In this document: positions 1 through 64,000 of the stretch, in pieces
Numbering within the stretch: position 1 is the stretch's first letter
Layout: each line of letters begins with the position of its first letter
Source: Anastatus disparis
Lineage: Eukaryota; Arthropoda; Insecta; Hymenoptera; Eupelmidae
Assembly: GCA_017163975.1 (NCBI GenBank)
Contig: JAFFSR010000230.1
Location: 472,501 to 536,500, forward strand
Direction of reading: 5' to 3'
Length of the DNA stretch: 64,000 bases
The notes under the pieces: generated by a model
Database searches by the model: none
Told to the model about the DNA's origin: nothing
Seen by the model: the letters and a program-made list of their open reading frames with translations, nothing else
Program-made: the position numbers and the translations under genes

Positions 1-207
1 TCATTTATTATTATTAACATTTATTACTTATTTTTAACATTTATTATTTATTATTAACATTTATTATTTATTATTATTTTTCACGGAATTCCCGATTATC
101 GAGAAGCGAGGTAAGGTCGAGCGATAAGGCTCTCAGACGACCGATCCGGCATACGCGTCCCCCAACTCTGGCATACTCGCCCCCGGGGACGGGTATACCC
201 ATCCCCT
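1..207. repeat. A/T-rich tandem repeat, then unassigned non-coding DNA
   Basis: The first ~80 bases are an imperfect tandem array of a ~16-18 bp unit built from TTATTATTAACATT. The following ~120 bases (CG-containing, CGAGAAGCG, CCCCGGGGACGGG) match nothing else I can see in the window and precede the 5'-truncated LINE. No reading frame of interest. Confidence 0.6.
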
Positions 208-220
208 GTGACGTCACAAC

Positions 221-3200
221 TGTCTGGAGTTCTCGCCCCTTTTCTACTGATCGACTTATTCATTATCAATGATGACAGCTCTCTGTTATCATATAATAAA
301 TTAACAGTACCTTTTATAGCAGGTCATAATCTTATTACAATCACATTTAGAGCATACAAATCACCAAATACAACGAGAAAAATCTTTTATAGAAACTTTT
401 CCAATTTAAATCGTGATAGTTTGAATGAAACTATTTTACGTAGTCTCTTAATAAAATCACAAGTGAGTCAAGCGACTTCTAGTTCAAATAATGAACTTAT
501 TAATGGTCTAGTAAATGGTTTGTCTTCTGTCCTTATTTCGTCAATTGATAAATGTACACCACTTGAATCTCGTAATCTTACGATCAAGAAAAAACCCTGG
601 GTTACTTCAGATATTCATACTAAAATGAAGGAAAGTGATAGAGCATATCGCTTTGCTGCACGTTCAGGCTCTATCTTATTTATAGCTCGCTATCGAAGAC
701 TTCGTGGGGAGGCCTCAAATGCTCTTGACACGGCTAAAAAGAAATTTATTTCAAATCGTTTGTCTGAGTCGTTGAACTCAACAAATCGTTTCTTAACCTT
801 ACATAAGATTGGGCTTTCGAACAAGATTCTACCCTCACCTCTGCAAAATTTTTCATCCAAAGCTCAATTAACTCATTATACTTTCATCTCATCAACATCT
901 TATGTTCTATCTGATAGTGAGGTTAATAAGGTGCTTGCTATTCCATTACGCAGTGATTTTCCTATTTTGGAATTCACTCAGGTCGACTATTCTGTCACTG
1001 AGACATTCTTACGACTGGCTTCCTCAAAAGCAGTAGGACCTGATGATCTTTTAACGCGTATGCTGAAGATCACGCAGAATTCTTTAGCCCCATATCTGAC
1101 TTCCATAGTCAACGTATCGTTGTCTTCTAGAATATTTCTAGACCTGTAGAAACAAACTTTTCTTCTCCCGTTAGCTAAATTAAATAAATTGGATTCTTCT
1201 ACACAAACTCGACATATTGCTAAACTCTGTGAAGTTTCGAAAGTTCTAGAAAGGGTTGAAAAGTTCTAGAAGAGTTGGAAGGGTTGTTGTAATTGTGCTC
1301 ACACAATTAAATGCTCATATTGAAGCAAATGCTCTGCTCGATTGTCTACAAACAGGTTTTCGAAGAGCCAAAGTACACGGACAGCTCTTTTAAAACTTCT
1401 TGAGGCTGCTTGTCTTGCTATAGACAAGCGCATGATAACACTGTTGCTTTTATTTGATTTTTCAAAAGCCTTTGACACAGTGCCTCATTTACGTCTACTA
1501 CATAAGCTTCGATCTTTCAACTGTTCTGACACAGTTATACGCTGGTTTGCGTCCTATTTAAGAAACAGATTTTATGCTGTTCCCGATTTCGACAATCGAG
1601 TGGGCAATTGGATCTCATGTACGGCGGGTGTACCTCAGGGTAGTATCCTGAGTCTCTTCTCAATTTTTAAGGGGAATCCTCATACCGACATAGAGTTCTA
1701 CCTCATCTACATTTAAATTATGAATTTTAATAAAAATTAAACTATTCATGACTGAAATTCGTAGGAGAGGCACATTCTTAACATGCCAAAGAATTTATTG
1801 CAACGTTAAAAGACAATATAAAGATGAAAATAAAGGCGAAAACTGCTTAATATGATTCACTTTTCAATGTAGTTATGAATAATCGTATTATGCAGTTTTT
1901 GTCTTTATTTTCACTTTTATTCTATCTTTTGACGTTGCAATAAATTCTTTAGAATGTTAAGAATGTGCCTCTTCTATGAATTTAAGTCAAAAATAGTTAA
2001 ATTTTTATTAAAATGCATAATTCAAATGTAGATAAGGTAGATCTCTGTACCGGTATGAGAAAACCCCTTAATAACAATCTTCCATCAATCCTAATCAAAG
2101 CTTAACATATTCTTCTTGCTGATGATCTCCAAAGGTATCATTTTTTTCTTCCTGCAAAATTAGAGGAAGAGATTAATCTCATGGATCATGAGGTGGCTGC
2201 AGTGGTTAAGTGGGCTGATAAAAACGAACTTACTCTAAACCCTAATAAGATGCAGGCTATTTTCCTTGGTAGTGAGCAATTCATATCGAGAATTGATCTT
2301 TTATCTTGTCCTCCTATTCTGGTAAATAATGTATCTGTTTCTTATACAGATGTGGTTAAGAATTTGGGAGTCTGGATTAACAGTACATTGAATTGAATAA
2401 GCAAGTTAACTCGGTTGTTGGTCGAGTTTTTGGTACTCTTCAATCACTCAAATTTCATAGGCATGCGTTGTCCAGAAGAGTTTGAAAGGAGCTGGTTGAG
2501 GCATCAGTCTTTCTAATTCTTGATTATTACTGTGTAGTTTATGATGATTGGCCTCAAACATTGAATCTTAAACTTTATCTTGCTCTTCATGCATGTGTTA
2601 GATTCCTGCTTGGCAATATTGCATGGTAGGACAGAGTCACTCCTTTTCGCCTTGATCTGGGGTAGGTATCTTTCAAAAATAGGCAACTTTACTTTAAAAC
2701 GGTACTTTCATACTGTTATTTTCTATCAAAATCCAACTTATTTAGCAATAAAATTATGTCGTACAAATATCGATATAATGGTCAGATCATCTAGTAGACT
2801 TACTATGAGACTGCTCATCTGTCCTATTGTCCGCACTGCGGCGATGCTCAATTCCTTTGTTTCGTCAGCATCCTCGTTTATAAACAATAATGTTGATATA
2901 TTTACTGGTTTTGGAGTGGGAATGACACAGATTTTAAAGGTACGATTAAATAATAAATTCCTTTTAGATGAGCGCACTGAATGGCAGAATACATTAAACA
3001 TTCGTTGAGTCTACTTAATATCTCAAATTAAGTCACTATACCATAAAATATATAATGTGGACCTCAAAAGGTTGCTTTATCTGTACTGGTGTGAATGATA
3101 AGACATTTATTTCTGTTAAAACATTGTTTTTCTTAAATGCCTTATGTCTGTTATACATACTTCAGCTACTATAATATATTTTTGTCCACGCGGAAAAAAT

Positions 3201-3350
3201 TATAAATATTATTATACCACTGTTTTAAACGTTAGATATACAATATCTTTACTACATATATATTTTGTTTAGTATACACTTATGTAATTTCTTAAGGGTC
3301 ATACGGGGTTGAACCCCATGACTTGAAATAAATGAATGAATCAATCAATC
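221..3350 (+). pseudogene. Decayed non-LTR retrotransposon (Jockey/I/R-type LINE), 5' truncated
   Basis: Four broken plus-strand frames (208-1149, 1342-1716, 2181-2396, 2580-3008) read in order as one LINE polyprotein. The first has the tail of an apurinic endonuclease domain (GHNLITITF near codon 40) and the linker before the RT, with SSKAVGPDD near its end. The second has RT core motifs FDFSKAFDTVPH and GVPQGSILS. The third has the ADD catalytic box region (around 2115) and the thumb motif LNPNKMQAIFLG. Stops, frameshifts and a MITE (1671-2067) between the PQG and ADD boxes make it inactive. The 3' end is marked by an AATAAATGAATGAATCAATC-type tail at about 3328-3350, typical of I/Jockey-like LINEs. 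Clade placement is a family-level guess; the RT assignment is firm. Confidence 0.85.
1671..2067. mobile_element. TTAA-flanked MITE inserted in the LINE RT
   Basis: 397-bp element with terminal inverted repeats GGGGAATCCTCATACCG and CGGTATGAGAAAACCCC, continuing as longer imperfect arms, flanked by TTAA at 1667-1670 and 2068-2071. RT coding sequence stops at the left TTAA and resumes after the right one. TTAA duplications are known for piggyBac and Kolobok superfamilies. Confidence 0.8.
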
Positions 3351-3354
3351 TCTC

Positions 3355-3425
3355 TGTCTCTCTTTCTATCTTTCTAATATGTATGCCTATACATACATAC
3401 ATACATAATACGTACACGTATACCC
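3355..3425. repeat. Microsatellite tract (CT/TC then CATA)
   Basis: Simple repeats TCTCTCTGTCTCTC and ATACATACATAC directly follow the LINE 3' tail. Confidence 0.7.
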
Positions 3426-3429
3426 AAAA

Positions 3430-3912
3430 ATCTGCATTGGAATTGGTTATTATATTTTAAATATAATATATATTTATTTCCATTAAATTACATTACCAAG
3501 GTATCAAATCAATAAATACAGAGAATTAGTTCAGAGCATATGCTTCTGGAGGGAGTATGTCATGTTAAAAAGTCGTGGTCACCTTGTGAGAAAGAAAGAA
3601 GATAATATTTACCATTCCCGTCTTTCTCGCACTAAGCCAATCACTAGTAAGTGCGATAGAGTCAAGAATGGTAATCTTACTCTTCTTTCTCTCTCATATT
3701 TTGCAAAAACTGACCACACTCTTCTTATTTAACTTACTCCCTCTAGGAGTATATGCTCTAAGAGAATTAGTGATACAAAAATAATAAAGAGTATCAGGAG
3801 CCCAAAACATAAGAAGAAGTATAACTATTCTACCTCTTGCGATTAGGTGTTTTTGACATTCATTGTTGATACGCCCAAGTTGCGTATATAACTAAGAACA
3901 ACTGTATGTATA
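3430..3912 (-). repeat. Dispersed repeat R1, copy A, interrupted by a MITE
   Basis: The blocks 3430-3529 and 3771-3912 together match the reverse complement of 61803-62035. Shared words include GATACGCCCAAGTTGCGTAT, GTATCAGGAGCCCAAAACAT and CATTACCAAGGTATC. A second, partial copy is at 61527-61660. No coding potential. It ends in a TA-rich microsatellite, as do the other copies. Confidence 0.75.
3530..3760. mobile_element. 231-bp MITE nested in repeat R1
   Basis: Terminal inverted repeats (TTCAGAGCATATGC at left, the complement of TAGAGCATATACTCC at right) extend inward as imperfect arms of ~80 bp. A direct repeat AGAGAATTAG flanks both sides (3520-3529, 3761-3770). The paralogous R1 copy at about 61935-61960 shows the uninterrupted site, which confirms the boundaries. 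The 9-10 bp duplication suggests a Mutator-like or hAT-like source. Confidence 0.75.
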
Positions 3913-3939
3913 TATATACATATGCAAATTATATGTAAA

Positions 3940-5070
3940 TATAAATAAATTCTGTGAATAACGATTAATAACTGTGTAAGAATGTAAAAAAATGTGAATA
4001 ACTGTTAATAACTATAATAAACTACCGCGATTGAGACATTAATAACAGTAAATAACAGTTGATAACAGTTAATAATTGTTACGAATAGATAATAATAATG
4101 ATTAACTGTAAATAATTTACTGTTATTTATAGTTACTTACAAATATTTGTAATTTTTCACATTTATTCACATTTATTCACATTTATTAACAGTTATTAAC
4201 ACTTTTTCACACTCAAACATTTTTACTCGTATAATCGTTTTTTTTATATACACGCAAAAAATTTTGTAAATGTGAAAAACTGTTAATGACTGTTAATAAA
4301 TGTGAAAACCTGTAAATATCTGTAAGAAAGTGTTAATAATTATAATTTACTGTAACTAATTGCAAATAAATATAAATAATTATAAATAAGTATAAATAAT
4401 AATAAATTATTCACCAATTCTAAAATTTTGGAAAATGTGAGTAACTGTTAAGAGGCGGCCGTATTATTCTGTCCTTGTCTAATCTAAATTTTCGTTATTA
4501 TTAATAAATTAAATATTTTCATAGAAAAGTAAGACAACCGCCCAATAGAGCAAAAGATAAGCAAACGATTCTATTCTATGAAAAAATATGAAATTTTGAT
4601 TATTTTTCGAGTGAAGTCTGAAACGAAAAAACAGTTGAATCAACTCAATCAAGTTCGATTGTTTTTCCGTTTCAGACTTCACTCGAAAAATAATCAAAAT
4701 TTTATATTTTTTCATAGAATAGAATCGTTTGCTTGTCTTTTGCTCTATTGGGCAGTTGTCTTACTTTTCTATGAAAATATTTAATTTATTAATAATAACG
4801 AAAATTTAGATTAGACAAGGACAGAATTATACGGCCTCCTCTTAATAAATGTGTATAAATGTGTATAAATGTGAATAAATGTGAATAACTATAAATAATT
4901 AATAATAATCATGACTTTCAGTTAATACTTGTTATTTAGCGTCCATAACGATTATTAACTATTATTAATTGTTATTAACTGTTTCTTACTGTTATTAATT
5001 CTTATTAATGTCTCAATTGCGGTAGTTTATTACAATTATTAACAGTTATTCACAATTTTTCACAAAAATT
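3940..5070. repeat. Large palindromic element built of TGTTAATAAC-like words
   Basis: The left arm (about 3945-4440) is made of iterations of GTGAATAACTGTTAATAAC. The right arm (about 4850-5065) carries the complementary words, including the shared block around ACTACCGCGATTGAGACATT (4022-4042) and its complement near 5008-5028. The TTAA MITE at 4452-4841 is inserted at its centre. No coding potential. Confidence 0.6.
4452..4841. mobile_element. 390-bp palindromic TTAA MITE, copy 1
   Basis: Near-perfect inverted repeat over the whole length: GAGGCGGCCGTATTATTCTG at left, its complement at right, centre near 4640. Flanked by TTAA (4448-4451, 4842-4845). Peptides that appear on both strands here are consequences of the palindrome, not genes. 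Confidence 0.85.
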
Positions 5071-5129
5071 ATTTTCATATGGGAGTTTTTTTATTAATAT
5101 ATGTTCATTTGAAATGATAAAAATATTAA

Positions 5130-5519
5130 GAGGCGGCCGTATCATTCTGTCCTTGTCTAATCTAAATTTTCGTTATTATAAATAAATAAAATATTTTCAT
5201 AGAAAAGTAAGACAACCGCCCAATAGAGCAAAAGACAAGGAAACGATTCTTTCCTATGAAAAAATATGGAATTTTTATTATTTTTCGAGTGAAGTCTGAA
5301 ACGGAAAAACAATCGAACTTGATTAAGTTGATTGAGCTGTTTTTTCGTTTCAGACTTGATTCGAAAAATAATAAAAATTTCATATTTTTTCATAGAAAAG
5401 AATCGTTTGCTTGTCTTTTGCTCTATTGGGCGGTTGTCTTACTTTTCTATGAAAATATTTTATTTATTTATAATAACGAAAATTTAGATTAGACAAGGAC
5501 AGAATGATACGGCCTCCTC
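5130..5519. mobile_element. 390-bp palindromic TTAA MITE, copy 2
   Basis: Same family and same length as 4452-4841, with ends GAGGCGGCCGTATCATTCTG and complement, and TTAA at 5126-5129 and 5520-5523. Arms are nearly identical to each other and to copy 1, so both insertions look recent. Confidence 0.85.
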
Positions 5520-5712
5520 TTAAGTTTAAACATAAAATTAAGAGCTAGAATACAAAATTATATCATAAAACACTTAATTTCAAAATCATTATTTTCTATT
5601 ATTTCATCGACATTTAGATCTGAAATTTAATAGATATAAAAATATAGGTTTTATCTACGACCTCCTAAATTTTGATAATAATTTGTTTATTTATGTTTCA
5701 TGGAAGAACCAT

Positions 5713-6262
5713 CTTAATATTATAAAAATAAGGATCTAAAGTTTTCGCGTAAGCCTTAGCGTAAGAAACTTATTTAAACAGAGAAAAAAATATAGAAGAC
5801 TGGGGTTACAATTTTAACAAAGAAGAATACCATTTATTGGATGTTTAATATTATGAAAACGAAAATCTAAAAGTTTCGTGTATGCATTGTATCGGCTATC
5901 TTAGTCGTCACTATGCTTTGAGATAAAGTAGAGGAAAACGAAAAAGAAAATTTAAAAAAATATTTTTGTTATTTACTCAAGTATTAATCGGTGTATCTGC
6001 AAATTGAAGGTTGAGAGCAAAAGATATGATTATTACAAATATTTATGCACAAGAAAAAAAATCTACCGCTTTGTTTTTGAGAAAAGTAAGGAACGCGAAA
6101 ATATTATAAACATAATTATTTACTTTGGCGTTTCTTACTTTTCTCAAAAACAAATCGGTAGAATTTTTTTTTCTTGTGCATAGATGTTTATAATAATAAT
6201 ATATATTGCGCTTAACCTTTAATTTGAAGATACACCGCTTAATACTTTAGTAAATAACAAAA
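5713..6262. repeat. 131-bp tandem repeat (2 units) followed by a hairpin element
   Basis: Units start at about 5713 and 5844 with TTAATATTATAAAA..GGATCTAAA and match the four-unit array at 15571-16090. From 5965 to 6262 is a palindrome with outer arms TTGTTATTTACTCAAGTATTAA and inner arms ATGCACAAGAAAAAAAATCTACC, centre near 6110. No coding potential. Confidence 0.65.
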
Positions 6263-6539
6263 AACTCAATTGTTACTTGGTCAGTATCAGATTCTACTCC
6301 GGCCTGGTCTTAAGGGCAGATCGTACTCTCTGTCTTTGTCTAATAGTGTTTTCCATCTTTTATATAAAAACCATCGGTTTTAACAGGAAAAAAATAGCAG
6401 CCCCCGCTAGATGTTAATATAATGAGTAAATTTTATAATCGTAACGATATAATTTTATCGCGTAATTTTTGAGTATGATTTGACCTACCAAAATTTTATA
6501 AAAGAAGACAGACTGTATTTACGGGCGGTAGTTCGTAAA

Positions 6540-7275
6540 TGATTTCTGAAGGCTGTCTTGACACGACTGACACGAACCAGATCACCAACGCTGTATTTAG
6601 CTACTCGGAACGGCTCTTTTTCACTGTAACTTAAAGTCAAATTTTGACGTACCACGTGAGCATTATATAAGTTGACCTTGGAAGGGAGCATTTTTATGAC
6701 ACTGTGCCACAACTCGTTGTAACTCTTTGCAATTTTTTGCAAAACATTTATATAACATCTTCTGCGCAAATGAGTAAAGTATCATCAGAATTTTGAGAGT
6801 CCGAATAAAGCGTTCGGCAATGGCTGCCTTTATATCAGGGTCTCTAACGACTCCTTAGGTATTATGTTTCTTTTTTAGCACTTCTTGTACCTCTCGACCG
6901 GTGAACTCCTTACCTTTATCAGTCTGTAGGTAAATAGGATGTTTACTTTTACATCGTGATAAAATTTTGTCTAATGCTACAGCGACACTTTGGCTGGTTT
7001 TGTCGAGAAGAGGCTCTGCCCAGGCAAACATTGAAAGTGCATCATTGACAATGAGAATATAGCTGTACCTATCATTGTAGGTTTTAAGTGATCTGAAATC
7101 TGCCAAGTCAGCTTCTTACACTTCAAAGGGGCTAAAAACGTTGTAATTGCGACGAGGAAAACGATGTTTCACGAATTTGTGTAAAGTATGTGCATCCTAA
7201 CCCCTCAGCCATTCGGCAATCGTACTGTTATCAAATTTTTTGGGTTTCACGTGTTTCAGTAGATGAGCACCAGCG
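6540..7275 (-). pseudogene. Polinton integrase remnant
   Basis: Minus-strand fragments 6485-6769 and 6855-7106 align with the middle and C-terminal thirds of the intact integrase at 50994-52109: ADFRSLKTYND, LQTDKGKEF (second catalytic Asp) and NLYNAHVVRQNLTL. Premature stops, frameshifts and truncation before the chromodomain inactivate it. Sequence left of about 6540 no longer matches. Confidence 0.9.
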
Positions 7276-7454
7276 ACGCTGATGTTGCAGAGTGATTATA
7301 GTAATAATGCTGAAGATCGTTCGGCTTTGTCGTCTCCTTCTTCTCTTTCTTCTTCTTTCTCATTGCTCCTTCTCCTCCTCTTACAAACTAGGTTTTTCTC
7401 TCTCTTTTGCTGTTTTTTAAGTGGATGTAATAAGGTATATGATTTATACATAGT

Positions 7455-7614
7455 TACCGACATTGCAGTTTTCCAAATTTTTATTCTTTATTTTAAAAAT
7501 TTCTGAAATATCTCTATATTGGGCTTTTGATTGGTATAAATAGAACGCTGTAATATAGAGATATATTTAAAAATTTTGGATGATGGATAAAATATTTGGA
7601 AAACAGTAATGTTG
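7455..7614. mobile_element. Small MITE in the PLA2/integrase junction
   Basis: Inverted termini TACCGACATTGCAGTTTTCC and complement of TACCAACATTACTGTTTTCC. It splits the end of the PLA2 remnant relative to the intact copy at 52150-52170. Confidence 0.65.
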
Positions 7615-7619
7615 GTATT

Positions 7620-8060
7620 TTACATTCCCTTAAATGTATTTTTAATGCGTTCCAAAAATTTATCATTCGCAATTTCGCTGATCATGCACAAAACAGTAGT
7701 ATGAGCTGCTGTCTTTTCATTACCATCCGCAGTCTCCGAGAGCATGCGTGAAAATGCTCCTTCAGCCAACAGTCTGTCGGCTTTTGTATGATTCGTTATT
7801 TTCTTATTTCCATATGAAATATCGTTTTTCAAATAAGCATTGTCAGGAGGATTTTTCCCTCTCTGACCCCGTCGAAGATGCTCTTTGATATGCATGCCAG
7901 GACCAAGAAACTGGTAGCCTGATAGATGCATTTCAAAGGGTACAACTGAAATCAATCGGTCTATAAAAGTACCAGTTTTCTCCCCCTCCTTCTCCTCCTT
8001 TTTCTCCTCCTTCTCCATTACTTTTTTCCATGCTTTTACATATATGTCCATCTCAGCTGT
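7620..8060 (-). pseudogene. Polinton PLA2-domain protein remnant with lost catalytic His
   Basis: A 143-codon minus-strand frame that aligns with the PLA2 protein at 52069-52578 from residue 1 on. The calcium-loop GPG is kept, but the catalytic His-Asp pair reads Asn-Asp (KNDISY instead of EHDISY), so the enzyme would be inactive. Its natural C-terminus is displaced by the MITE at 7455-7614. Confidence 0.85.
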
Positions 8061-8064
8061 TTGA

Positions 8065-8936
8065 GGCGACTCTTTTTTGCAGGGATTGATGGCGTAGCTG
8101 CAAACTCGCTACCAACTTTTTCACGCTTTTGTGCACTCTCAACTTCTTTCTCTTTTACGCTCGTTTGACTAGTAGCTGTTAAAGAATAATAACCTTCGTT
8201 TTCTGACGACGATGACTATGATGACTCAGGGCTATGAAATGCAATCGTACGCCACAGTTGATCGTTACCATTGAATTCTTGAGGTATACTCACTTGTCGC
8301 AAGACGCGTGTGAACTGTTTCTATCCACGCGGTGGTGGTCTTTTTCTACTTCTCCTAGCCTCGTTCACTAAATCGACAATATTAGCACCCTTGACGACAG
8401 CGCCATCTAGCTTAATTACACCACGACTATCTCATTTAATATTACCAGCTTGCCGCAAGTATCGAATAAGATACCTAGCATTGCTTCGAAATTTCTGCGG
8501 TACTGACTCGACATGCTGTTCGTCGTCGATTTCGTCATTATTGTCTCTATCCATTGTCGTTCCCGTTTCTAATAATGTTGTCTCGAGAGGACGTATTATA
8601 CCCTCATTCTCATTCTTTTCCTCCTGCTTTAAATGTAAGTAACGCTACAAGATTTGCTGATATTGCAAAGATTTTTGGCGCTCATCACCTGTAGAATGTA
8701 AAATTTCACTCATTCTCTCGTCGAGGCGTGTCGTGGCTGTACCAGATGTCTAGACACTGAATGCTGGTAGTGTATGATTAGTAGTTGCTACGTCATGCTG
8801 ATGCTGTTGCTCCAAGCACTCTTGCGGTACTAAAATCATTTCTCTTGCGTACTCTAAGCCGATAAAACAGATTTCATAATAAGGCGCAGTAAATATGCTG
8901 ATTTTTCCACCAATCTCTTTTTTACCTCCAAAGTAC
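8065..8936 (-). pseudogene. Remnant of the conserved 276-aa Polinton protein
   Basis: Minus-strand sequence aligns with 52563-53393. The start region (MILVPQECLEQQ) is readable at 8750-8900; further in the frame is broken many times. The alignment stops where the 8937-10120 element is inserted. Confidence 0.8.
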
Positions 8937-10120
8937 CCAATAAGCACACATCTGGAAAAAAGAATTCTTTAAGAATTCACGAATGTCCGCTCTGAAGTTA
9001 ATAAAATATATTAATAAAGTATTCATAAAATATTCACAAAGTATTCTTCCACAAAATTTAAATAAAAAATAACTCTTCAACGTATCTTTATGAATATTTT
9101 AAAAGGGTTAAGAAAGTATTCATAAAGAATTCTTTTTTGAAAAAGTAATCATAATCCAAAGTATTCATAAAGTAGTCAAAAAGTTTACTTTTGAAACACT
9201 GATTTTCTAGTAACTTAGTCACTTTCAAAAATCGAAAGATGTAATGGATATTTTATCGCTTTTCAGATTGTTTTAAATCATTTTTAATTTTGATTTTCAT
9301 GAAATTCAAAATTGAAAACTTGAAATTCCTAATAATTTTATAAATTGGAAAAATTCAATTTAATTAATCATTTAATAATTTAAATATTTTTTATCTATTT
9401 TAAACGAAAAAATTTTTAACATTTTATGAAACAAAATATATAAATATTTTAAGTGTGTTTTAAATAAATTTTCATTTTGAGAATTTAAACAAATATCTAA
9501 ATATTCTTCAATTTAAATTAAATAAACCATGACTTCACAAAAAATTTCTTTTATTAAATTAAGGTATCTCTTGAATATTTAATAAATTTTTATTTAAATT
9601 ATTCAAATAAAAATGTAGTTTGGCTAATATTATTAACCATGAATAATTAATTAACAAATTTACTAACATTTCTTATGCTTATACCAATGAAGATGTACAA
9701 GTTTCAAGAATTTATTAACAGATGAGTTGGTAGCCAAGTAGGCTAAGTCATGGGCAACAGTTTTTTTTATTTTGTTTGACATCCTCAAGAACCGTGGTTC
9801 GAATCTCGAACAAATAATTTTTTTTTTTTTTTAAATTTAATAGCTTATTTTTAATCAATTATAACATTTTTTGTTTCTCATAATCATGTAAAATAGAAGG
9901 ATTATTTATAATTTGATGATTAAAAAAAGTATTTTGAGAATGTGATTCAATCAAAAGAATTGTTTAAGAATACTTTGTGAATACTTTAAAAACTAAAGTG
10001 GTCGGACATTCGCGAATAAACAAAGCAATCATTAAGAACTCTTTATTGATACTTTCGTTTACGAAAGTATACATAAAGAATTCTTTTTTAATTCTCTCTT
10101 TGACACCGTTTGCTTGTTGG
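8937..10120. mobile_element. 1.18-kb AT-rich element inserted in the old Polinton
   Basis: Termini CCAATAAGCACAC and complement of CCAACAAGCAAAC, flanked by GTAC (8933-8936, 10121-10124), with the interrupted gene resuming at once on the right (TTTAGCGAGTTTTTGCAAC matches 53478). The interior is AT-rich with dispersed AAAGTATTCATAAAG words near both ends. A short TAGCCAAGTAGGCTAAG-containing stretch sits at 9731-9800. No coding potential. Confidence 0.6.
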
Positions 10121-10267
10121 GTACTTAGTTTAGCGAGTTTTTGCAACAGAGGAATTTAATGCAAAATTCTTCACAAATTTCTTCTCAAATTCTTAAATTT
10201 CGAAAAACTTTTATGGAGAGTTGTCGTGAGGAAGTGTGGTGAGATTATCCGTATCTCCCAAAATAAA

Positions 10268-10390
10268 AATAATGAATCAAACAAAAGAGGTGTATTACAA
10301 GGAAGGTAGACCGGATTCGAGTCGTGCAGCGCGACGTGGAGAGTAGGAGCAGGTGGCTCGTGACAGAGAGAGATTTAAGGACACAGAACA
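10268..10390 (+). pseudogene. Remnant of the PPP1R15-like gene
   Basis: Matches the intact plus-strand gene at 54870-54990 from its start codon: ATGAATCAAACAAAAG and the CGTGCAGCGCGACGTGGAGAG block. An internal deletion removes the stretch holding the first conserved Trp, and the Trp codon in the RGEWE motif is TAG. Clearly dead, but it shows the gene belonged to the ancestor of both proviruses. Confidence 0.85.
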
Positions 10391-10399
10391 CCTATTCCA

Positions 10400-11560
10400 C
10401 CTGAAAGTAAAAAAGTTATGTACTGATTAGATTTGACTTGATCCTTTAAAAACAAAAATAGTATTTAAAAGTAGACTAAAATAAATTTATTTTAAACCTT
10501 TATAAGCTCATATTGCTGTAGCTATAGTCCCATAATCATTCGATCAATTCTTGTTCTTATAAGTGCTCCCCCGTAAGGTTTAAGCTGAACTTCTGGATGA
10601 AAATGACTTTTTTAAACATATTTAGCTTCAGTATTTTTGCCATTCTTGCATGAATGAGGGGATTCCTAAAACACAAAAAATTTTTTACTTATTAACAAAA
10701 AATATCAATTTATTTAATAAATTTTAATATTTTCACCTTATTTTTTGATTTTTTAATAATTTCTAATCATTTAATTTCGAAACCCTTTATTCACGCGAGG
10801 ATGATGCTAGTACTGAAGTTAAATCAGTTCGGAAAAGTCAGATCCACCCAGCGGTTCAGCTTAAATTAAACGGGGCAGCACCTAAAATTTTAAAAATTCA
10901 ATATTTGAGAAAAACTACTTCAAAGTTTTTAATTATTAAATCTTAAAATTATCAATGCTGTACTTGTCTTTCATAAAATAATTTTTTGCTGGTATCTCTT
11001 ATTTATATTAACTAACAATGTAAAAAAGAAATACCAGACGAGAGAACCTTGTTGTCGACTTGATAAAGCTGAAATGCAAAAAGATATGTTATTAAAATAA
11101 GCAATAATAATAATTTATCTTATTATAAAATATTTTGTCAGTGCTCATCCTTGTTCACCAGTGAAACTATGTCTTTGTAGTAAGAGTCAACAAATACATA
11201 GTGAATTGTTACTCTGATGGTTTTTAGAATTGCTTGTACTAACCTTCAATCAGCATAGAACTAAAAAATAATATTTAATATGGAGTAATCATTTTATATT
11301 TTATTTTATAATTAAAATTCAAAATTAAGAAATAAAATTGAGATTGAAAATTTATATTTTAATTTATATTAAAATTTATAAATAAAATTTACATCCAAAT
11401 ATGTAATAATAATTAGAATTATACACTTACATGAATTCAATATATGAATTCGATACGAGCCAAAAGCGCGAACGCGCGATATTCAAATTGAAAAAAAATT
11501 ACATGAATAACCATGTGCCACTCGTTTCCTCACAAAATCAAAACGGAATAAAATATCGAT
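10400..11560. other. Non-coding AT-rich insertion(s) with one MITE (10563-10881)
   Basis: Between the PPP1R15-like remnant and PolB the old Polinton holds about 1.2 kb absent from the intact copy. Within it 10563-10881 has inverted ends GTGCTCCCCCGTAAGGTTTA and complement of GTGCTGCCCCGTTTAATTTA. The rest shows no frames or motifs I recognise. Confidence 0.55.
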
Positions 11561-14500
11561 GTAAAACATTTTAACATAAACATCATAAAATTGTGTACGT
11601 CATATAGCGTCGTAATTAGCAAAAAATGGCGGTGTTTCACCGGTAACAAGTTTCCGTATGGAATGAAAGTTTATTTTTTGACTTACTGATGAATTAAGCC
11701 TGATGCCTTTGATTTTGCAAACACATCCTTCGATGCCATCTGGCGTCAAATATTTGTACCCGTAAAATTTTGGTCCTCCAGAGACGAATGATGTAATACT
11801 CGTACCAAAGCCATAACAGACCAATTCGTCGGTTAAGTCACTCAAAAACGGTCCTGTTTCCGCATCGTACTCACCCACGCGACTTACATATACAATAAAA
11901 TTAGTATCGTAATACAACGCGCGTTCACCCAACGGTTGCAATTCTTCGTAAAGTTCAAAACCTGCTAGAGCTGTGGTGTAGGTGGCTACTACAACGTTAC
12001 ACGATGCTGATGGCTCGACAGCCGCTTCTGTGTTAATTGTGCCAGCTTACGTAAATTGTCGTATCATCGATCGGTAAAATTGAGTCGACCTCGGTCTCGG
12101 CACTACAGAGTAATTCAAACAACCTCTGTGGATCATCCACCACTTCGGTCTTCAGCATATTTTCTCGTTGACCAAACTCACCCCACAATGAATTCAGACA
12201 CAGTTTTGCTACAGATCTCAGGCCAGCATTATATTTTATTCAAATTTCGCCTTATTTTATATCCTCTTGTCACACGAATTCTCCAATGTATCGAGCAATC
12301 GCGTTTTCATCACCGACACCACATTTCGATAGGTAACCCGACGCGTACGTTTTATTAGCGAAAAATTTATCAATATAAATTGGAAATAGGCCACTCTGAC
12401 CCGTGGCTTTGTTGTACCGAGTAATTTTATAAGACCATATTTCATATCATATTTCAACGGAAAGTACAGCATGATATAAATTTCGCGGCGGTAATACTTC
12501 ACATTTAATAAGACCTTCGACGTGACTTATGTCATTCGTTTGACCCACGAGAGTGCGACACTCATTCTCGCCCACGTAGAGAGTTGGATGACCAATGGGA
12601 TATTGCTCATATTCACAAATATACGGATACAACGAACGCACGTCCACGTATTTTATTTTTTCGTCCTTTTTTGCATCGTGAATTTTGACTGTATTGTCTG
12701 TTCGCCTGCAAAATAATGCTTCTCGAGGATTTAACGGTGTACGCCATTTTCGTGTCTTATCTTTAATGTACGACTTCATATTCTTGTTCTCTGAGTACTC
12801 TCGATCGAAATCTACTCCCACTTTTTGATAAGTTCATAACCATGGGTTCGTATTTTTTCCGATATCCGCGCGGTTCTCTCGAAACTTTCGTCCATAGTTT
12901 CACCGTTTACGAGCCTCGAGTCTTGATTTATTGTGTAACACCACACACAGCCATGCCAATAACACTCGTAAAATTGTAAAACAATCTTCTTACCATTTTC
13001 AAGTACGCAATATCCATCCACTAGAGGGCCTTCGGGAAGCCTCTTTTCTTGTGCACGAACAGTATACTGAATTTGTCGATTCAGCACATTTTCTATCCAG
13101 CACAACCATCGCATCGCCTTGATGGACTGTTTATTTTCTTCTATAGCCACCTTGAGGTATAATACCTATTGTATCTTTTTGTAAAAATTTTTTTCTATAC
13201 ACACGCATGCAAGAAGATGCGATGGTGACGCATTCTACAAACGGATCTGTATTACCACATTCGATGAAGATCTTGTGAAAAGCCAGACACGCTAAACGTA
13301 AAATTTTTACATTATGCTTATAGTATTTTATAATTTCATTTCTAAAATTGAATATATAATTTTCAGCTTTCTTTTCGTTACACTACAGAATAAATTCGCG
13401 TCGCTCTTCGATCTTCATCGAATCTGGCAAAAAAGTATATGTCGATGGCATTCCTACCATGTAATTCTGATTTTCCAGTGTATTGAAAAGATGGGGAAAT
13501 GTACCTTTCTCAATATTAACAAGACCGTAAGCTTTTGGTAGTGCAGCTAAACTCATATGTAGATAATTCAAACTATCTATGAATTTAACCGATAAAATTT
13601 CCATTATGATTATTTTTGACCTATTTAAAATTACATTCGGCTTATTTCTTAGATCTTTACGTTCTGTTAAATCTTCAAGAATAAATTGTGCATCAAAACC
13701 CTGTGCATTGTGTGCTATACAAATAATTTGTTTGAAATTTTTTCTTGGTGTCAAGGCCAAATCGACTAGCTGTTTCACGAGGTCGATTTCAAAAATATAT
13801 TTGCTCATCCCACATACTCCGCAAGAATTTGAGACATTTTCATCATTAAAACAGTAACTACACACTTGCTGGACAACACACAAATTTGGTACATGCAGCT
13901 TTATTTTTTTAGTCTTACAGCCTAAGATGCTTTCTGATTGCTGATTCTCAAAATCATAAAGTAAATGAAGAATGGTTTTTTTTATTCATCACGAATATTT
14001 TTTTATCGACAATAGGCTGCATGTAACAAAGATGTTCTATTGGTCTTTTACCATTACATATTTTACAAAATATCGTATTACAATCATGTGGTTCTTTATC
14101 GCTAATGCACACTTTTTTACTACATACACAACAAATTTTTATAGTCTCGCATACTTACCAAGAACCATCGAAAGATTTTGAATTATTATGATTTTCTAAG
14201 CAAACGGTACCGTAAAAATCTCTGCTACATTGAAAGCATTTTATTTTTTCCTGATTTATATCACAAGGAGGCTTCTGTAAACATTTATAGCATTTTTGTT
14301 CAGATTTATGATTTTTCGTATGACTAAATTTTGTATTGCTAGGTATACAGTAGCCTCAACTCTAAACCGCTGCAAGTAAATTTAAAATTGGCCAGTAATG
14401 CCTGGAATCTTTATAATGCATGATATTTATAGTATGTCTAACGACATTACCAACGTCATGTACAAAACGTGTACCATCGTAAAGCGGCCTATATCCACGA

Positions 14501-15230
14501 GCAAAATTTTGAAATGAATAAACGACGATTGTGACTCCAAAGAGTGCATAATATTTTTGAAATAATTAAATCTCCTCTATACCACAGCCCGTTTCAGGTA
14601 TCGAAACTCTTGCAACTCTGACAAGTTTCAATGCTTGCACTTTCTAATATTGTGCTGTATAATGTCTTATTTCAATCCATCTTTCATAGAAAATTTCACT
14701 ACGCGTTTGACCACGTATGGCGTATACGTGAGCAGCGACTAGCGAGCGTGAAAGACAAAGACTGTCGTTCTTTTTAATATTTCGAATGGGTTTCTTGAAA
14801 ACTAATTCGCTAGTGAGAGACATACGATCCCGGCCCTCTGGTTTAGACACAGTAGTGACTTTAACATTCAAAACATCGGCAATTTCGAAACCATCATTAC
14901 TCTGCGCTAAACTAGCTATCAGTTCGAGTAAATCTACCGGTGAAAAATCACGAAGCAATCTAAAAGAAATTGATAGAGGTCCGTGCACGAAACGTTCAGA
15001 GCTTATAGTCATATCAATTTGATCTGATGGCTGTGCATATTCACACACGTGACGATATAATTCGTTTAAAGTGGCTTCTAACCAACCATATACATTTGCA
15101 TTAGCTGGTGAAGGTAATGTCGACACTCTTAATTGTCGCCCTTGAAGCTTAAACTGTTTGTAATATTGTGAAGTTTCTTCATGAAAGGTAACGTATTTCT
15201 GAGCAGCATTTATCTCCCTGATAAATCGTC
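11560..15230 (-). pseudogene. Protein-primed DNA polymerase B remnant
   Basis: Minus-strand pieces 11600-11941, 12447-12821, 12812-13150, 13383-13883 and 14644-15126 align in order with the intact PolB (55222-59152). Polymerase motif A (DVRSLYP) survives. Motif C reads DTNF instead of DTDS, removing a metal-binding Asp. The cysteine-rich middle part (14000-14400) and OTU-like N-terminal part are present but frameshifted. Deletions occur near 12260-12460. Confidence 0.9.
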
Positions 15231-15263
15231 TACAATACCGTGCAATAAGATATAAAATTGTAC

Positions 15264-15376
15264 ATTACGTAACGTGTATGGAAAGGCTTTATTTACGAAA
15301 CGAGAAGTTTACGGCCTGAGCTGAAGGTGAGGGTCATAACGAGTTTCGTGAAAAAGCCTTTCCATACTAGTTATGT
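15264..15376. mobile_element. Mini palindromic MITE
   Basis: Arms TACGTAACGTGTATGGAAAG and complement of CATAACTAGTATGGAAAGGC, with a GC-richer centre. It sits at the very end of recognisable PolB sequence. Confidence 0.6.
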
Positions 15377-15570
15377 AGTGTATTTATCGCTATGAGGGCC
15401 AAGAAAGAGCAACAAAGTTGCGATTTTACGGTTAGAATGGCGAAAATTAATTTTTATTAGTTAGAATGGCGAAAAAGATTACCCACACGAAAAAAAACGT
15501 ACGGGAAAAAAAATTCTCGCACGCTGTGTAAAATATAATATTACAATGAATAAAATAAATTTGTTAAAAG

Positions 15571-16090
15571 TTTAATATTATAAAAACGAGGATCTAAATT
15601 TATCGCGTAAGCATTATAAGTAAGAAAATTATTTAAACAAAGAAAAAATTATAGAAGAGTAGGGTTAAAATTTTAACAAAGAAGAATACATTTATAAGAT
15701 GTTTAATATTATAAAAACGAGGATTTAATGATTTCGCGTAAGCTTTATGTATAAGAAAATTATTTAAACAAAGGAAAAAATATAGAAGAGTGGAGTTGAA
15801 ATGTTAACAAAGAAGAATACCATTTATTAGATGTTTAATATTATAAAAACGATAATCTAAAATATTTTGCATATGCATTGTAAGTAAGAAAATTATTTAA
15901 ACAAAGAAAAAAATATAGGAGAGTGGGGTTAAAATTTTAACAAAAAAGAATACTATTTATTAGATGTTTAATATTATAAAAACAAAAATCTAATATTTTC
16001 GCGTATGCATTGTAAGTAAAAAAATTATTTAAACAAAGAAAAAAATATAGAAGAGTAGAGTTTAAATTTTAACAAAGAAAAGAAATATTA
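15571..16090. repeat. 131-bp tandem repeat, four units
   Basis: Units begin TTTAATATTATAAAAAC at 15571, 15702, 15834 and 15967, a period of 131-133 bp. Each contains AACAAAGAAAAAA and TTTTAACAAAGAAGAATA. The same unit occurs twice at 5713-5975, so related arrays lie on both sides of the old Polinton. Confidence 0.8.
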
Positions 16091-18554
16091 CATTGACTTT
16101 AAACAATTGTAATAACATTTCTATTAATTTTAATGTAAATTCTAAAATTTAAATTCACAAAAAAATTATCTTATTAAATGATGTTTTGGTTGAATATGTA
16201 ATTTATCGATTTATTTGTGTATTTATAGAAATACCTACATTTCGTTTTTTGAACAAATAATGTACTTTAATTTACGTTTTTTTTTTCAATAAATAAAAAG
16301 TTTACAATATTATATATATTTCTATTATGACATCCTTGTTTCTTTAACCCACATACAATTCTTAATTTTTGTAATATGAATTAAAATTTAAAATGATATA
16401 ATCTGTAACATGGAAAATTGGCCATGTTACTTAAATCGCGCTTTTAAAATACAATAATATATGCAGCAGAAGGAAGACGTTAAATCCACGCGCGATTAAA
16501 AGAGAGACAACGCCAGTCAAGCTAAAGCCAACCCCAAGCTACTAACCATACATGCGTGCACAGTACATCAAGATACCGTTAATATACAGCAAAGCTTAAC
16601 TAACGTGTCTAGTCTACGTATAGCATGACTCTAGCAGTCAAGTAGACGGAAAAGACAAGGGCATAAGATGGCGCACATATCGTGCCGCATGAGGAAGGAA
16701 AAGCATCCATCTTGAGATACTCATTCCTTTTGCTGTTAGCATACAAGTCGTATTCAAGAAATGCGAAAATATATTTCAACATAATTTCTCACTTCAGTGT
16801 TCTCTATTTCACTCAAAAACAATGCAAAAAAATTCGTTTTCTTACGTATAAATTTTTATAATAGTAATATCTGTTGCACTTAACTCTTAATTAGCAGATA
16901 AAATGATCAATACTTATGCAAATAACAAAAATTAGATAATTAGACAAGGACAGCGAATCTGATCTTCAAAATATACCTACTAGTGAGTAGCCCGCAGAAA
17001 ATATAATTGCACTTTTGGCATTATGCGAATCTACTGCGTAAATGATAAATTCTACATCTGTATTAATTTCTAGGTTACTGTGTTTCTTACCTATTATTTT
17101 GTCAATTATTTACTCTATTTACTTAATACTACGAATGTTATACTAAAAAAATATATTTTTCCAACACATGGCACGAAAGTACTACTTTTTTCCCTAGCGT
17201 CGAAAAAACAAAGGCAGTTTCGGCCTGGTTATAACAAAATCGCTTATTTACCATCGGAGCGGAAAAAGAATGCCTTGAATCCTATTTTTGTCCCCCTTAC
17301 CTTCGGCTTCGGTAACAATTTATATATGATTTAGTTCACAGTGAAAGTAGACATTTTTTACTTTTGCTCTCTAGGTAAAAAATATACTTTATACTAGAAC
17401 TCAGTATAATGATAAATTGATTTTGGTCACATATTTTCTTGATATTTCTGAAAATAATAAGAATCCATCTTTAATTCACTTATCGCTAGTTATTTAAATA
17501 ATACTACATTATTTATCCTAAAAAAGATAAATACGATTTTTACATACAAAAAAAAGAAAATTTATCATTTCAGAACTTTTAAAAAGGAGTTACAAAAGTT
17601 CTTCAGTTTTAAATTACAAATTTTCAGATTGCCCCATATGTCGTATCATCTTGCACACATATAATTATTTATTTAATTTTATACTAACAGAAAAATCAAA
17701 TTTTTCTTTGAATTTTTTATTTCTAAAATACTTGCATGGTCTGGCCAGTTATATACTGTGATAATCATTATTATAAAATTAGCAATAAGAAAATTTTCTT
17801 GACAACTTAGCTTGACAATGTCAACGTTAGGTTAATTTTTTATTATTGTGAAGACCTTAATTTTCAAATAATTATGAACTTTGAGACTTCTGCTGGTTTT
17901 TTTAATCTTTTATTTGATTTTATAAATTTAATAATGTTCTGAAATAATTAATTCTATTAATAAATAGATTTTATTATTGATTTCTATTCCATTAGGCGTA
18001 TCTAGTATCAGTAAAATATTTTTAACTAATATTTCATTTGGAGTTTCTGTGAATTTTTCTAAACCGTTCATATTTTGAAAATAAATGAATCATTAATCAA
18101 ATATCTTGTAAATTTAATATTCATTTATATTTAAATAAAATTAATGTAGAATAAAAAAAACTTATTCTATAAATAGTATTAAACTAATGAATACCTTTGT
18201 TGATATATTTAAATTTAGGATTTGTAACTTCTGTTTTCAGCTTTACTTTTATAGAATTAACACCTGAACACGATGCTCCTTAATTAATGTGGTATCTTTT
18301 AACATTTTTTTCCTCCGGACAATCCAGTTTCCCAATAATTCCTAAGATCCGCTTGTAGCTAATATTCATAGACAGAGTTGCTCCAGATTATTTTTCTATA
18401 GCTCTGATATTTTCATATACTGATTCAGCTTTTTTTTTAGTTTCAGCCCAAGTCTAAAACAAAAAGTTTTGATAAGAAATTATTTTTGTAATTAGACATA
18501 TGAGTAGGAAAACTTTTTAGTTAAGAGTATTCTTTTTACTTCTGTTTATTAATA
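16091..18554. other. AT-rich intergenic DNA, nothing recognised
   Basis: 2.5 kb without a convincing gene. A plus-strand open frame of 84 codons (17080-17334) has no recognisable motif and probably is chance. A fragment near 16840-16960 (AATAACAAAAATTAGA, ATTAGACAAGGACAG) resembles inner parts of the hairpin at 5965-6262 and of the TTAA MITEs. Confidence 0.5.
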
Positions 18555-18556
18555 TA

Positions 18557-18911
18557 CAGTGGGGTCCAATTAAATGGAGTCACCCTTGAGAGAAAAAGTA
18601 ATAATTAAAAATTTTTTTATCTTAACAAATAAGGGTCGTACAGAACTCTACGACCACTCATTTTAAACGAATCCGTAAGGACTTTTTAATAGTGTATTGG
18701 CAATTCAATTTTGAGTACTTGTCTGAGAAATATTACGACTTAAAAATTAAAAAAAAAATTTTTATTGCCAATACACTATTGCAAAGTCCTTACGAATACG
18801 TTTAAACTGAGTAGTCAAAGCGTTCTGTACGACCCTTATTTGCTAAAATACAAAATTTTTTAATTAGTACTTTTTTTCACAGGGGTGGCTCCGTTTTATT
18901 GGATCCCACTG
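18557..18911. mobile_element. 355-bp mariner-type MITE
   Basis: Termini CAGTGGGGTCCAATTAAATG and complement of CAGTGGGATCCAATAAAACG, flanked by TA (18555-18556, 18912-18913), the Tc1/mariner signature. Most of the element is a palindrome, with inner arms CGTAAGGACTTT and AATAGTGTATTGGCAAT. Confidence 0.85.
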
Positions 18912-18919
18912 TATAATTC

Positions 18920-19145
18920 AATACAATGAGAGAGAGAACTAAGTGGTTATGACTTTACTCTAGCTTGCCTGGCGATGGTCTGACGTTCGTTGCCGCCTAA
19001 AATGACAAGGCAGGTTGCTCGCAACGAAGTGTCAAACCAGTTTTTCGCGAACCATGGAACTCTTAGCTTGGAAGCTCGGAGTCGCAGTTCTCCGAACTTC
19101 CAGCTTTTTGTTAATCTCTTATATTTAACTTCATTCTAAAATATA
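18920..19145 (+). repeat. ~225-bp structured repeat S1, copy 1
   Basis: A direct match to 38793-39021 over its whole length, beginning AATACAATGAGAGA and ending at GTTAATCTCTTAT. It contains a conserved hairpin (19066-19103, arms GGAAGCTCGGAG and CTCCGAACTTCC) and, in this copy, a second stem GACGTTCGTTGC/GCAACGAA. It is more GC-rich than its surroundings. It could be a SINE-like or ncRNA-derived repeat; no polymerase III boxes were recognised. Confidence 0.6.
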
Positions 19146-20016
19146 ACAGAGTATATAATGTACGCTGCACGTCTGAGGCCACGAGGCTTTGGCCCCAAAA
19201 GCTAAAAAAGTACGCAAAAATACAATAAATTAACAACAAAATTGAATCCCTAATGGTAATTGATTAGTTTACCTATACAAGCCGATACCCGTCCTGGCTC
19301 ACAACATTTTGATTTTTCTCTTTTCGTGTGTTGTTACACGTTTGTTTGTGTACTATCTTATTTTCAACTACTATATCTAAATAATTTTTATTTGAAGCAA
19401 AAATTGGACTTTCTACTTTTTTTCTTACGGAAAAATTTATATAAAAATACAAAATTAAAATCAGTTTTAAATTACACAGGCCCACAAGAAAAAAAAGTTG
19501 TCGGTTCTGGGATGGAGACTATACTTTTCTTTAATATTTTTTCTCGCTGAATCTGAATCCAGCCTCAAAAGACGGGGGCTGGCCGCATATTTTAAACATA
19601 ACCTCAAACACTGTCAAAAACCGTGTTTCTGTAGAAAAACATGAGAAGAAAAAATGAAAATTGTTTCCAGCACATCAAAAACACTTCATTTTTATGCATT
19701 TTGGACTGCTGAATCTGAATTCGTGACAAAAAAAGAGAGTTGATTGCCTAACTTTGAACATAACCTCAAAAAACTATACGAAAAGTAGTATTTGTGTGAA
19801 AAAATGTAAGAAGAACAAAACAGATAATTTCCAGCACATCGAAAACGCTTTATTTTTTGTATTATGGCGTGTTGAATCTAAATTTGTTATAGAAAAAAAG
19901 ATATGACCGCATAGTTTTAAAGATAACATCAAAAAACAACTTGAAAGTCAATTTGCATAAGAGCTAATTTTGAAGATGACCTCAAAAAACTACTCGACAG
20001 TCGATTTGCACGAGAG

Positions 20017-21640
20017 CTAAATTAGCTTACGCTTGTCTTCAAATGACCTATGCGAAGAATTCCTACGCCTCTTTTTCTTATTAGGTTGTACTTCTCTTTT
20101 TAGCATCCAGCAATAGTCCGCCATCATGTTTACGCTACATTTTCCTTGCCATCTATGTTCGAATTCCTTCCTATTCTGATGAAATCTTTCACAATGCTCC
20201 TCACTGTAGTTACCTAGGACTGATGGAAATTCATCAATGTGCAAATCGAGAAAGTGGAATTTTAAATTCATTAAGCAACCTAATTTTCTGAAAATTTTGT
20301 ACCATAGTTACTACGATGCTTTTGTAGTTCTCATCTTTACTGTTACCATGAAATTCTGTTGCAACATCTTTAAAACTCAACCAGGCTGCGTTCTCGGTAT
20401 CATTTATACGTTTGACAAATTCTTCGTCCCTAAACATTTTGCGAATTTAAGGTCCATCAAAGATACCTTCCTTCAATTTAACCAGAGTTATTTCATAAAG
20501 ATGGTTTCTAAGTATTTAAAGCAGCGCCCTTCTTTATCAAGAGCTTTAACAAATTGTTTCATCAGCCCTAATTTAATATGTAAAGGCGGTAAAAGTATTT
20601 TGCTAGGATCGACAAGAGGACGATTGATGACATTGCTGGAATCTGGAGTAAGTGATAGTCTTGCTGGTCACACTTTTGTATTATAATGTTTTGCTCTATT
20701 TAGACTGTCAAACATGCATAAATAGCATGGATTCTTGGTAAAACTTGATTGTTGACCTAGTATCATAGACAATATTTTTAGGTCTCTGTGAATTAACCAT
20801 TCATGCTTACTATACTTTATTTGATTTAAAACCTTTTTGATGTTACAGTATTCTTCTTTAAGTACAGTTGAATCAGCCAATGGTAACGGAGTATACTCGT
20901 TTGTATTGCGAAGAAGAACTGCCTTCAAGCTTCGCTTAGATGAATGAATAACCTCCACTCTTCTGGCTTGTATGAATTTGGTTTGAACTCATTAATAAGT
21001 CCTAGTACATTGGTGCAATACACTAGATAAGATTTACCAGTGAAGTATGATCGAAACTCTTCTTCTCAGTTTCGAAAAAATGTAACATTTAAGTCCTTTT
21101 CTAATACATTGAAAGATTTTAATTGAAAAGTTATTAATTTAACTGCATCTTTTACTAATCCAGCATTTCTAAACATGTCATTAAGTTTAGCTTGAGAGAT
21201 CTTTTTTGGCTTTTCTCTTTACCAACGGGAACATATTCCTCATCATTGTCCGAAGACAGTTCTTCTTCACATTCGGCAGATTCACTTTCTGCGTTCGTCA
21301 ACGATTCATTTTTGTCATTATCACCGTCTGTATGGTCGTTAAGATTTTCTACGTCTTATTCTGTACCACAATCAACTAGCATACTACCCATTTCTTGTAT
21401 AAAGCTGTCTCGTAAAGCCTCGTCTATCAAACTTTTGACTATTTGCTTCTGCGGGCGAATGACACTAGAAACTGTCGCATACAATATCTTATCTGGTCGC
21501 AACTTATTTACCCCAGTTACATTTGTCATGCAAGTGTAGCAGTCACTTCTACCTTATGGTTTTTGCCGAATAGCTGGTTTCAAAAACTTTATTTTACTTT
21601 TATCTCTAGTTTCTTCAAATCTATGTAACATTTTGCAAAA
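20017..21640 (-). pseudogene. Unassigned transposon gene, left arm of FB1
   Basis: Minus-strand fragments in order: an acidic segment (reverse complement near 21190-21330), then a segment with LKSFNVLEKD-like helices, then 20668-20958 (SLKAVLLRNTNEY, PCYLCMFDS with a CxxC), 20234-20437 (MFRDEEFVKRINDTENAAWL) and 20017-20271 (HIDEFPSVLG, HRWQGKCSVNMMADYCWML, basic tail KKKRRRN). I do not recognise the family. The same protein recurs three more times in the window. The frame is interrupted, so it is inactive. Confidence 0.65.
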
Positions 21641-22080
21641 ATATATTCTTGGTAATACAGACTATAAAAATAACTTGAAACAAAAGCAGGCTGAAGACAA
21701 ATCTGACAATTGCTATATCTTAAAAAGAAGAAAACTGGGAGTATTCAAATTTAACCTATTTGTAGTGTTATCTCGTGTACATTATTTCTCTCACTGAGTA
21801 ACTCAAACTTTTACTAACTAGATTTTCGATGTAGTCCTTTTAATCCTGCTGCCACGGAAGACACTGGAACGATAACAACTGCCGGTAAGGGATGTGTAGA
21901 ATAATTCGCTCCCAATCTTCCGTTGTAAGAAAGTTAGTGAGGTGCGCTGTCCTGCAGGGGGACGCTAGGAAGTGAGAATGATGCCGTAGTGTGTCCGACG
22001 ACGAGTTGACATTATCCCCGTCAAAGTCGGAAAGCCCTCGTACTTAGGCCTGGGGAGGTACAAGGGTTATCACCCCTAGG

Positions 22081-23300
22081 ATGGCTGACTCACCTACGAT
22101 CAGAACAGGAATTCTAGCGTGCGGGTTTTTTAATAAATCTATAAGTACTAAAACTAATTTTAATGATATTAAGATTGCTTTGGAATCTCGCAAACAAGCT
22201 GATCACGACTGTGTAGGTGATTTCGATAGTTACTGCTATATTCGTACGGAATATGTGTGGAAAAAACATAAAAAGCATGTAACTGAAAGAATAAGAGATT
22301 CATTCGAAGCATGCTTTGAAATAAACATTTCTCAGCAAAATTCAACCTAGGTTAAATTCAACCTAGGTTAGCATTACATAAATTCGATAAAACTGGAGAT
22401 GAAAGTAAAATAAAGTTACTGAAACCACCTATTTGAAAAAAGCCATTAGGTAAACGTGACTGCTATACTTGCATGACAAATGTAACTGTGGTAAATAAAG
22501 TGCAATAAGATAAAATATTGTATGCGACAGTTTCTAGTGTCGTTCGTCCGCAGATGCAAACAGTCGAAAGTTTGATAGACTACGCTTTACGAGACAGCTT
22601 TATACAAGGAATGGATAGTATGCTAATCGATTGTGGTACAGAAGAAGACGTAGAAAATCTTAACGACCATACAGACGACGATACTCACAGAACTGAATCT
22701 TACACGAAAGCAGAAAGTGAATCCGTCGAAAGTGAACAAGAACTGTCTTTGGACAGTGATGAGAAATATGTTCCCATTGGTAAAGAGAAAAGCGAAAAAA
22801 GATCTCAACTTAATGACATGTTTAGGAATGCTGGATTAGCAAAAGATGTAGCTGAAATAATGGCTTTTCAATTAAAGTCTTTTAATGTATTAGAAAAGGA
22901 CGTGAACATTACATTTTACCGAAACCGAGGAGAAGCATTCCGATCATACTTCAGCGGCGAATCTGATCTAGTGTCTTGCACTGATGTACGACGAATTATT
23001 GATGAGTTCAAACTAAATGAACTAAATGCTTAATGAATTTAAAACTCCACTCTTTTGATTCGCACATTGATGAATTTCCACCAGTCCTAGGTGACTACAG
23101 TTAAGAGCATGGTGAAAGATTTCATCAGGATATGAAGGAATTTAAACGCAGATATCAAGGAAAATGTTGCGTAAGCATGATGACGGACTATTGCTGGATG
23201 CTAAAAAGAGAAGTACAACCCAATAAGAAAAAAAGGCGTTGGAATCCTTTGCATAGGACGTTCGAAGACAAGCGTATACGCAAGCGTAAGTTAATTTAGT
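22081..23300 (+). pseudogene. Unassigned transposon gene, right arm of FB1
   Basis: Plus-strand open frames 22081-22350 (start MADSPTIRTG, immediately after the unique centre) and 22518-23033 (acidic, then LAKDVAEIMAFQLKSF, NITFYRNRGEAFRSYF). After 23033 the sequence jumps to the C-terminal HIDEFPPVLGDYS/MMTDYCWMLKRE part (to about 23295), so the CYLC-containing middle found in the left arm has been deleted. Function unknown; mobile-element encoded by context. Confidence 0.65.
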
Positions 23301-23649
23301 CCTTGTGCAAATTGACTTTTGAGTAGTTTTTTGAGGTTATCTTTAAAAGAAGTCGGTCAAATCTTTTTTTTCATAACAAAGTGAGATTCAACAGGCCAAA
23401 ACACATAAAAATAAAGTGTTTTTGATGTGCGGGAAACAATTTTAATTTTTTTTCTCATGTTTTTTCATAGAAACACGGTTTTTTGACAGTTTCTTTTACG
23501 CATATTTTAAACACAGGTTGTGTTTAAAATATGCGGTCAATCCTCCTCTTTTGACGCCAGATTTGGATTCAACGGGAAAAAATACAAAAGAAAAGAATAG
23601 TCTCCATCCCAGAACCAACAACTTTTTTTCGTGGGCCTGTGTTATTAAT

Positions 23650-24050
23650 AAAAAATAATTTCACATACAATATTAATTTTTTTTGTCACAACTACTACTC
23701 ATAGTATCCACTCTTAAGTTTTTGTATTTATTTGCTGACTAGGAATGGGCAATAAAAATGAATATTCTACTTTAATTATGAAGTTCTCTGCTGCCTATAC
23801 ATAACTTGTTTTTTTATTGATATTTGATCTTATTTTAGTTTTTTATTTTTTTTTCTTAAATTTTTTTTTATCGATTGCTGCTTGTTAGTTTTTCCCTCAT
23901 TTGCATTGCGACGTTTGTTAATGCTGGTTGTAATCGTATGGCGCTTTTTCCCGTGACGATTGCGCAAAAGCCTTAACATCATCTGTTGACCCTTATTGTC
24001 TGGCATTTCTTCTACGTTGAGTCTTCACTTTTTATCTCGTTTGTCTGTAA
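23650..24050. other. AT-rich spacer, nothing recognised
   Basis: No frame or repeat identified between FB1 and the Penelope-like insertion. The stretch 23930-24050 resembles the DNA that continues after the Penelope element at 26947. Confidence 0.4.
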
Positions 24051-24863
24051 ACAATCTTAAAACTACTACTATTATTATTAATACTTAAAACTACTATCAT
24101 AGCGGCTAATATAAATAGAGACTGTTCGACGTACAACATTTACATTTGACAATGAGAGCTTTACTCTCACGGTTTATCAGTATCAATTATTTGTAATTTT
24201 GGTATGAGCTCCTTAAATTTCGTTTTATTGTATTTGAATTTCGTTTTTAATGTTCATCGTTCTTGTGCTAATTTATTTTTATAATTTTTGTTTTTAATAA
24301 ATTTTGTTCCTAGCCTGAAGAGGTAAACGAAATCATGTTGACAAAACGTTGCAACTAAATTAATTTTCTTCGTTTTTATTGGCCTTCTCTTCCTGTGCTA
24401 GAGATTGTACACATTGACTTAATTTGTGGAGAGTTTCATTTTCAATATGTATAACAGCATACAAACTAATCATTGCCAAACCCAAGGAAGGATGGGTTTC
24501 TTCAATATAAGTTTTTCGAATTACGGAGCTCAAGCCGCTGACCTTTTGAAGTCTTGGACTACTTTGAGACACGAATTAGCCTCCGCTAATGCACATCGTA
24601 TTTTTATTCTTAACTGCAAACGACATGATTTAGTTCCTGCTCACGTTCTTCATTCTTCAAAATCTTTGAAGAATTTCAGTTTTCATAGTAAGTCCACTGA
24701 CATATGATTCTCTAAGTTTGTTAGCAGATATAGTAAAAAAACTATCAAATTTATTTCTAATGATATTCATATTTATATTTCTTACCTACAAAAAAGACTA
24801 AATGCTTTAAAGCATAAAACAAATAAATAAAATATTAATAAGATCACTATTGAAGACTTTTTT

Positions 24864-26555
24864 ATGTTTTCTGAACATAAAAGTAATTTGATATTCAATA
24901 CGAAAAATTCTCATCTTAATAATAAGTTTACTAAGTTAAATGATGATAAAAATCAATTTATTACTGAGTTTGTGAGGGAGAATTGGGTTAAGAATCTTTC
25001 TGACATTTCATTGCCACATGAGGTTGTTGACGTTGTTTCGTTAAGACATAATTTCAATGTTAAATCTAATGCCGACAAGCATGATGTTATTGAAATAATT
25101 AAGAATTTAGAAACTAGCTTAGATAATATTAAGGATTTAGATTTTTCGGTGAAGAACAGTATTAGACATGCTATTACAAGTAATATTGTGTTTAATTTTA
25201 AAAATAAACAGTCTATTTCTTATAAAGGAAAGCAATTTAATCGAAAATTGCTTATGATAAAAAAATTTGTTAGAGACAACGCTGATAACCTCTTTTTTAC
25301 TAGAGCTGCTAAAGGTAACGTTACAGTTTGTATGAATGTTTCTGATTATAGAAATGAAATGCTGGACTTATTGTCTGATGTTAGAACGTATAAGGCGGTA
25401 AATAGAAATCCTCTCTCTCGTCTTCAAAATAGTGTTTATAAATTTCTAAAAGAACTTAACAATAATAATCTATTCATCAAATAATACAAAGATCTTGAAT
25501 TGACTCAAACAGACACTGTTTTACCAAGAGCATATGGTCTTCCTAAAATTCATAAACCTGACATCTCTCTTAGACCCATTATATCCACTGTTAATAGTCC
25601 AATACATGAGCTTGTCAAGGTTCTTTATAATAATTTAAAGGATATTGTTAAACAACCAGCTTCGCAATATTACTTCGTTATTTTACTATGGATACGTGAA
25701 CGACTCTATCACATGTGTTCATAAGAATGACGTTGATACTGTTTTAAAAGCCTTTAATAAGTATAATTTGAATCTCAAATTTACATACGAGATGGAAATA
25801 AACAATAGATTGAATTTCTTAGATATTACGTTGATTAAAAATAATAATTCTATTATTAGTGATTGGTTTCAAAAACCTACAAATTCTAATCGTATTCTAA
25901 ATTTTAACTCTTTTCATACGATACAGTTAAAGCGTAATATGGTTTATAATTTTGTAGATCATGCGATTAATCTCGCTGACTTTTCTTTTCGAAATAAAAA
26001 CTTAACTTTTGTCAAGAATTTACTGTATCATAACAATTATCCATTGGAGTTGATCGATAAGTGTATTAGTCAACAAATCCGAAAACATAATATTATGAAA
26101 AACAACAATATTATTATTGACAAAAACAAAAATGTAAATAGAAATGTATTATGTTCTGTATCGATTCCATTTGTTCCTCGTTTATATAACCAGTGTAAAA
26201 AGACTTTAAGGGATTTTAATATTGATACTAGACCAATTCTTAATAAAAAATTAAACAATATTATTAAGTTGGGCAAAGACAAAATGAAAAAAGAGGATAC
26301 TACAGGATATTATATAAATTTGATTGTAAAACATGCTCTGTGTGTTATGTAGGTGAGTCTAAACGATCACTTAAGACTCGGCTTAAAGGACATATGGATT
26401 TTAAAAATAAAAATACAGTTGTTGCAAAACATATTTTAGAATTTGCTGATGATTTTGATTGGGAAAATGTCAAAGCTTTAGACAGAGAATCTAATTATAA
26501 GAAAAGAAAAATTTCTGAAATAATATATATCAATAGCAAAGATACGATGAATTAA
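24864..26555 (+). pseudogene. Penelope RT plus GIY-YIG endonuclease, degenerate
   Basis: Open pieces 24864-25484, 25500-25724, 25645-26352 and 26340-26555. The RT part shows the Penelope motif LPRAYGLPKIHK..LRPIIST. The catalytic box survives only as GYVNDS directly after a deletion that joins the finger region (QPASQ) to the box, so most of the palm is missing and one Asp is Asn. FLDITL and the thumb follow. The C-terminal piece CYVGESKRSLKTRLKGH is the GIY-YIG core, frameshifted near 26345. This RT and endonuclease pairing is diagnostic for Penelope-like elements. Confidence 0.9.
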
Positions 26556-26819
26556 AAAACAGATAAGTTAGCGTTGTCAGGCACAAATAGACATATTATT
26601 ATTTGTATATGTAATCATAGCGGCTAATATAAATAGAGACTGTTCGAAGTACAATATTTACAATGTGAGCTTTATTCTCACGGTTTATCAGTATCATTTA
26701 TATGAAATTTTGGTATGAGCTCTTTAAAATTCGTTTTATTGTATTTAAATTTCGTTTTTAATGTTTATCGTTCATGTGTTAATTTGTTAATTTATTTCTA
26801 TAATTTTTGTTTTTAATAA

Positions 26820-26880
26820 ATTTTGTTTTTAGCCTGAAGATGTCAACAAAACCATGTTGACGAAACGTTGCAACTAAATT
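26820..26880 (+). ncRNA. Possible hammerhead-ribozyme-like motif in the right pseudo-LTR
   Basis: CTGAAGA (26834-26840), a perfect 6-bp stem GTCAAC/GTTGAC, then GAAA and GTTGCAAC form the core order of a type I hammerhead (CUGANGA, stem II, GAAA, short stem III). The left copy near 24315-24360 has mutated stem II and GAAA. Penelope elements are known to carry minimal hammerheads at this position. Stem I is not convincing here, so this is tentative. Confidence 0.4.
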
Positions 26881-26946
26881 AATTTTCTTTGTTTTTATTG
26901 GCCTTCTCTTCTTATGTTTGAGATTATACGCATCAATCTTAAAACT

Positions 26947-28480
26947 GTTAGTAAGAGGGACCCCCTCCTACCTATGTATTTATACAATAATAAATCTGCA
27001 AGTTATATGCCCACTGTTGCTGTGCCAGAAATTACTATTTTAGTTTCAAAGGTTTTGAATTCCATTTTTCCTGCTTCATTTTCTCCTAACGCCCGTGCTT
27101 TTATTATAATCTCCTGCAGTTTTAATCCTTCTTTGGTACGACCTTATTTTTCTCTATTTTCTTTACAACTTGCTCCCTCTGCTTCTGCCTTTTACTTTTC
27201 TATCCATCGTTTTTTTTTATCATTGTCCTGTGTTTTTATTTTTCTTGCAGCTGTGATCTTACTTACACTAATTTTAATGGGTGCTGTTTGTTTCCTCGCT
27301 TACATAATCAAAAAAATTTTTTTAATTTTTTTTCTTGGAAGTGTGGAGTCAAACCTATACGGCCGCTTTTTCTTGTTTTTAACATAATAAAACATTTTGC
27401 TTTCGCCTTCTTTTTTTCTTACTACAATTTCACATCTTTTCTACCTGTATGCAACTTGAACTCTTATTGATTAAAAAATTTTCTTTTTCTTTCATTTCCT
27501 TTTTTTGAACGCGACGCGAATTAGACAATATTTTTGCGTGCCTTCCTTTGTTTAGCGTTATCTTGGAAGTTAAATGTTAGTCTTTTATTTATAGATATGG
27601 CTTTGCATCTGAACGATCTATGCTCTCTTTCTTTATTACTCTTTCGTTTCGAGTATACGTGCCTTTGTCCTTATTTCTATTACCAATATTTCATTAGCGA
27701 CAGGTTTCGCTGACGCCCTAAACGTTGCGAATTCCTTCTTTTTAAGTCTTCAGAATATCTTCTTTCTTTTCTTTATTTTTTCATTATTTTATTGTTTGCG
27801 GCTTAGTGCCGGCAACGGAGGTTTAATTAACTCCTTAGGATTTTCTTTTTTTTTTCTTTTTATCAATCATTCATAATACTTCCTTTTAAGAGCCAATTTA
27901 TTGATCTTTACTTTCTTTTTTATCTACGATCGTTTAAAATTCCATTCAAGCTGCATATTTAGTTACTGTAAATTATCTAAATTATTTTTGTGATTTATAC
28001 TAAGAATTACGGCTATATCTTTTCGACGCGTTGCTGTACACTTGTTTCCCTTTCTTTTTTCAATAACCTTGCTTTTCATACTCGATTTCCTGTAAACCAA
28101 GTTATTTGACAGGTTTCTTAAATTCATTCCACTACTGCAACGCATGGTTACGTATCATTTATTTATAATTGAGCCCTTACGTATGGCTGTTGAGTGTTTT
28201 TGTTTAATAGATTATTTGTTCAATATTAATAATGTTCATTATATTGCTTGATTTTTATGAAAATTTCCTTTATAATTACATGCGTATTTGCTCACTACTT
28301 TAACTTTACGTGACTTAACTTAGTTTCCTTATATACTATTTTTCTCACATCTTCAAGGAACTTTTTTCTATAACTTGCTAAAGTATAATCTGCTCTTAAT
28401 TTGTTTCAGTATATTTTTCTTTTTCCTTGTCCGAAGGCTGTAGAAAAAGAAAAAGGATGGAAATTTCCATCATAATCTAG
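26947..28480. other. T-rich DNA without recognised genes
   Basis: 1.5 kb, strongly pyrimidine-biased on the plus strand. A 157-codon plus-strand frame (26914-27387) is low-complexity, spans the Penelope insertion boundary and is unlikely to be a gene. It may include the 3' untranslated region or LTR of the minus-strand gypsy-like element, but no LTR boundaries were found. Confidence 0.4.
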
Positions 28481-28507
28481 AATTTATTTAATTAATCAAT
28501 CATTTTT

Positions 28508-29070
28508 AGAGGAAGGCGGGTCTTTAATAGCCGCTGCCTTTTTAATGTTATCTACGTGAACTGTTTTCGTTTTACTCGCGTTTTTTATCGTGACGTTATG
28601 TTTCGCGTTATTTACTTCTACGATTTCGTAAGGCCCTTCGTACTGCGCGTCGTATTTATTCTTCTGCGGTTGTTTTAGTAAGTAAACTTTTATATTTTGC
28701 TTGTACTAAGTTCATTGCCACGAATGTTTGTAGTTGAGGAAGATCTTCTGCCATCTCTTTTAAATATTCATTATATGTTTGCAGATTTTCTTTCGATGGG
28801 AAGCTTGACGGTGTTCGTGCTTTATAGCCAAATAAAAGTTCGTATGGCATATAGCCCGTCGCTTCATGTACTGTACAGTTATAAGCTAATTGGCATAAAT
28901 CTAGCCATTCCGCCCAGTCTGATTTTTGCTCTACGTATGCTTTTGAATATTCCGTTATAGTATGATGCATGCGTTCGATTCCTCCCTGACTTTGGGGGTG
29001 ATACGCAGTTGTACAGTATTCCTTTATTCTGAATATTTCTACAAACTCATCGAGTAATTTATTTATAAAG
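28508..29070 (-). pseudogene. Gypsy-type integrase, catalytic C-terminal half
   Basis: Reads YHPQSQGGIERMHHTI (catalytic Glu region, around 28960-29010), WLDLCQLAYNCTVHEATGYMPYELLFG and, after a small deletion and frameshift near 28690, the SH3-like C-terminal domain YEGPYEIVEV..VHVDNIKKA ending with a stop at about 28508. It was continuous with 30803-31240 before the 1.7-kb insertion. Confidence 0.85.
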
Positions 29071-29075
29071 TGCCT

Positions 29076-30797
29076 GGAGGGTTGCTTCGCATTGATAATT
29101 TGTGTATCAATAGTTGCGTATATCGTCGGTGATATACGTATATCGGTGGTATATGGTATATCGCATAAAGTATATCACAAGCGTAAAATCCCTAGATAAA
29201 ATGTTTATGTTTTTATTATAAATAGTAGAAAATATTTAAATTCACAAAATAATAAATGTACTATCTGAACATAATTTATTTTTTAATTATTAAAAAATTA
29301 AAATAAGAAGATATATTTATTTATTATTAATATTTCTAATATGTACTAGTTTTTAATGTATTTGCAAAACATCATAAATTGATAATAAATTGTGAGAAAT
29401 TAGTACCAGAAAATTATTAAATACGAAGTACAAAATAATTATCAAAATCTCTTAAGATGGTTTCATTTTTAATTTAAGTATTCAATCGATTAATTAATTG
29501 AATTGATAAAATAAAAAATCTGAGAAATAAAAAAATTATAAAATACAAAACTATCACTTTTTTTATAAAGCTAATGAAAGGAATCCTTTTGACATTTCTT
29601 CAATATCGTGATTTATAATGGTAGCAAATTAAGATGTATTAAAAATATCATTATTCAGTAATATAAAATCTTTCTATATCAATTGTTTTTCATACTGGTT
29701 TATATTTATTATGAATACTAAATTCACTTCAATTATAATATTGGAATAATATACTGCTCTAGATTTTTCCACGTATTATGACAGTAATAAACTCTTGGAT
29801 GCGCGCCTTCATTATCTTGTATATTATATATTAGAGAATCTAAAAATAAGCTGTAAAGTACATTTAAGGCTTGTAATAATTAAATGTAGAAAATTGAGCT
29901 ATAAACAGAAGCAAACTATAAAGCTTGCAATAATAAAATATATAAAATTTTTATAAAATAGGTAATAGTTATTCTATCAAAATTAAATATATTTTATTTT
30001 TGCACATTTTATAGTCTGCTTCTATTTACAGCCTAATTCTATAAATCTAATTATTACAAGCTTTAAATGTATTTTAAATTAACCCTTTCAGTCACAGGAG
30101 CCACTATAGTGGCACCCTTTCTCATTTTCTTTTTCTTATTATTTAATTCGCACTTTAAGTTTAATCTTTATTCTTTTTGCATTTTCATATAAATGAGTGT
30201 TCATTTTATAAGTATCATATGATATATTTTAAATATATGATTTTAAATAAATCTAAAAAATTGATGTATGATAGAAAATACGTGTTTTTGCGAAAATAAT
30301 TCGTGACTGAAAGGGTTAATAAGTAAATTCAAAGCTTACAATGATTAGTCAATTTAAGAAATAACATGAATAATTTATAGACTCAATAAATCTACTTGAA
30401 ATTAACTAGTACATTCAAAGTTTACAATAATCGAATAGTTTGAGAAATCACATAAATAATTTATGAAACTTCTCAAACTTCGTAGCTAATTTTTTATTAC
30501 AATCCTAATGCTATTTCATCTATTAAGTTTGACATGTTATACGTATATTACTATGTAGGATTTAAAAATTTTACATAGTGATATAGATGTATTCACATAT
30601 TTTTCATATTTATCATCGTGTTTTGGTATTTCATGCTGTTATATCGCTATTATAACTAGATATTAACTACGACTTCTAAAAACATTCCTAGGAATTTTTC
30701 ATATGTAATTATAAATTCAGTGATACATGGTGCTATAGTCTTATATCAATCTGCGATATACTATACCACTTACTTTATCAATGCGGAGCAACCCTCC
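29076..30797. mobile_element. 1.72-kb non-autonomous transposon in the integrase gene
   Basis: Terminal inverted repeats GGAGGGTTGCTTCGCATTGA and complement of GGAGGGTTGCTCCGCATTGA, with a 5-bp direct duplication TGCCT (29071-29075, 30798-30802). The interior is AT-rich with no gene and contains the nested MITE at 30083-30315. The superfamily is not clear from a 5-bp duplication. Confidence 0.8.
30083..30315. mobile_element. 233-bp piggyBac-type MITE nested in the 1.72-kb element
   Basis: Termini CCCTTTCAGTCAC and GTGACTGAAAGGG flanked by TTAA (30079-30082, 30316-30319). A CCCTTT start with a TTAA duplication is typical for piggyBac-like elements. Confidence 0.8.
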
Positions 30798-30802
30798 TGC
30801 CT

Positions 30803-31250
30803 TGGTCTGTTACTATATCAGATGGCGGCCCAAAATATGCTAGTACTCTTCTCGTTAGAGCGTGCGCTACTTCTTCTTCGTACACATATACTGTTGGTAT
30901 TAAGATACAATACTTTGTTAACCAATCTTGTACTGTAAAAACATATCTGTACCCCTCTTTTGTAACTGTTAAAGGCCCATCGAAATCCATAGATAATTTT
31001 TGGAATGCTTTCAACAGTGTGTCCGTCATAAGCATGGGCAATCGTGTTTTGACGCGTACTCGTTTCTTCGTCTGACAATTCTCACAGCCCAAGACAAATT
31101 GTCTAACATCTGGTCTCATATTTCTCCAATAATAGTCAGCTGATATTTTCTTATATATTTTATTTATGCCTCTATGACCACCTATAGCTGCTTTATGGAT
31201 ATTCCTTCAGCAGTCTATATCTGTCTTCTACCGGCGGTACTGGGATATTA
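30803..31250 (-). pseudogene. Gypsy-type integrase, zinc finger and first catalytic Asp
   Basis: Minus-strand 30778-31119 reads MRPDVRQFVLGCENCQTKKR (CxxC of the H2C2 finger; the His part lies upstream with stops), LSMDFDGPL with the first catalytic Asp, and PPSDIVTDQG with the second. The frame runs into the 29076-30797 element right after VTDQG. Confidence 0.85.
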
Positions 31251-31707
31251 TTTTAATAAAATACTGCTATTAATGGTATATTTGTAAATATTTTGTTAAA
31301 GGTTTCTATGAAATATGCCCACTCACTAATCGAGAGTATTGCCCAGTCTCTCACTATGCTAATGTACAAAATATCATACTTTAAAATTATTTTCTTTAAA
31401 TTTTTAATACACTTTTTAATATCTGCTTATAATATTTTATTATCTATATGCATTTTAACGAATGCACAAATATAGAATTATCTTTGTAATTAGATACGTG
31501 CACTTCACCATCTGCAAACTTTCTACTTGAGATTCCTTCTGGATCTACATATTGCCGCTCTATAAGAACTTCGATTATCTCTGTATTCAAATGACAATCC
31601 GTTAACATTGTATGAATTAAATTTTCTTTATATTTAAATAGCTTATCTCTTAATACTTTTAATTTACCAAATGGTTGTGGTACTTCGTTATCTAACGGAG
31701 CCCAATG

Positions 31708-32421
31708 TTATTTCTCACACGGTGGCCTTGCAGTCTTTACAAGGCAACGTTGAAACGCATCACTTATTTTGAGTGCTTGATCTTCTTTTCCCTGCGCCCG
31801 TGAGTCTGCCTGCTGTGTTATAGGAGCTTTTAGCTTATCAACATCGTTATCTCGCTGCTCATTGTTTATCTCGCTCGACGCTGTACTGCCTTCGTTCTCT
31901 TTATTATGCTTGTGTCTTTTTACTATGTTATTTTTCCTTTTATAAAGGTATGGCGTAAAATGCCTTCCTTTTAAATGTAAATAATTATAATTATTTGAAC
32001 TATTTGCCTTAAAGTGGCAAAATAATATTTCCCCATAATCTGTTATGAAACGTACACAGATATTCAGGTTAAATTCACAAGAAAATATAAATACACAATC
32101 AATATCTGCGTATCTGGCGCGTGACGTTAAAATAGTTTCTGCTGTATGCGGGTCTCCACATGCACTTAAGGATATTGCGTTTAATAAAATGTCTCTCGAT
32201 TCATTCACAGACATTCCTACATTACATACTTTTATTACTGAGTAAAAAAAGCAATTACCGTCTTGCCGTACATTGTCATCTCTTCTTAAATCTAACCAGG
32301 ATTGTGCACATTCATTACTTGCATCATATACTTTGAATACATTTGCACCATCATTAAAAGAATTACTCCAACTTATTGGTTCATTATTATCATTGTCGTC
32401 AAATGTTTTTATCATACTCAT
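31708..32421 (-). pseudogene. OTU-like cysteine protease domain in retroelement polyprotein
   Basis: 237-codon minus-strand frame. The OTU signature is VRQDGNCFFYSVIKVC (catalytic Asp and Cys, about residues 52-60) and the C-terminal catalytic His lies in LKGRHFTPYL (about residue 152). The tail is acidic or charged and runs on without a stop for most of the linker toward the integrase. OTU domains cleave ubiquitin chains or process polyproteins, and are known in some gypsy-type elements and viruses. The N-terminal side was continuous with 33140-33340 before the hairpin element at 32474-33131 landed. Confidence 0.7.
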
Positions 32422-32473
32422 ATGTTCCTCTTCTTCGTCAGATTTTTCTTTTCCAGGGTCTTGCGACTCACTA

Positions 32474-33131
32474 GGAGAGTGTCACACCTCCGGATCACGG
32501 ATTTTGCTCAAACTTCGGGATAAGTTTTCAGATGATAAAATATGGAAAAAGCTAAAGTTATAGTCATAAATACTCAATATTTCTCTAGTTACAGGCAATT
32601 AAAGAAAATCACTAAAAAAGTTACTAGATTTTTAAACGCATATAGTTCTTTAGCGTCAATAGCTACAAGCTTGAAACTTTTTTTAAATTAAAGCTGAGCT
32701 CAAATCCTTTCGAATTAGTAGTTATAGCATGTAAAAATATTATTTTTTCCCAAAGTTAAAGCGTGATAAACATTGGACCTAATTTCAGCTTTTAAAAACA
32801 TTAATTAAAATAAAAGCTGAAATTAGGTCCAATGTTTATCACGCTTTAACTTTGGGAAAAAATAATATTTTTACATGCTATAACTACTAATTCGAAAGGA
32901 TTTGAGCTCAGCTTTAATTTAAAAAAAGTTTCAAGCTTGTAGCTATTGACGCTAAAGAACTATATGCGTTTAAAAATCTAGTAACTTTTTTAGTGATTTT
33001 CTTTAATTGCCTGTAACTAGGGAAATATTGAGTATTTATGACTATAACTTTAGCTTTTTCCATATTTTATCATCTGAAAACTTATCCCGAAGTTTGAGCA
33101 AAATCCGTGATCCGGAGATGTGACACTCTCC
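32474..33131. mobile_element. 658-bp near-perfect hairpin MITE
   Basis: Two arms of ~325 bp are almost identical inverted copies, with ends GGAGAGTGTCACA and complement and a centre near 32803. I see only a handful of differences, for example CACACC against ACATCT near the ends. TA flanks both sides (32472-32473, 33132-33133), so a Tc1/mariner-type origin is likely. It interrupts the acidic region upstream of the OTU domain. Confidence 0.85.
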
Positions 33132-33739
33132 TAGTCAGTCTCATTTAAATCATTTTTATCTACTTCTACGTCATTCTCATTCTCTTCTTGCTCCATTCTT
33201 TCAGCTTGCAATTCAGATTTACTGACGTCATGCTTACTTCTTTCGCTTTCGCTCTCACTTATAATTTCATTTTGATGCTTTTTACTCGGATATTTTACTT
33301 TAAACTCGTTCTCAAAATATGATTTTTCGTCTGTCTCATTTTTCTATAATTTCAACGATAGAGTCTATTCTTAACGATTTTTTCTCTTTTTCTTCTTCTG
33401 AGCTTATACTTGGCACTAGCTGTTAGTATATTTTACGCATATGTGAATAAAATTTTTCTTTTCCATTAATATCTGTTCAATTATTTGCATCTTGAGGTGC
33501 ACTGCTTCTCAATGCTCCTGCTACCTCTCCTGGTGTTTCTTCTTAAATATTTATTTGTACACCTTCTCTACCATTCATCTCTCGTTCTTGCACATCGACT
33601 AAAAATCGAGCACGAATTTTTGTTATAATTCAAGCCATTATTTCTAATATACTTGCATAAAAGCTAAATTGACTTACGCCTGCATATACGCTTGTCTTCA
33701 AACAATCTATGCAAAGGATTTCTACGCCTCTTTTTCTTA

Positions 33740-35050
33740 TCAAGTTGTGTTTCTCATTTTAGCATCCAGCAATCATCCGCCATCATATTAACGCTACATT
33801 TTCCTTGCCATCTATGTTCAAATTCTTTCATATCCTGATATAATCCTTCACCATGCTCATCACTGTAGTCATCTAGGACTGGTGGATATTCATCAATGTT
33901 CGAATCCAGAATGTAGAGTTTTAAATTTATTAAGCAACCTAATTTTTTCAAATTTTGTACCATAGTTTCTACGATTCTCTTGTAGTTCTCGATTCTCATC
34001 TTTATTAATACCGAAAAATTTTCTTGCAACATGTTTAAAACTCAACCAGGCTGCCTTTTCGGTATCATTCATATTTTTGACAAATTCTTCGTCCCTGAAC
34101 ATTTTGCGAATTCAAGATCCATCAAAGATACCTTCCATCAATGTAACCAGAGTTATATTCGTAAAGATGGTTTCTAAGTATTTGAAGCATCGCCCTTCTT
34201 TATCAAGAGCTTATATATTCAGGTCTCCGCTAATTAACCATTCATGTCCACTATACTTTATTTGATTAAAAACGTTTTTGATGTTACAGTATTCTTTTTT
34301 AAGTATAGATGAATGAGCCAATGGTAACGGAGCATACTCGTTTGTATTGTGAAGAAGAACTGCCTTCAAGCTTCGCTTCGATGAATCAATGAATAACCGC
34401 CACTCTTCTGGCTTGTATGAATTTGGTTTAAACTCATTGATAAGTCTTTGTAAATTGGTGTAATACACTAGATCAGATTCGCTAATGAAGTATGATCGGA
34501 ACGCTTCTTCTCGGTTTCGATAAAATGTTACGTTTAAGACTTTTTCTAATACATTAAAAGATTTTAATTGAAAATTTATTAATTTAACTGCATCTTTTAC
34601 TAATCCAGCATTTCTAAACATGTTATTAAGTTGAGCTTGAGAGATCTTTTTTGGCTTTTCTCTTTACCAACGGAAACATATTCCTCATCACTGTCCGAAG
34701 ACAGTTCTTCTTTACTTTTGATGGATTCACTTTCTGCTTTCGTCAATTTCCGTCAGTATCGTCGTCTGTAGGGTCGTTGAGATTTTCTACGTCTTATTCT
34801 GTACCACTATCAACTAGCATACTATCCATTCTTTGTATAAAGCTGTCTCGTGAAGCCTCGTCTAACAAATTTTCGGTTATTTGCTTCTGCGGGCGAACGA
34901 CACTAGAAACTGTCGTATACAATATTTTATCTGGTCGTACTTTATTTTTCCCAGTTACATATGTCATGCGAGTGTAGCAGTCACTTTCATCTAATGATTT
35001 TTGCCAAATAGCTGGTTTCAGGAACTTTATTTTACTTTTATCTTCAGTTT
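33740..35050 (-). pseudogene. Unassigned transposon gene, left arm of FB2
   Basis: Minus-strand fragments 34211-34621 (MFRNAGLVKDAVKLINFQLK, WRLFIDSSKRSLKAVLLHNT), 33893-34102 (MFRDEEFVKNMNDTEKAAWL) and 33754-34032 (NIDEYPPVLDDYSDEHGEG, HRWQGKCSVNMMADDCWML). Same family as the FB1 genes. The CYLC-containing middle is deleted at about 34210. Confidence 0.65.
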
Positions 35051-35899
35051 TATCAAATTTATGTAATATTTTACAAAAAATATATTTCTGGTGATACAGA
35101 CTGAAAAATAACTTGAAAGAACAATAGGCTATAGATATATCTGAGAATTGCTATATCTTGAAAAGAAGAGAACTGGGAGTATTCAAATTTAACCTATTTG
35201 TGGTGTTATCTCGTGTACATTATTTTCCTCACTGAGTAACTTGAACTTTTACTTATTGGATTTGTAATGTAGTCCTTTTAATCCTGCTGCCACGGGAGAT
35301 ACTAAAATAATGACAACCGCCCGGAAGCAATTTGTAGAATGATTGGCTTACAATGTTCCGTGGTAACGAAGCCAGCGAGGCGCGCTGTCCTGCAGGAGAA
35401 CGCTAGAACATGAGAATGATGCCGTAGTGTCTCCGACGACGAGTTGACATTGACTTCGTCAAAGTCGGTAAGGCCTCGTACTTAGGCCTGGGAAGGTACT
35501 AGGGTTATCACCCGTAGGACGACTGACTCACTTGCAATCGGGACAGGAATTCGGGGCAGCGTGCGGGGTTTCAATAGATCTATAGATACTTAAACTAGTT
35601 TAATAATATTTAGATTGCTTCAGGATCACGCAAAAAGTTTATCATGACTGTGTAAGTGATTTCGATAGTTACTGCTATATTTGTATGGAATATGTGTGGA
35701 AAAAATATAAAAAGCATGTAACTAAAAGGATGAGAGATTTATTTAAAGCTTTTAAGTAGAAATTTCTCAGAAAAATTCAACTTGGGTTCCGCATATCATA
35801 TGTGCTGAATATTACAAAATGTTACATAAATTTGATGAAACTGGAGATAAAAGTAAAATAAAGTTCCTGAAACCAGCTATTTGGGAAATACCATTAAGT

Positions 35900-37450
35900 T
35901 AAAGTAACTGCTACACTTGCATGACTAATGTAACCGGGGCAAATAAAGTGCGACCAGATGAAATATTGTATGCGATAATTTCGAGTGTCGTTCGTCTGCA
36001 GAAGCAAATAGTCGGAAGTTTGGTAGGCGAGGCTCCCTGAGACAGCCTTATACAAGGGATGGATAGTATGCTAGTTGATTGTGGTACTGAAGAAGACGTA
36101 GAAAATTTCAACGACCATACAGACGACGATACTGACGAAAATGAATCGTTGACGAAAGCAGAAAGTGAATCCGTCGAAAGTAAAGAAGAACTGTCTTCGG
36201 ACAGTGATGAAAAATATGTTCCCATTGGTAAAGAGAATAGCCGAAAAAAATCTCTTAAGCTCCACTCAATGACACGTTTAGGAATGCTGAATTAGCAAAA
36301 GATGCAGCTGAATTAATGACTTTTCAATTAAAATCTTTCAATGTATTAGAAAAGGACGTGAACGTTACATTTTATCAAAACTGAGAAGTAGCGTTTCGAT
36401 CATACTTCATTAGCGAATCTGATATAGTGTAATGCACCGATGTACGAAGACTTATTAATAAGATTAAACCAAATTTATACAAACCAGAAGAGTGGAGGTT
36501 ATTCATTGATTCATTTAAGCAAAGCTTGAAGGCACTTCTTCACAATACAAACGAGTATGCTCCGTTACCATTGGCTTATTCAACTGCACTCTAAAAAGAA
36601 TACTGTAATATCAAAAAGAGTTTTAAATAATATAAATTATAGTGAGCATGAATGGTTAATTTTCGGAGACCTAAATATATTGTCCATGATACTAGGTTAA
36701 CAATCAGGTTTCACCAAGTACCCATGCTATTTATGCATGTTTGACAGTCGAGATGGAGCAAAATACTATAATACAAAAGTGTGGCTAGTGAGACCATTAC
36801 TTACTCCAGGTTCCAGCAATGTGATTAATCGTCCTCTTGTCGATCCTAGCGAAATCCTTTTACCGCGTTTACGTTTTAAATTAGGGCTGATGAAACAATT
36901 TGTTAAAGCTCTTGATAAAAAAGGGCGATGCTTCAAATACTTAGAAACCATTTTTATGAATATAACTCTGGCTAATTTGAAGGAAGGTATCTTTGATGGA
37001 CCTCAAATTCGCTAAATGTTCAGGGACGAAGAATTTGTCAGAAGTATGAATGATACCGAGAAGGCAGCCTAGTTAAGTATTAAAGATGTTAAAACAAAAT
37101 TTCTTGGTAACAATAAAGATGAGAACTGCAAGAGCATCGTAGAAACTATGGTACATAATTTTAAAAAAATTACGTCGTTTAATGAATTTGAAACTCTACT
37201 TTCTGGATTCGAAAATTGATGAATTTCCACCAGTCCTAGGTGACTACAGTTATGAGCATGATGAAGAATTTCATCAGGATATGAAGGAATTTGAACATAG
37301 ATGGCAAGGAAAATGTAGCGTAAACATGATGGCGGACGATTGCTGGATGCTAAAATGGGAAATGCAACTTGATAAGAAAAAGAGGCATAGGAATCCTTTG
37401 CATAGGTCGTTCGAGGACAAGCGTATACGCAAGCGTAAGTTAATTCAGCT
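35900..37450 (+). pseudogene. Unassigned transposon gene, right arm of FB2
   Basis: Plus-strand pieces: 36059-36295 (acidic, DSMLVDCGTEEDVENFNDHT), a stop-interrupted stretch to 36740, 36737-37015 (MFDSRDGAKYYNTKVWLVRP, GRCFKYLETIFMNITLANLK), then a C-terminal piece to about 37450 (KIDEFPPVLGDYSYEHDEEF, MMADDCWMLKWE, KKKRHRNPLHRSFEDKRIRK). This is the most complete C-terminal half of the family in the window, but several stops and frameshifts remain. Function unknown. Confidence 0.65.
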
Positions 37451-37944
37451 CTCATGCAAATTAACTATTGTGTAATTTATTTCAGGCTATCTTTAAAATT
37501 AGTCAGTCGAATCTCTTTTTCTATAAGAAATTTAGATTCAACAGACCAAAATACATTAAAATAAATGGTTTTTAATGTGCTGGAAACAATCTGTTTCATT
37601 CTTCTCACGTTTTTTTACAGAAACACTGCTTTTTTAACAGTTTTTTGAGGTTATGTTCAAAATCAGTCGATCAAATCTTTTTTCCCATAACAAATTCGGA
37701 TTAAGCAGGCCAAAACGCATAAAAATAAAATGTTTTTGATGTGCTGGACACAATTTTCATTTTATTTTCATGTTTTTTGACAGAAACACGGATTTTTGAC
37801 AGTGTTTTGAGGTTAAGTTTAAAATATGCGGCCAACCCTCTACTTTTGACGCCGGATTCAAATTCAGCGGAGAAAAATATTAAAGAAAAGTATAGTCTTC
37901 ATCCCAGAACCAACAACATTTTTTTTTGTTGGCCTGTGTAATTA

Positions 37945-38634
37945 ACTTACCTTGCAGAAAAAAAATGTTGGTAGTAAAAATCAATTATATAATTAATATA
38001 ATCCAAACGTTATTCTTTAACTTTTACTGCAATTTTCATTGTTTAATTACGCGAATAAGCGAATACATTTATAATAGTTTTCTGAATATGTTTTTTGAAG
38101 TCAATAAAACATTTATTATTTTTTTTCTAATGAAATTTGACAAAAAAAATTGATAATCAACAACCAAAAAAATATTGAATTTTATCACTTGTACGCATTC
38201 ACTTATTTGAATTTTATTCCTTTAAAAAAAATTGTATTTATAACTTGCAATTTTAATTATTACTGGCCGACACTACAGATTTACACATACTATTAATTTA
38301 TCTAGGGATTTATATGTATACTGTTTCTCTATAACGCTCAAAACGCTTTTTTCACTTCTTAACGCACACTGTATTCGCGCACTAATCACTTCTCATTAAT
38401 AAAATAACAAAAAATTCTAACGTTACTTTATTTATTTTTCACGCGTTCAGATTTTTTTTACTTGACTTTATACTACCTTGTGGGATAACTTAATAAGGAT
38501 GTATATAAAATTTATTTACTTCCTGCAGTAGAAAGTGAGGAGCGTGATGATAAGCACTCTCATTTCTTGGATTCAAATAAAACTTTCGGACGTCCCTCCT
38601 TCCTTCCTTTCGTTCTGATCTTCTGAATTGTTAA

Positions 38635-38670
<36 letters not shown>

Positions 38671-38790
38671 AAAAAAAATTCTTTACTACCCTTGAAGCGT
38701 TTTTCTTCCAAGTTTATTTACAAAAAAAAATTTTTTTTTTTTTTGCTATGAATGATATATAAATAAAATTTACATTTATTAATATATAAG
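37945..38790. other. AT-rich spacer with a (CT)n tract
   Basis: No gene recognised. Microsatellite TCTCTC at 38636-38668 and poly-T/poly-A runs near 38720. Confidence 0.5.
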
Positions 38791-38792
38791 CC

Positions 38793-39021
38793 AATACAAT
38801 GAGAGAAAGAGAGAGATCTAAGTAGTTATGAATGTACTCTAGCTTGCGCGGTGATGGTCTGACGCTTGTCACCGCCTAAAACGACGGGGCAGGTTGCTCA
38901 CGATGAAGTGTGAAATCAGCACTTTACGTACCGTGGGACTTTTAGCTTGGAAGCTCGGAGTCGCAGTGTTCCGAACTTCCAGCTTCATGTTAATCTCTTA
39001 TCTTCTACTATATTCTATAAT
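38793..39021 (+). repeat. ~225-bp structured repeat S1, copy 2
   Basis: Direct match to 18920-19145, with the hairpin GGAAGCTCGGAG...TTCCGAACTTCC conserved (38948-38985). In both places S1 lies within ~1 kb of the outer edge of a foldback element, but on opposite sides. Confidence 0.6.
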
Positions 39022-39443
39022 AAAATGACGTATGCTGCAATTATTATATTTTATTACAAAACTTTATATCCGTATAAAGTATTTATACAAGTTTTTTCCA
39101 TAATGAAATTATGTGTAAGATTTCTAATAACGTATGAATGTCATTAAAATAGTTTAACACATGTTTTCTAGATACTTTAACCTGGTGATAAATAGATAAA
39201 GCCACATTTTTTTTTTAAATCATTTGAAAAACATTATATTATTAACACCAGAAACAACTATTAATTCAGTAAATACTACTCAATGACACTCTCATCATTT
39301 TGTCTAATTATTATTGTGGATACCCATTTTAGTATCTGTTATCACATGATGATGAAAGTTTACATAATAATCAATTTGAAGCTATTGAATTAAATAAATG
39401 GTAATTTTGCCTATGTTTCCGAAAGCGAATCTTTGGTATTAAA

Positions 39444-39498
<55 letters not shown>

Positions 39499-39530
39499 TA
39501 TATATATATTGCTCTTTACATAGCTACGAC
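39022..39530. other. AT-rich spacer with a (TA)n microsatellite
   Basis: No gene. (TA)n at about 39448-39508. Confidence 0.6.
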
Positions 39531-39712
39531 TACAGAAGTACCTAAGTGCCATGCCGTTGATGTTTGTGCACGCCACCTATTTCAGTAGTTACAGTGACTC
39601 GCTTTGCCGTTTCGGCCCATGAAAGCATAAACGTTAAACAGCTAGTGACTGCAATTACTAAAATAGGTGGCACGCTCATAGACGTACGGCATGGCACATA
39701 GGCGCTTCCGTA
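39531..39712. mobile_element. 182-bp MITE, GC-richer than surroundings
   Basis: Inverted arms TAAGTGCCATGCCGT and complement of TATGTGCCATGCCGT, with shared inner words GCCACCTATTT and GTGACT. No clear target duplication because of the flanking TA repeat. Confidence 0.6.
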
Positions 39713-39789
39713 TATGACAGCTGATTACAAGTCCCGCAGAGTGTTTTGTAAAATGTCTCATTTGGCTTGACGCATGGTTTTGAATCAAC

Positions 39790-40236
39790 CCTGTTAAAAA
39801 GAATAACTTTATTTATGACGTCATTGATAACGTCATTCATAATGTATAAAAATTACGTTAGAATAACGTCATAACAACGTAATAAAATAACGTTAATAAC
39901 AACGTTATTTTTTACGTAATAAATAACGTAATTTTTTACGTTAATAAATATGAAATCTTCACAGCATAAATATTAACTAATTTTTAAGATTTATTTGAAA
40001 ATCTTAAAAATTAGTTTAAAGTTACGTAAATTTATGATTAAAAAATTTCATTATTAATAACGTAAAGAATTACGTTATTAATAACGTAAAAAATTATGTT
40101 ATCACTAACGTAAAAAATAACGTTATCATTAACGTTATTTTATCACGTTGCTATGACGTTATTTTTACGTAATTTTTATACGTTATGATTTACGTTATGA
40201 ATAACGTTATAGATAACATTATTCTTTTTAACAAGG
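39790..40236. mobile_element. Palindromic element composed of ACGTTA words
   Basis: Ends CCTGTTAAAAAGAATAA and complement of CCTTGTTAAAAAGAATAA. The interior is an imperfect palindrome of many AATAACGTTA/TAACGTTATT iterations with an internal hairpin ATTTTTAAGATTTATTTGAA. Confidence 0.65.
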
Positions 40237-41179
40237 ATTGCAAAAATGTGAAAAGATATAGTATTTCAAAGAGCAAAAAACTAATTTTACGTAATTGGAG
40301 TTTTTGAAAGGGTTTAAAAACTGTTTTGAACATTCTTATGTCAGTTAATAAATTCTTGAGATATTAAACACAATTTCAGACGATCTCGGAAATATATTCA
40401 AAATGTTTAAAGATCACAGCAAAATAGACCATTTATATTGTTCTTTAAACAAACAAAGAAAAGTCCTATAAAAATGAATGTTATTAAAAAATTTTCTCAA
40501 TTCTTTCAAGATTTTCTCAAAGTTTATTTAATATTATGAAAATTTGTGAATTGACGTAAGTGGGTTCGATTCAGTTTTAAAACCCTTTTGCACGTAAAAT
40601 TAAAGCTTTTTTTTTTTAAATTCCTAAATTTTACGAGAATTGTTTCTTTTAGTAGAGGTTGTATAAGACAGCAAACAACTTGAAATATATTTATAGAAAA
40701 TAGCTTTTTAAACCCTCTGAGTGCAAAGTAGCACTTTGCTACCCACTTAAGTGGGTCTCGTGTAAATTTGGCGCCCTCGCTTTGCTCAGACGAAAAACTC
40801 ACACTGAGGCCACAATTTCTGATCTCGCGCCCTTGGTACATAATGTACTATTTTAACTCTCCCGGCGCAACACAGCATAATTCCGTACTGTTAAAAAACA
40901 ATATATGCACCACGGACGCGAGAAAAATTTATGTCCCTCGTCTGAATTTGCCGCCCTCGCTTTGCCCCAGCGGCAAACTCACACTTGAACTGAAATTCCC
41001 GATCTCGAGCTATTGCTACATAATGTACTATTTCCTCTATTTTTAATGTTTTTTTTTTTAATTTCTATACAACCTATATTTATCGAGTTATCACAATTTT
41101 TCTCGGATGATTCTTTTTCAGAGTGATCTCAAATTAATGGCTGTCATTGTGTGTATATATATATGTATTTATATCGCTA
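40237..41179. repeat. Non-coding DNA with a direct duplication and short palindromes
   Basis: 40772-40860 and 40951-41035 are diverged direct copies sharing CCCTCGCTTTG, CTCACACT and TACATAATGTACTATTT. A perfect 16-bp palindrome ACCCACTTAAGTGGGT is at 40741-40756. No convincing gene. Confidence 0.5.
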
Positions 41180-41398
41180 CGGACTTTTGAGGATTGCGAT
41201 GTTCCCAAATCTAAAAATAACCGATTTGATAGTACCATCCTTGTACTAGTATCCCGCACACTTGGCGGGTGTGTGGCAGTTTCTATTGTTATCCCACTCT
41301 TTTTTTCCCGCCAATATTTTCTGTTTCAAAAATAAATTTTCAAATTTAACATGCGATTCCCTATGTACCGCAACACTGTTGACTCCTCAAAAGTCCGA
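41180..41398. mobile_element. 219-bp MITE
   Basis: Inverted ends CGGACTTTTGAGGATT and complement of CGGACTTTTGAGGAGT; no gene inside. Followed by a (TA)n tract. Confidence 0.65.
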
Positions 41399-41402
41399 TT
41401 TC

Positions 41403-41435
<33 letters not shown>

Positions 41436-41724
41436 CATACATATACTCTACCGGTTAATTGATTTTGCCCACTCTAGAGTAAAATTTATTAAAATAAAAA
41501 GTTTTATATCTTCGAAACTAATGATCGCATCTTCAAAATCTAAACATCGTTTGAAAGATTAGTCAAAAATATTTGAAATGAAGTGAGTCTGGTATGTAAA
41601 AAGTCATTTCTATTTGTTTATAACAATGTAAAAAAAAATTTTTTCACTAATTTTTTTTGCCCACATAAAAGTGAATGCCATTTTTATGGAAATGATGATA
41701 TAAAAAGAACCAAATGGGGTTTAA

Positions 41725-42234
41725 AACTCTAATAGGGCTCTTTAAAATGAGCTGAGTAAATTGTTTCTATGACTTTTTAAATTTTAGTTATAATGATTTC
41801 TCGAAAAAAAAGATCTATATTTTCAATCATGATTATCTCATAAGCTAAGGAAGATAGAAAATTTTATATTGAAGAAAAAATATTTCATTTTTAGTCTTGA
41901 ATATATATATTTAGTGACCAATAAGTTTTGAAAAAAAAATTTTTTTTCACTCGTTTAATTAAAAATTATTACTAATTTTTAATAAATTTTCCCTAAAATA
42001 ATAGTAAAAAAAAATTTTTTTTTCGAAAATTATTGGTCACTAAATATATATGTATATATTCTAGACTAAAAATGAAACATTTTTTATTTAACATAAAATT
42101 TTCTATCTTTCTTAGTTTATAAGATAATCATGATTGAAAATATAGGTCTTTTTCCAAAAAATCATCATAACTAAAATTAAAAAAGACATAGAAACATTGT
42201 ACTTAGATCATTTCAAAGAGGACTATTAGAGTTC
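41725..42234. mobile_element. 510-bp palindromic TTAA MITE
   Basis: Imperfect palindrome centred near 41980 with inner arms TTTAGTGACCAATAA and ends AACTCTAATAG. Flanked by TTAA at 41721-41724 and 42235-42238; the right TTAA is also the left boundary of the next element. Confidence 0.7.
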
Positions 42235-42419
42235 TTAAGGTATTTCTATCGAGATGAGAGAGAGCGCTATATTTGTGCGAGTGAGAGAGAAGTTGAGAAT
42301 TTGTATAAATAAAAACGTGGCAACAGCGCATCAATCGATAATAAACGTTAGAATGTCATATTGTTTTGAATTATGGTTATGATTGGAATTGATGGTTACG
42401 ATTGTAGAATTATTGCAAA

Positions 42420-43210
42420 ATGTCAGCACAGTTAAGATATAAGAATAAATTTACTACGAAAAAAAAGTTAAAAAGGATTGAAATAGCTAAAAAATTACAC
42501 AATTATAAATATAATAACATAAACATAGCCTCTAAAAGTCAAGAAAGTGATTTTCCATGTATTGGCAGACGAATCGTAGAATTAGACTACATGTCTAATC
42601 ATTTAGAATGCTCCAATTGCAAACAAGATCTCTTATTAAAAAATACTAAGGAAAAAAAAAGAAAGGGTCTTCTCTCTACGTTGTACATTGAATGCAAACA
42701 TTGTGCCACAGTTACACCAGTAGATACTGGAAAAGAGCATCTTGTAAATGAAGTTTGTAATCACAGTGAAAAAAAAGTCATTCATAATGATGTCACTACA
42801 AAAGCGATTTTAAGTAAAGTGTATTTTCTTTCATTCAATAATACACCATATAACAAATATAAAAATTCATTAATTAGTTTGAGCGCTTCTCCTATCCGTC
42901 TATACCCAGTCGCAAGCACACTTTTCTCTATCTTGTCCCTCTCTATATATGAAAAACTTGCTGTGATAATAGAAATTAGTATAAATGATCATTTATTAAC
43001 AGGAGCAGTACATTCTGGTATTGGTAATACGGAATTAAATAAACTTCTCGCGTGTTTGAACATTCCAACAATAACTTCAGCTATGTATAAACGGTATGAG
43101 AGAGAAGTTGGTCCTGCCATTGAAGCTGTAGCTGAGGAGAGCTGTATCAGAAGTGCCGAAAAAGAGAGGGCCTTAGTGATAGAGAAAGCTGAAACTCTTT
43201 GTCAAGAATT
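42420..43210 (+). pseudogene. Transposase N-terminal exon
   Basis: Begins at an ATG in good context, MSAQLRYKNKFTTKKKL. Basic N-terminus, a CxxC..CxxC zinc-binding region (CSNCKQDL, CKHCATVTP), then helical sequence ending KAETLCQEL. A normal GT donor lies at 43211. Splicing to an AG at 43599-43600 keeps the frame into the DDE exon. A stretch near residues 140-180 looks unlike the rest and may be a small insertion. The protein would bind the transposon ends and catalyse transposition in the nucleus. Confidence 0.65.
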
Positions 43211-43600
43211 GTAAGATTTAGGCATATAACTGTTTTAATTATACACCACATTATTTCTATTTTTTAATTTTTAATATTTTCCTAGTGTTTTAATTTTACA
43301 ACATATTTATAAAATTTATCAATCCTTTTATATTCACAAATTATAAAATATATTTTTATAGTTTTGAATGGAAAATATTGAAGTTAAAATTTTTGGATAA
43401 GACTTGTAAAGTGATTTTTTAATAAATTACTATAAATGCATAAAGATCTTTTTTTCTTTCAATAATTATTTTTAAAAGTCTGCTTCCATATCCAATTTCT
43501 ATACCTAAATCACTTTATACCCAATTTCTATACCTATTCTTTCCATCCCAGCCACTTCCATATCCAATTATCATATGCATTTTCTTACCTTTTTATTTAG

Positions 43601-44836
43601 GCCAGAAGAAATCAGTTAAGAAATTCTTCAGTCAATTAACAATTTAAAAGATCATGATGGAGCAGTCTGTGATACAAATAAAACACTTTTCGACGAAGCA
43701 GTTGGTAGCATAATCAACATAATAGTTTGCTATGATATGGGGTGGTCAAAACGAGGCAACGGCAAAAGCTATGACAGCTTAAATGGCTATGGAGCTATAA
43801 TTGGATTTTTAAGTGGAAAAATTCTTGATTTTCAAACACGTAACCGAAAATGTAAGATGTGTGATAAAGGAAATCTTAAATCAAATCATGATTGTCGAAA
43901 AAATTTTGACGATTCGGCAGGAGCAATGGAAGCTGATGTTGGTGTACAGTTAATCAATAATAGTGAGATATTGAAAAAAGTTAATCTAAAAGTAGTCACC
44001 GTAGTTGGAGACGAAGACAGCTCACTTATGAAAAAAGTCCAGGAAAATCGGAAAGATACAGTTTTTAAATTATGTGATCTTAATCATCTGAAAAAAAATT
44101 TCTCTAAAGGAATCTATCAAATCGCTCCTGCTTATAGAGAATTGAAAGTGAAAGGTGTTATTACTCACATTAAAAAGTGTTTTGCTTATGCCGTAGCACA
44201 AAACAAAAAAAATACCACACTTTTAGCGACTGAATTACGTAATATTCCAGAGCATCTATTCAATAATCACCAAAATTGTTCTGAGAATTGGTGTAAAAAA
44301 ATACATAAAGTAATTTTGAAAGATGAGAATTCATATAAAAAGTTGACGGAAATTTTTTATAAATATTCGCAGAATGCAAATAAGTTTTCAGGGGCCGCTT
44401 CAACTCAAGCAAATGAAGCTCTTAATGGTATAATTGCACGCAAACTGCCAAAAAATAAATGGCTCAGTACAAGCGAGTCTGCAGATTATAGAGTATCTGA
44501 TTCAATTATATCCAAAAATAAAGGAGAGAGAGGATTGAGAGATATTACTGACAAATTGCAATTATCTCCAGGTGTACATACAAAATCATACATAGAGAAA
44601 GCTGACCGAAAAAAATTCGATCCAGTGAAAAGAGTAAATTAAAATCAACTAAATGTCGTCGAAATCTCCTAAAAGATATGCGTGAAAATGCAAGAAAAAA
44701 ACACGAATCTAATGAAGGAATAACGTACCGCAGCAATATCGGAATAAGTTTAGATGACAGTAAGACAAAAGTATTTAACATAAGAGATATTGAGGAAAAA
44801 CTAAGTATTCAAAGTGTTTTATGGAGTAAAGATTTT
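43601..44836 (+). pseudogene. Mutator/Kolobok-like DDE transposase catalytic exon
   Basis: Continues the frame after a 390-bp intron (43211-43600). A stop occurs near 43616, then CYDMGWSKRGNGKSYDSLNG (first catalytic Asp), a CxxC zinc motif, SAGAMEADV, VVTVVGDEDSS (second Asp), LNHLKKNF and QANEALNGIIARKLPK (Glu region) follow. A frameshift near 44637 and a TAA at 44837 separate it from the exonuclease part. The motif set is that of the insect Mutator-like transposase domain. Confidence 0.75.
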
Positions 44837-44839
44837 TAA

Positions 44840-45667
44840 ATATTTTATTTTGATCTCGAGACTTCTGGTCTTCGAGCTGATTGTGATATATTACAAATTG
44901 CAATAAAGTCAGGAGATCGTATATTTACAACTTACATAAATCCTACTCAACAAATCGATTATTATGCCAGTAATGTCACAGGATTATCGACTAATTCAAA
45001 TGGGGATTTATTACTTAATAATAATGTTATTAAAACAATAGATTTGCGCGATGCATTGACTTCTCTGCATTCATTTTTTAATAAATTCAACAAAAAATGT
45101 TTATTAATAGCACACAACCTTAAATTTGATGCCTCTCGTTTGGTAGCATCAATTGAAAAATGCGGCCTAGCAGACTCATTTGACAAGACTATTTTAGGAT
45201 TCTCTGATAGTGTAAGCATTTAAAAAAAAGTTTTTCCCGATAGAAAAGGATCTGGCAAATTCAAATTATCTAATTTATCTAAAGAATTATTAAATATAGA
45301 GGGAAATTTTCATGAAGCGTTATTCGATGTGATTATTTTGGAATCTCTTTGCAATTCTTTTGCTTCAGTAGAAATTTTAAAGATACAAATAATAACTCTG
45401 CAAGAATATCGAAACTCGCTCGTAAAATCTGTAGAAATCAAGTCTCGATTGCCCTTACTTTCACAACTAAAGGGAGTGATATCTGATCTAATGATAAAAA
45501 GATTAGCTTCCATAAATATAACACATGCAGACTTGAAAATGAAAATGACTGATGGTCAAGAAGCATTTGTCAATTTCTTATCAAAAAAGATTGATAATAA
45601 ACCGCGTCTTACTTTAAGGAAAGACATTCTTGAAAAAATATCTACATTTTATGCAAACAACGTTTAA
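44840..45667 (+). pseudogene. DEDDh 3'-5' exonuclease domain of the transposon
   Basis: Reads IFYFDLETSGL (ExoI Asp and Glu), AHNLKFDASRL (ExoII Asp), a single TAA stop at 45221-45223, then HEALFDVIIL (ExoIII His and Asp), so all DEDDh residues are present. It follows the transposase in the same overall frame and orientation, separated only by a TAA, so it was probably a C-terminal domain of the transposase protein. A ~70-codon tail ends at TAA 45665-45667. Confidence 0.75.
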
Positions 45668-45796
45668 GATGTATTTTTGATTTATGTATTGTAATAATAT
45701 TTATTTCCTTTTTTCATGAATTTATGTATTATTAAAGTTTCGCCGCTTTTTTATGTGATGAAATTGTTGTAAGATTTTAAAATATTATTCTACGAC

Positions 45797-45906
45797 AGTA
45801 GTTATAGGGGCACCATGGACCGTCAAAACAAACCCCCACTCCACCACCCCAAAGGTTACTGACCGGTGAGTCAATGACCTCTGAGAAGGTGAAGTAGGGG
45901 CTTGTT
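45797..45906 (+). repeat. Polinton left terminal inverted repeat
   Basis: Pairs with 62934-63043; I count 7 differences in the first 105 positions. Subterminal GGGTCAC..CCCC words are tandemly repeated just inside (about 45936-46010). Confidence 0.9.
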
Positions 45907-46307
45907 AGGCATGGTACCCGAACAACTGGAGGGTCACTTACCCCCACCTAGAAATTTAGAGTGAGGATAAACTGAAGGGTCACTGACCCCTAAATTTAGA
46001 GTGGGGATGAAAAATATTTTAATCGATATTTAAAAATTTTAAATATTTTAATATGTAACATGATACTTTTTGATTATTAAAATTTATATTGAATCATAAA
46101 ATATTAATTTAAAAGATTTCAATTTGCAACTAAATACTTTTAAATACTAAAATAATAAAATTTATATTGAATCGTGAAATATAATATATAATATGTATAA
46201 TTTGTAATATTACTGTGTGTATGAAGGTTGAGGAATTGGTAATGAACGAGGTAAATGAAATACTCACGTTTTAAAGTTTAACAACATTTATTATTAATAA
46301 TAAAACA
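45907..46307. other. Gene-free Polinton left end
   Basis: Short subterminal repeats (GGGTCACTTACCCCCACC and GGGTCACTGACCCC), then AT-rich DNA. Nothing else seen. Confidence 0.6.
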
Positions 46308-47125
46308 TTACAACGTAGAATTCATACAATTAACTAGTGTGTACATATGATAAATAATAAATTCGTGTATAATTATAAACAAATCTTCTTTTCCTAAAAC
46401 TAAATTATTCTTTTTTAATAATTCGATGAGATCATTTACAAAATTATCATTAAAACTAGACATTGTGTTTTTTATATCGCTAGAAGTAAAGTATACATAT
46501 TGAGATTCCTGACTTTTTTCTAATACATTTTTCATATTTGCAACCATTTCTCGTAATATATAATCCACAGATTTTGCAACAGTATTTAAATATCTAATTC
46601 TATAATCTATACATTTTGATAAATCTTTTAAACGTTCAAACGTGACACGTTTAAATACTAGTGACCGATTAAATCGACCATATTTTTTCGGCGGTCCACC
46701 ACACTCCTCTCCTTCTGGTTGTGCGTCATTAGGTACCAATTCAAAAGCTCTTTCGTGAAAACTAATCATAAAACGGATAGTGTATCCTGGAATAGATAGC
46801 CGCTGATCCAGCATAGATTCCTCATTATAGCAAGTGAAAAAATCTTCAATTTTATCAAATTCCTCCTTCAACGCCTCCCAACAGTCTAGTGACAGAGGTA
46901 GACCTTGAAAATTGGCTCCACAGAAGCGTACCACGGGTGCAAACTCCTTTTTGCCTTCGCCGCCTATATTCTCCAGGCCTACCTGGATAATTTTTCCAAA
47001 AGAGCTGTTCAGCCGTAGACCATTGGCAGAACCTGCTGCCAATAATTTTTCTTGCTATTTTGTTTTATTAAATATGCCAAGTCATTACCAAATGTCTGCT
47101 CCAGGCTTCTCTTTTGACCAGCCAT
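46308..47125 (-). pseudogene. Unassigned Polinton protein, frameshifted near its start
   Basis: The main open frame (46308-47042, ~244 codons) lacks an ATG at its beginning. In another frame an ATG at 47125 opens MAGQKRSLEQTFGNDL and stops at 47009, so the gene most likely started there and has a frameshift near 47010. The readable part has a compact domain (KIIQVGLENI, FAPVVRF, LPLSLDCWEALKEEF) followed by charged helices and a hydrophobic C-terminus. I do not know its function. The first domain faintly recalls PC4-type ssDNA-binding folds, which is only a suggestion. It is the terminal gene of the capsid cluster. Confidence 0.6.
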
Positions 47126-47280
47126 CTTGGTTAGGTTTTCTTGCTTGTTACTGCTGTCACTGTCGATCACACACAACTGTGGCTAGACCAAGTGGATACC
47201 ACTTCTTTTATACTGTAAAAATTGGTGGGGATGTCGTAAAAAGGTGGCGTGCAACCAATCAGAGACAGTCAAGTATCAAA

Positions 47281-47723
47281 TTATGCATAGCAAGTTTTTT
47301 CTATGAAATTCTTTACTATAGCATCATTTTTTTGCAAATTCTGCGAGAAATTTTCCAAGAATTTCTTGAAACCCAATCCGGTAGACATATAATACAGAAA
47401 CATGATACAATAATGACCACAAACATTGGAATATTCGCTTTGTAAGCGTTTATTATTCCATCTAAATTTTTACAATTTTGCTGAATACGTCGTAAATGTT
47501 GTTGAATTTGTGGTGGCTTACCAAGACTATCAAAGTACACACCTGTGCCATACTTATCAACGTATATGGCAACCCAGTGCGCACCACGCTGGTTATAATT
47601 TTGCGTATTAAGCACAAGCGCACAAGGTTTCACCCACATCAGAGGAATCCGATCCGCTGGATAAACGCCTACTGCGTGAAACTTGATCCTCATCAGATAT
47701 CGAACAATCTCTTTTGAATTCAT
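47281..47723 (-). pseudogene. Adenain-like maturation protease, frameshifted
   Basis: Adenovirus-type cysteine protease (C5 clan), which in Polintons processes virion proteins. An ATG at 47723 opens MNSKEIVRYL. The conserved Phe-x-Gly-Val-Tyr start block is followed by catalytic His in RGAHWVAIYV (residue 49) and Asp in VYFDSLGKPP (residue 65). The nucleophile region, with a CGHYC-type motif, is present just downstream but in a different frame: a frameshift near 47430 separates it. The displaced frame ends at 47281. Overlaps the upstream ORF by about 115 nt. Inactive as it stands. Confidence 0.85.
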
Positions 47724-48252
47724 TGCGGAGAATTTCGAAAAATTCTTCCACAATCAGCGATTTCACGCTGGGGTTAAGTTTCAGTAGCCACTGTTTCAGA
47801 TTAGCAGCGTTATTTAGAGCACACACGTAATTTGAATACGATGATTTTATGTAATGATGCATACACTGTACACTGCTGAAATTCAAATTTCTAAAAGCTG
47901 GACAATCTTGTTTTTCTAAATTTTCAATCTTACAGGTGGTGAGCTTGGAAAGTAGTTCAAGCTTTTCTTGACCTCGCACGAAAATTACACGACAATGCTT
48001 GCAAATATCTTCCAAATTTTTGTATAATCTTTTTATCGATATATCACCTTCGTACCACTCCAGACCATGATGATTCAGTGTCACCCAATTGTTCTGTCTC
48101 AAAGCATTTTTAGGTAAGCGTCTTAAATTACAAGGAGGCGCCACAATCCAATGAGCGATAAAGTTTTTATGAATAGCAAGTACAGCCACCTCCTTTGGAA
48201 TCAAACGGTTTTTGTTGTCCTTTAAAAACTGCACGTCAATCACCACGTCCAT
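47608..48252 (-). CDS. Polinton protein with possible degenerate exonuclease (DEDD) fold
   Basis: 214 codons from an ATG. The order of blocks resembles DnaQ/DEDDh exonucleases: MDVVIDVQ..IPKEVAVLAI (strand with Asp near residue 5), ICKHCRVIFVRGQEKLELL (ExoII-like helix without the usual Asp), CPAFRNLN, then CMHHY..CALNNAANLKQWL (ExoIII-like). Glu of ExoI appears replaced, so it may be non-catalytic. The last ~40 residues overlap the protease start and may be out-of-frame extension. The fold assignment is inference; the gene itself is firm by position and length. Confidence 0.6.
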   Translation of the reverse strand: MDVVIDVQFLKDNKNRLIPKEVAVLAIHKNFIAHWIVAPPCNLRRLPKNALRQNNWVTLNHHGLEWYEGDISIKRLYKNLEDICKHCRVIFVRGQEKLELLSKLTTCKIENLEKQDCPAFRNLNFSSVQCMHHYIKSSYSNYVCALNNAANLKQWLLKLNPSVKSLIVEEFFEILRNEFKRDCSISDEDQVSRSRRLSSGSDSSDVGETLCACA

Positions 48253-48344
48253 ACTGTTTGCAATTAAAGTTGCTCGCCGACTGAGATGATAAAGATGGCT
48301 TTGCTCCGCTTAAATAGCGAGAACTATATCCCCACCACTACTAC

Positions 48345-49646
48345 TTAACCGCTATAATCCACGACAACCTGTCTCGACGAGTCAATTTCGAGCAAATTGT
48401 CGTATTCAGCATAAATTATACAATTTACAGCGCCCTCTAGCGGGTCGTCGAATCTAACATCAATTCGTACATTACCATTTTTTATCAAATTCCAATGACT
48501 ACCATCACTCGCCGATAAATCAGGTGTCAAATCAAAAGCGAATAGGCAGTAACCGTTTGGATAGTCTTTACGGGTAATCGAGTTGCCTGAATTCATAAAG
48601 TGAATACCAGTGCCGGAAAAAAGTGTATGATAAGCATCAACGTACATTTTGCTATTTTTGAAATCTGGCTGTAAGGGTTTCGATGGCACTTGCATTCCAT
48701 CAACGTACAGACATAAAAAATTTATATTAAAATTCTTGAAATTAAACGGGTTAAGACTTTTATCTCCGTTGTAAGCTTTATTCTCAACAAAACCGAGTAT
48801 AATTCTTTTTGGTAGTTGACCTAATATGACATTGTCGATTGTTTCCCCATGCACACCATTATGTAGTGTAACAGCCTTAACTTCTACACGTGTCAGTGGG
48901 TATTTTGCAGTAGTCTGCGACAATAGTTTTTCGTGAGCTAGCACGAGTGAAGGATTTAATCTTACTCGACGTACAAAAAGCGTAGCCTCTGTAATATTTA
49001 CTGTGAAAGCACCAGCGGGATCCATGAGACAGAAACCATCACGAGAACGCACGAGCCTTACTCTAACTTCAACACCACCCAGTAATAATTTGTCTTGATT
49101 AAAAACATCACAATGTAAATGGCCGAGTAAATCAATCTTTCTGTTAACCATAAGCGCTTTACGCTGGCTGAGACCTGTATTACCACCTGTGGTATCGTCC
49201 ATTTTTCCTGCTGTATCATCGTACCACAATCCACTCGTTAAATGAGACTTTTTAGCTGTTGGGCCATAATTTAGTAATGTTTCAATGTAAGCTCTGTACG
49301 CATAAGCATTGTTTGGTGGTGAAACAGGTTTCTGATTGAATAGCACGTCGACTTGATTGAACAACGAATGCAAAAGATTATTTATTGGTCCAACGTTCGG
49401 ATCTTTAGGTGGTTCAGCACTAGTGCATGTTACACTGACACTCACACTTAACATTGTGTGAGCCAAGTCTAGATACTCAGTGTTGCCAGGGATGGTAAAT
49501 TCAATTGGTGATTGGTCGTTAAGTGAAGATATCGGTTTGTACTGAACCCAGTAAGAGCCTTCAATTGCAGTCTGTGTCGAAGGTAATTCAAAAAGTGATA
49601 ATTCCGACTTGATCGACTGACAAGATTCTGTATGCAACAGCGCCAT
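48345..49646 (-). CDS. Major capsid protein (double jelly-roll)
   Basis: Intact 433-codon ORF from an ATG (MALLHTESCQSIKSELSLF). Strand-rich sequence without low complexity. Features recalled from Polinton capsid proteins: FTIPGNTEYLDLAHTMLSV near residue 50, INNLLHSLFNQVDVLFN near 90, a long insertion region around 120-170 and a C-terminal FDLTPDLSASDGSHWNLI followed by NVRIDVRF. The family is often annotated in insect genomes under the C. elegans name F54H12.2. It would form the hexagonal capsomers of an icosahedral particle. Neighbours (penton, basic protein, protease) agree. Confidence 0.85.
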   Translation of the reverse strand: MALLHTESCQSIKSELSLFELPSTQTAIEGSYWVQYKPISSLNDQSPIEFTIPGNTEYLDLAHTMLSVSVSVTCTSAEPPKDPNVGPINNLLHSLFNQVDVLFNQKPVSPPNNAYAYRAYIETLLNYGPTAKKSHLTSGLWYDDTAGKMDDTTGGNTGLSQRKALMVNRKIDLLGHLHCDVFNQDKLLLGGVEVRVRLVRSRDGFCLMDPAGAFTVNITEATLFVRRVRLNPSLVLAHEKLLSQTTAKYPLTRVEVKAVTLHNGVHGETIDNVILGQLPKRIILGFVENKAYNGDKSLNPFNFKNFNINFLCLYVDGMQVPSKPLQPDFKNSKMYVDAYHTLFSGTGIHFMNSGNSITRKDYPNGYCLFAFDLTPDLSASDGSHWNLIKNGNVRIDVRFDDPLEGAVNCIIYAEYDNLLEIDSSRQVVVDYSG

Positions 49647-49678
49647 CTTGAAATTTTAATTTTCAAATATATCTCTAG

Positions 49679-50172
49679 CTACACGTGCTTTCTTATTCTG
49701 CTTCTTCTTCTTTTTCGTAACTTTATCACTTTTCGAGCGTTTAGCCGCTGAGGTGTTTGTAGTGCCAGGTGCACTCGACGACTGAGTTGATGATGTCTCG
49801 TTCTTCTTTTTATATTCTGATTCCTCCCTTCTTTCGCACTTGACTCACCCAAGAGCAATTTGTCCAGAACAACGTCAGCTTTTCTTTTGAGATTTTTACC
49901 ACTCTCGCGAATGCGCTGTTTGGTCGCCTCTTTGACCGGTCTGCCACCTAGAGTGACATCATCTAGGATATTTTTACCCGCTCGGAGAGCCTCCTTACCG
50001 ACCACTTTTGCACCTTGTTTGATCTTCGGTACAGCTGCTCGGAAGAGGCCTTTCAAAAACTACCTACTCCTGCACCCGACTGGTGATAACCAAAACAAGG
50101 TTTACCAACTGTAACACACTTACCCCCACCACCAATCATTTGGTTATTGAAAAAATCTTCAAACACAGGCAT
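49679..50172 (-). pseudogene. Basic GLF-containing virion protein, frameshifted
   Basis: An ATG at 50172 opens MPVFEDFFNNQMIGGGG and a glycine/hydrophobic stretch, then a frameshift in a T5 run near 50058. The downstream frame carries LKGLFRAAVPKIKQGAKVVG and a Lys/Arg-rich middle. A second shift near 49835 is likely because the C-terminal lysine-rich tail reads better in another frame. Similar proteins in Polintons and adintoviruses are compared to adenovirus pVI/pX-type core or cement proteins. It begins 2 nt from the end of the penton gene. Confidence 0.7.
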
Positions 50173-50173
50173 T

Positions 50174-51004
50174 TTATCGGATGCGCTTAAAGTGAAGCGT
50201 TACAGTCAGCGTACCGTAGTCGAATGGAATGGGAAATCCGTGTTCGTCTCTTATATCTATTTCTATCGACTGAAACGCTGAAGACAGCAGTGGTAGGTAC
50301 ATGGGTGGTGAAAAGTTTTTAATTTCAACACCTCCGTAAACGTAGTCACGCAAATGAAGCGAGACTATACGTAGTAAGCTCGTGCGCATGTCACCTGTTA
50401 CATAAGGCTGGCAAATGTTGCTGTAAACCATGAGCACGGTTGGTAACCCGTTCACAAGATTTGCTGGTCGATTACCGGCAATGTAGTGCTCTTTATTACC
50501 TTTGCAAGAGAAAATTGGTACATTTTCCAAACCTAAAATTCTAAGTAATTTTTCCGATAGGGTAAACGTGTGCATATAAGTTGTACAATCTTCACCACAT
50601 CGACATATAATCTGTACATACCCACCAGCGCGGATTTCAAAATATAAATGATTTTTCACATTCTCGAGACTATTTATTTCTTCTAAGAGACTTTCAATAT
50701 CACGGTAAACACCAGGTTTAACGCGGGCAAACACCTCGGCCTTCTGTTGAGTCTCCTCCTCTGTTTCTCGCAAAACATTCGCCACGTCACGTTTGGATGT
50801 CTTAACAGAAATCACCCCCTCACGCTCTACCACTGATATATGCTGAAATGTGAGAGGTATTTGAATTTCCGTGAGTCCTACACACCAGTCGCCATGAAGA
50901 TAAAAATTTTGTGATAATTGTGTTGTAAAATGCGTCGCCACATTATGTGGAAAGACAAACTTGCTGCTGTTGCTCGGTAAAACCATGTAAAATTCATCGT
51001 TCAT
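50174..51004 (-). CDS. Minor capsid protein (penton-like, single jelly-roll)
   Basis: Intact 276 codons from an ATG. The N-terminal signature FYMVLPSNSSKFVFPHNVATHFTTQLSQ..LHGDWCVGLTEIQIP (residues 5-50) is the hallmark of Polinton minor capsid proteins, with a C-terminal strand-rich end GTLTVTLHFKRIR. Overlaps the integrase ORF by 11 nt. It would occupy the fivefold vertices. Confidence 0.85.
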   Translation of the reverse strand: MNDEFYMVLPSNSSKFVFPHNVATHFTTQLSQNFYLHGDWCVGLTEIQIPLTFQHISVVEREGVISVKTSKRDVANVLRETEEETQQKAEVFARVKPGVYRDIESLLEEINSLENVKNHLYFEIRAGGYVQIICRCGEDCTTYMHTFTLSEKLLRILGLENVPIFSCKGNKEHYIAGNRPANLVNGLPTVLMVYSNICQPYVTGDMRTSLLRIVSLHLRDYVYGGVEIKNFSPPMYLPLLSSAFQSIEIDIRDEHGFPIPFDYGTLTVTLHFKRIR

Positions 51005-52109
51005 TGTAAATTTTTAAATCTTTAGCTTCTATCCAAGAATTGAATTTTTCTGGGTACCCCCTCCAACTGACCAAATATTGTTTTTTCGACCCCCTACCTT
51101 TGCTCTTCAAAACCTCATCAACCTCAAACGCTTCGCTATCTAAATCTTTGCGCACTCTGCTCAACTGTTCTTCGTAAAAATATCCGTCAATTTTTTCTCC
51201 ATCAAGATCTGTCAAAATATAGACGGGTGGTTGTTGTCTTGTGTCGACTCTTATAATTTTAAACAGCTCCAGAGTCCAGCCACCCTCGTATGCTTTCCTG
51301 AAGGCTGTCTTGGCACGACTGACACGAACCAGATCGCCAACGCTGTATTTAGCTACTCGAAACGGCTGTTTTTCGCTGTAACGCAACGTCAAATTTTGAC
51401 GTACCACGTGAGCATTATATAAGTTGACTTTGGAAGGGGGCATTTTTATGGCACTGTGCCACGACTCGTTGTAACACGTCACAATTTTTTGCAAAACGTC
51501 TATATAACGTCTTGTGCGCGAGTGAGTAAAGTATCGCCAGATACGACCTTTGAGAGTTCGAATAAAACGTTCGGCAATGGCTGCCTTTATATCAGGGTCT
51601 CTGACGACTCGATAGGTAATATGTTTCTTTTTTAGCACCTCTTGCACCTCTCGACCGATAAACTCTTTACCTTTATCAGTCTGTAGATAAATAGGGTGTC
51701 TATCATTACATCGTGATAAAATTTTGTCTAATGCTACAGCGACGCTTCGACTGGTTTTGTCGAGAAGAGGCTCTACCCAGGCAAACTTTGAAAGTGCATC
51801 AATGACAATGAGAATATAGCTGTATCCATCATTGTAGGTTTTAAGTGATCTAAAATCTGCCAAGTCAGCTTCCCACACTTCAAAGGGGCTAAAAACGTTG
51901 TAATGTCGACGAGGAAAACGATGTCTCACAAGTTTGTGTAAGGTATGTGCATCCTGACTCTTCAACCATTTGGCAATGGTATTGTTATCAAATTTTTTGG
52001 GTTTCGCGTGTTTCAGTAGATGAGCACCAGCGTACGCTGATGGTGCAGAAAGATTATAGTAATAATGCTCAAGATCGTCCGGCTTTTTCGCCTCCTTCTT
52101 CTTTTTCAT
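50994..52109 (-). CDS. Retrovirus-like integrase with C-terminal chromodomain
   Basis: 371 codons from an ATG, no breaks. The RNase H-fold integrase core has Asp82 (WEADLADF), Asp145 (LQTDKGKEF) and Glu180 (AAIAERF), a D-34-E spacing. A C-terminal SH3-like region (YSVGDLVRVSR, GWTLELFKI) is followed by a chromodomain at about 328-366 (FEVDEVLK..YLVSWRGYPEKFNSWI). It inserts the linear viral DNA with a 6-bp duplication, as seen at the ends here. The chromodomain probably reads methylated histone tails for target choice. Overlaps PLA2 by 41 nt upstream and penton by 11 nt downstream. Confidence 0.95.
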   Translation of the reverse strand: MKKKKEAKKPDDLEHYYYNLSAPSAYAGAHLLKHAKPKKFDNNTIAKWLKSQDAHTLHKLVRHRFPRRHYNVFSPFEVWEADLADFRSLKTYNDGYSYILIVIDALSKFAWVEPLLDKTSRSVAVALDKILSRCNDRHPIYLQTDKGKEFIGREVQEVLKKKHITYRVVRDPDIKAAIAERFIRTLKGRIWRYFTHSRTRRYIDVLQKIVTCYNESWHSAIKMPPSKVNLYNAHVVRQNLTLRYSEKQPFRVAKYSVGDLVRVSRAKTAFRKAYEGGWTLELFKIIRVDTRQQPPVYILTDLDGEKIDGYFYEEQLSRVRKDLDSEAFEVDEVLKSKGRGSKKQYLVSWRGYPEKFNSWIEAKDLKIYNER

Positions 52110-52578
52110 TGCTCCTCCTCCTCCCCCTCTTACAAACTAGCTTTTTCTCTCTCTTTTGCTGTCTTTTAAATGTATTTTTAATGCGTTTCAAAAATTTATC
52201 AAACGCAATTTTGCTGACCATGCACAAAACAGTAATACCAGCTGCAGTCTTTTCATTACCATCCGCAGTCTCCGAGAGCATGCGTGAAAATGCTCGTTCA
52301 GCCAGCAGTCTGTCGGCTTTTATATGATTCGTTATTTTTTTATTTGAATATGAAATATCGTGCTCTAGACAGGCATTGTCAAGAGGATTTTTTCCTCTCT
52401 GACCACGTCTGAGACGCTCTTCGAGATGTGTGCCAGGGCCGAGAAACTGGTAGCCTGGTAGATGCATTTCAAAGGGTACAACCGAAATCAATCGGTCTAT
52501 AATAGTACCAGTTTTCTCCCCCTCCTCCTCCTCCTCCCTCTCCATCACTTCCTTCCATGCTTTCACATACGGTCCCAT
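52069..52578 (-). CDS. Virion phospholipase A2 domain protein (parvovirus-type)
   Basis: 169 codons from an ATG. The calcium-loop YQFLGPG (residues 43-49) and the LDNACLEHDISY block (66-77) with catalytic His73-Asp74 match the PLA2 domain that parvoviruses carry in VP1 and that adintovirus-type Polintons encode separately. In parvoviruses it opens endosomal membranes during entry. A Glu-rich patch lies before it and a Lys/Arg-rich tail after it. All catalytic residues are present, unlike the copy at 7620-8060. Confidence 0.85.
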   Translation of the reverse strand: MGPYVKAWKEVMEREEEEEGEKTGTIIDRLISVVPFEMHLPGYQFLGPGTHLEERLRRGQRGKNPLDNACLEHDISYSNKKITNHIKADRLLAERAFSRMLSETADGNEKTAAGITVLCMVSKIAFDKFLKRIKNTFKRQQKREKKLVCKRGRRRSNEKEEGGEKAGRS

Positions 52579-53393
52579 TTTAGCTGTTCGAGGCGACTCT
52601 TTTTTACAGGGGTTGATGGTGTAGCTGCCAACTCGCTACCAACTTTTTTACGCTTTTTCGCACTATCGACTTCTTTCTCCTTTACGCTCGTTAGACCAGT
52701 AGCTGTTGAAGAATAATAACCTTCGTTTTCCGACGACGATGACAGCGGTGAATCAGGGCTATGAGATGCAATCTTACGCCACAGTTGATCGTTACCAATG
52801 AATTCTCGAGGTATGCTAACTTGTCGCAAGACGCGTGCAAACTGTTTGTACCCGCGCGGTGGTGGTCTTTTTCTACTTCTCATAGCTTCGTTCATTAAAT
52901 CGACAATATTAGCACCCTCGACAACAGTGCCATCTAGCTTGATTATACCACGACTATCCCATTCAATATTACCAGCTTGCCGCAAATATCTAATGAGATG
53001 TCTAGCATTACTTTGAAATTTCTGCGGTACCGACTGGACAAACTGTTCGTCGTCGATTTCGTCATTATTGTCTGTACCCATCGTCGTTTCCGTTTCTAAT
53101 AATGTTGTCTCGTTTGGACGTATTATACTCCTATTTTCATCCTTCTTCTCCCCTCTTAGATGCAAGTAACGCTGCAAGATTTGTTGATATTGCAGAGATT
53201 TTTGACGCTCATCACCCGTAGAATGTAAAATTTTACTCATTTCTTCGTCAAGGCGTGTCGTGGCTGTACCAGGTGTCTGGACACTGGATGGTGGTGTTGT
53301 ATGATTGGTAGTTGGTACGTCGTGCTGCTGCTGCAGCCGCTGTTGCTCCAAGCACTCTTGTGGTACTAAAATCATTTTTCTTGCGTACTCCAT
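52563..53393 (-). CDS. Conserved 276-aa Polinton protein, function unknown
   Basis: ATG start MEYARKMILVPQECLEQQ, Gln/His-rich segment, Q-rich helix (SLQYQQILQRYLHLRG), acidic spacer, then a conserved domain (ARHLIRYLRQAGNIEWDSRGIIKLDGTVVEGANIVDLMNEA, about residues 130-170, quoted only in part as motif landmarks) and a Lys-rich C-terminus with nuclear-localisation-like KKRKK. Widespread in animal Polintons next to the ATPase and integrase genes, probably virion-associated. Overlaps neighbours at both ends by 16-22 nt. Confidence 0.75.
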   Translation of the reverse strand: MEYARKMILVPQECLEQQRLQQQHDVPTTNHTTPPSSVQTPGTATTRLDEEMSKILHSTGDERQKSLQYQQILQRYLHLRGEKKDENRSIIRPNETTLLETETTMGTDNNDEIDDEQFVQSVPQKFQSNARHLIRYLRQAGNIEWDSRGIIKLDGTVVEGANIVDLMNEAMRSRKRPPPRGYKQFARVLRQVSIPREFIGNDQLWRKIASHSPDSPLSSSSENEGYYSSTATGLTSVKEKEVDSAKKRKKVGSELAATPSTPVKKSRLEQLKWDRM

Positions 53394-53716
53394 GCCGATA
53401 AAACAGGTTTCACAATTAGCCGTAGTAAATATGCTGATTTTACCACCAATTTCCTTTTTACCTCCAAAATACCCGGTTTAGCGAGTTTTCGCAACAGTGG
53501 TGCGACTTTTCGCAATTGTTTCTTATAATATTTGCTGAGTGGAATATTTCCACGTAAAATGTTCAAAGCACACTCGCAAATGTACGTTATAAGTTTGGAA
53601 TTTGCTTCGCGTAATATGGCCTTGAGTTGAGAAAGTTCGATTTTACACAAAACATGTAGTTGAGTCCAGTACTTTTCTGGAATTGGTCTGCTACGACTAC
53701 GTCTCACCGGCTCCAT
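53372..53716 (-). CDS. Small basic Polinton protein (core/pVII-like position)
   Basis: 114 codons, Arg/Lys-rich, ATG at 53716 directly abutting the ATPase stop. Helical CICECALNILRGNIPLSKYYK near residues 47-68, then RKVAPLLRKLAKPG and a hydrophobic end. Proteins of this kind are recurrent next to the ATPase in insect Polintons. A DNA-binding or core role is plausible from charge only. A trace of it is left in the old Polinton at 10129. Confidence 0.65.
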   Translation of the reverse strand: MEPVRRSRSRPIPEKYWTQLHVLCKIELSQLKAILREANSKLITYICECALNILRGNIPLSKYYKKQLRKVAPLLRKLAKPGILEVKRKLVVKSAYLLRLIVKPVLSAWSTQEK

Positions 53717-54393
53717 TACAATCGCACGACTGGCACATTATTCGAGCGAGCACCAGCTTTTATGGGTTTGCAACGAGGCACATAAACGTACTGATGTTTG
53801 TCGAACGGGAATATACAAGTACGAAATCTCACGTTTTCAGGCGTACCCTGTTTCAGATCTATGAACAAATAGCCGTGTGGTTGTGCTGTGGCATCGAGAT
53901 ATGCCTCTTGCAAAAAACGAGGCTCCTCGGGACAGACTTGGCGCGCCAGATGATTTATTTGCGCTCGATCGCGCGGATTTTTAAATACCACGATGTAGTT
54001 AGAGTTTAAAGAAATTTCTCGCTGACCTTGATGAAAGAGATTTTGCGAGATAAAGATGACGCTCAAGTTATTGTGATGACTGCCTTTGGTAAAGAGATTT
54101 ACTTCAGCTCTGTTGGACGATTCTCTCATCAGATCGTCGAGAATCAAGAGTTTTGCTCGTGGATCATTGGCATAGTCTTCGCTCTTTGGTAAACCCTCGT
54201 GAAATTCGATACCCTCGGCCAACTCCTTGTAAATTGGCTGCCACTCGGTATAGTACAAGAGTATACGCTCGAATTTTGTATCACTCATGCGATCAATGTG
54301 ATGCAAAAAATTCTTCACGAATACTGTTTTACCACACGAGCTGGGTCCACAAATCATCAAAGTCCACGGATGCACCCACCTGCAAACATCCAT
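53716..54393 (-). CDS. DNA-packaging ATPase (A32/FtsK-HerA type)
   Basis: 225 codons from an ATG. Walker A GPSSCGKT (residues 16-23), Walker B LLILDD (82-87), sensor-like IFISQN (114-118), Arg-containing C-terminal region. Size and motifs match Polinton and NCLDV A32-like genome-packaging ATPases, which pump DNA into the capsid. First gene of the leftward late-type cluster; the divergent spacer to 54876 probably holds its promoter. Confidence 0.95.
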   Translation of the reverse strand: MDVCRWVHPWTLMICGPSSCGKTVFVKNFLHHIDRMSDTKFERILLYYTEWQPIYKELAEGIEFHEGLPKSEDYANDPRAKLLILDDLMRESSNRAEVNLFTKGSHHNNLSVIFISQNLFHQGQREISLNSNYIVVFKNPRDRAQINHLARQVCPEEPRFLQEAYLDATAQPHGYLFIDLKQGTPENVRFRTCIFPFDKHQYVYVPRCKPIKAGARSNNVPVVRL

Positions 54394-54692
54394 GTTACCG
54401 TCGCTGCTGCTAAACTTCTATTACTAACCTCATCGAATTCTCGAACCACTCTACATATACGATCATTAAGAGTGATGAGCAAGAGTGGGGGGCGGCGGCG
54501 GCGGCGGCGGCGCGCGCATGTGCGAGCAGTATCGTGCTGGCACTAGCCAATCGTTTAGCTGATTAGCCATATAGCTGGCTGACGCCAGTATTATTCCGCT
54601 CTTTAGCTATATGGCTGAAAGAGCCAAATAAGTATTAATCACCTACTTATAATTAATACCCCTACCACCACCACCACCACCACCATTTATAG
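54394..54692. promoter_or_regulatory. Divergent spacer with inverted repeat and triplet repeats
   Basis: Lies between the leftward ATPase cluster and the rightward PPP1R15-like gene. It contains a (CGG)n tract at about 54490-54511, a perfect 12-bp inverted repeat AGCCATATAGCT/AGCTATATGGCT (54565-54576, 54605-54616) and a (CCA)n tract near 54664-54685. Probable bidirectional control region, by position. Confidence 0.45.
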
Positions 54693-54724
54693 TATAAAAT
54701 TTAAAGCGTTGGTAAACGGTCAGT
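54693..54724 (+). promoter_or_regulatory. TATA box and initiator of the PPP1R15-like gene
   Basis: TATAAAA at 54693-54699 and an arthropod-type initiator TCAGT at 54720-54724 (predicted +1 A at 54722), 29 bp apart, the normal spacing for RNA polymerase II. Confidence 0.65.
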
Positions 54725-54782
54725 GCTGGTTAGTCTTGAAAAAGTGCTGCCATCGTGAGCAATAACCAAGAAATTGAAAAAG

Positions 54783-54844
54783 GTAATAAATTTTTATCAA
54801 AGAATTAATCAGATTTAAATTTTTGATTCTCAACAATTTTACAG
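54783..54844 (+). other. Predicted 62-bp 5'UTR intron
   Basis: AAG|GTAATA donor and TTTTACAG acceptor, with a T-rich tract between. Removing it leaves a leader of about 92 nt before the ATG at 54876. Confidence 0.5.
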
Positions 54845-54875
54845 AAAAGAGAGTCTACAAAAGGTACAGTGAACG

Positions 54876-55091
54876 ATGAATCAAACAAAACAAGTGCATT
54901 TCAAAAAGGGTAAGCCGAAAATTCATGTGATACGCGTGTGGGACTATGCGAGTCGTACAGCGCGACGTGGAGAGTGGGAGCAAGCGGCTCGTGATAGAGA
55001 AAGATTCAGAATGAGAGTCGAAAGGATGCGGATTATTCTGGAACCTGTGCTTTTGAAAAAAATTGATGACTACTCAATTAATAGAAAATAA
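54876..55091 (+). CDS. PPP1R15/GADD34-like PP1-binding protein (viral eIF2-alpha phosphatase cofactor)
   Basis: Intact 71 codons, the only rightward gene of the provirus. KQVHF (residues 5-9) is an RVxF-type PP1 docking motif. VWDYA (21-25) and ARRGEWEQAARDRERFRMRV (29-48) give the spacing and residues of the conserved PPP1R15 core that holds PP1 and eIF2-alpha: Trp22, Ala25, Arg30, Gly32, Trp34, Glu35, Ala38, Arg39, Asp40, Arg41, Arg43, Phe44. Host PPP1R15 proteins are much longer, while the herpesvirus and African swine fever virus counterparts are short like this. Known role of the family: bring PP1 to phosphorylated eIF2-alpha and reverse stress-induced translation arrest. Function here is inferred. 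The polyadenylation signal AATAAA (55087-55092) overlaps the stop codon. Confidence 0.8.
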   Translation: MNQTKQVHFKKGKPKIHVIRVWDYASRTARRGEWEQAARDRERFRMRVERMRIILEPVLLKKIDDYSINRK

Positions 55092-55221
55092 ATTTATTTT
55101 TTCGTTTTACATTTTTATAAAATATAAAAATTTATTTCAAAATAGTTTGTGTTTTAATTCTCTCTCTTTATCCTGTATCATATATTCGCTTTAGTAATAA
55201 TATATTTACAATAATTTATTT

Positions 55222-57795
55222 TTAATTAGACTTATAACCGTATGGATAGCTAATCTCGTTATTCACGAATCGTCTCTTTGAGTACACGGGCTCGCATATT
55301 TTACATTCAGGCTGTGTTATAAAATCGTGAAACCGTGTGCGTCTAATAGCGTCATAGTTTACAAAAAGTGGCGGTATTTTACCAGTAATAAGATCTCGTA
55401 TAGAATTAAAGTTTATTTTCTGACTCACCGACGAATTAAGTCTTATACCCTTGATTTTGCAAACACATCCTTCAACGCCATCTGGTGTCAAATATTTATA
55501 GGCGTAAAATTTGGGTCCTCCAGAGACGAATGATGTGATGCTTGTGCCAAGACCATAACAGGCCAATTCGTCGGTCAAGTCACCCAAGAACGGCCCTGTT
55601 TTCGCATCGTACTCACCCTCGCGACTTACATACACAATAGAGTCTGTATCGTAATACAATACACGTTCACCCAGTGGTTGCAATTCTTCGTAAAGTTTTA
55701 AACGCGCCAAGGCTGTGGTATAAGCGGCTACGACAACGTTACACAATGGTGATGGCTCAACAGCTGATTCTTTGTTGTGCCAACTTATATAAATTGTCGT
55801 CTCATTGATCGGTAAAATTGAGTCGACCTCGGTCTCGACACTGCAGAGTAACTCAAACAATCTTTGTGGATCATCTATCACTTCAGTCTTTGGCATATTC
55901 TCTCGTTGACCAAATTTACCCCACAATGAATTTAAACAGAGTTTTGCTACAGATCTCAGACCAGCGTTATATTTTATTCGAGTTTTGTCTAATTTAATGC
56001 CCTCTTGTTGCACAAATTCCTCAATATATCGAGCAATCGCGTTTTCATCACCGTCAGCACATTCCAAAGGGTAACCCGACGCATAAGTTTTCTCAGCGAA
56101 AAATTTATCGATATAAGTTGGAAATAGACCACCCTGACCCGTGGCCTTGTTGTACTGAGTAATTTTATAAGACCATATTTCAAATATTTTTCTGATGATA
56201 TAACCCATCTGAACAGCTATTTTTAACTCGTCAGCAACCCACGTGCCGATAAAAACTCGATCATCAGGATTTTCATGGTCACAATCTGCGGTATACATTG
56301 ATTCGGCACACGTTCGACACAGCGGAAACAAAAGCTTATTATGCATTTTAACGGGTAGTACAGCATGGTATATATTTCGCGGCGGCAATACTTCGCATTT
56401 AATAAGACCTTCAACGTGACTTATATTATTTGTTTGACCCACCAGAGAGCGACACTCATCTTCATCCACGTAAAGAGTAGGATGACCAACGGGATATCGA
56501 CCGTATTTACAGATATATGGATATAATGAACACACGTCTACGTATTTTATTTTCTCACCCTTTTTTGCATCGTAAATTTTGACTATATTACCCGTACGAC
56601 CACCGAAAAATGCTTCTCGAGGATTCAACGGTTCATGCCAATTTCGTGTTTTATTATCGATATACGTCTTCATAATTTCATTCTGTGAGTACTCATGATC
56701 AAAATCACATTCCCACTTTTCTATTAGTTGATAGCCGTGGCTTCTTATCTTTTCGGATATTCGCGCGGTTCTCTCGAAACGTTCGTCCATATTTTCACCA
56801 TTTACGAGGCGTGAGTCACGGTTCACTGTGTAACACCATACACAGCCATGCCAATAACACCCGTGGAATTGTAAAACAATTTTCGTACCGTTTTCAAGTT
56901 CGCAGTATCCATCCACTAGAGGGCCCTCGGGAAGTCTCTTTTCTCGAGCTCGGACAGTATACCGAATTTGATGATTCAGCACATTTTCCATCCAACACAG
57001 CCACCGCATCGCCTTCATAGACTGCTTGTTTGCTTGTCTATAACCACCCTGAGGTATGATTCCTATAGTGTCTTTTTGTAAAAAATTTTTTCTATATACA
57101 CGCATACAAGATGATGCGATGGTGGCGCACTCTACGAATGGATCCGTATTACCACATTCTATGAAGGTTTTGCGAAAGGCCAAGCATGCTAATCGTAAAA
57201 TTTTTACATCTTGTCTACAGTATTTTATAATCTCATTTTTAAAATTAAATATATAATTTTCATTTTTTTTTTCATTATACCACTGTATAAATTCTCGTCG
57301 CTCATCGACCTTCATCGAATCTGGTGAAAAAGACCACACAGGTGGAATTTCTCCAACGTAATTTTGATTCTCTGGTGTGTTAAACAAATGAGGAAACGTA
57401 CCTTTCTCGATATTAGCAAGACCGTAAGCTTTTGGTAGTGCAGCTAAACTCATGTGTAAGTAATTTAAGCTATCTATGAATTTAACGGTTGAAATTTCCA
57501 TTATGATTATTTTTGACCCGTTTAAAATTACATCTGGCTTATCTCTAAGATCTGTACGTTCTGTCAAATGCTTGAGAATAAATTGCGCATCAAAACCCTG
57601 TGCATTGTGGGCTATACAAATAATTTGCTTGAAACTTTTTCTTGTTGCTAAGGCCAAATCAACTAGCTGTTTTACAGGGTCGATTTCAAACACGTATTCG
57701 CGTATACCACATATTTCGCAAGAATTTGTTATATTTTCATCATCCAAACAATAATTACATACTTGTTGTACAACACACAAGTTTGGTACATGCAA
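55222..57795 (-). CDS. Protein-primed DNA polymerase B, exonuclease and polymerase part
   Basis: 857-codon open frame. Exonuclease region with HNAQGFD (residues 63-69) and YCRQDV (192-197). Motif A DVCSLYP (420-426), motif B with Lys618 and NSLWG (622-626), motif C YDTDS (715-719), all intact. An N-terminal CxxC pair (residues 13-30) and C-terminal ITQPECKICEPVYSKRR. It replicates linear viral DNA from terminal proteins. The ExoI (Asp-x-Glu) motif is not in this frame: it lies at about 57845-57880 in a third frame, between two frameshifts that separate this part from 57812-59152. So the polymerase gene is broken although its catalytic core is open. Confidence 0.95.
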   Translation of the reverse strand: MHVPNLCVVQQVCNYCLDDENITNSCEICGIREYVFEIDPVKQLVDLALATRKSFKQIICIAHNAQGFDAQFILKHLTERTDLRDKPDVILNGSKIIIMEISTVKFIDSLNYLHMSLAALPKAYGLANIEKGTFPHLFNTPENQNYVGEIPPVWSFSPDSMKVDERREFIQWYNEKKNENYIFNFKNEIIKYCRQDVKILRLACLAFRKTFIECGNTDPFVECATIASSCMRVYRKNFLQKDTIGIIPQGGYRQANKQSMKAMRWLCWMENVLNHQIRYTVRAREKRLPEGPLVDGYCELENGTKIVLQFHGCYWHGCVWCYTVNRDSRLVNGENMDERFERTARISEKIRSHGYQLIEKWECDFDHEYSQNEIMKTYIDNKTRNWHEPLNPREAFFGGRTGNIVKIYDAKKGEKIKYVDVCSLYPYICKYGRYPVGHPTLYVDEDECRSLVGQTNNISHVEGLIKCEVLPPRNIYHAVLPVKMHNKLLFPLCRTCAESMYTADCDHENPDDRVFIGTWVADELKIAVQMGYIIRKIFEIWSYKITQYNKATGQGGLFPTYIDKFFAEKTYASGYPLECADGDENAIARYIEEFVQQEGIKLDKTRIKYNAGLRSVAKLCLNSLWGKFGQRENMPKTEVIDDPQRLFELLCSVETEVDSILPINETTIYISWHNKESAVEPSPLCNVVVAAYTTALARLKLYEELQPLGERVLYYDTDSIVYVSREGEYDAKTGPFLGDLTDELACYGLGTSITSFVSGGPKFYAYKYLTPDGVEGCVCKIKGIRLNSSVSQKINFNSIRDLITGKIPPLFVNYDAIRRTRFHDFITQPECKICEPVYSKRRFVNNEISYPYGYKSN

Positions 57796-57811
57796 ACTTA
57801 TTTTTTCACCA

Positions 57812-59152
57812 TCAGCACCGAGATAATTTCCGATTGTTGAGTCTCAAAATCATAAAATAAATAAAGTATATTCTTTTTATTGGTTGCAAATCCTTTTTGC
57901 TGATAAAGGGTTGCATGTAACAAAGGTGTTCTATCGGCATTTTACGATTACATATTTTGCAAAATATCGTATTACAATTATGTGGATCTTTATCGCACAT
58001 TCGAACTGTTTTACTGCACAAACGACAAATTTTTATGCTCTCGCATACCGACCGAAAATTATCGAAAGATTTTGAGATTTTATGATTTTCCAGACAAACA
58101 TTACCGTAAAAATCTCTAGTGCATTGAATACATTTTATTTTTTCCTGATTTATATCGCAAGGGGGACTCTGAAAACATTTACAACATTTTTGTGGACATT
58201 TATGATTTTTTTGATGACTAAACTTTTTATTACAAGGTATGCAGTAGCCACGGCTGCCAGCTGCTGCGAGTAAATTTAAAATTGGCTGGTAATGATTAGA
58301 ATTTTCGTAATACATTATATTTAAGGTATGTCTAACTACATTACCAACATCGTGTACAAAACGTGCACCATCGTAAAGTGGTTTATAGCCTCGAGCAAAG
58401 TTTTGAAAAGAATAAACAACTATTGCAGCGCCGAAAAGCGCATAATATTCTTGAAATAATTTTATTTCTTCGATACCACAGCCTGTTTTGGGTATCGTAA
58501 CTCTCGCAGCTTTGACAAGTTTCAACGCTTGCACTTTCTGATATTGTGCTGTGTGGTGTCTTATTCTATTCCACCTGTCATGGTGAATACCACTGCGCAT
58601 CTGACCACGTATAGCATATACATGAGCAGCGACTAGCGAGCGTGGAAGGCAAAGATTGTCGGTATTTTGAATATTTAGAATGGATTTCTTGAAAACTGAT
58701 TCGCTAGTGAGTGATACCCGACCGCGTCCCTCTGGTTTAGAAACAATGCTGACTTTCACGTTTAAAACATCATCGATTTCAAAATTGTCATTACTCTGTG
58801 CTACAGAAGCTAATAACTCGAGTAGATCTGTCGGTGAAAAATCACGAACCAGTCTAAAAGAAATCCATAAAGAACCGTGAACAAATCGGTCAGAGTTTAT
58901 AGTTATACCGATATAATCTGAAGGTCGCGCATTTTCACACACATGACGATATAAATCATTTATTGCTGCCTCAAACCACGTATACACATTCGCATTAGGT
59001 GGTGGGGGCAATATTGACACTCTTAATTGTCTACCTTGTAACTTAAATTGGCGGTAATATCGTGATGATTCTTCATGAATCGTAATGTGGTTCTGAGTAG
59101 TAGTAGTACCACCTCCCTGTTGAAGATATTTGTCTACAATATGATATACCAA
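57812..59152 (-). pseudogene. PolB N-terminal part: OTU-like domain and Cys-rich region
   Basis: 446-codon open frame without an ATG near its beginning, which suggests that the true start lies in an upstream exon. Residues 165-168 (DNLC) and His287 (NHYQP) are placed like the Asp/Cys and His of an OTU-type protease. Then GSRGYCIPCNKKFSHQKNHKC opens a zinc-rich region (about 299-425) ending in HLCYMQPF. The frame is lost near 57880 just before ExoI. A candidate splice acceptor ATATTGTAG lies at about 59134-59142. In other Polintons this region precedes the polymerase in one protein. Confidence 0.8.
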
Positions 59153-59191
59153 AATTACGTGAAAATGTATGATTTATAAATTTACGCTTAA

Positions 59192-59695
59192 GGAGATGTA
59201 AAACGGACACCACCCCTGCTTTCATGAATTTGACTTATTTTTTCATTATATTGCAAAACTTGAGGAAAAGAAATGCTTTAGCTTGTAGTATTTACCATAA
59301 AGATCATTCAGTTAAATTTTCAAATAAATTCATTCATTAGTTTTAAAAATTTTAGTGTTCCAATATTTATATATGGTCAATGTCCCAATCGCTACTCACG
59401 AACCTATTACTAGCTACTCATTGTTAAAAATTTTTTGGTATCTAAATAACATTGTGCGGTTAGTAATAGGTTCGTGAGTAGCGATTGGGACATTGACCAT
59501 ATTAAAATTTTTAAATTATGTACAAGAAATTTAAAATTCTGAGAAATTAATAAATGAATTTATTTTAAAATTTAATTGAATAATCTTTATGGTACATATT
59601 ACAAACTAAAGCATTTATTTTCTTAAAAATTTGCAATAAAATAAAAAGATAGTAAATATTTATGAGTATAGGTGTAGTGTCCATTTTACATCTCC
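59192..59695. mobile_element. 504-bp palindromic TTAA MITE
   Basis: Ends GGAGATGTAAAACGGACACC and complement of GGAGATGTAAAATGGACACT, flanked by TTAA (59188-59191, 59696-59699). The inner arms GGTCAATGTCCCAATCGCTA are a perfect inverted pair around a ~90-bp loop near 59370-59500. It lies between the second exon and the PolB N-terminal frame, so it either sits in an intron or cuts the gene. Confidence 0.85.
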
Positions 59696-59699
59696 TTAA

Positions 59700-60605
59700 A
59701 CCAACCTGTATTCTCTCTGTACCTGGTGATTCAGATGAAATCATCGTATTAAGTGTATTCTGCTCGTTATTATTGATCGCCATTGATGACTGTCTCTCAT
59801 CATCACCCCACCAAGAGCAACCAGGCATTGGTTCAAAAGGTGGTGGCGCTGCTGTATTATTATTTACCCCCTCCACCGCAAAGTTTGGGGTAGTTTCAGA
59901 GACATTTATGACTTCTCTTACCTCTTCGGGGGGTGGTAGTAGCACAAGATCTCTCGAATCAGATACATCTTCTTCTTCGGTCAGAAGCCTTATCAACAGT
60001 TCATCCCCACTACTGTCCTCCATCATATTTTGCAGGTCTGTAAAATTTATGTAAAATCTGTTTAGTTGCACTATTTTTAACAAAAAAGTCTTATCCCGCG
60101 AAATTCTGTGATCATAAACAATAAGTTTATTGGTTATTGATTATTGATCCGAAACTGATATTTTCTTGCAAATCATGTTTTCAGATTTATTATTTTATTC
60201 ACAACAAAAAAGTATTTTATAGCGAAATTCTACGATCGTAAAGAAAAAAGATACAAGCTTTTAAACGGTAAAAGAAATTATGAATAACTTACCTTTAATA
60301 ACACGGTGATGTAACATGAGAAGCCTGACTTGTGACGCATCTTGCATCCCTCTGCTTTTAATACAACGACCAGCAATGTCAAGTATTTCATTATCGTTAA
60401 AAATACCTCGCTTAAACATATAAGCTAAGGTACGTAGTCCGCAAAGTCCTAAGATAAATTTAATTTTTTTTAATAATTCATTATTGGCGCAAATATTTAG
60501 ACTTTTGCGCCATGAATTATTGCAAAATAATTTTATTTGCGGCTCTCGAACTAATGCTATATTAACAATATTTATCAAGACTTTAAGTAAATTTTTTCTA
60601 ACCAT
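59700..60605 (-). CDS. Two-exon acidic 5' reading frame (possible PolB N-terminus or separate early gene)
   Basis: Exon 1 60605-60293: ATG, helical and basic, start MVRKNLLKVLINIVNIAL, containing CGLRTLAYMFKRGIF. Donor AAAG|GTAAGT, 255-bp intron (60038-60292), acceptor TTTTACAG|AC. Exon 2 from 60037 continues in frame: strongly acidic (MMEDSSGDELLIRLLTEEED), Pro-rich, ending ESPGTERIQVG at the MITE. A weak donor G|GTTTAA at about 59700 joined to the acceptor near 59134 would fuse it in frame to the PolB N-terminus. Otherwise it is a separate small gene whose end was replaced by the MITE. No family recognised. Confidence 0.55.
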
Positions 60606-60676
60606 CTTACTTCGTGTTGATCTTCTTCTCTGGAACGTTGAACTTTAACTGTTAATCAGACCTGTCAATCTTCGCG

Positions 60677-60684
60677 TATTTATA
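60677..60684 (-). promoter_or_regulatory. TATA box upstream of the two-exon frame
   Basis: TATAAATA on the minus strand, about 75 nt upstream of the ATG at 60605, with ACAGT initiator-like sequence about 30 nt downstream. Confidence 0.5.
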
Positions 60685-61399
60685 GTACGATTTAGAAGTA
60701 GGAATGAGGGGTGACGAAGGGGTAGTATGTGCGCAACATTTAATATTTCAAGAATCATCTTAATTTGATATTTAAATCCGCCAACGCATGTAAAATAATG
60801 TCAGTTTGGCGCGAATCGTGGACCGGTGTGCATGTAAGTATAAATCAGAATGCATATAATTCACCATCATTTCGCTTATGAGTAGGCGGGAATTTTTTCA
60901 TGTAACGCGATCACACTTGGGCGTGTTCTATATCGTCCACCTAGCTAGTGTGTGTCTTAAGTAAAGAGGCGTTAATTGCTCAACCTAAATCATTCGTAGT
61001 GAAATAATTTGTATATATTTACATATATTCTGCATATAATTAATACTTATTTGCATATATGTATATATTTACATACATTCAGTATAAGTAGAATAACTAC
61101 ATAACATTTATTTAAATTATAATATATATATAGATATTGTAAAAGATATGAATGTTATGCTCTTCTACTTTCTGCTATCCTGATACTTTTTATTAATTTT
61201 TCGTAATAATCTCTTGTTTTTTTTTACATAAAAATTTGAATTTCAATGCATTTATCATTTGCATGTTATTTGCATATGGGTAACGCATTGCACGTTATTT
61301 GCATATAAACATTGTGTAAGTAATGTACTTACTCATTACCATGTATACTTTTATGACATTGTAGACCATATTCAGTTTAATATCCTGAGGTCTTATTAA

Positions 61400-61468
<69 letters not shown>

Positions 61469-61486
61469 GCATATATATATATATAC

Positions 61487-61526
<40 letters not shown>

Positions 61527-61530
<4 letters not shown>

Positions 61531-61660
61531 GTTCTTAGTTATATACGCAACTTGGGCGTATTAACAATGAATTTCAAAAATAACTAATCACAAGAGGAAG
61601 AATAGCTTTTATAATACCCTGATACTTTCTCTTATATTTATCATGAATTGTCGATATTTA
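61527..61660 (+). repeat. Dispersed repeat R1, copy C (partial)
   Basis: Begins GTTGTTCTTAGTTATATACG like copy B, then diverges after about 130 bp. Adjacent to (TA)n. Copies B and C are in direct orientation 275 bp apart. Confidence 0.65.
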
Positions 61661-61802
61661 TTGCGTGATGATTGATAATTTATCAATAACAATTTTTAAA
61701 TAATAAATATCTTTCAATATAATATATTCGATTTTGATAAATATTTATATTTACATATGATTTACATATGTATGTATGTGTGTATATATATATATATACA
61801 CA

Positions 61803-62035
61803 GTTGTTCTTAGTTATATACGCAACTTGGGCGTATGAACAATGAATGTCAAGAACAACTAATCGCAAGAGGTAGAATAGTTATACTTCTTCTTATGTTT
61901 TGGGCTCCTGATACTTTTTTATCATTTTTGTATCACTTTCTCTATATTTATTGATTCGATACCTTGGTAATGTAATGTAATGATAATAAATATATATTAT
62001 ATTTAAAATATAATAACCAATTTTAATGCATGGCT
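61803..62035 (+). repeat. Dispersed repeat R1, copy B (uninterrupted)
   Basis: Reverse complement of the 3430-3912 copy without the MITE. It starts after a TA microsatellite with GTTGTTCTTAGTTATATACG, and includes CTATATTTATTGATTCGATAC where copy A carries the insertion. Confidence 0.75.
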
Positions 62036-62069
62036 TATTTGTCCATCATTTGCATATCATCTGCATATG

Positions 62070-62122
<53 letters not shown>

Positions 62123-62182
62123 AATGTATATATTTTATACAGATTTTTGTTTACACGTGTATGTATAGACATACATATTAGA

Positions 62183-62216
<34 letters not shown>

Positions 62217-62798
62217 GCTTATATATACGCATATTTTTTATTTATTTTATAAAAATGGAATAGGGTAAAAAGAGAAAGAAAGAGAGAGAGAGAGAGAGAC
62301 ATTTCTCATTTGCTAAAATTTTAAGTTTTATAAAATAGCACCCGTACATACGTCTTGAGGAGATAGATTTCTTACGTTGAAATTTTAGATTTATAACGTC
62401 AGCACCCTAACATACGTCTTTTTCATAAAATTGATTGCAAAAGAGTCAGATTAACAATCTTAGCGTGAGAATGGTATGTGATTTTTTTATTAATTATGAT
62501 TATTTTAACTTTATTTTAAAATATGCTTCTCAAAATACACTTATTAATATTTTCCTGCAAAAGAGTATCAAGTTGCTATTCGTAGTGTGGGAATGGTATG
62601 TAATATTTTTATTTTCGGTGGGGGAGAGTTAGGCTATTAAGGGTAAAGATTCGGCTTCACTGTCAGTCTCCATCGAAACTCCGGGCAGAAAGGTTGTTCT
62701 ACAATGTGAGTCTACGTCGGGATGTGCTTCCAACAATGATCAGCTGGTATAAAATTTTTAAATTCCAAATATTGTGTATTTATTTTGTGTGTGTGTGT

Positions 62799-62849
<51 letters not shown>

Positions 62850-62933
62850 CGTATGCGTGTGAGTATGTGTGTTTGTGCGTGTGCGTGTGTGTGTGAGCGT
62901 GCATTTATTTCTTGGGGCACCAATGTTCCGTCT

Positions 62934-63043
62934 CAACAACCCCTACTTCGCCTTCTCAGAGGTCATTGACCTAGTGGTCAGTAACCTTTGAGGTGGTGGA
63001 GTGGGGGTTTGTTGTGACGGTCCATGGTGCCCCTATAACTACT
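62934..63043 (-). repeat. Polinton right terminal inverted repeat
   Basis: Reverse complement of 45797-45906. The outer block 63015-63033 and the sequence at 62916-62934 are inverted copies of each other (GGGGCACCA...), so the terminus can also fold into a ~120-nt hairpin. Confidence 0.9.
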
Positions 63044-63049
63044 TACGAC

Positions 63050-63673
63050 TAATAAATATAAATTAAAATATTTAAATGTGTTTTTTGATACAAAATAATT
63101 ATTGAAATTTAAATTTATTAATTTATCATTAATTTTACTAATTTTTCATTCATTTCTTTCAATATTTATTTAAATTCACTATAAAATTTTTAAATTTTAT
63201 GCAGTATTTATTGTTTGTCAGTAGTTTGTTTTCAAATGTTGCGGAAAATGAGTACAGAAAATTGACAGATAGGTTAGAGAAAAAGAAAAGAACGCGCGAG
63301 TTGCAATGTTGCCGATACAAGACGAATTGAAACAATTCGCAAAAAATACGTATCTTCCCATGCACTTTGCTCACGAACTAAACACAACAACAAAAATTTT
63401 GAAGTATCAAAATTTTCGTCAGATAATCTTCTTTTAATAAATGAAAAATCGAATAATTCTAACATACGGTTATAAAATAGTCGTCATAAACAACTTCAAA
63501 AAGATGGCATAACGAATGGTGCCCTATCTCTACTATGTTAAAAACCGAAACTTTAAAGTGCGATAAAAATCAAACCAGACACAAGAAATGACTGAAATTT
63601 ACACAGAAGATGTATAAAGACATTATAAAACCATGAGCCAAATTTGAAACAAAACTAACATAAACTGTTTACG
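63050..63673. other. 3' non-coding part of the interrupted TTAA transposon
   Basis: AT-rich DNA between the Polinton target duplication and the right terminal repeat at 63674-63686. No frame of interest. It was continuous with 45668-45796 before the Polinton inserted. Confidence 0.6.
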
Positions 63674-63690
63674 CGATAGAAATACCTTAA

Positions 63691-64000
63691 GAGGCGGTCG
63701 GAACCAAATCGGTGACTTAGTTCGGTGCTTGCAATAAATGCTTATAATAATTTATTTATTTATTAATATGGTAAAAATATAGTCATTTCCTCTAGTCATG
63801 TATATAAAGAATAATTTAAAATAGTTAAAGCCACAAAAATATACAAAATATTGTTATAAAGCGAAAAATGCCACCTAAAAATCGACACGACAGTTTTTTG
63901 CATGCAGTATATGTCAAGTCAGTTTGATATTTGTAATAAATGCTTATAATAATTTATTTACTCATTCATATGGTAAAAATATAGTCATTTCCTCTAGTCA
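63691..64000. repeat. Start of another repeat with ~203-bp tandem unit
   Basis: It begins at a TTAA followed by GAGGCGGTCGG, much like the ends of the MITEs at 4452 and 5130. Two direct copies of AATAAATGCTTATAATAATT...TAGTCATTTCCTCTAGTCA are at about 63733-63800 and 63934-64000. The repeat runs off the window. Confidence 0.6.

Follow-up and report, generated by a model that had tools for sequence, protein, structure and literature searches.

What is a short gene resembling the core of PPP1R15, a cofactor that brings protein phosphatase 1 (PP1) to eIF2-alpha, doing inside a Polinton of an insect genome? The question is raised by a 64-kb stretch of Anastatus disparis DNA (contig C228:472501-536500 of a 939-Mb genome), called here the window. 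A preliminary description had singled out in it a 71-codon open reading frame (ORF) with a KQVHF motif and a suitably spaced Trp/Arg block, had placed this ORF between the ATPase and PolB genes of a Polinton and had assigned its product to the PPP1R15 family. These three points withstood the analysis reported below. The protein, named R15 hereafter, is best explained as a PPP1R15-core homologue in a 17.2-kb Polinton, which probably recruits PP1 and G-actin to dephosphorylate eIF2-alpha and would in this way sustain translation during infection.

The Polinton and its older relative

The element is delimited by inverted repeats, both of which begin AGTAGTTATAGGGG (at 45797 and 63043), and by a 6-bp target-site duplication; together with PolB, a retroviral-type integrase and a packaging ATPase, these ends identify it as a Polinton (Table 1). 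R15 stands between the ATPase and PolB, on the strand opposite to both. The candidate major capsid protein gave no Pfam or PDB match, and its predicted model (pLDDT 28.6) has no usable fold; as regards a viral, infectious life of the element, this is counted against the preferred explanation. ORF 214, which stands 6.6 kb from R15, has no Pfam match, its best PDB match being no better than E 0.44. A 156-nt inverted repeat (81%), which overlaps ORF 153 at 59188-59699, looks like a small inserted repeat; stretches matching it were also seen near R15 at other loci.

Table 1. Features of the window and the evidence on which each is based
Feature	Position	Strand	Evidence or remark
R15, 71-aa PPP1R15-core protein	54876..55091	+	71 codons and stop
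RVxF-type PP1-docking motif KQVHF, residues 5-9	54888..54902	+	sequence; aligns with RVxF of PPP1R15A
eIF2-alpha/actin block, residues 30-48	54963..55019	+	complete match to published motif
TATAAAA box, putative	54693..54699	+	upstream of R15; identical heptamer in 37/44 A1 copies
Putative intron, 5' leader of R15	54783..54844	+	in A1 copies, GT in 42/44 and AG in 42/44
Broken R15 remnant, nearest to A2 subfamily	10272..10379	+	tblastn E 6.9e-11; inside older Polinton relic
Polinton element, 17,247 bp	45797..63043		inverted repeats at both ends and 6-bp duplication
Left terminal inverted repeat	45797..45900	+	detected arm 45785-45900, 90% complementary
Right terminal inverted repeat	62940..63043	-	pairs with left repeat
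Target-site duplication TACGAC, left copy	45791..45796		6 bp
Target-site duplication TACGAC, right copy	63044..63049		6 bp
DNA polymerase B (PolB, organellar/viral type)	55222..57501	-	Pfam DNA_pol_B_2 E 6.7e-38
Packaging-type ATPase	53716..54393	-	Pfam Pox_A32 E 2.8e-5, above cut-off
Integrase with chromodomain	50994..52109	-	Pfam rve E 2.1e-11, Chromo E 1.8e-8
Phospholipase A2-like protein	52069..52578	-	Pfam PF08398 E 1.2e-9, above cut-off
433-aa ORF, candidate major capsid protein	48345..49646	-	size and place only
214-aa ORF (ORF 214), unknown fold	47608..48252	-	relatives near R15 in other element types

An older Polinton relic spans 6545-14703 of the window, with pieces of an integrase, a phospholipase-like gene, R15, PolB and ORF 262 that show 56-85% identity to the younger element. 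The R15 remnant that had been noticed at 10268-10390, and taken as belonging to an older relative, was indeed recovered inside this relic (Table 1), where its frame is broken by a stop codon and part of its interior has been deleted. Its DNA is 75% identical to L057, a copy of the A2 subfamily described below, over 208 aligned columns that include upstream DNA.

The R15 reading frame and its upstream signals

The ORF carries KQVHF together with ARRGEWEQAARDRERFRMRV. The published eIF2-alpha-binding motif, quoted in PMC5346070 as Rx[GNL]x1-2Wxxx[ARLV]x[DN][RG]xRFxx[RLVK][IVC], has a single occurrence across the six frames of the window, which is the R15 ORF. Upstream, R15 appears to have a TATA box of its own and a leader intron (Table 1), and these putative signals are counted in favour of the explanation given above. 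In three A2 copies (L057, L059 and L060) the reading frame of R15 continues without a stop over 19-20 codons 5' of the ATG, with residues unlike those of the A1 subfamily; the leader and the start of R15 may thus differ in these copies.

Homology to the PPP1R15 core

Compared with solved chains by phmmer, R15 matches PPP1R15A (E 8.2e-7, 32.1 bits), African swine fever virus (ASFV) DP71L (E 2.2e-5, 27.6 bits), a second PPP1R15A chain (E 2.3e-5) and PPP1R15B (E 0.031). With a profile of ten R15 family members, the best match is PPP1R15A at 4.6e-15, and DP71L and PPP1R15B are found at 4e-8 and 9.1e-6. The BLOSUM62 local score of R15 against the human PPP1R15A core is 105, to be compared with a maximum of 58 when the ORF was shuffled 20,000 times and with 41 for the next best frame of the window (601 stop-to-stop frames of at least 40 aa). 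A chance match to PPP1R15A is excluded by these shuffled and whole-window scores, which are far below 105.

Among the profile searches, the one with Pfam PP1c_bdg proved weak (E 0.031, 14.4 bits, under the gathering cut-off of 26.1), whereas those with the solved chains and the family profile are significant. The core exon of the host's own PPP1R15 also stays under this cut-off, with 26.0 bits, and the 230-position model exceeds the core, so that the cut-off does not judge core-only proteins fairly. All ten members of the R15 family are matched by PP1c_bdg at E ≤0.1 (best 9.4e-6). Since the gathering score is missed, R15 is classed as a PPP1R15-core homologue and not as a Pfam-certified PP1c_bdg member; its homology is proved by the matches to solved chains of PPP1R15 and by the profile of the family. 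The PP1c_bdg score is counted against the preferred explanation. NCBIfam gave a single match to R15, far under its cut-off. Matches to Flu_NS2 and NIPSNAP were rejected as weak and, where a cut-off was given, under it.

Copies and element types in the genome

R15 had been suspected to be more than a one-off capture, and its distribution bears this out. When the genome was searched with R15, the best 150 of 1147 first-look candidates showed identities of 85-100%; with an A2-type R15, the best 150 of 1150 candidates were scored. The union of the typed lists contains at least 221 R15 places. In-frame stops, counted by eye, occur in 33 of the 150 best copies, and this also weighs against the preferred explanation. 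Forty-eight copies of type A were fetched (44 A1 and four A2), and a survey of their surroundings found the ATPase or PolB beside R15, on the opposite strand, in all 48. Among the 150 ATPase copies listed, 97 have a listed R15 at most 2.5 kb away, on the opposite strand in 97 of 97, and 53 have no listed R15 nearby (85 at first, 53 after the A2-type R15 places had been added); R15 may have been lost from some ATPase-bearing copies, which is counted against the preferred explanation. Polintons seem to abound in this genome, since the first look gave 3246 candidates for the ATPase and about 1150 for R15.

A search of the genome with PF10488 returned 75 places, of which 22 were read (20 with wider flanks, plus L010 and L014). 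They comprise 15 loci of type B (one of them, L034, being degraded and loosely classed), two of type C, four of type D and one host-type gene (L022). At 13 of the 15 type B loci, R15 comes after a relative of ORF 214 and has the same orientation. One B copy has an integrase (35% identity, 7e-50), an ATPase (23%, 9e-10) and a phospholipase-like gene (50%, 8e-23), and a PolB match was not found within the approximately 16 kb read around it. In both C loci the ORF 214 relative lies about 2.5 kb from R15, on the same strand, and core Polinton genes were not seen within the 6 kb read. Three of the four D loci have an ORF 214 relative, and an integrase match lies beside the fourth. These relatives of ORF 214 in types B, C and D are 27-39% identical to it. 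Type A is a Polinton, and type B is read as a Polinton-type element by its three core genes; what links C and D to A and B is just the neighbouring gene, or a single integrase. R15 thus occupies two genomic positions, one between ATPase and PolB in antisense, the other after ORF 214 in sense. Identities of R15 among A, B and C range from 61 to 68%; between A and B, the integrase shows 35% and the ATPase 23-25%.

Conserved residues and predicted fold

According to PMC5429092, human PPP1R15A with V556E no longer binds PP1, and with F592A it binds actin less well; dephosphorylation of eIF2-alpha-P is lost in the W582A and F592A mutants and strongly impaired in R578A. According to PMC8500838, F592 and R595 form the actin side, R587, D588, R591 and R594 form the eIF2-alpha side, and R591A, R594A and W582A give a weaker holoenzyme in vitro. 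In the alignment, the mutation-sensitive residues V556, R578, W582, R591, F592 and R595 correspond to V7, R30, W34, R43, F44 and R47 of R15, and R587, D588 and R591, on the substrate side, to R39, D40 and R43. The ten-member family alignment shows no variation at R30, W34, D40, R43, F44 and R47; R39 is conserved at 90% or more. R594 is not kept, being replaced by M46 in R15 and by Ser in the host core; the published motif tolerates any residue at this position, so R594 does not define the family (motif quoted in PMC5346070).

These residues strongly suggest a mechanism in which PP1 is directed to eIF2-alpha. As judged from their conservation and from the published work on PPP1R15A and DP71L, V7 and F9 would dock on PP1 and R30 would occupy its arginine pocket. 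The helix from W34 on would then grip G-actin with one face (F44, R47) and the beta-barrel of eIF2-alpha with the other (R39, D40, R43).

The RVxF pattern is found in 44 of 44 A1, 4 of 4 A2, 14 of 15 B, 2 of 2 C and 4 of 4 D copies. The strict eIF2-alpha motif is present in 33 of 44 A1, 3 of 4 A2, 1 of 2 C and 4 of 4 D copies; it fails in all 15 B copies, which have ARDH in place of ARDR. Both M46 and the ARDH of type B are counted against the preferred explanation. They speak for an alternative in which R15 binds PP1, and perhaps actin, and steers the phosphatase to another substrate, such as an immune factor or a viral protein used in packaging or replication. So does the RVxF motif, which is common among many PP1 partners (PMC4394352). 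Docking through this motif alone, however, would need none of D40, R43, F44 and R47, which are invariant, nor R39, kept in at least 90%; redirection to another substrate is for this reason judged unlikely.

The AF2 model of R15, obtained with a two-sequence alignment, shows a disordered N-terminus and a predicted helix over residues 34-69, at a modest pLDDT of 66 that is likewise counted against the preferred explanation. The predicted helix is in keeping with the helical extension known for the PPP1R15A core, which begins on actin at Trp582 (PMC8500838). A fold search with this model retrieved nothing at E ≤0.001, which counts neither way, as a mostly single-helix model holds little fold signal. 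The LSAVL segment of DP71L has two leucines critical for function and dispensable for PP1 binding (PMC5346070), and these align with L55 and L59 of R15.

With its 71 residues, R15 can be complete, since the 70-residue PPP1R15 core on its own attenuates the stress response in cells (PMC4394352). R15 has no counterpart of the N-terminal eIF2-recruiting region described for PPP1R15B, and one could imagine that it sequesters PP1 or G-actin as a competitor and thereby blocks the host PPP1R15, leaving eIF2-alpha phosphorylated. We give hardly any credence to such a competitor: core-only fragments of both PPP1R15A and PPP1R15B attenuate the stress response, and DP71L triggers eIF2-alpha dephosphorylation.

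Selection on R15

Substitution rates were estimated by the Nei-Gojobori method from non-independent pairs, which makes rough values of the following figures: dN/dS is 0.146 between A1 and A2 (44 x 4 copies, 176 pairs; means of 16.1 synonymous and 12.8 nonsynonymous differences), 0.123 within A2 (6 pairs), 0.16 between A and C, and 0.61 within A1. For the A-B and B-C comparisons dS is saturated, with dN at 0.25-0.28. Singletons within A1 amount to 56 nonsynonymous and 24 synonymous changes plus one stop, a ratio not far from the 2.6-3.7 expected under neutrality. Little can be read from the close pairs within types B, C and D, whose dN/dS values of 0.42-0.96 come from few changes. The sequences point to selection on R15 between bursts, followed by near-neutral decay after insertion.

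Low dN/dS between the subfamilies is difficult to reconcile with the idea that R15 is a functionless host exon, captured and then carried along by a successful element. The same holds for the dN of 0.25-0.28 at saturated or near-saturated dS among A, B and C, and for the two genomic positions in different element types. Capture itself would be easy, the PPP1R15 core being encoded by a separate exon according to published work, and near-neutral substitutions inside the A1 burst would suit a hitch-hiker, as would the dN/dS of the close B, C and D pairs, for the few changes that these contain. The trees bear on this idea as well.

Origin of R15 and database relatives

One host-type PPP1R15 was met among the places read (L022, on contig C254). 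Its core lies directly past an intron acceptor, its tail is HRMRIWHERFED, and the 9.4 kb around it show no match to the proteins of the window element except R15. In a 35-row tree, one clade (99/99) holds the seven rows labelled host-type (those of this genome, Drosophila busckii and Aedes albopictus, plus four database cores whose tail is similar); three unlabelled rows also fall in it. Outside this host clade, A, B and C form a group (90/86) that includes two database proteins. The preliminary description had pointed to a tree with the host PPP1R15, and this one sets the host-type cores apart from A, B and C. Human PPP1R15A, on a long branch, is outside the host clade in both trees, and outside the A/B/C group too in the 35-row tree. 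In the second tree, of 59 rows, one group (91/95) contains A, B and C and, besides a protein of the Megastigmus wasp adintovirus, 30 further database proteins; it is not among the starred branches.

Constraining A, B and C with the host's own core costs 22.9 log units, with an AU p of 0.073, hence no formal rejection. A recent capture of R15 from the present host was disfavoured on the ground of the separate host-type clade (99/99), with the AU test at p 0.073 only. The hitch-hiking exon considered above gains from the survival of this constrained grouping and loses by the separate clade of the insect host-type cores; taken with the selection data, it appears very unlikely. A single old viral R15 lineage comprising A, B and C is likely, and type D, whose long branch has no firm position, may stem from another capture.

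A first family profile retrieved 45 database proteins at E 0.01 (187 candidates), and a second one at least 123 at E 1e-6 (best 7993 candidates scored). One relative is a 'hypothetical protein' of the Megastigmus wasp adintovirus (P0010), which is 57% identical to R15 and fits the eIF2-alpha motif. A Nasonia vitripennis protein of 93 aa labelled 'PPP1R15A-like' (P0054) groups outside the host clade. A 'hypothetical protein' of Dasineura jujubifolia toursvirus 2a (P0083) is also of R15 type, Dasineura being a gall midge. On a 3.2-kb public contig, an R15 core is fused in frame behind another ORF (P0048); the Pfam label given by the source, PF26634, was not reproduced in our own Pfam search. No relative was confirmed when IMG/VR was scanned with P0001, with the PolB of the window and with two family alignments, and the phage collection yielded none.

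Proposed role in the host

Insects possess the eIF2-alpha kinases PERK and GCN2, and are not known to have PKR. Judging from this biology, the output of PERK and GCN2 would be the target of R15, which would be active during Polinton replication or virion production. We hold it somewhat better than an even chance that insect Polintons carry R15 as a routine means of countering host defence, an ancient module kept by purifying selection which has changed element families and positions and exists in hundreds of genomic copies, and that Polintons live as viruses which meet eIF2-alpha-based arrest in hosts thought to be devoid of PKR.

Should the reading of R15 as a PP1-eIF2-alpha subunit be right, Polintons would have to be added to the known carriers of such subunits, namely herpesviruses, African swine fever virus and a granulovirus. 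There would then be evidence that Polintons meet host antiviral translation control, and therefore that they go through a phase which is infectious or in which virions are at least made. One could then also test whether DNA viruses in insects are held back by the phosphorylation of eIF2-alpha. Some insect genes annotated as host PPP1R15A-like, for example Nasonia P0054, may be genes of integrated viruses.

Comparison with known systems

No published description of a PPP1R15 gene in Polintons was found, the main adintovirus paper and a Polinton review lying outside the search. Among the matches listed, the literature joining Polintons and eIF2 concerns only giant viruses and a sea anemone. Term searches found no such phosphatase gene in PMC8363768, PMC12451622, PMC11071308 and PMC5803895 (GADD34 being checked in three of them), and gave no hit in PMC10743859 for insect, baculovirus, granulovirus, poxvirus, transposon or viral protein. 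The initial remark that no description was known is not contradicted for Polintons by the literature searched, and has to be qualified by the existence of the P0010 record and of a granulovirus gene already in print (PMC4394352). As far as searched, a PPP1R15-core gene is new to Polintons.

With PPP1R15A/GADD34 and PPP1R15B/CReP, R15 shares the RVxF motif, the arginine-pocket Arg, the invariant Trp, the actin-facing Phe and Arg and the substrate-facing Arg, its identity to the PPP1R15A core being 42% across 53 aligned positions. It differs in the absence of the long N-terminal region, in one additional residue between RVxF and the first Trp, in the Met found for Arg594 and in a C-terminal tail of a type common to the other Polinton copies. 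ASFV DP71L is likewise a stand-alone viral core, of 71 aa in the solved chain, whose LSAVL leucines are kept in R15; it belongs to a virus of another group and gives a weaker match than PPP1R15A (27.6 vs 32.1 bits). The Megastigmus wasp adintovirus P0010 is a compact core from a virus that is of Polinton type by name, and it is unannotated.

Two other viral proteins are coGV-gp036, which we take to be gp036 of Choristoneura occidentalis granulovirus, presumably a baculovirus and not an integrating Polinton, and the HSV-1 protein, presumably ICP34.5, longer than R15 and endowed with other functions. Like R15, the HSV-1 protein is a viral carrier of the same core (PMC4394352), and gp036 is the PPP1R15 of an insect virus, named in a figure legend of that same source; viral PPP1R15 in insects is therefore not new as a kind.
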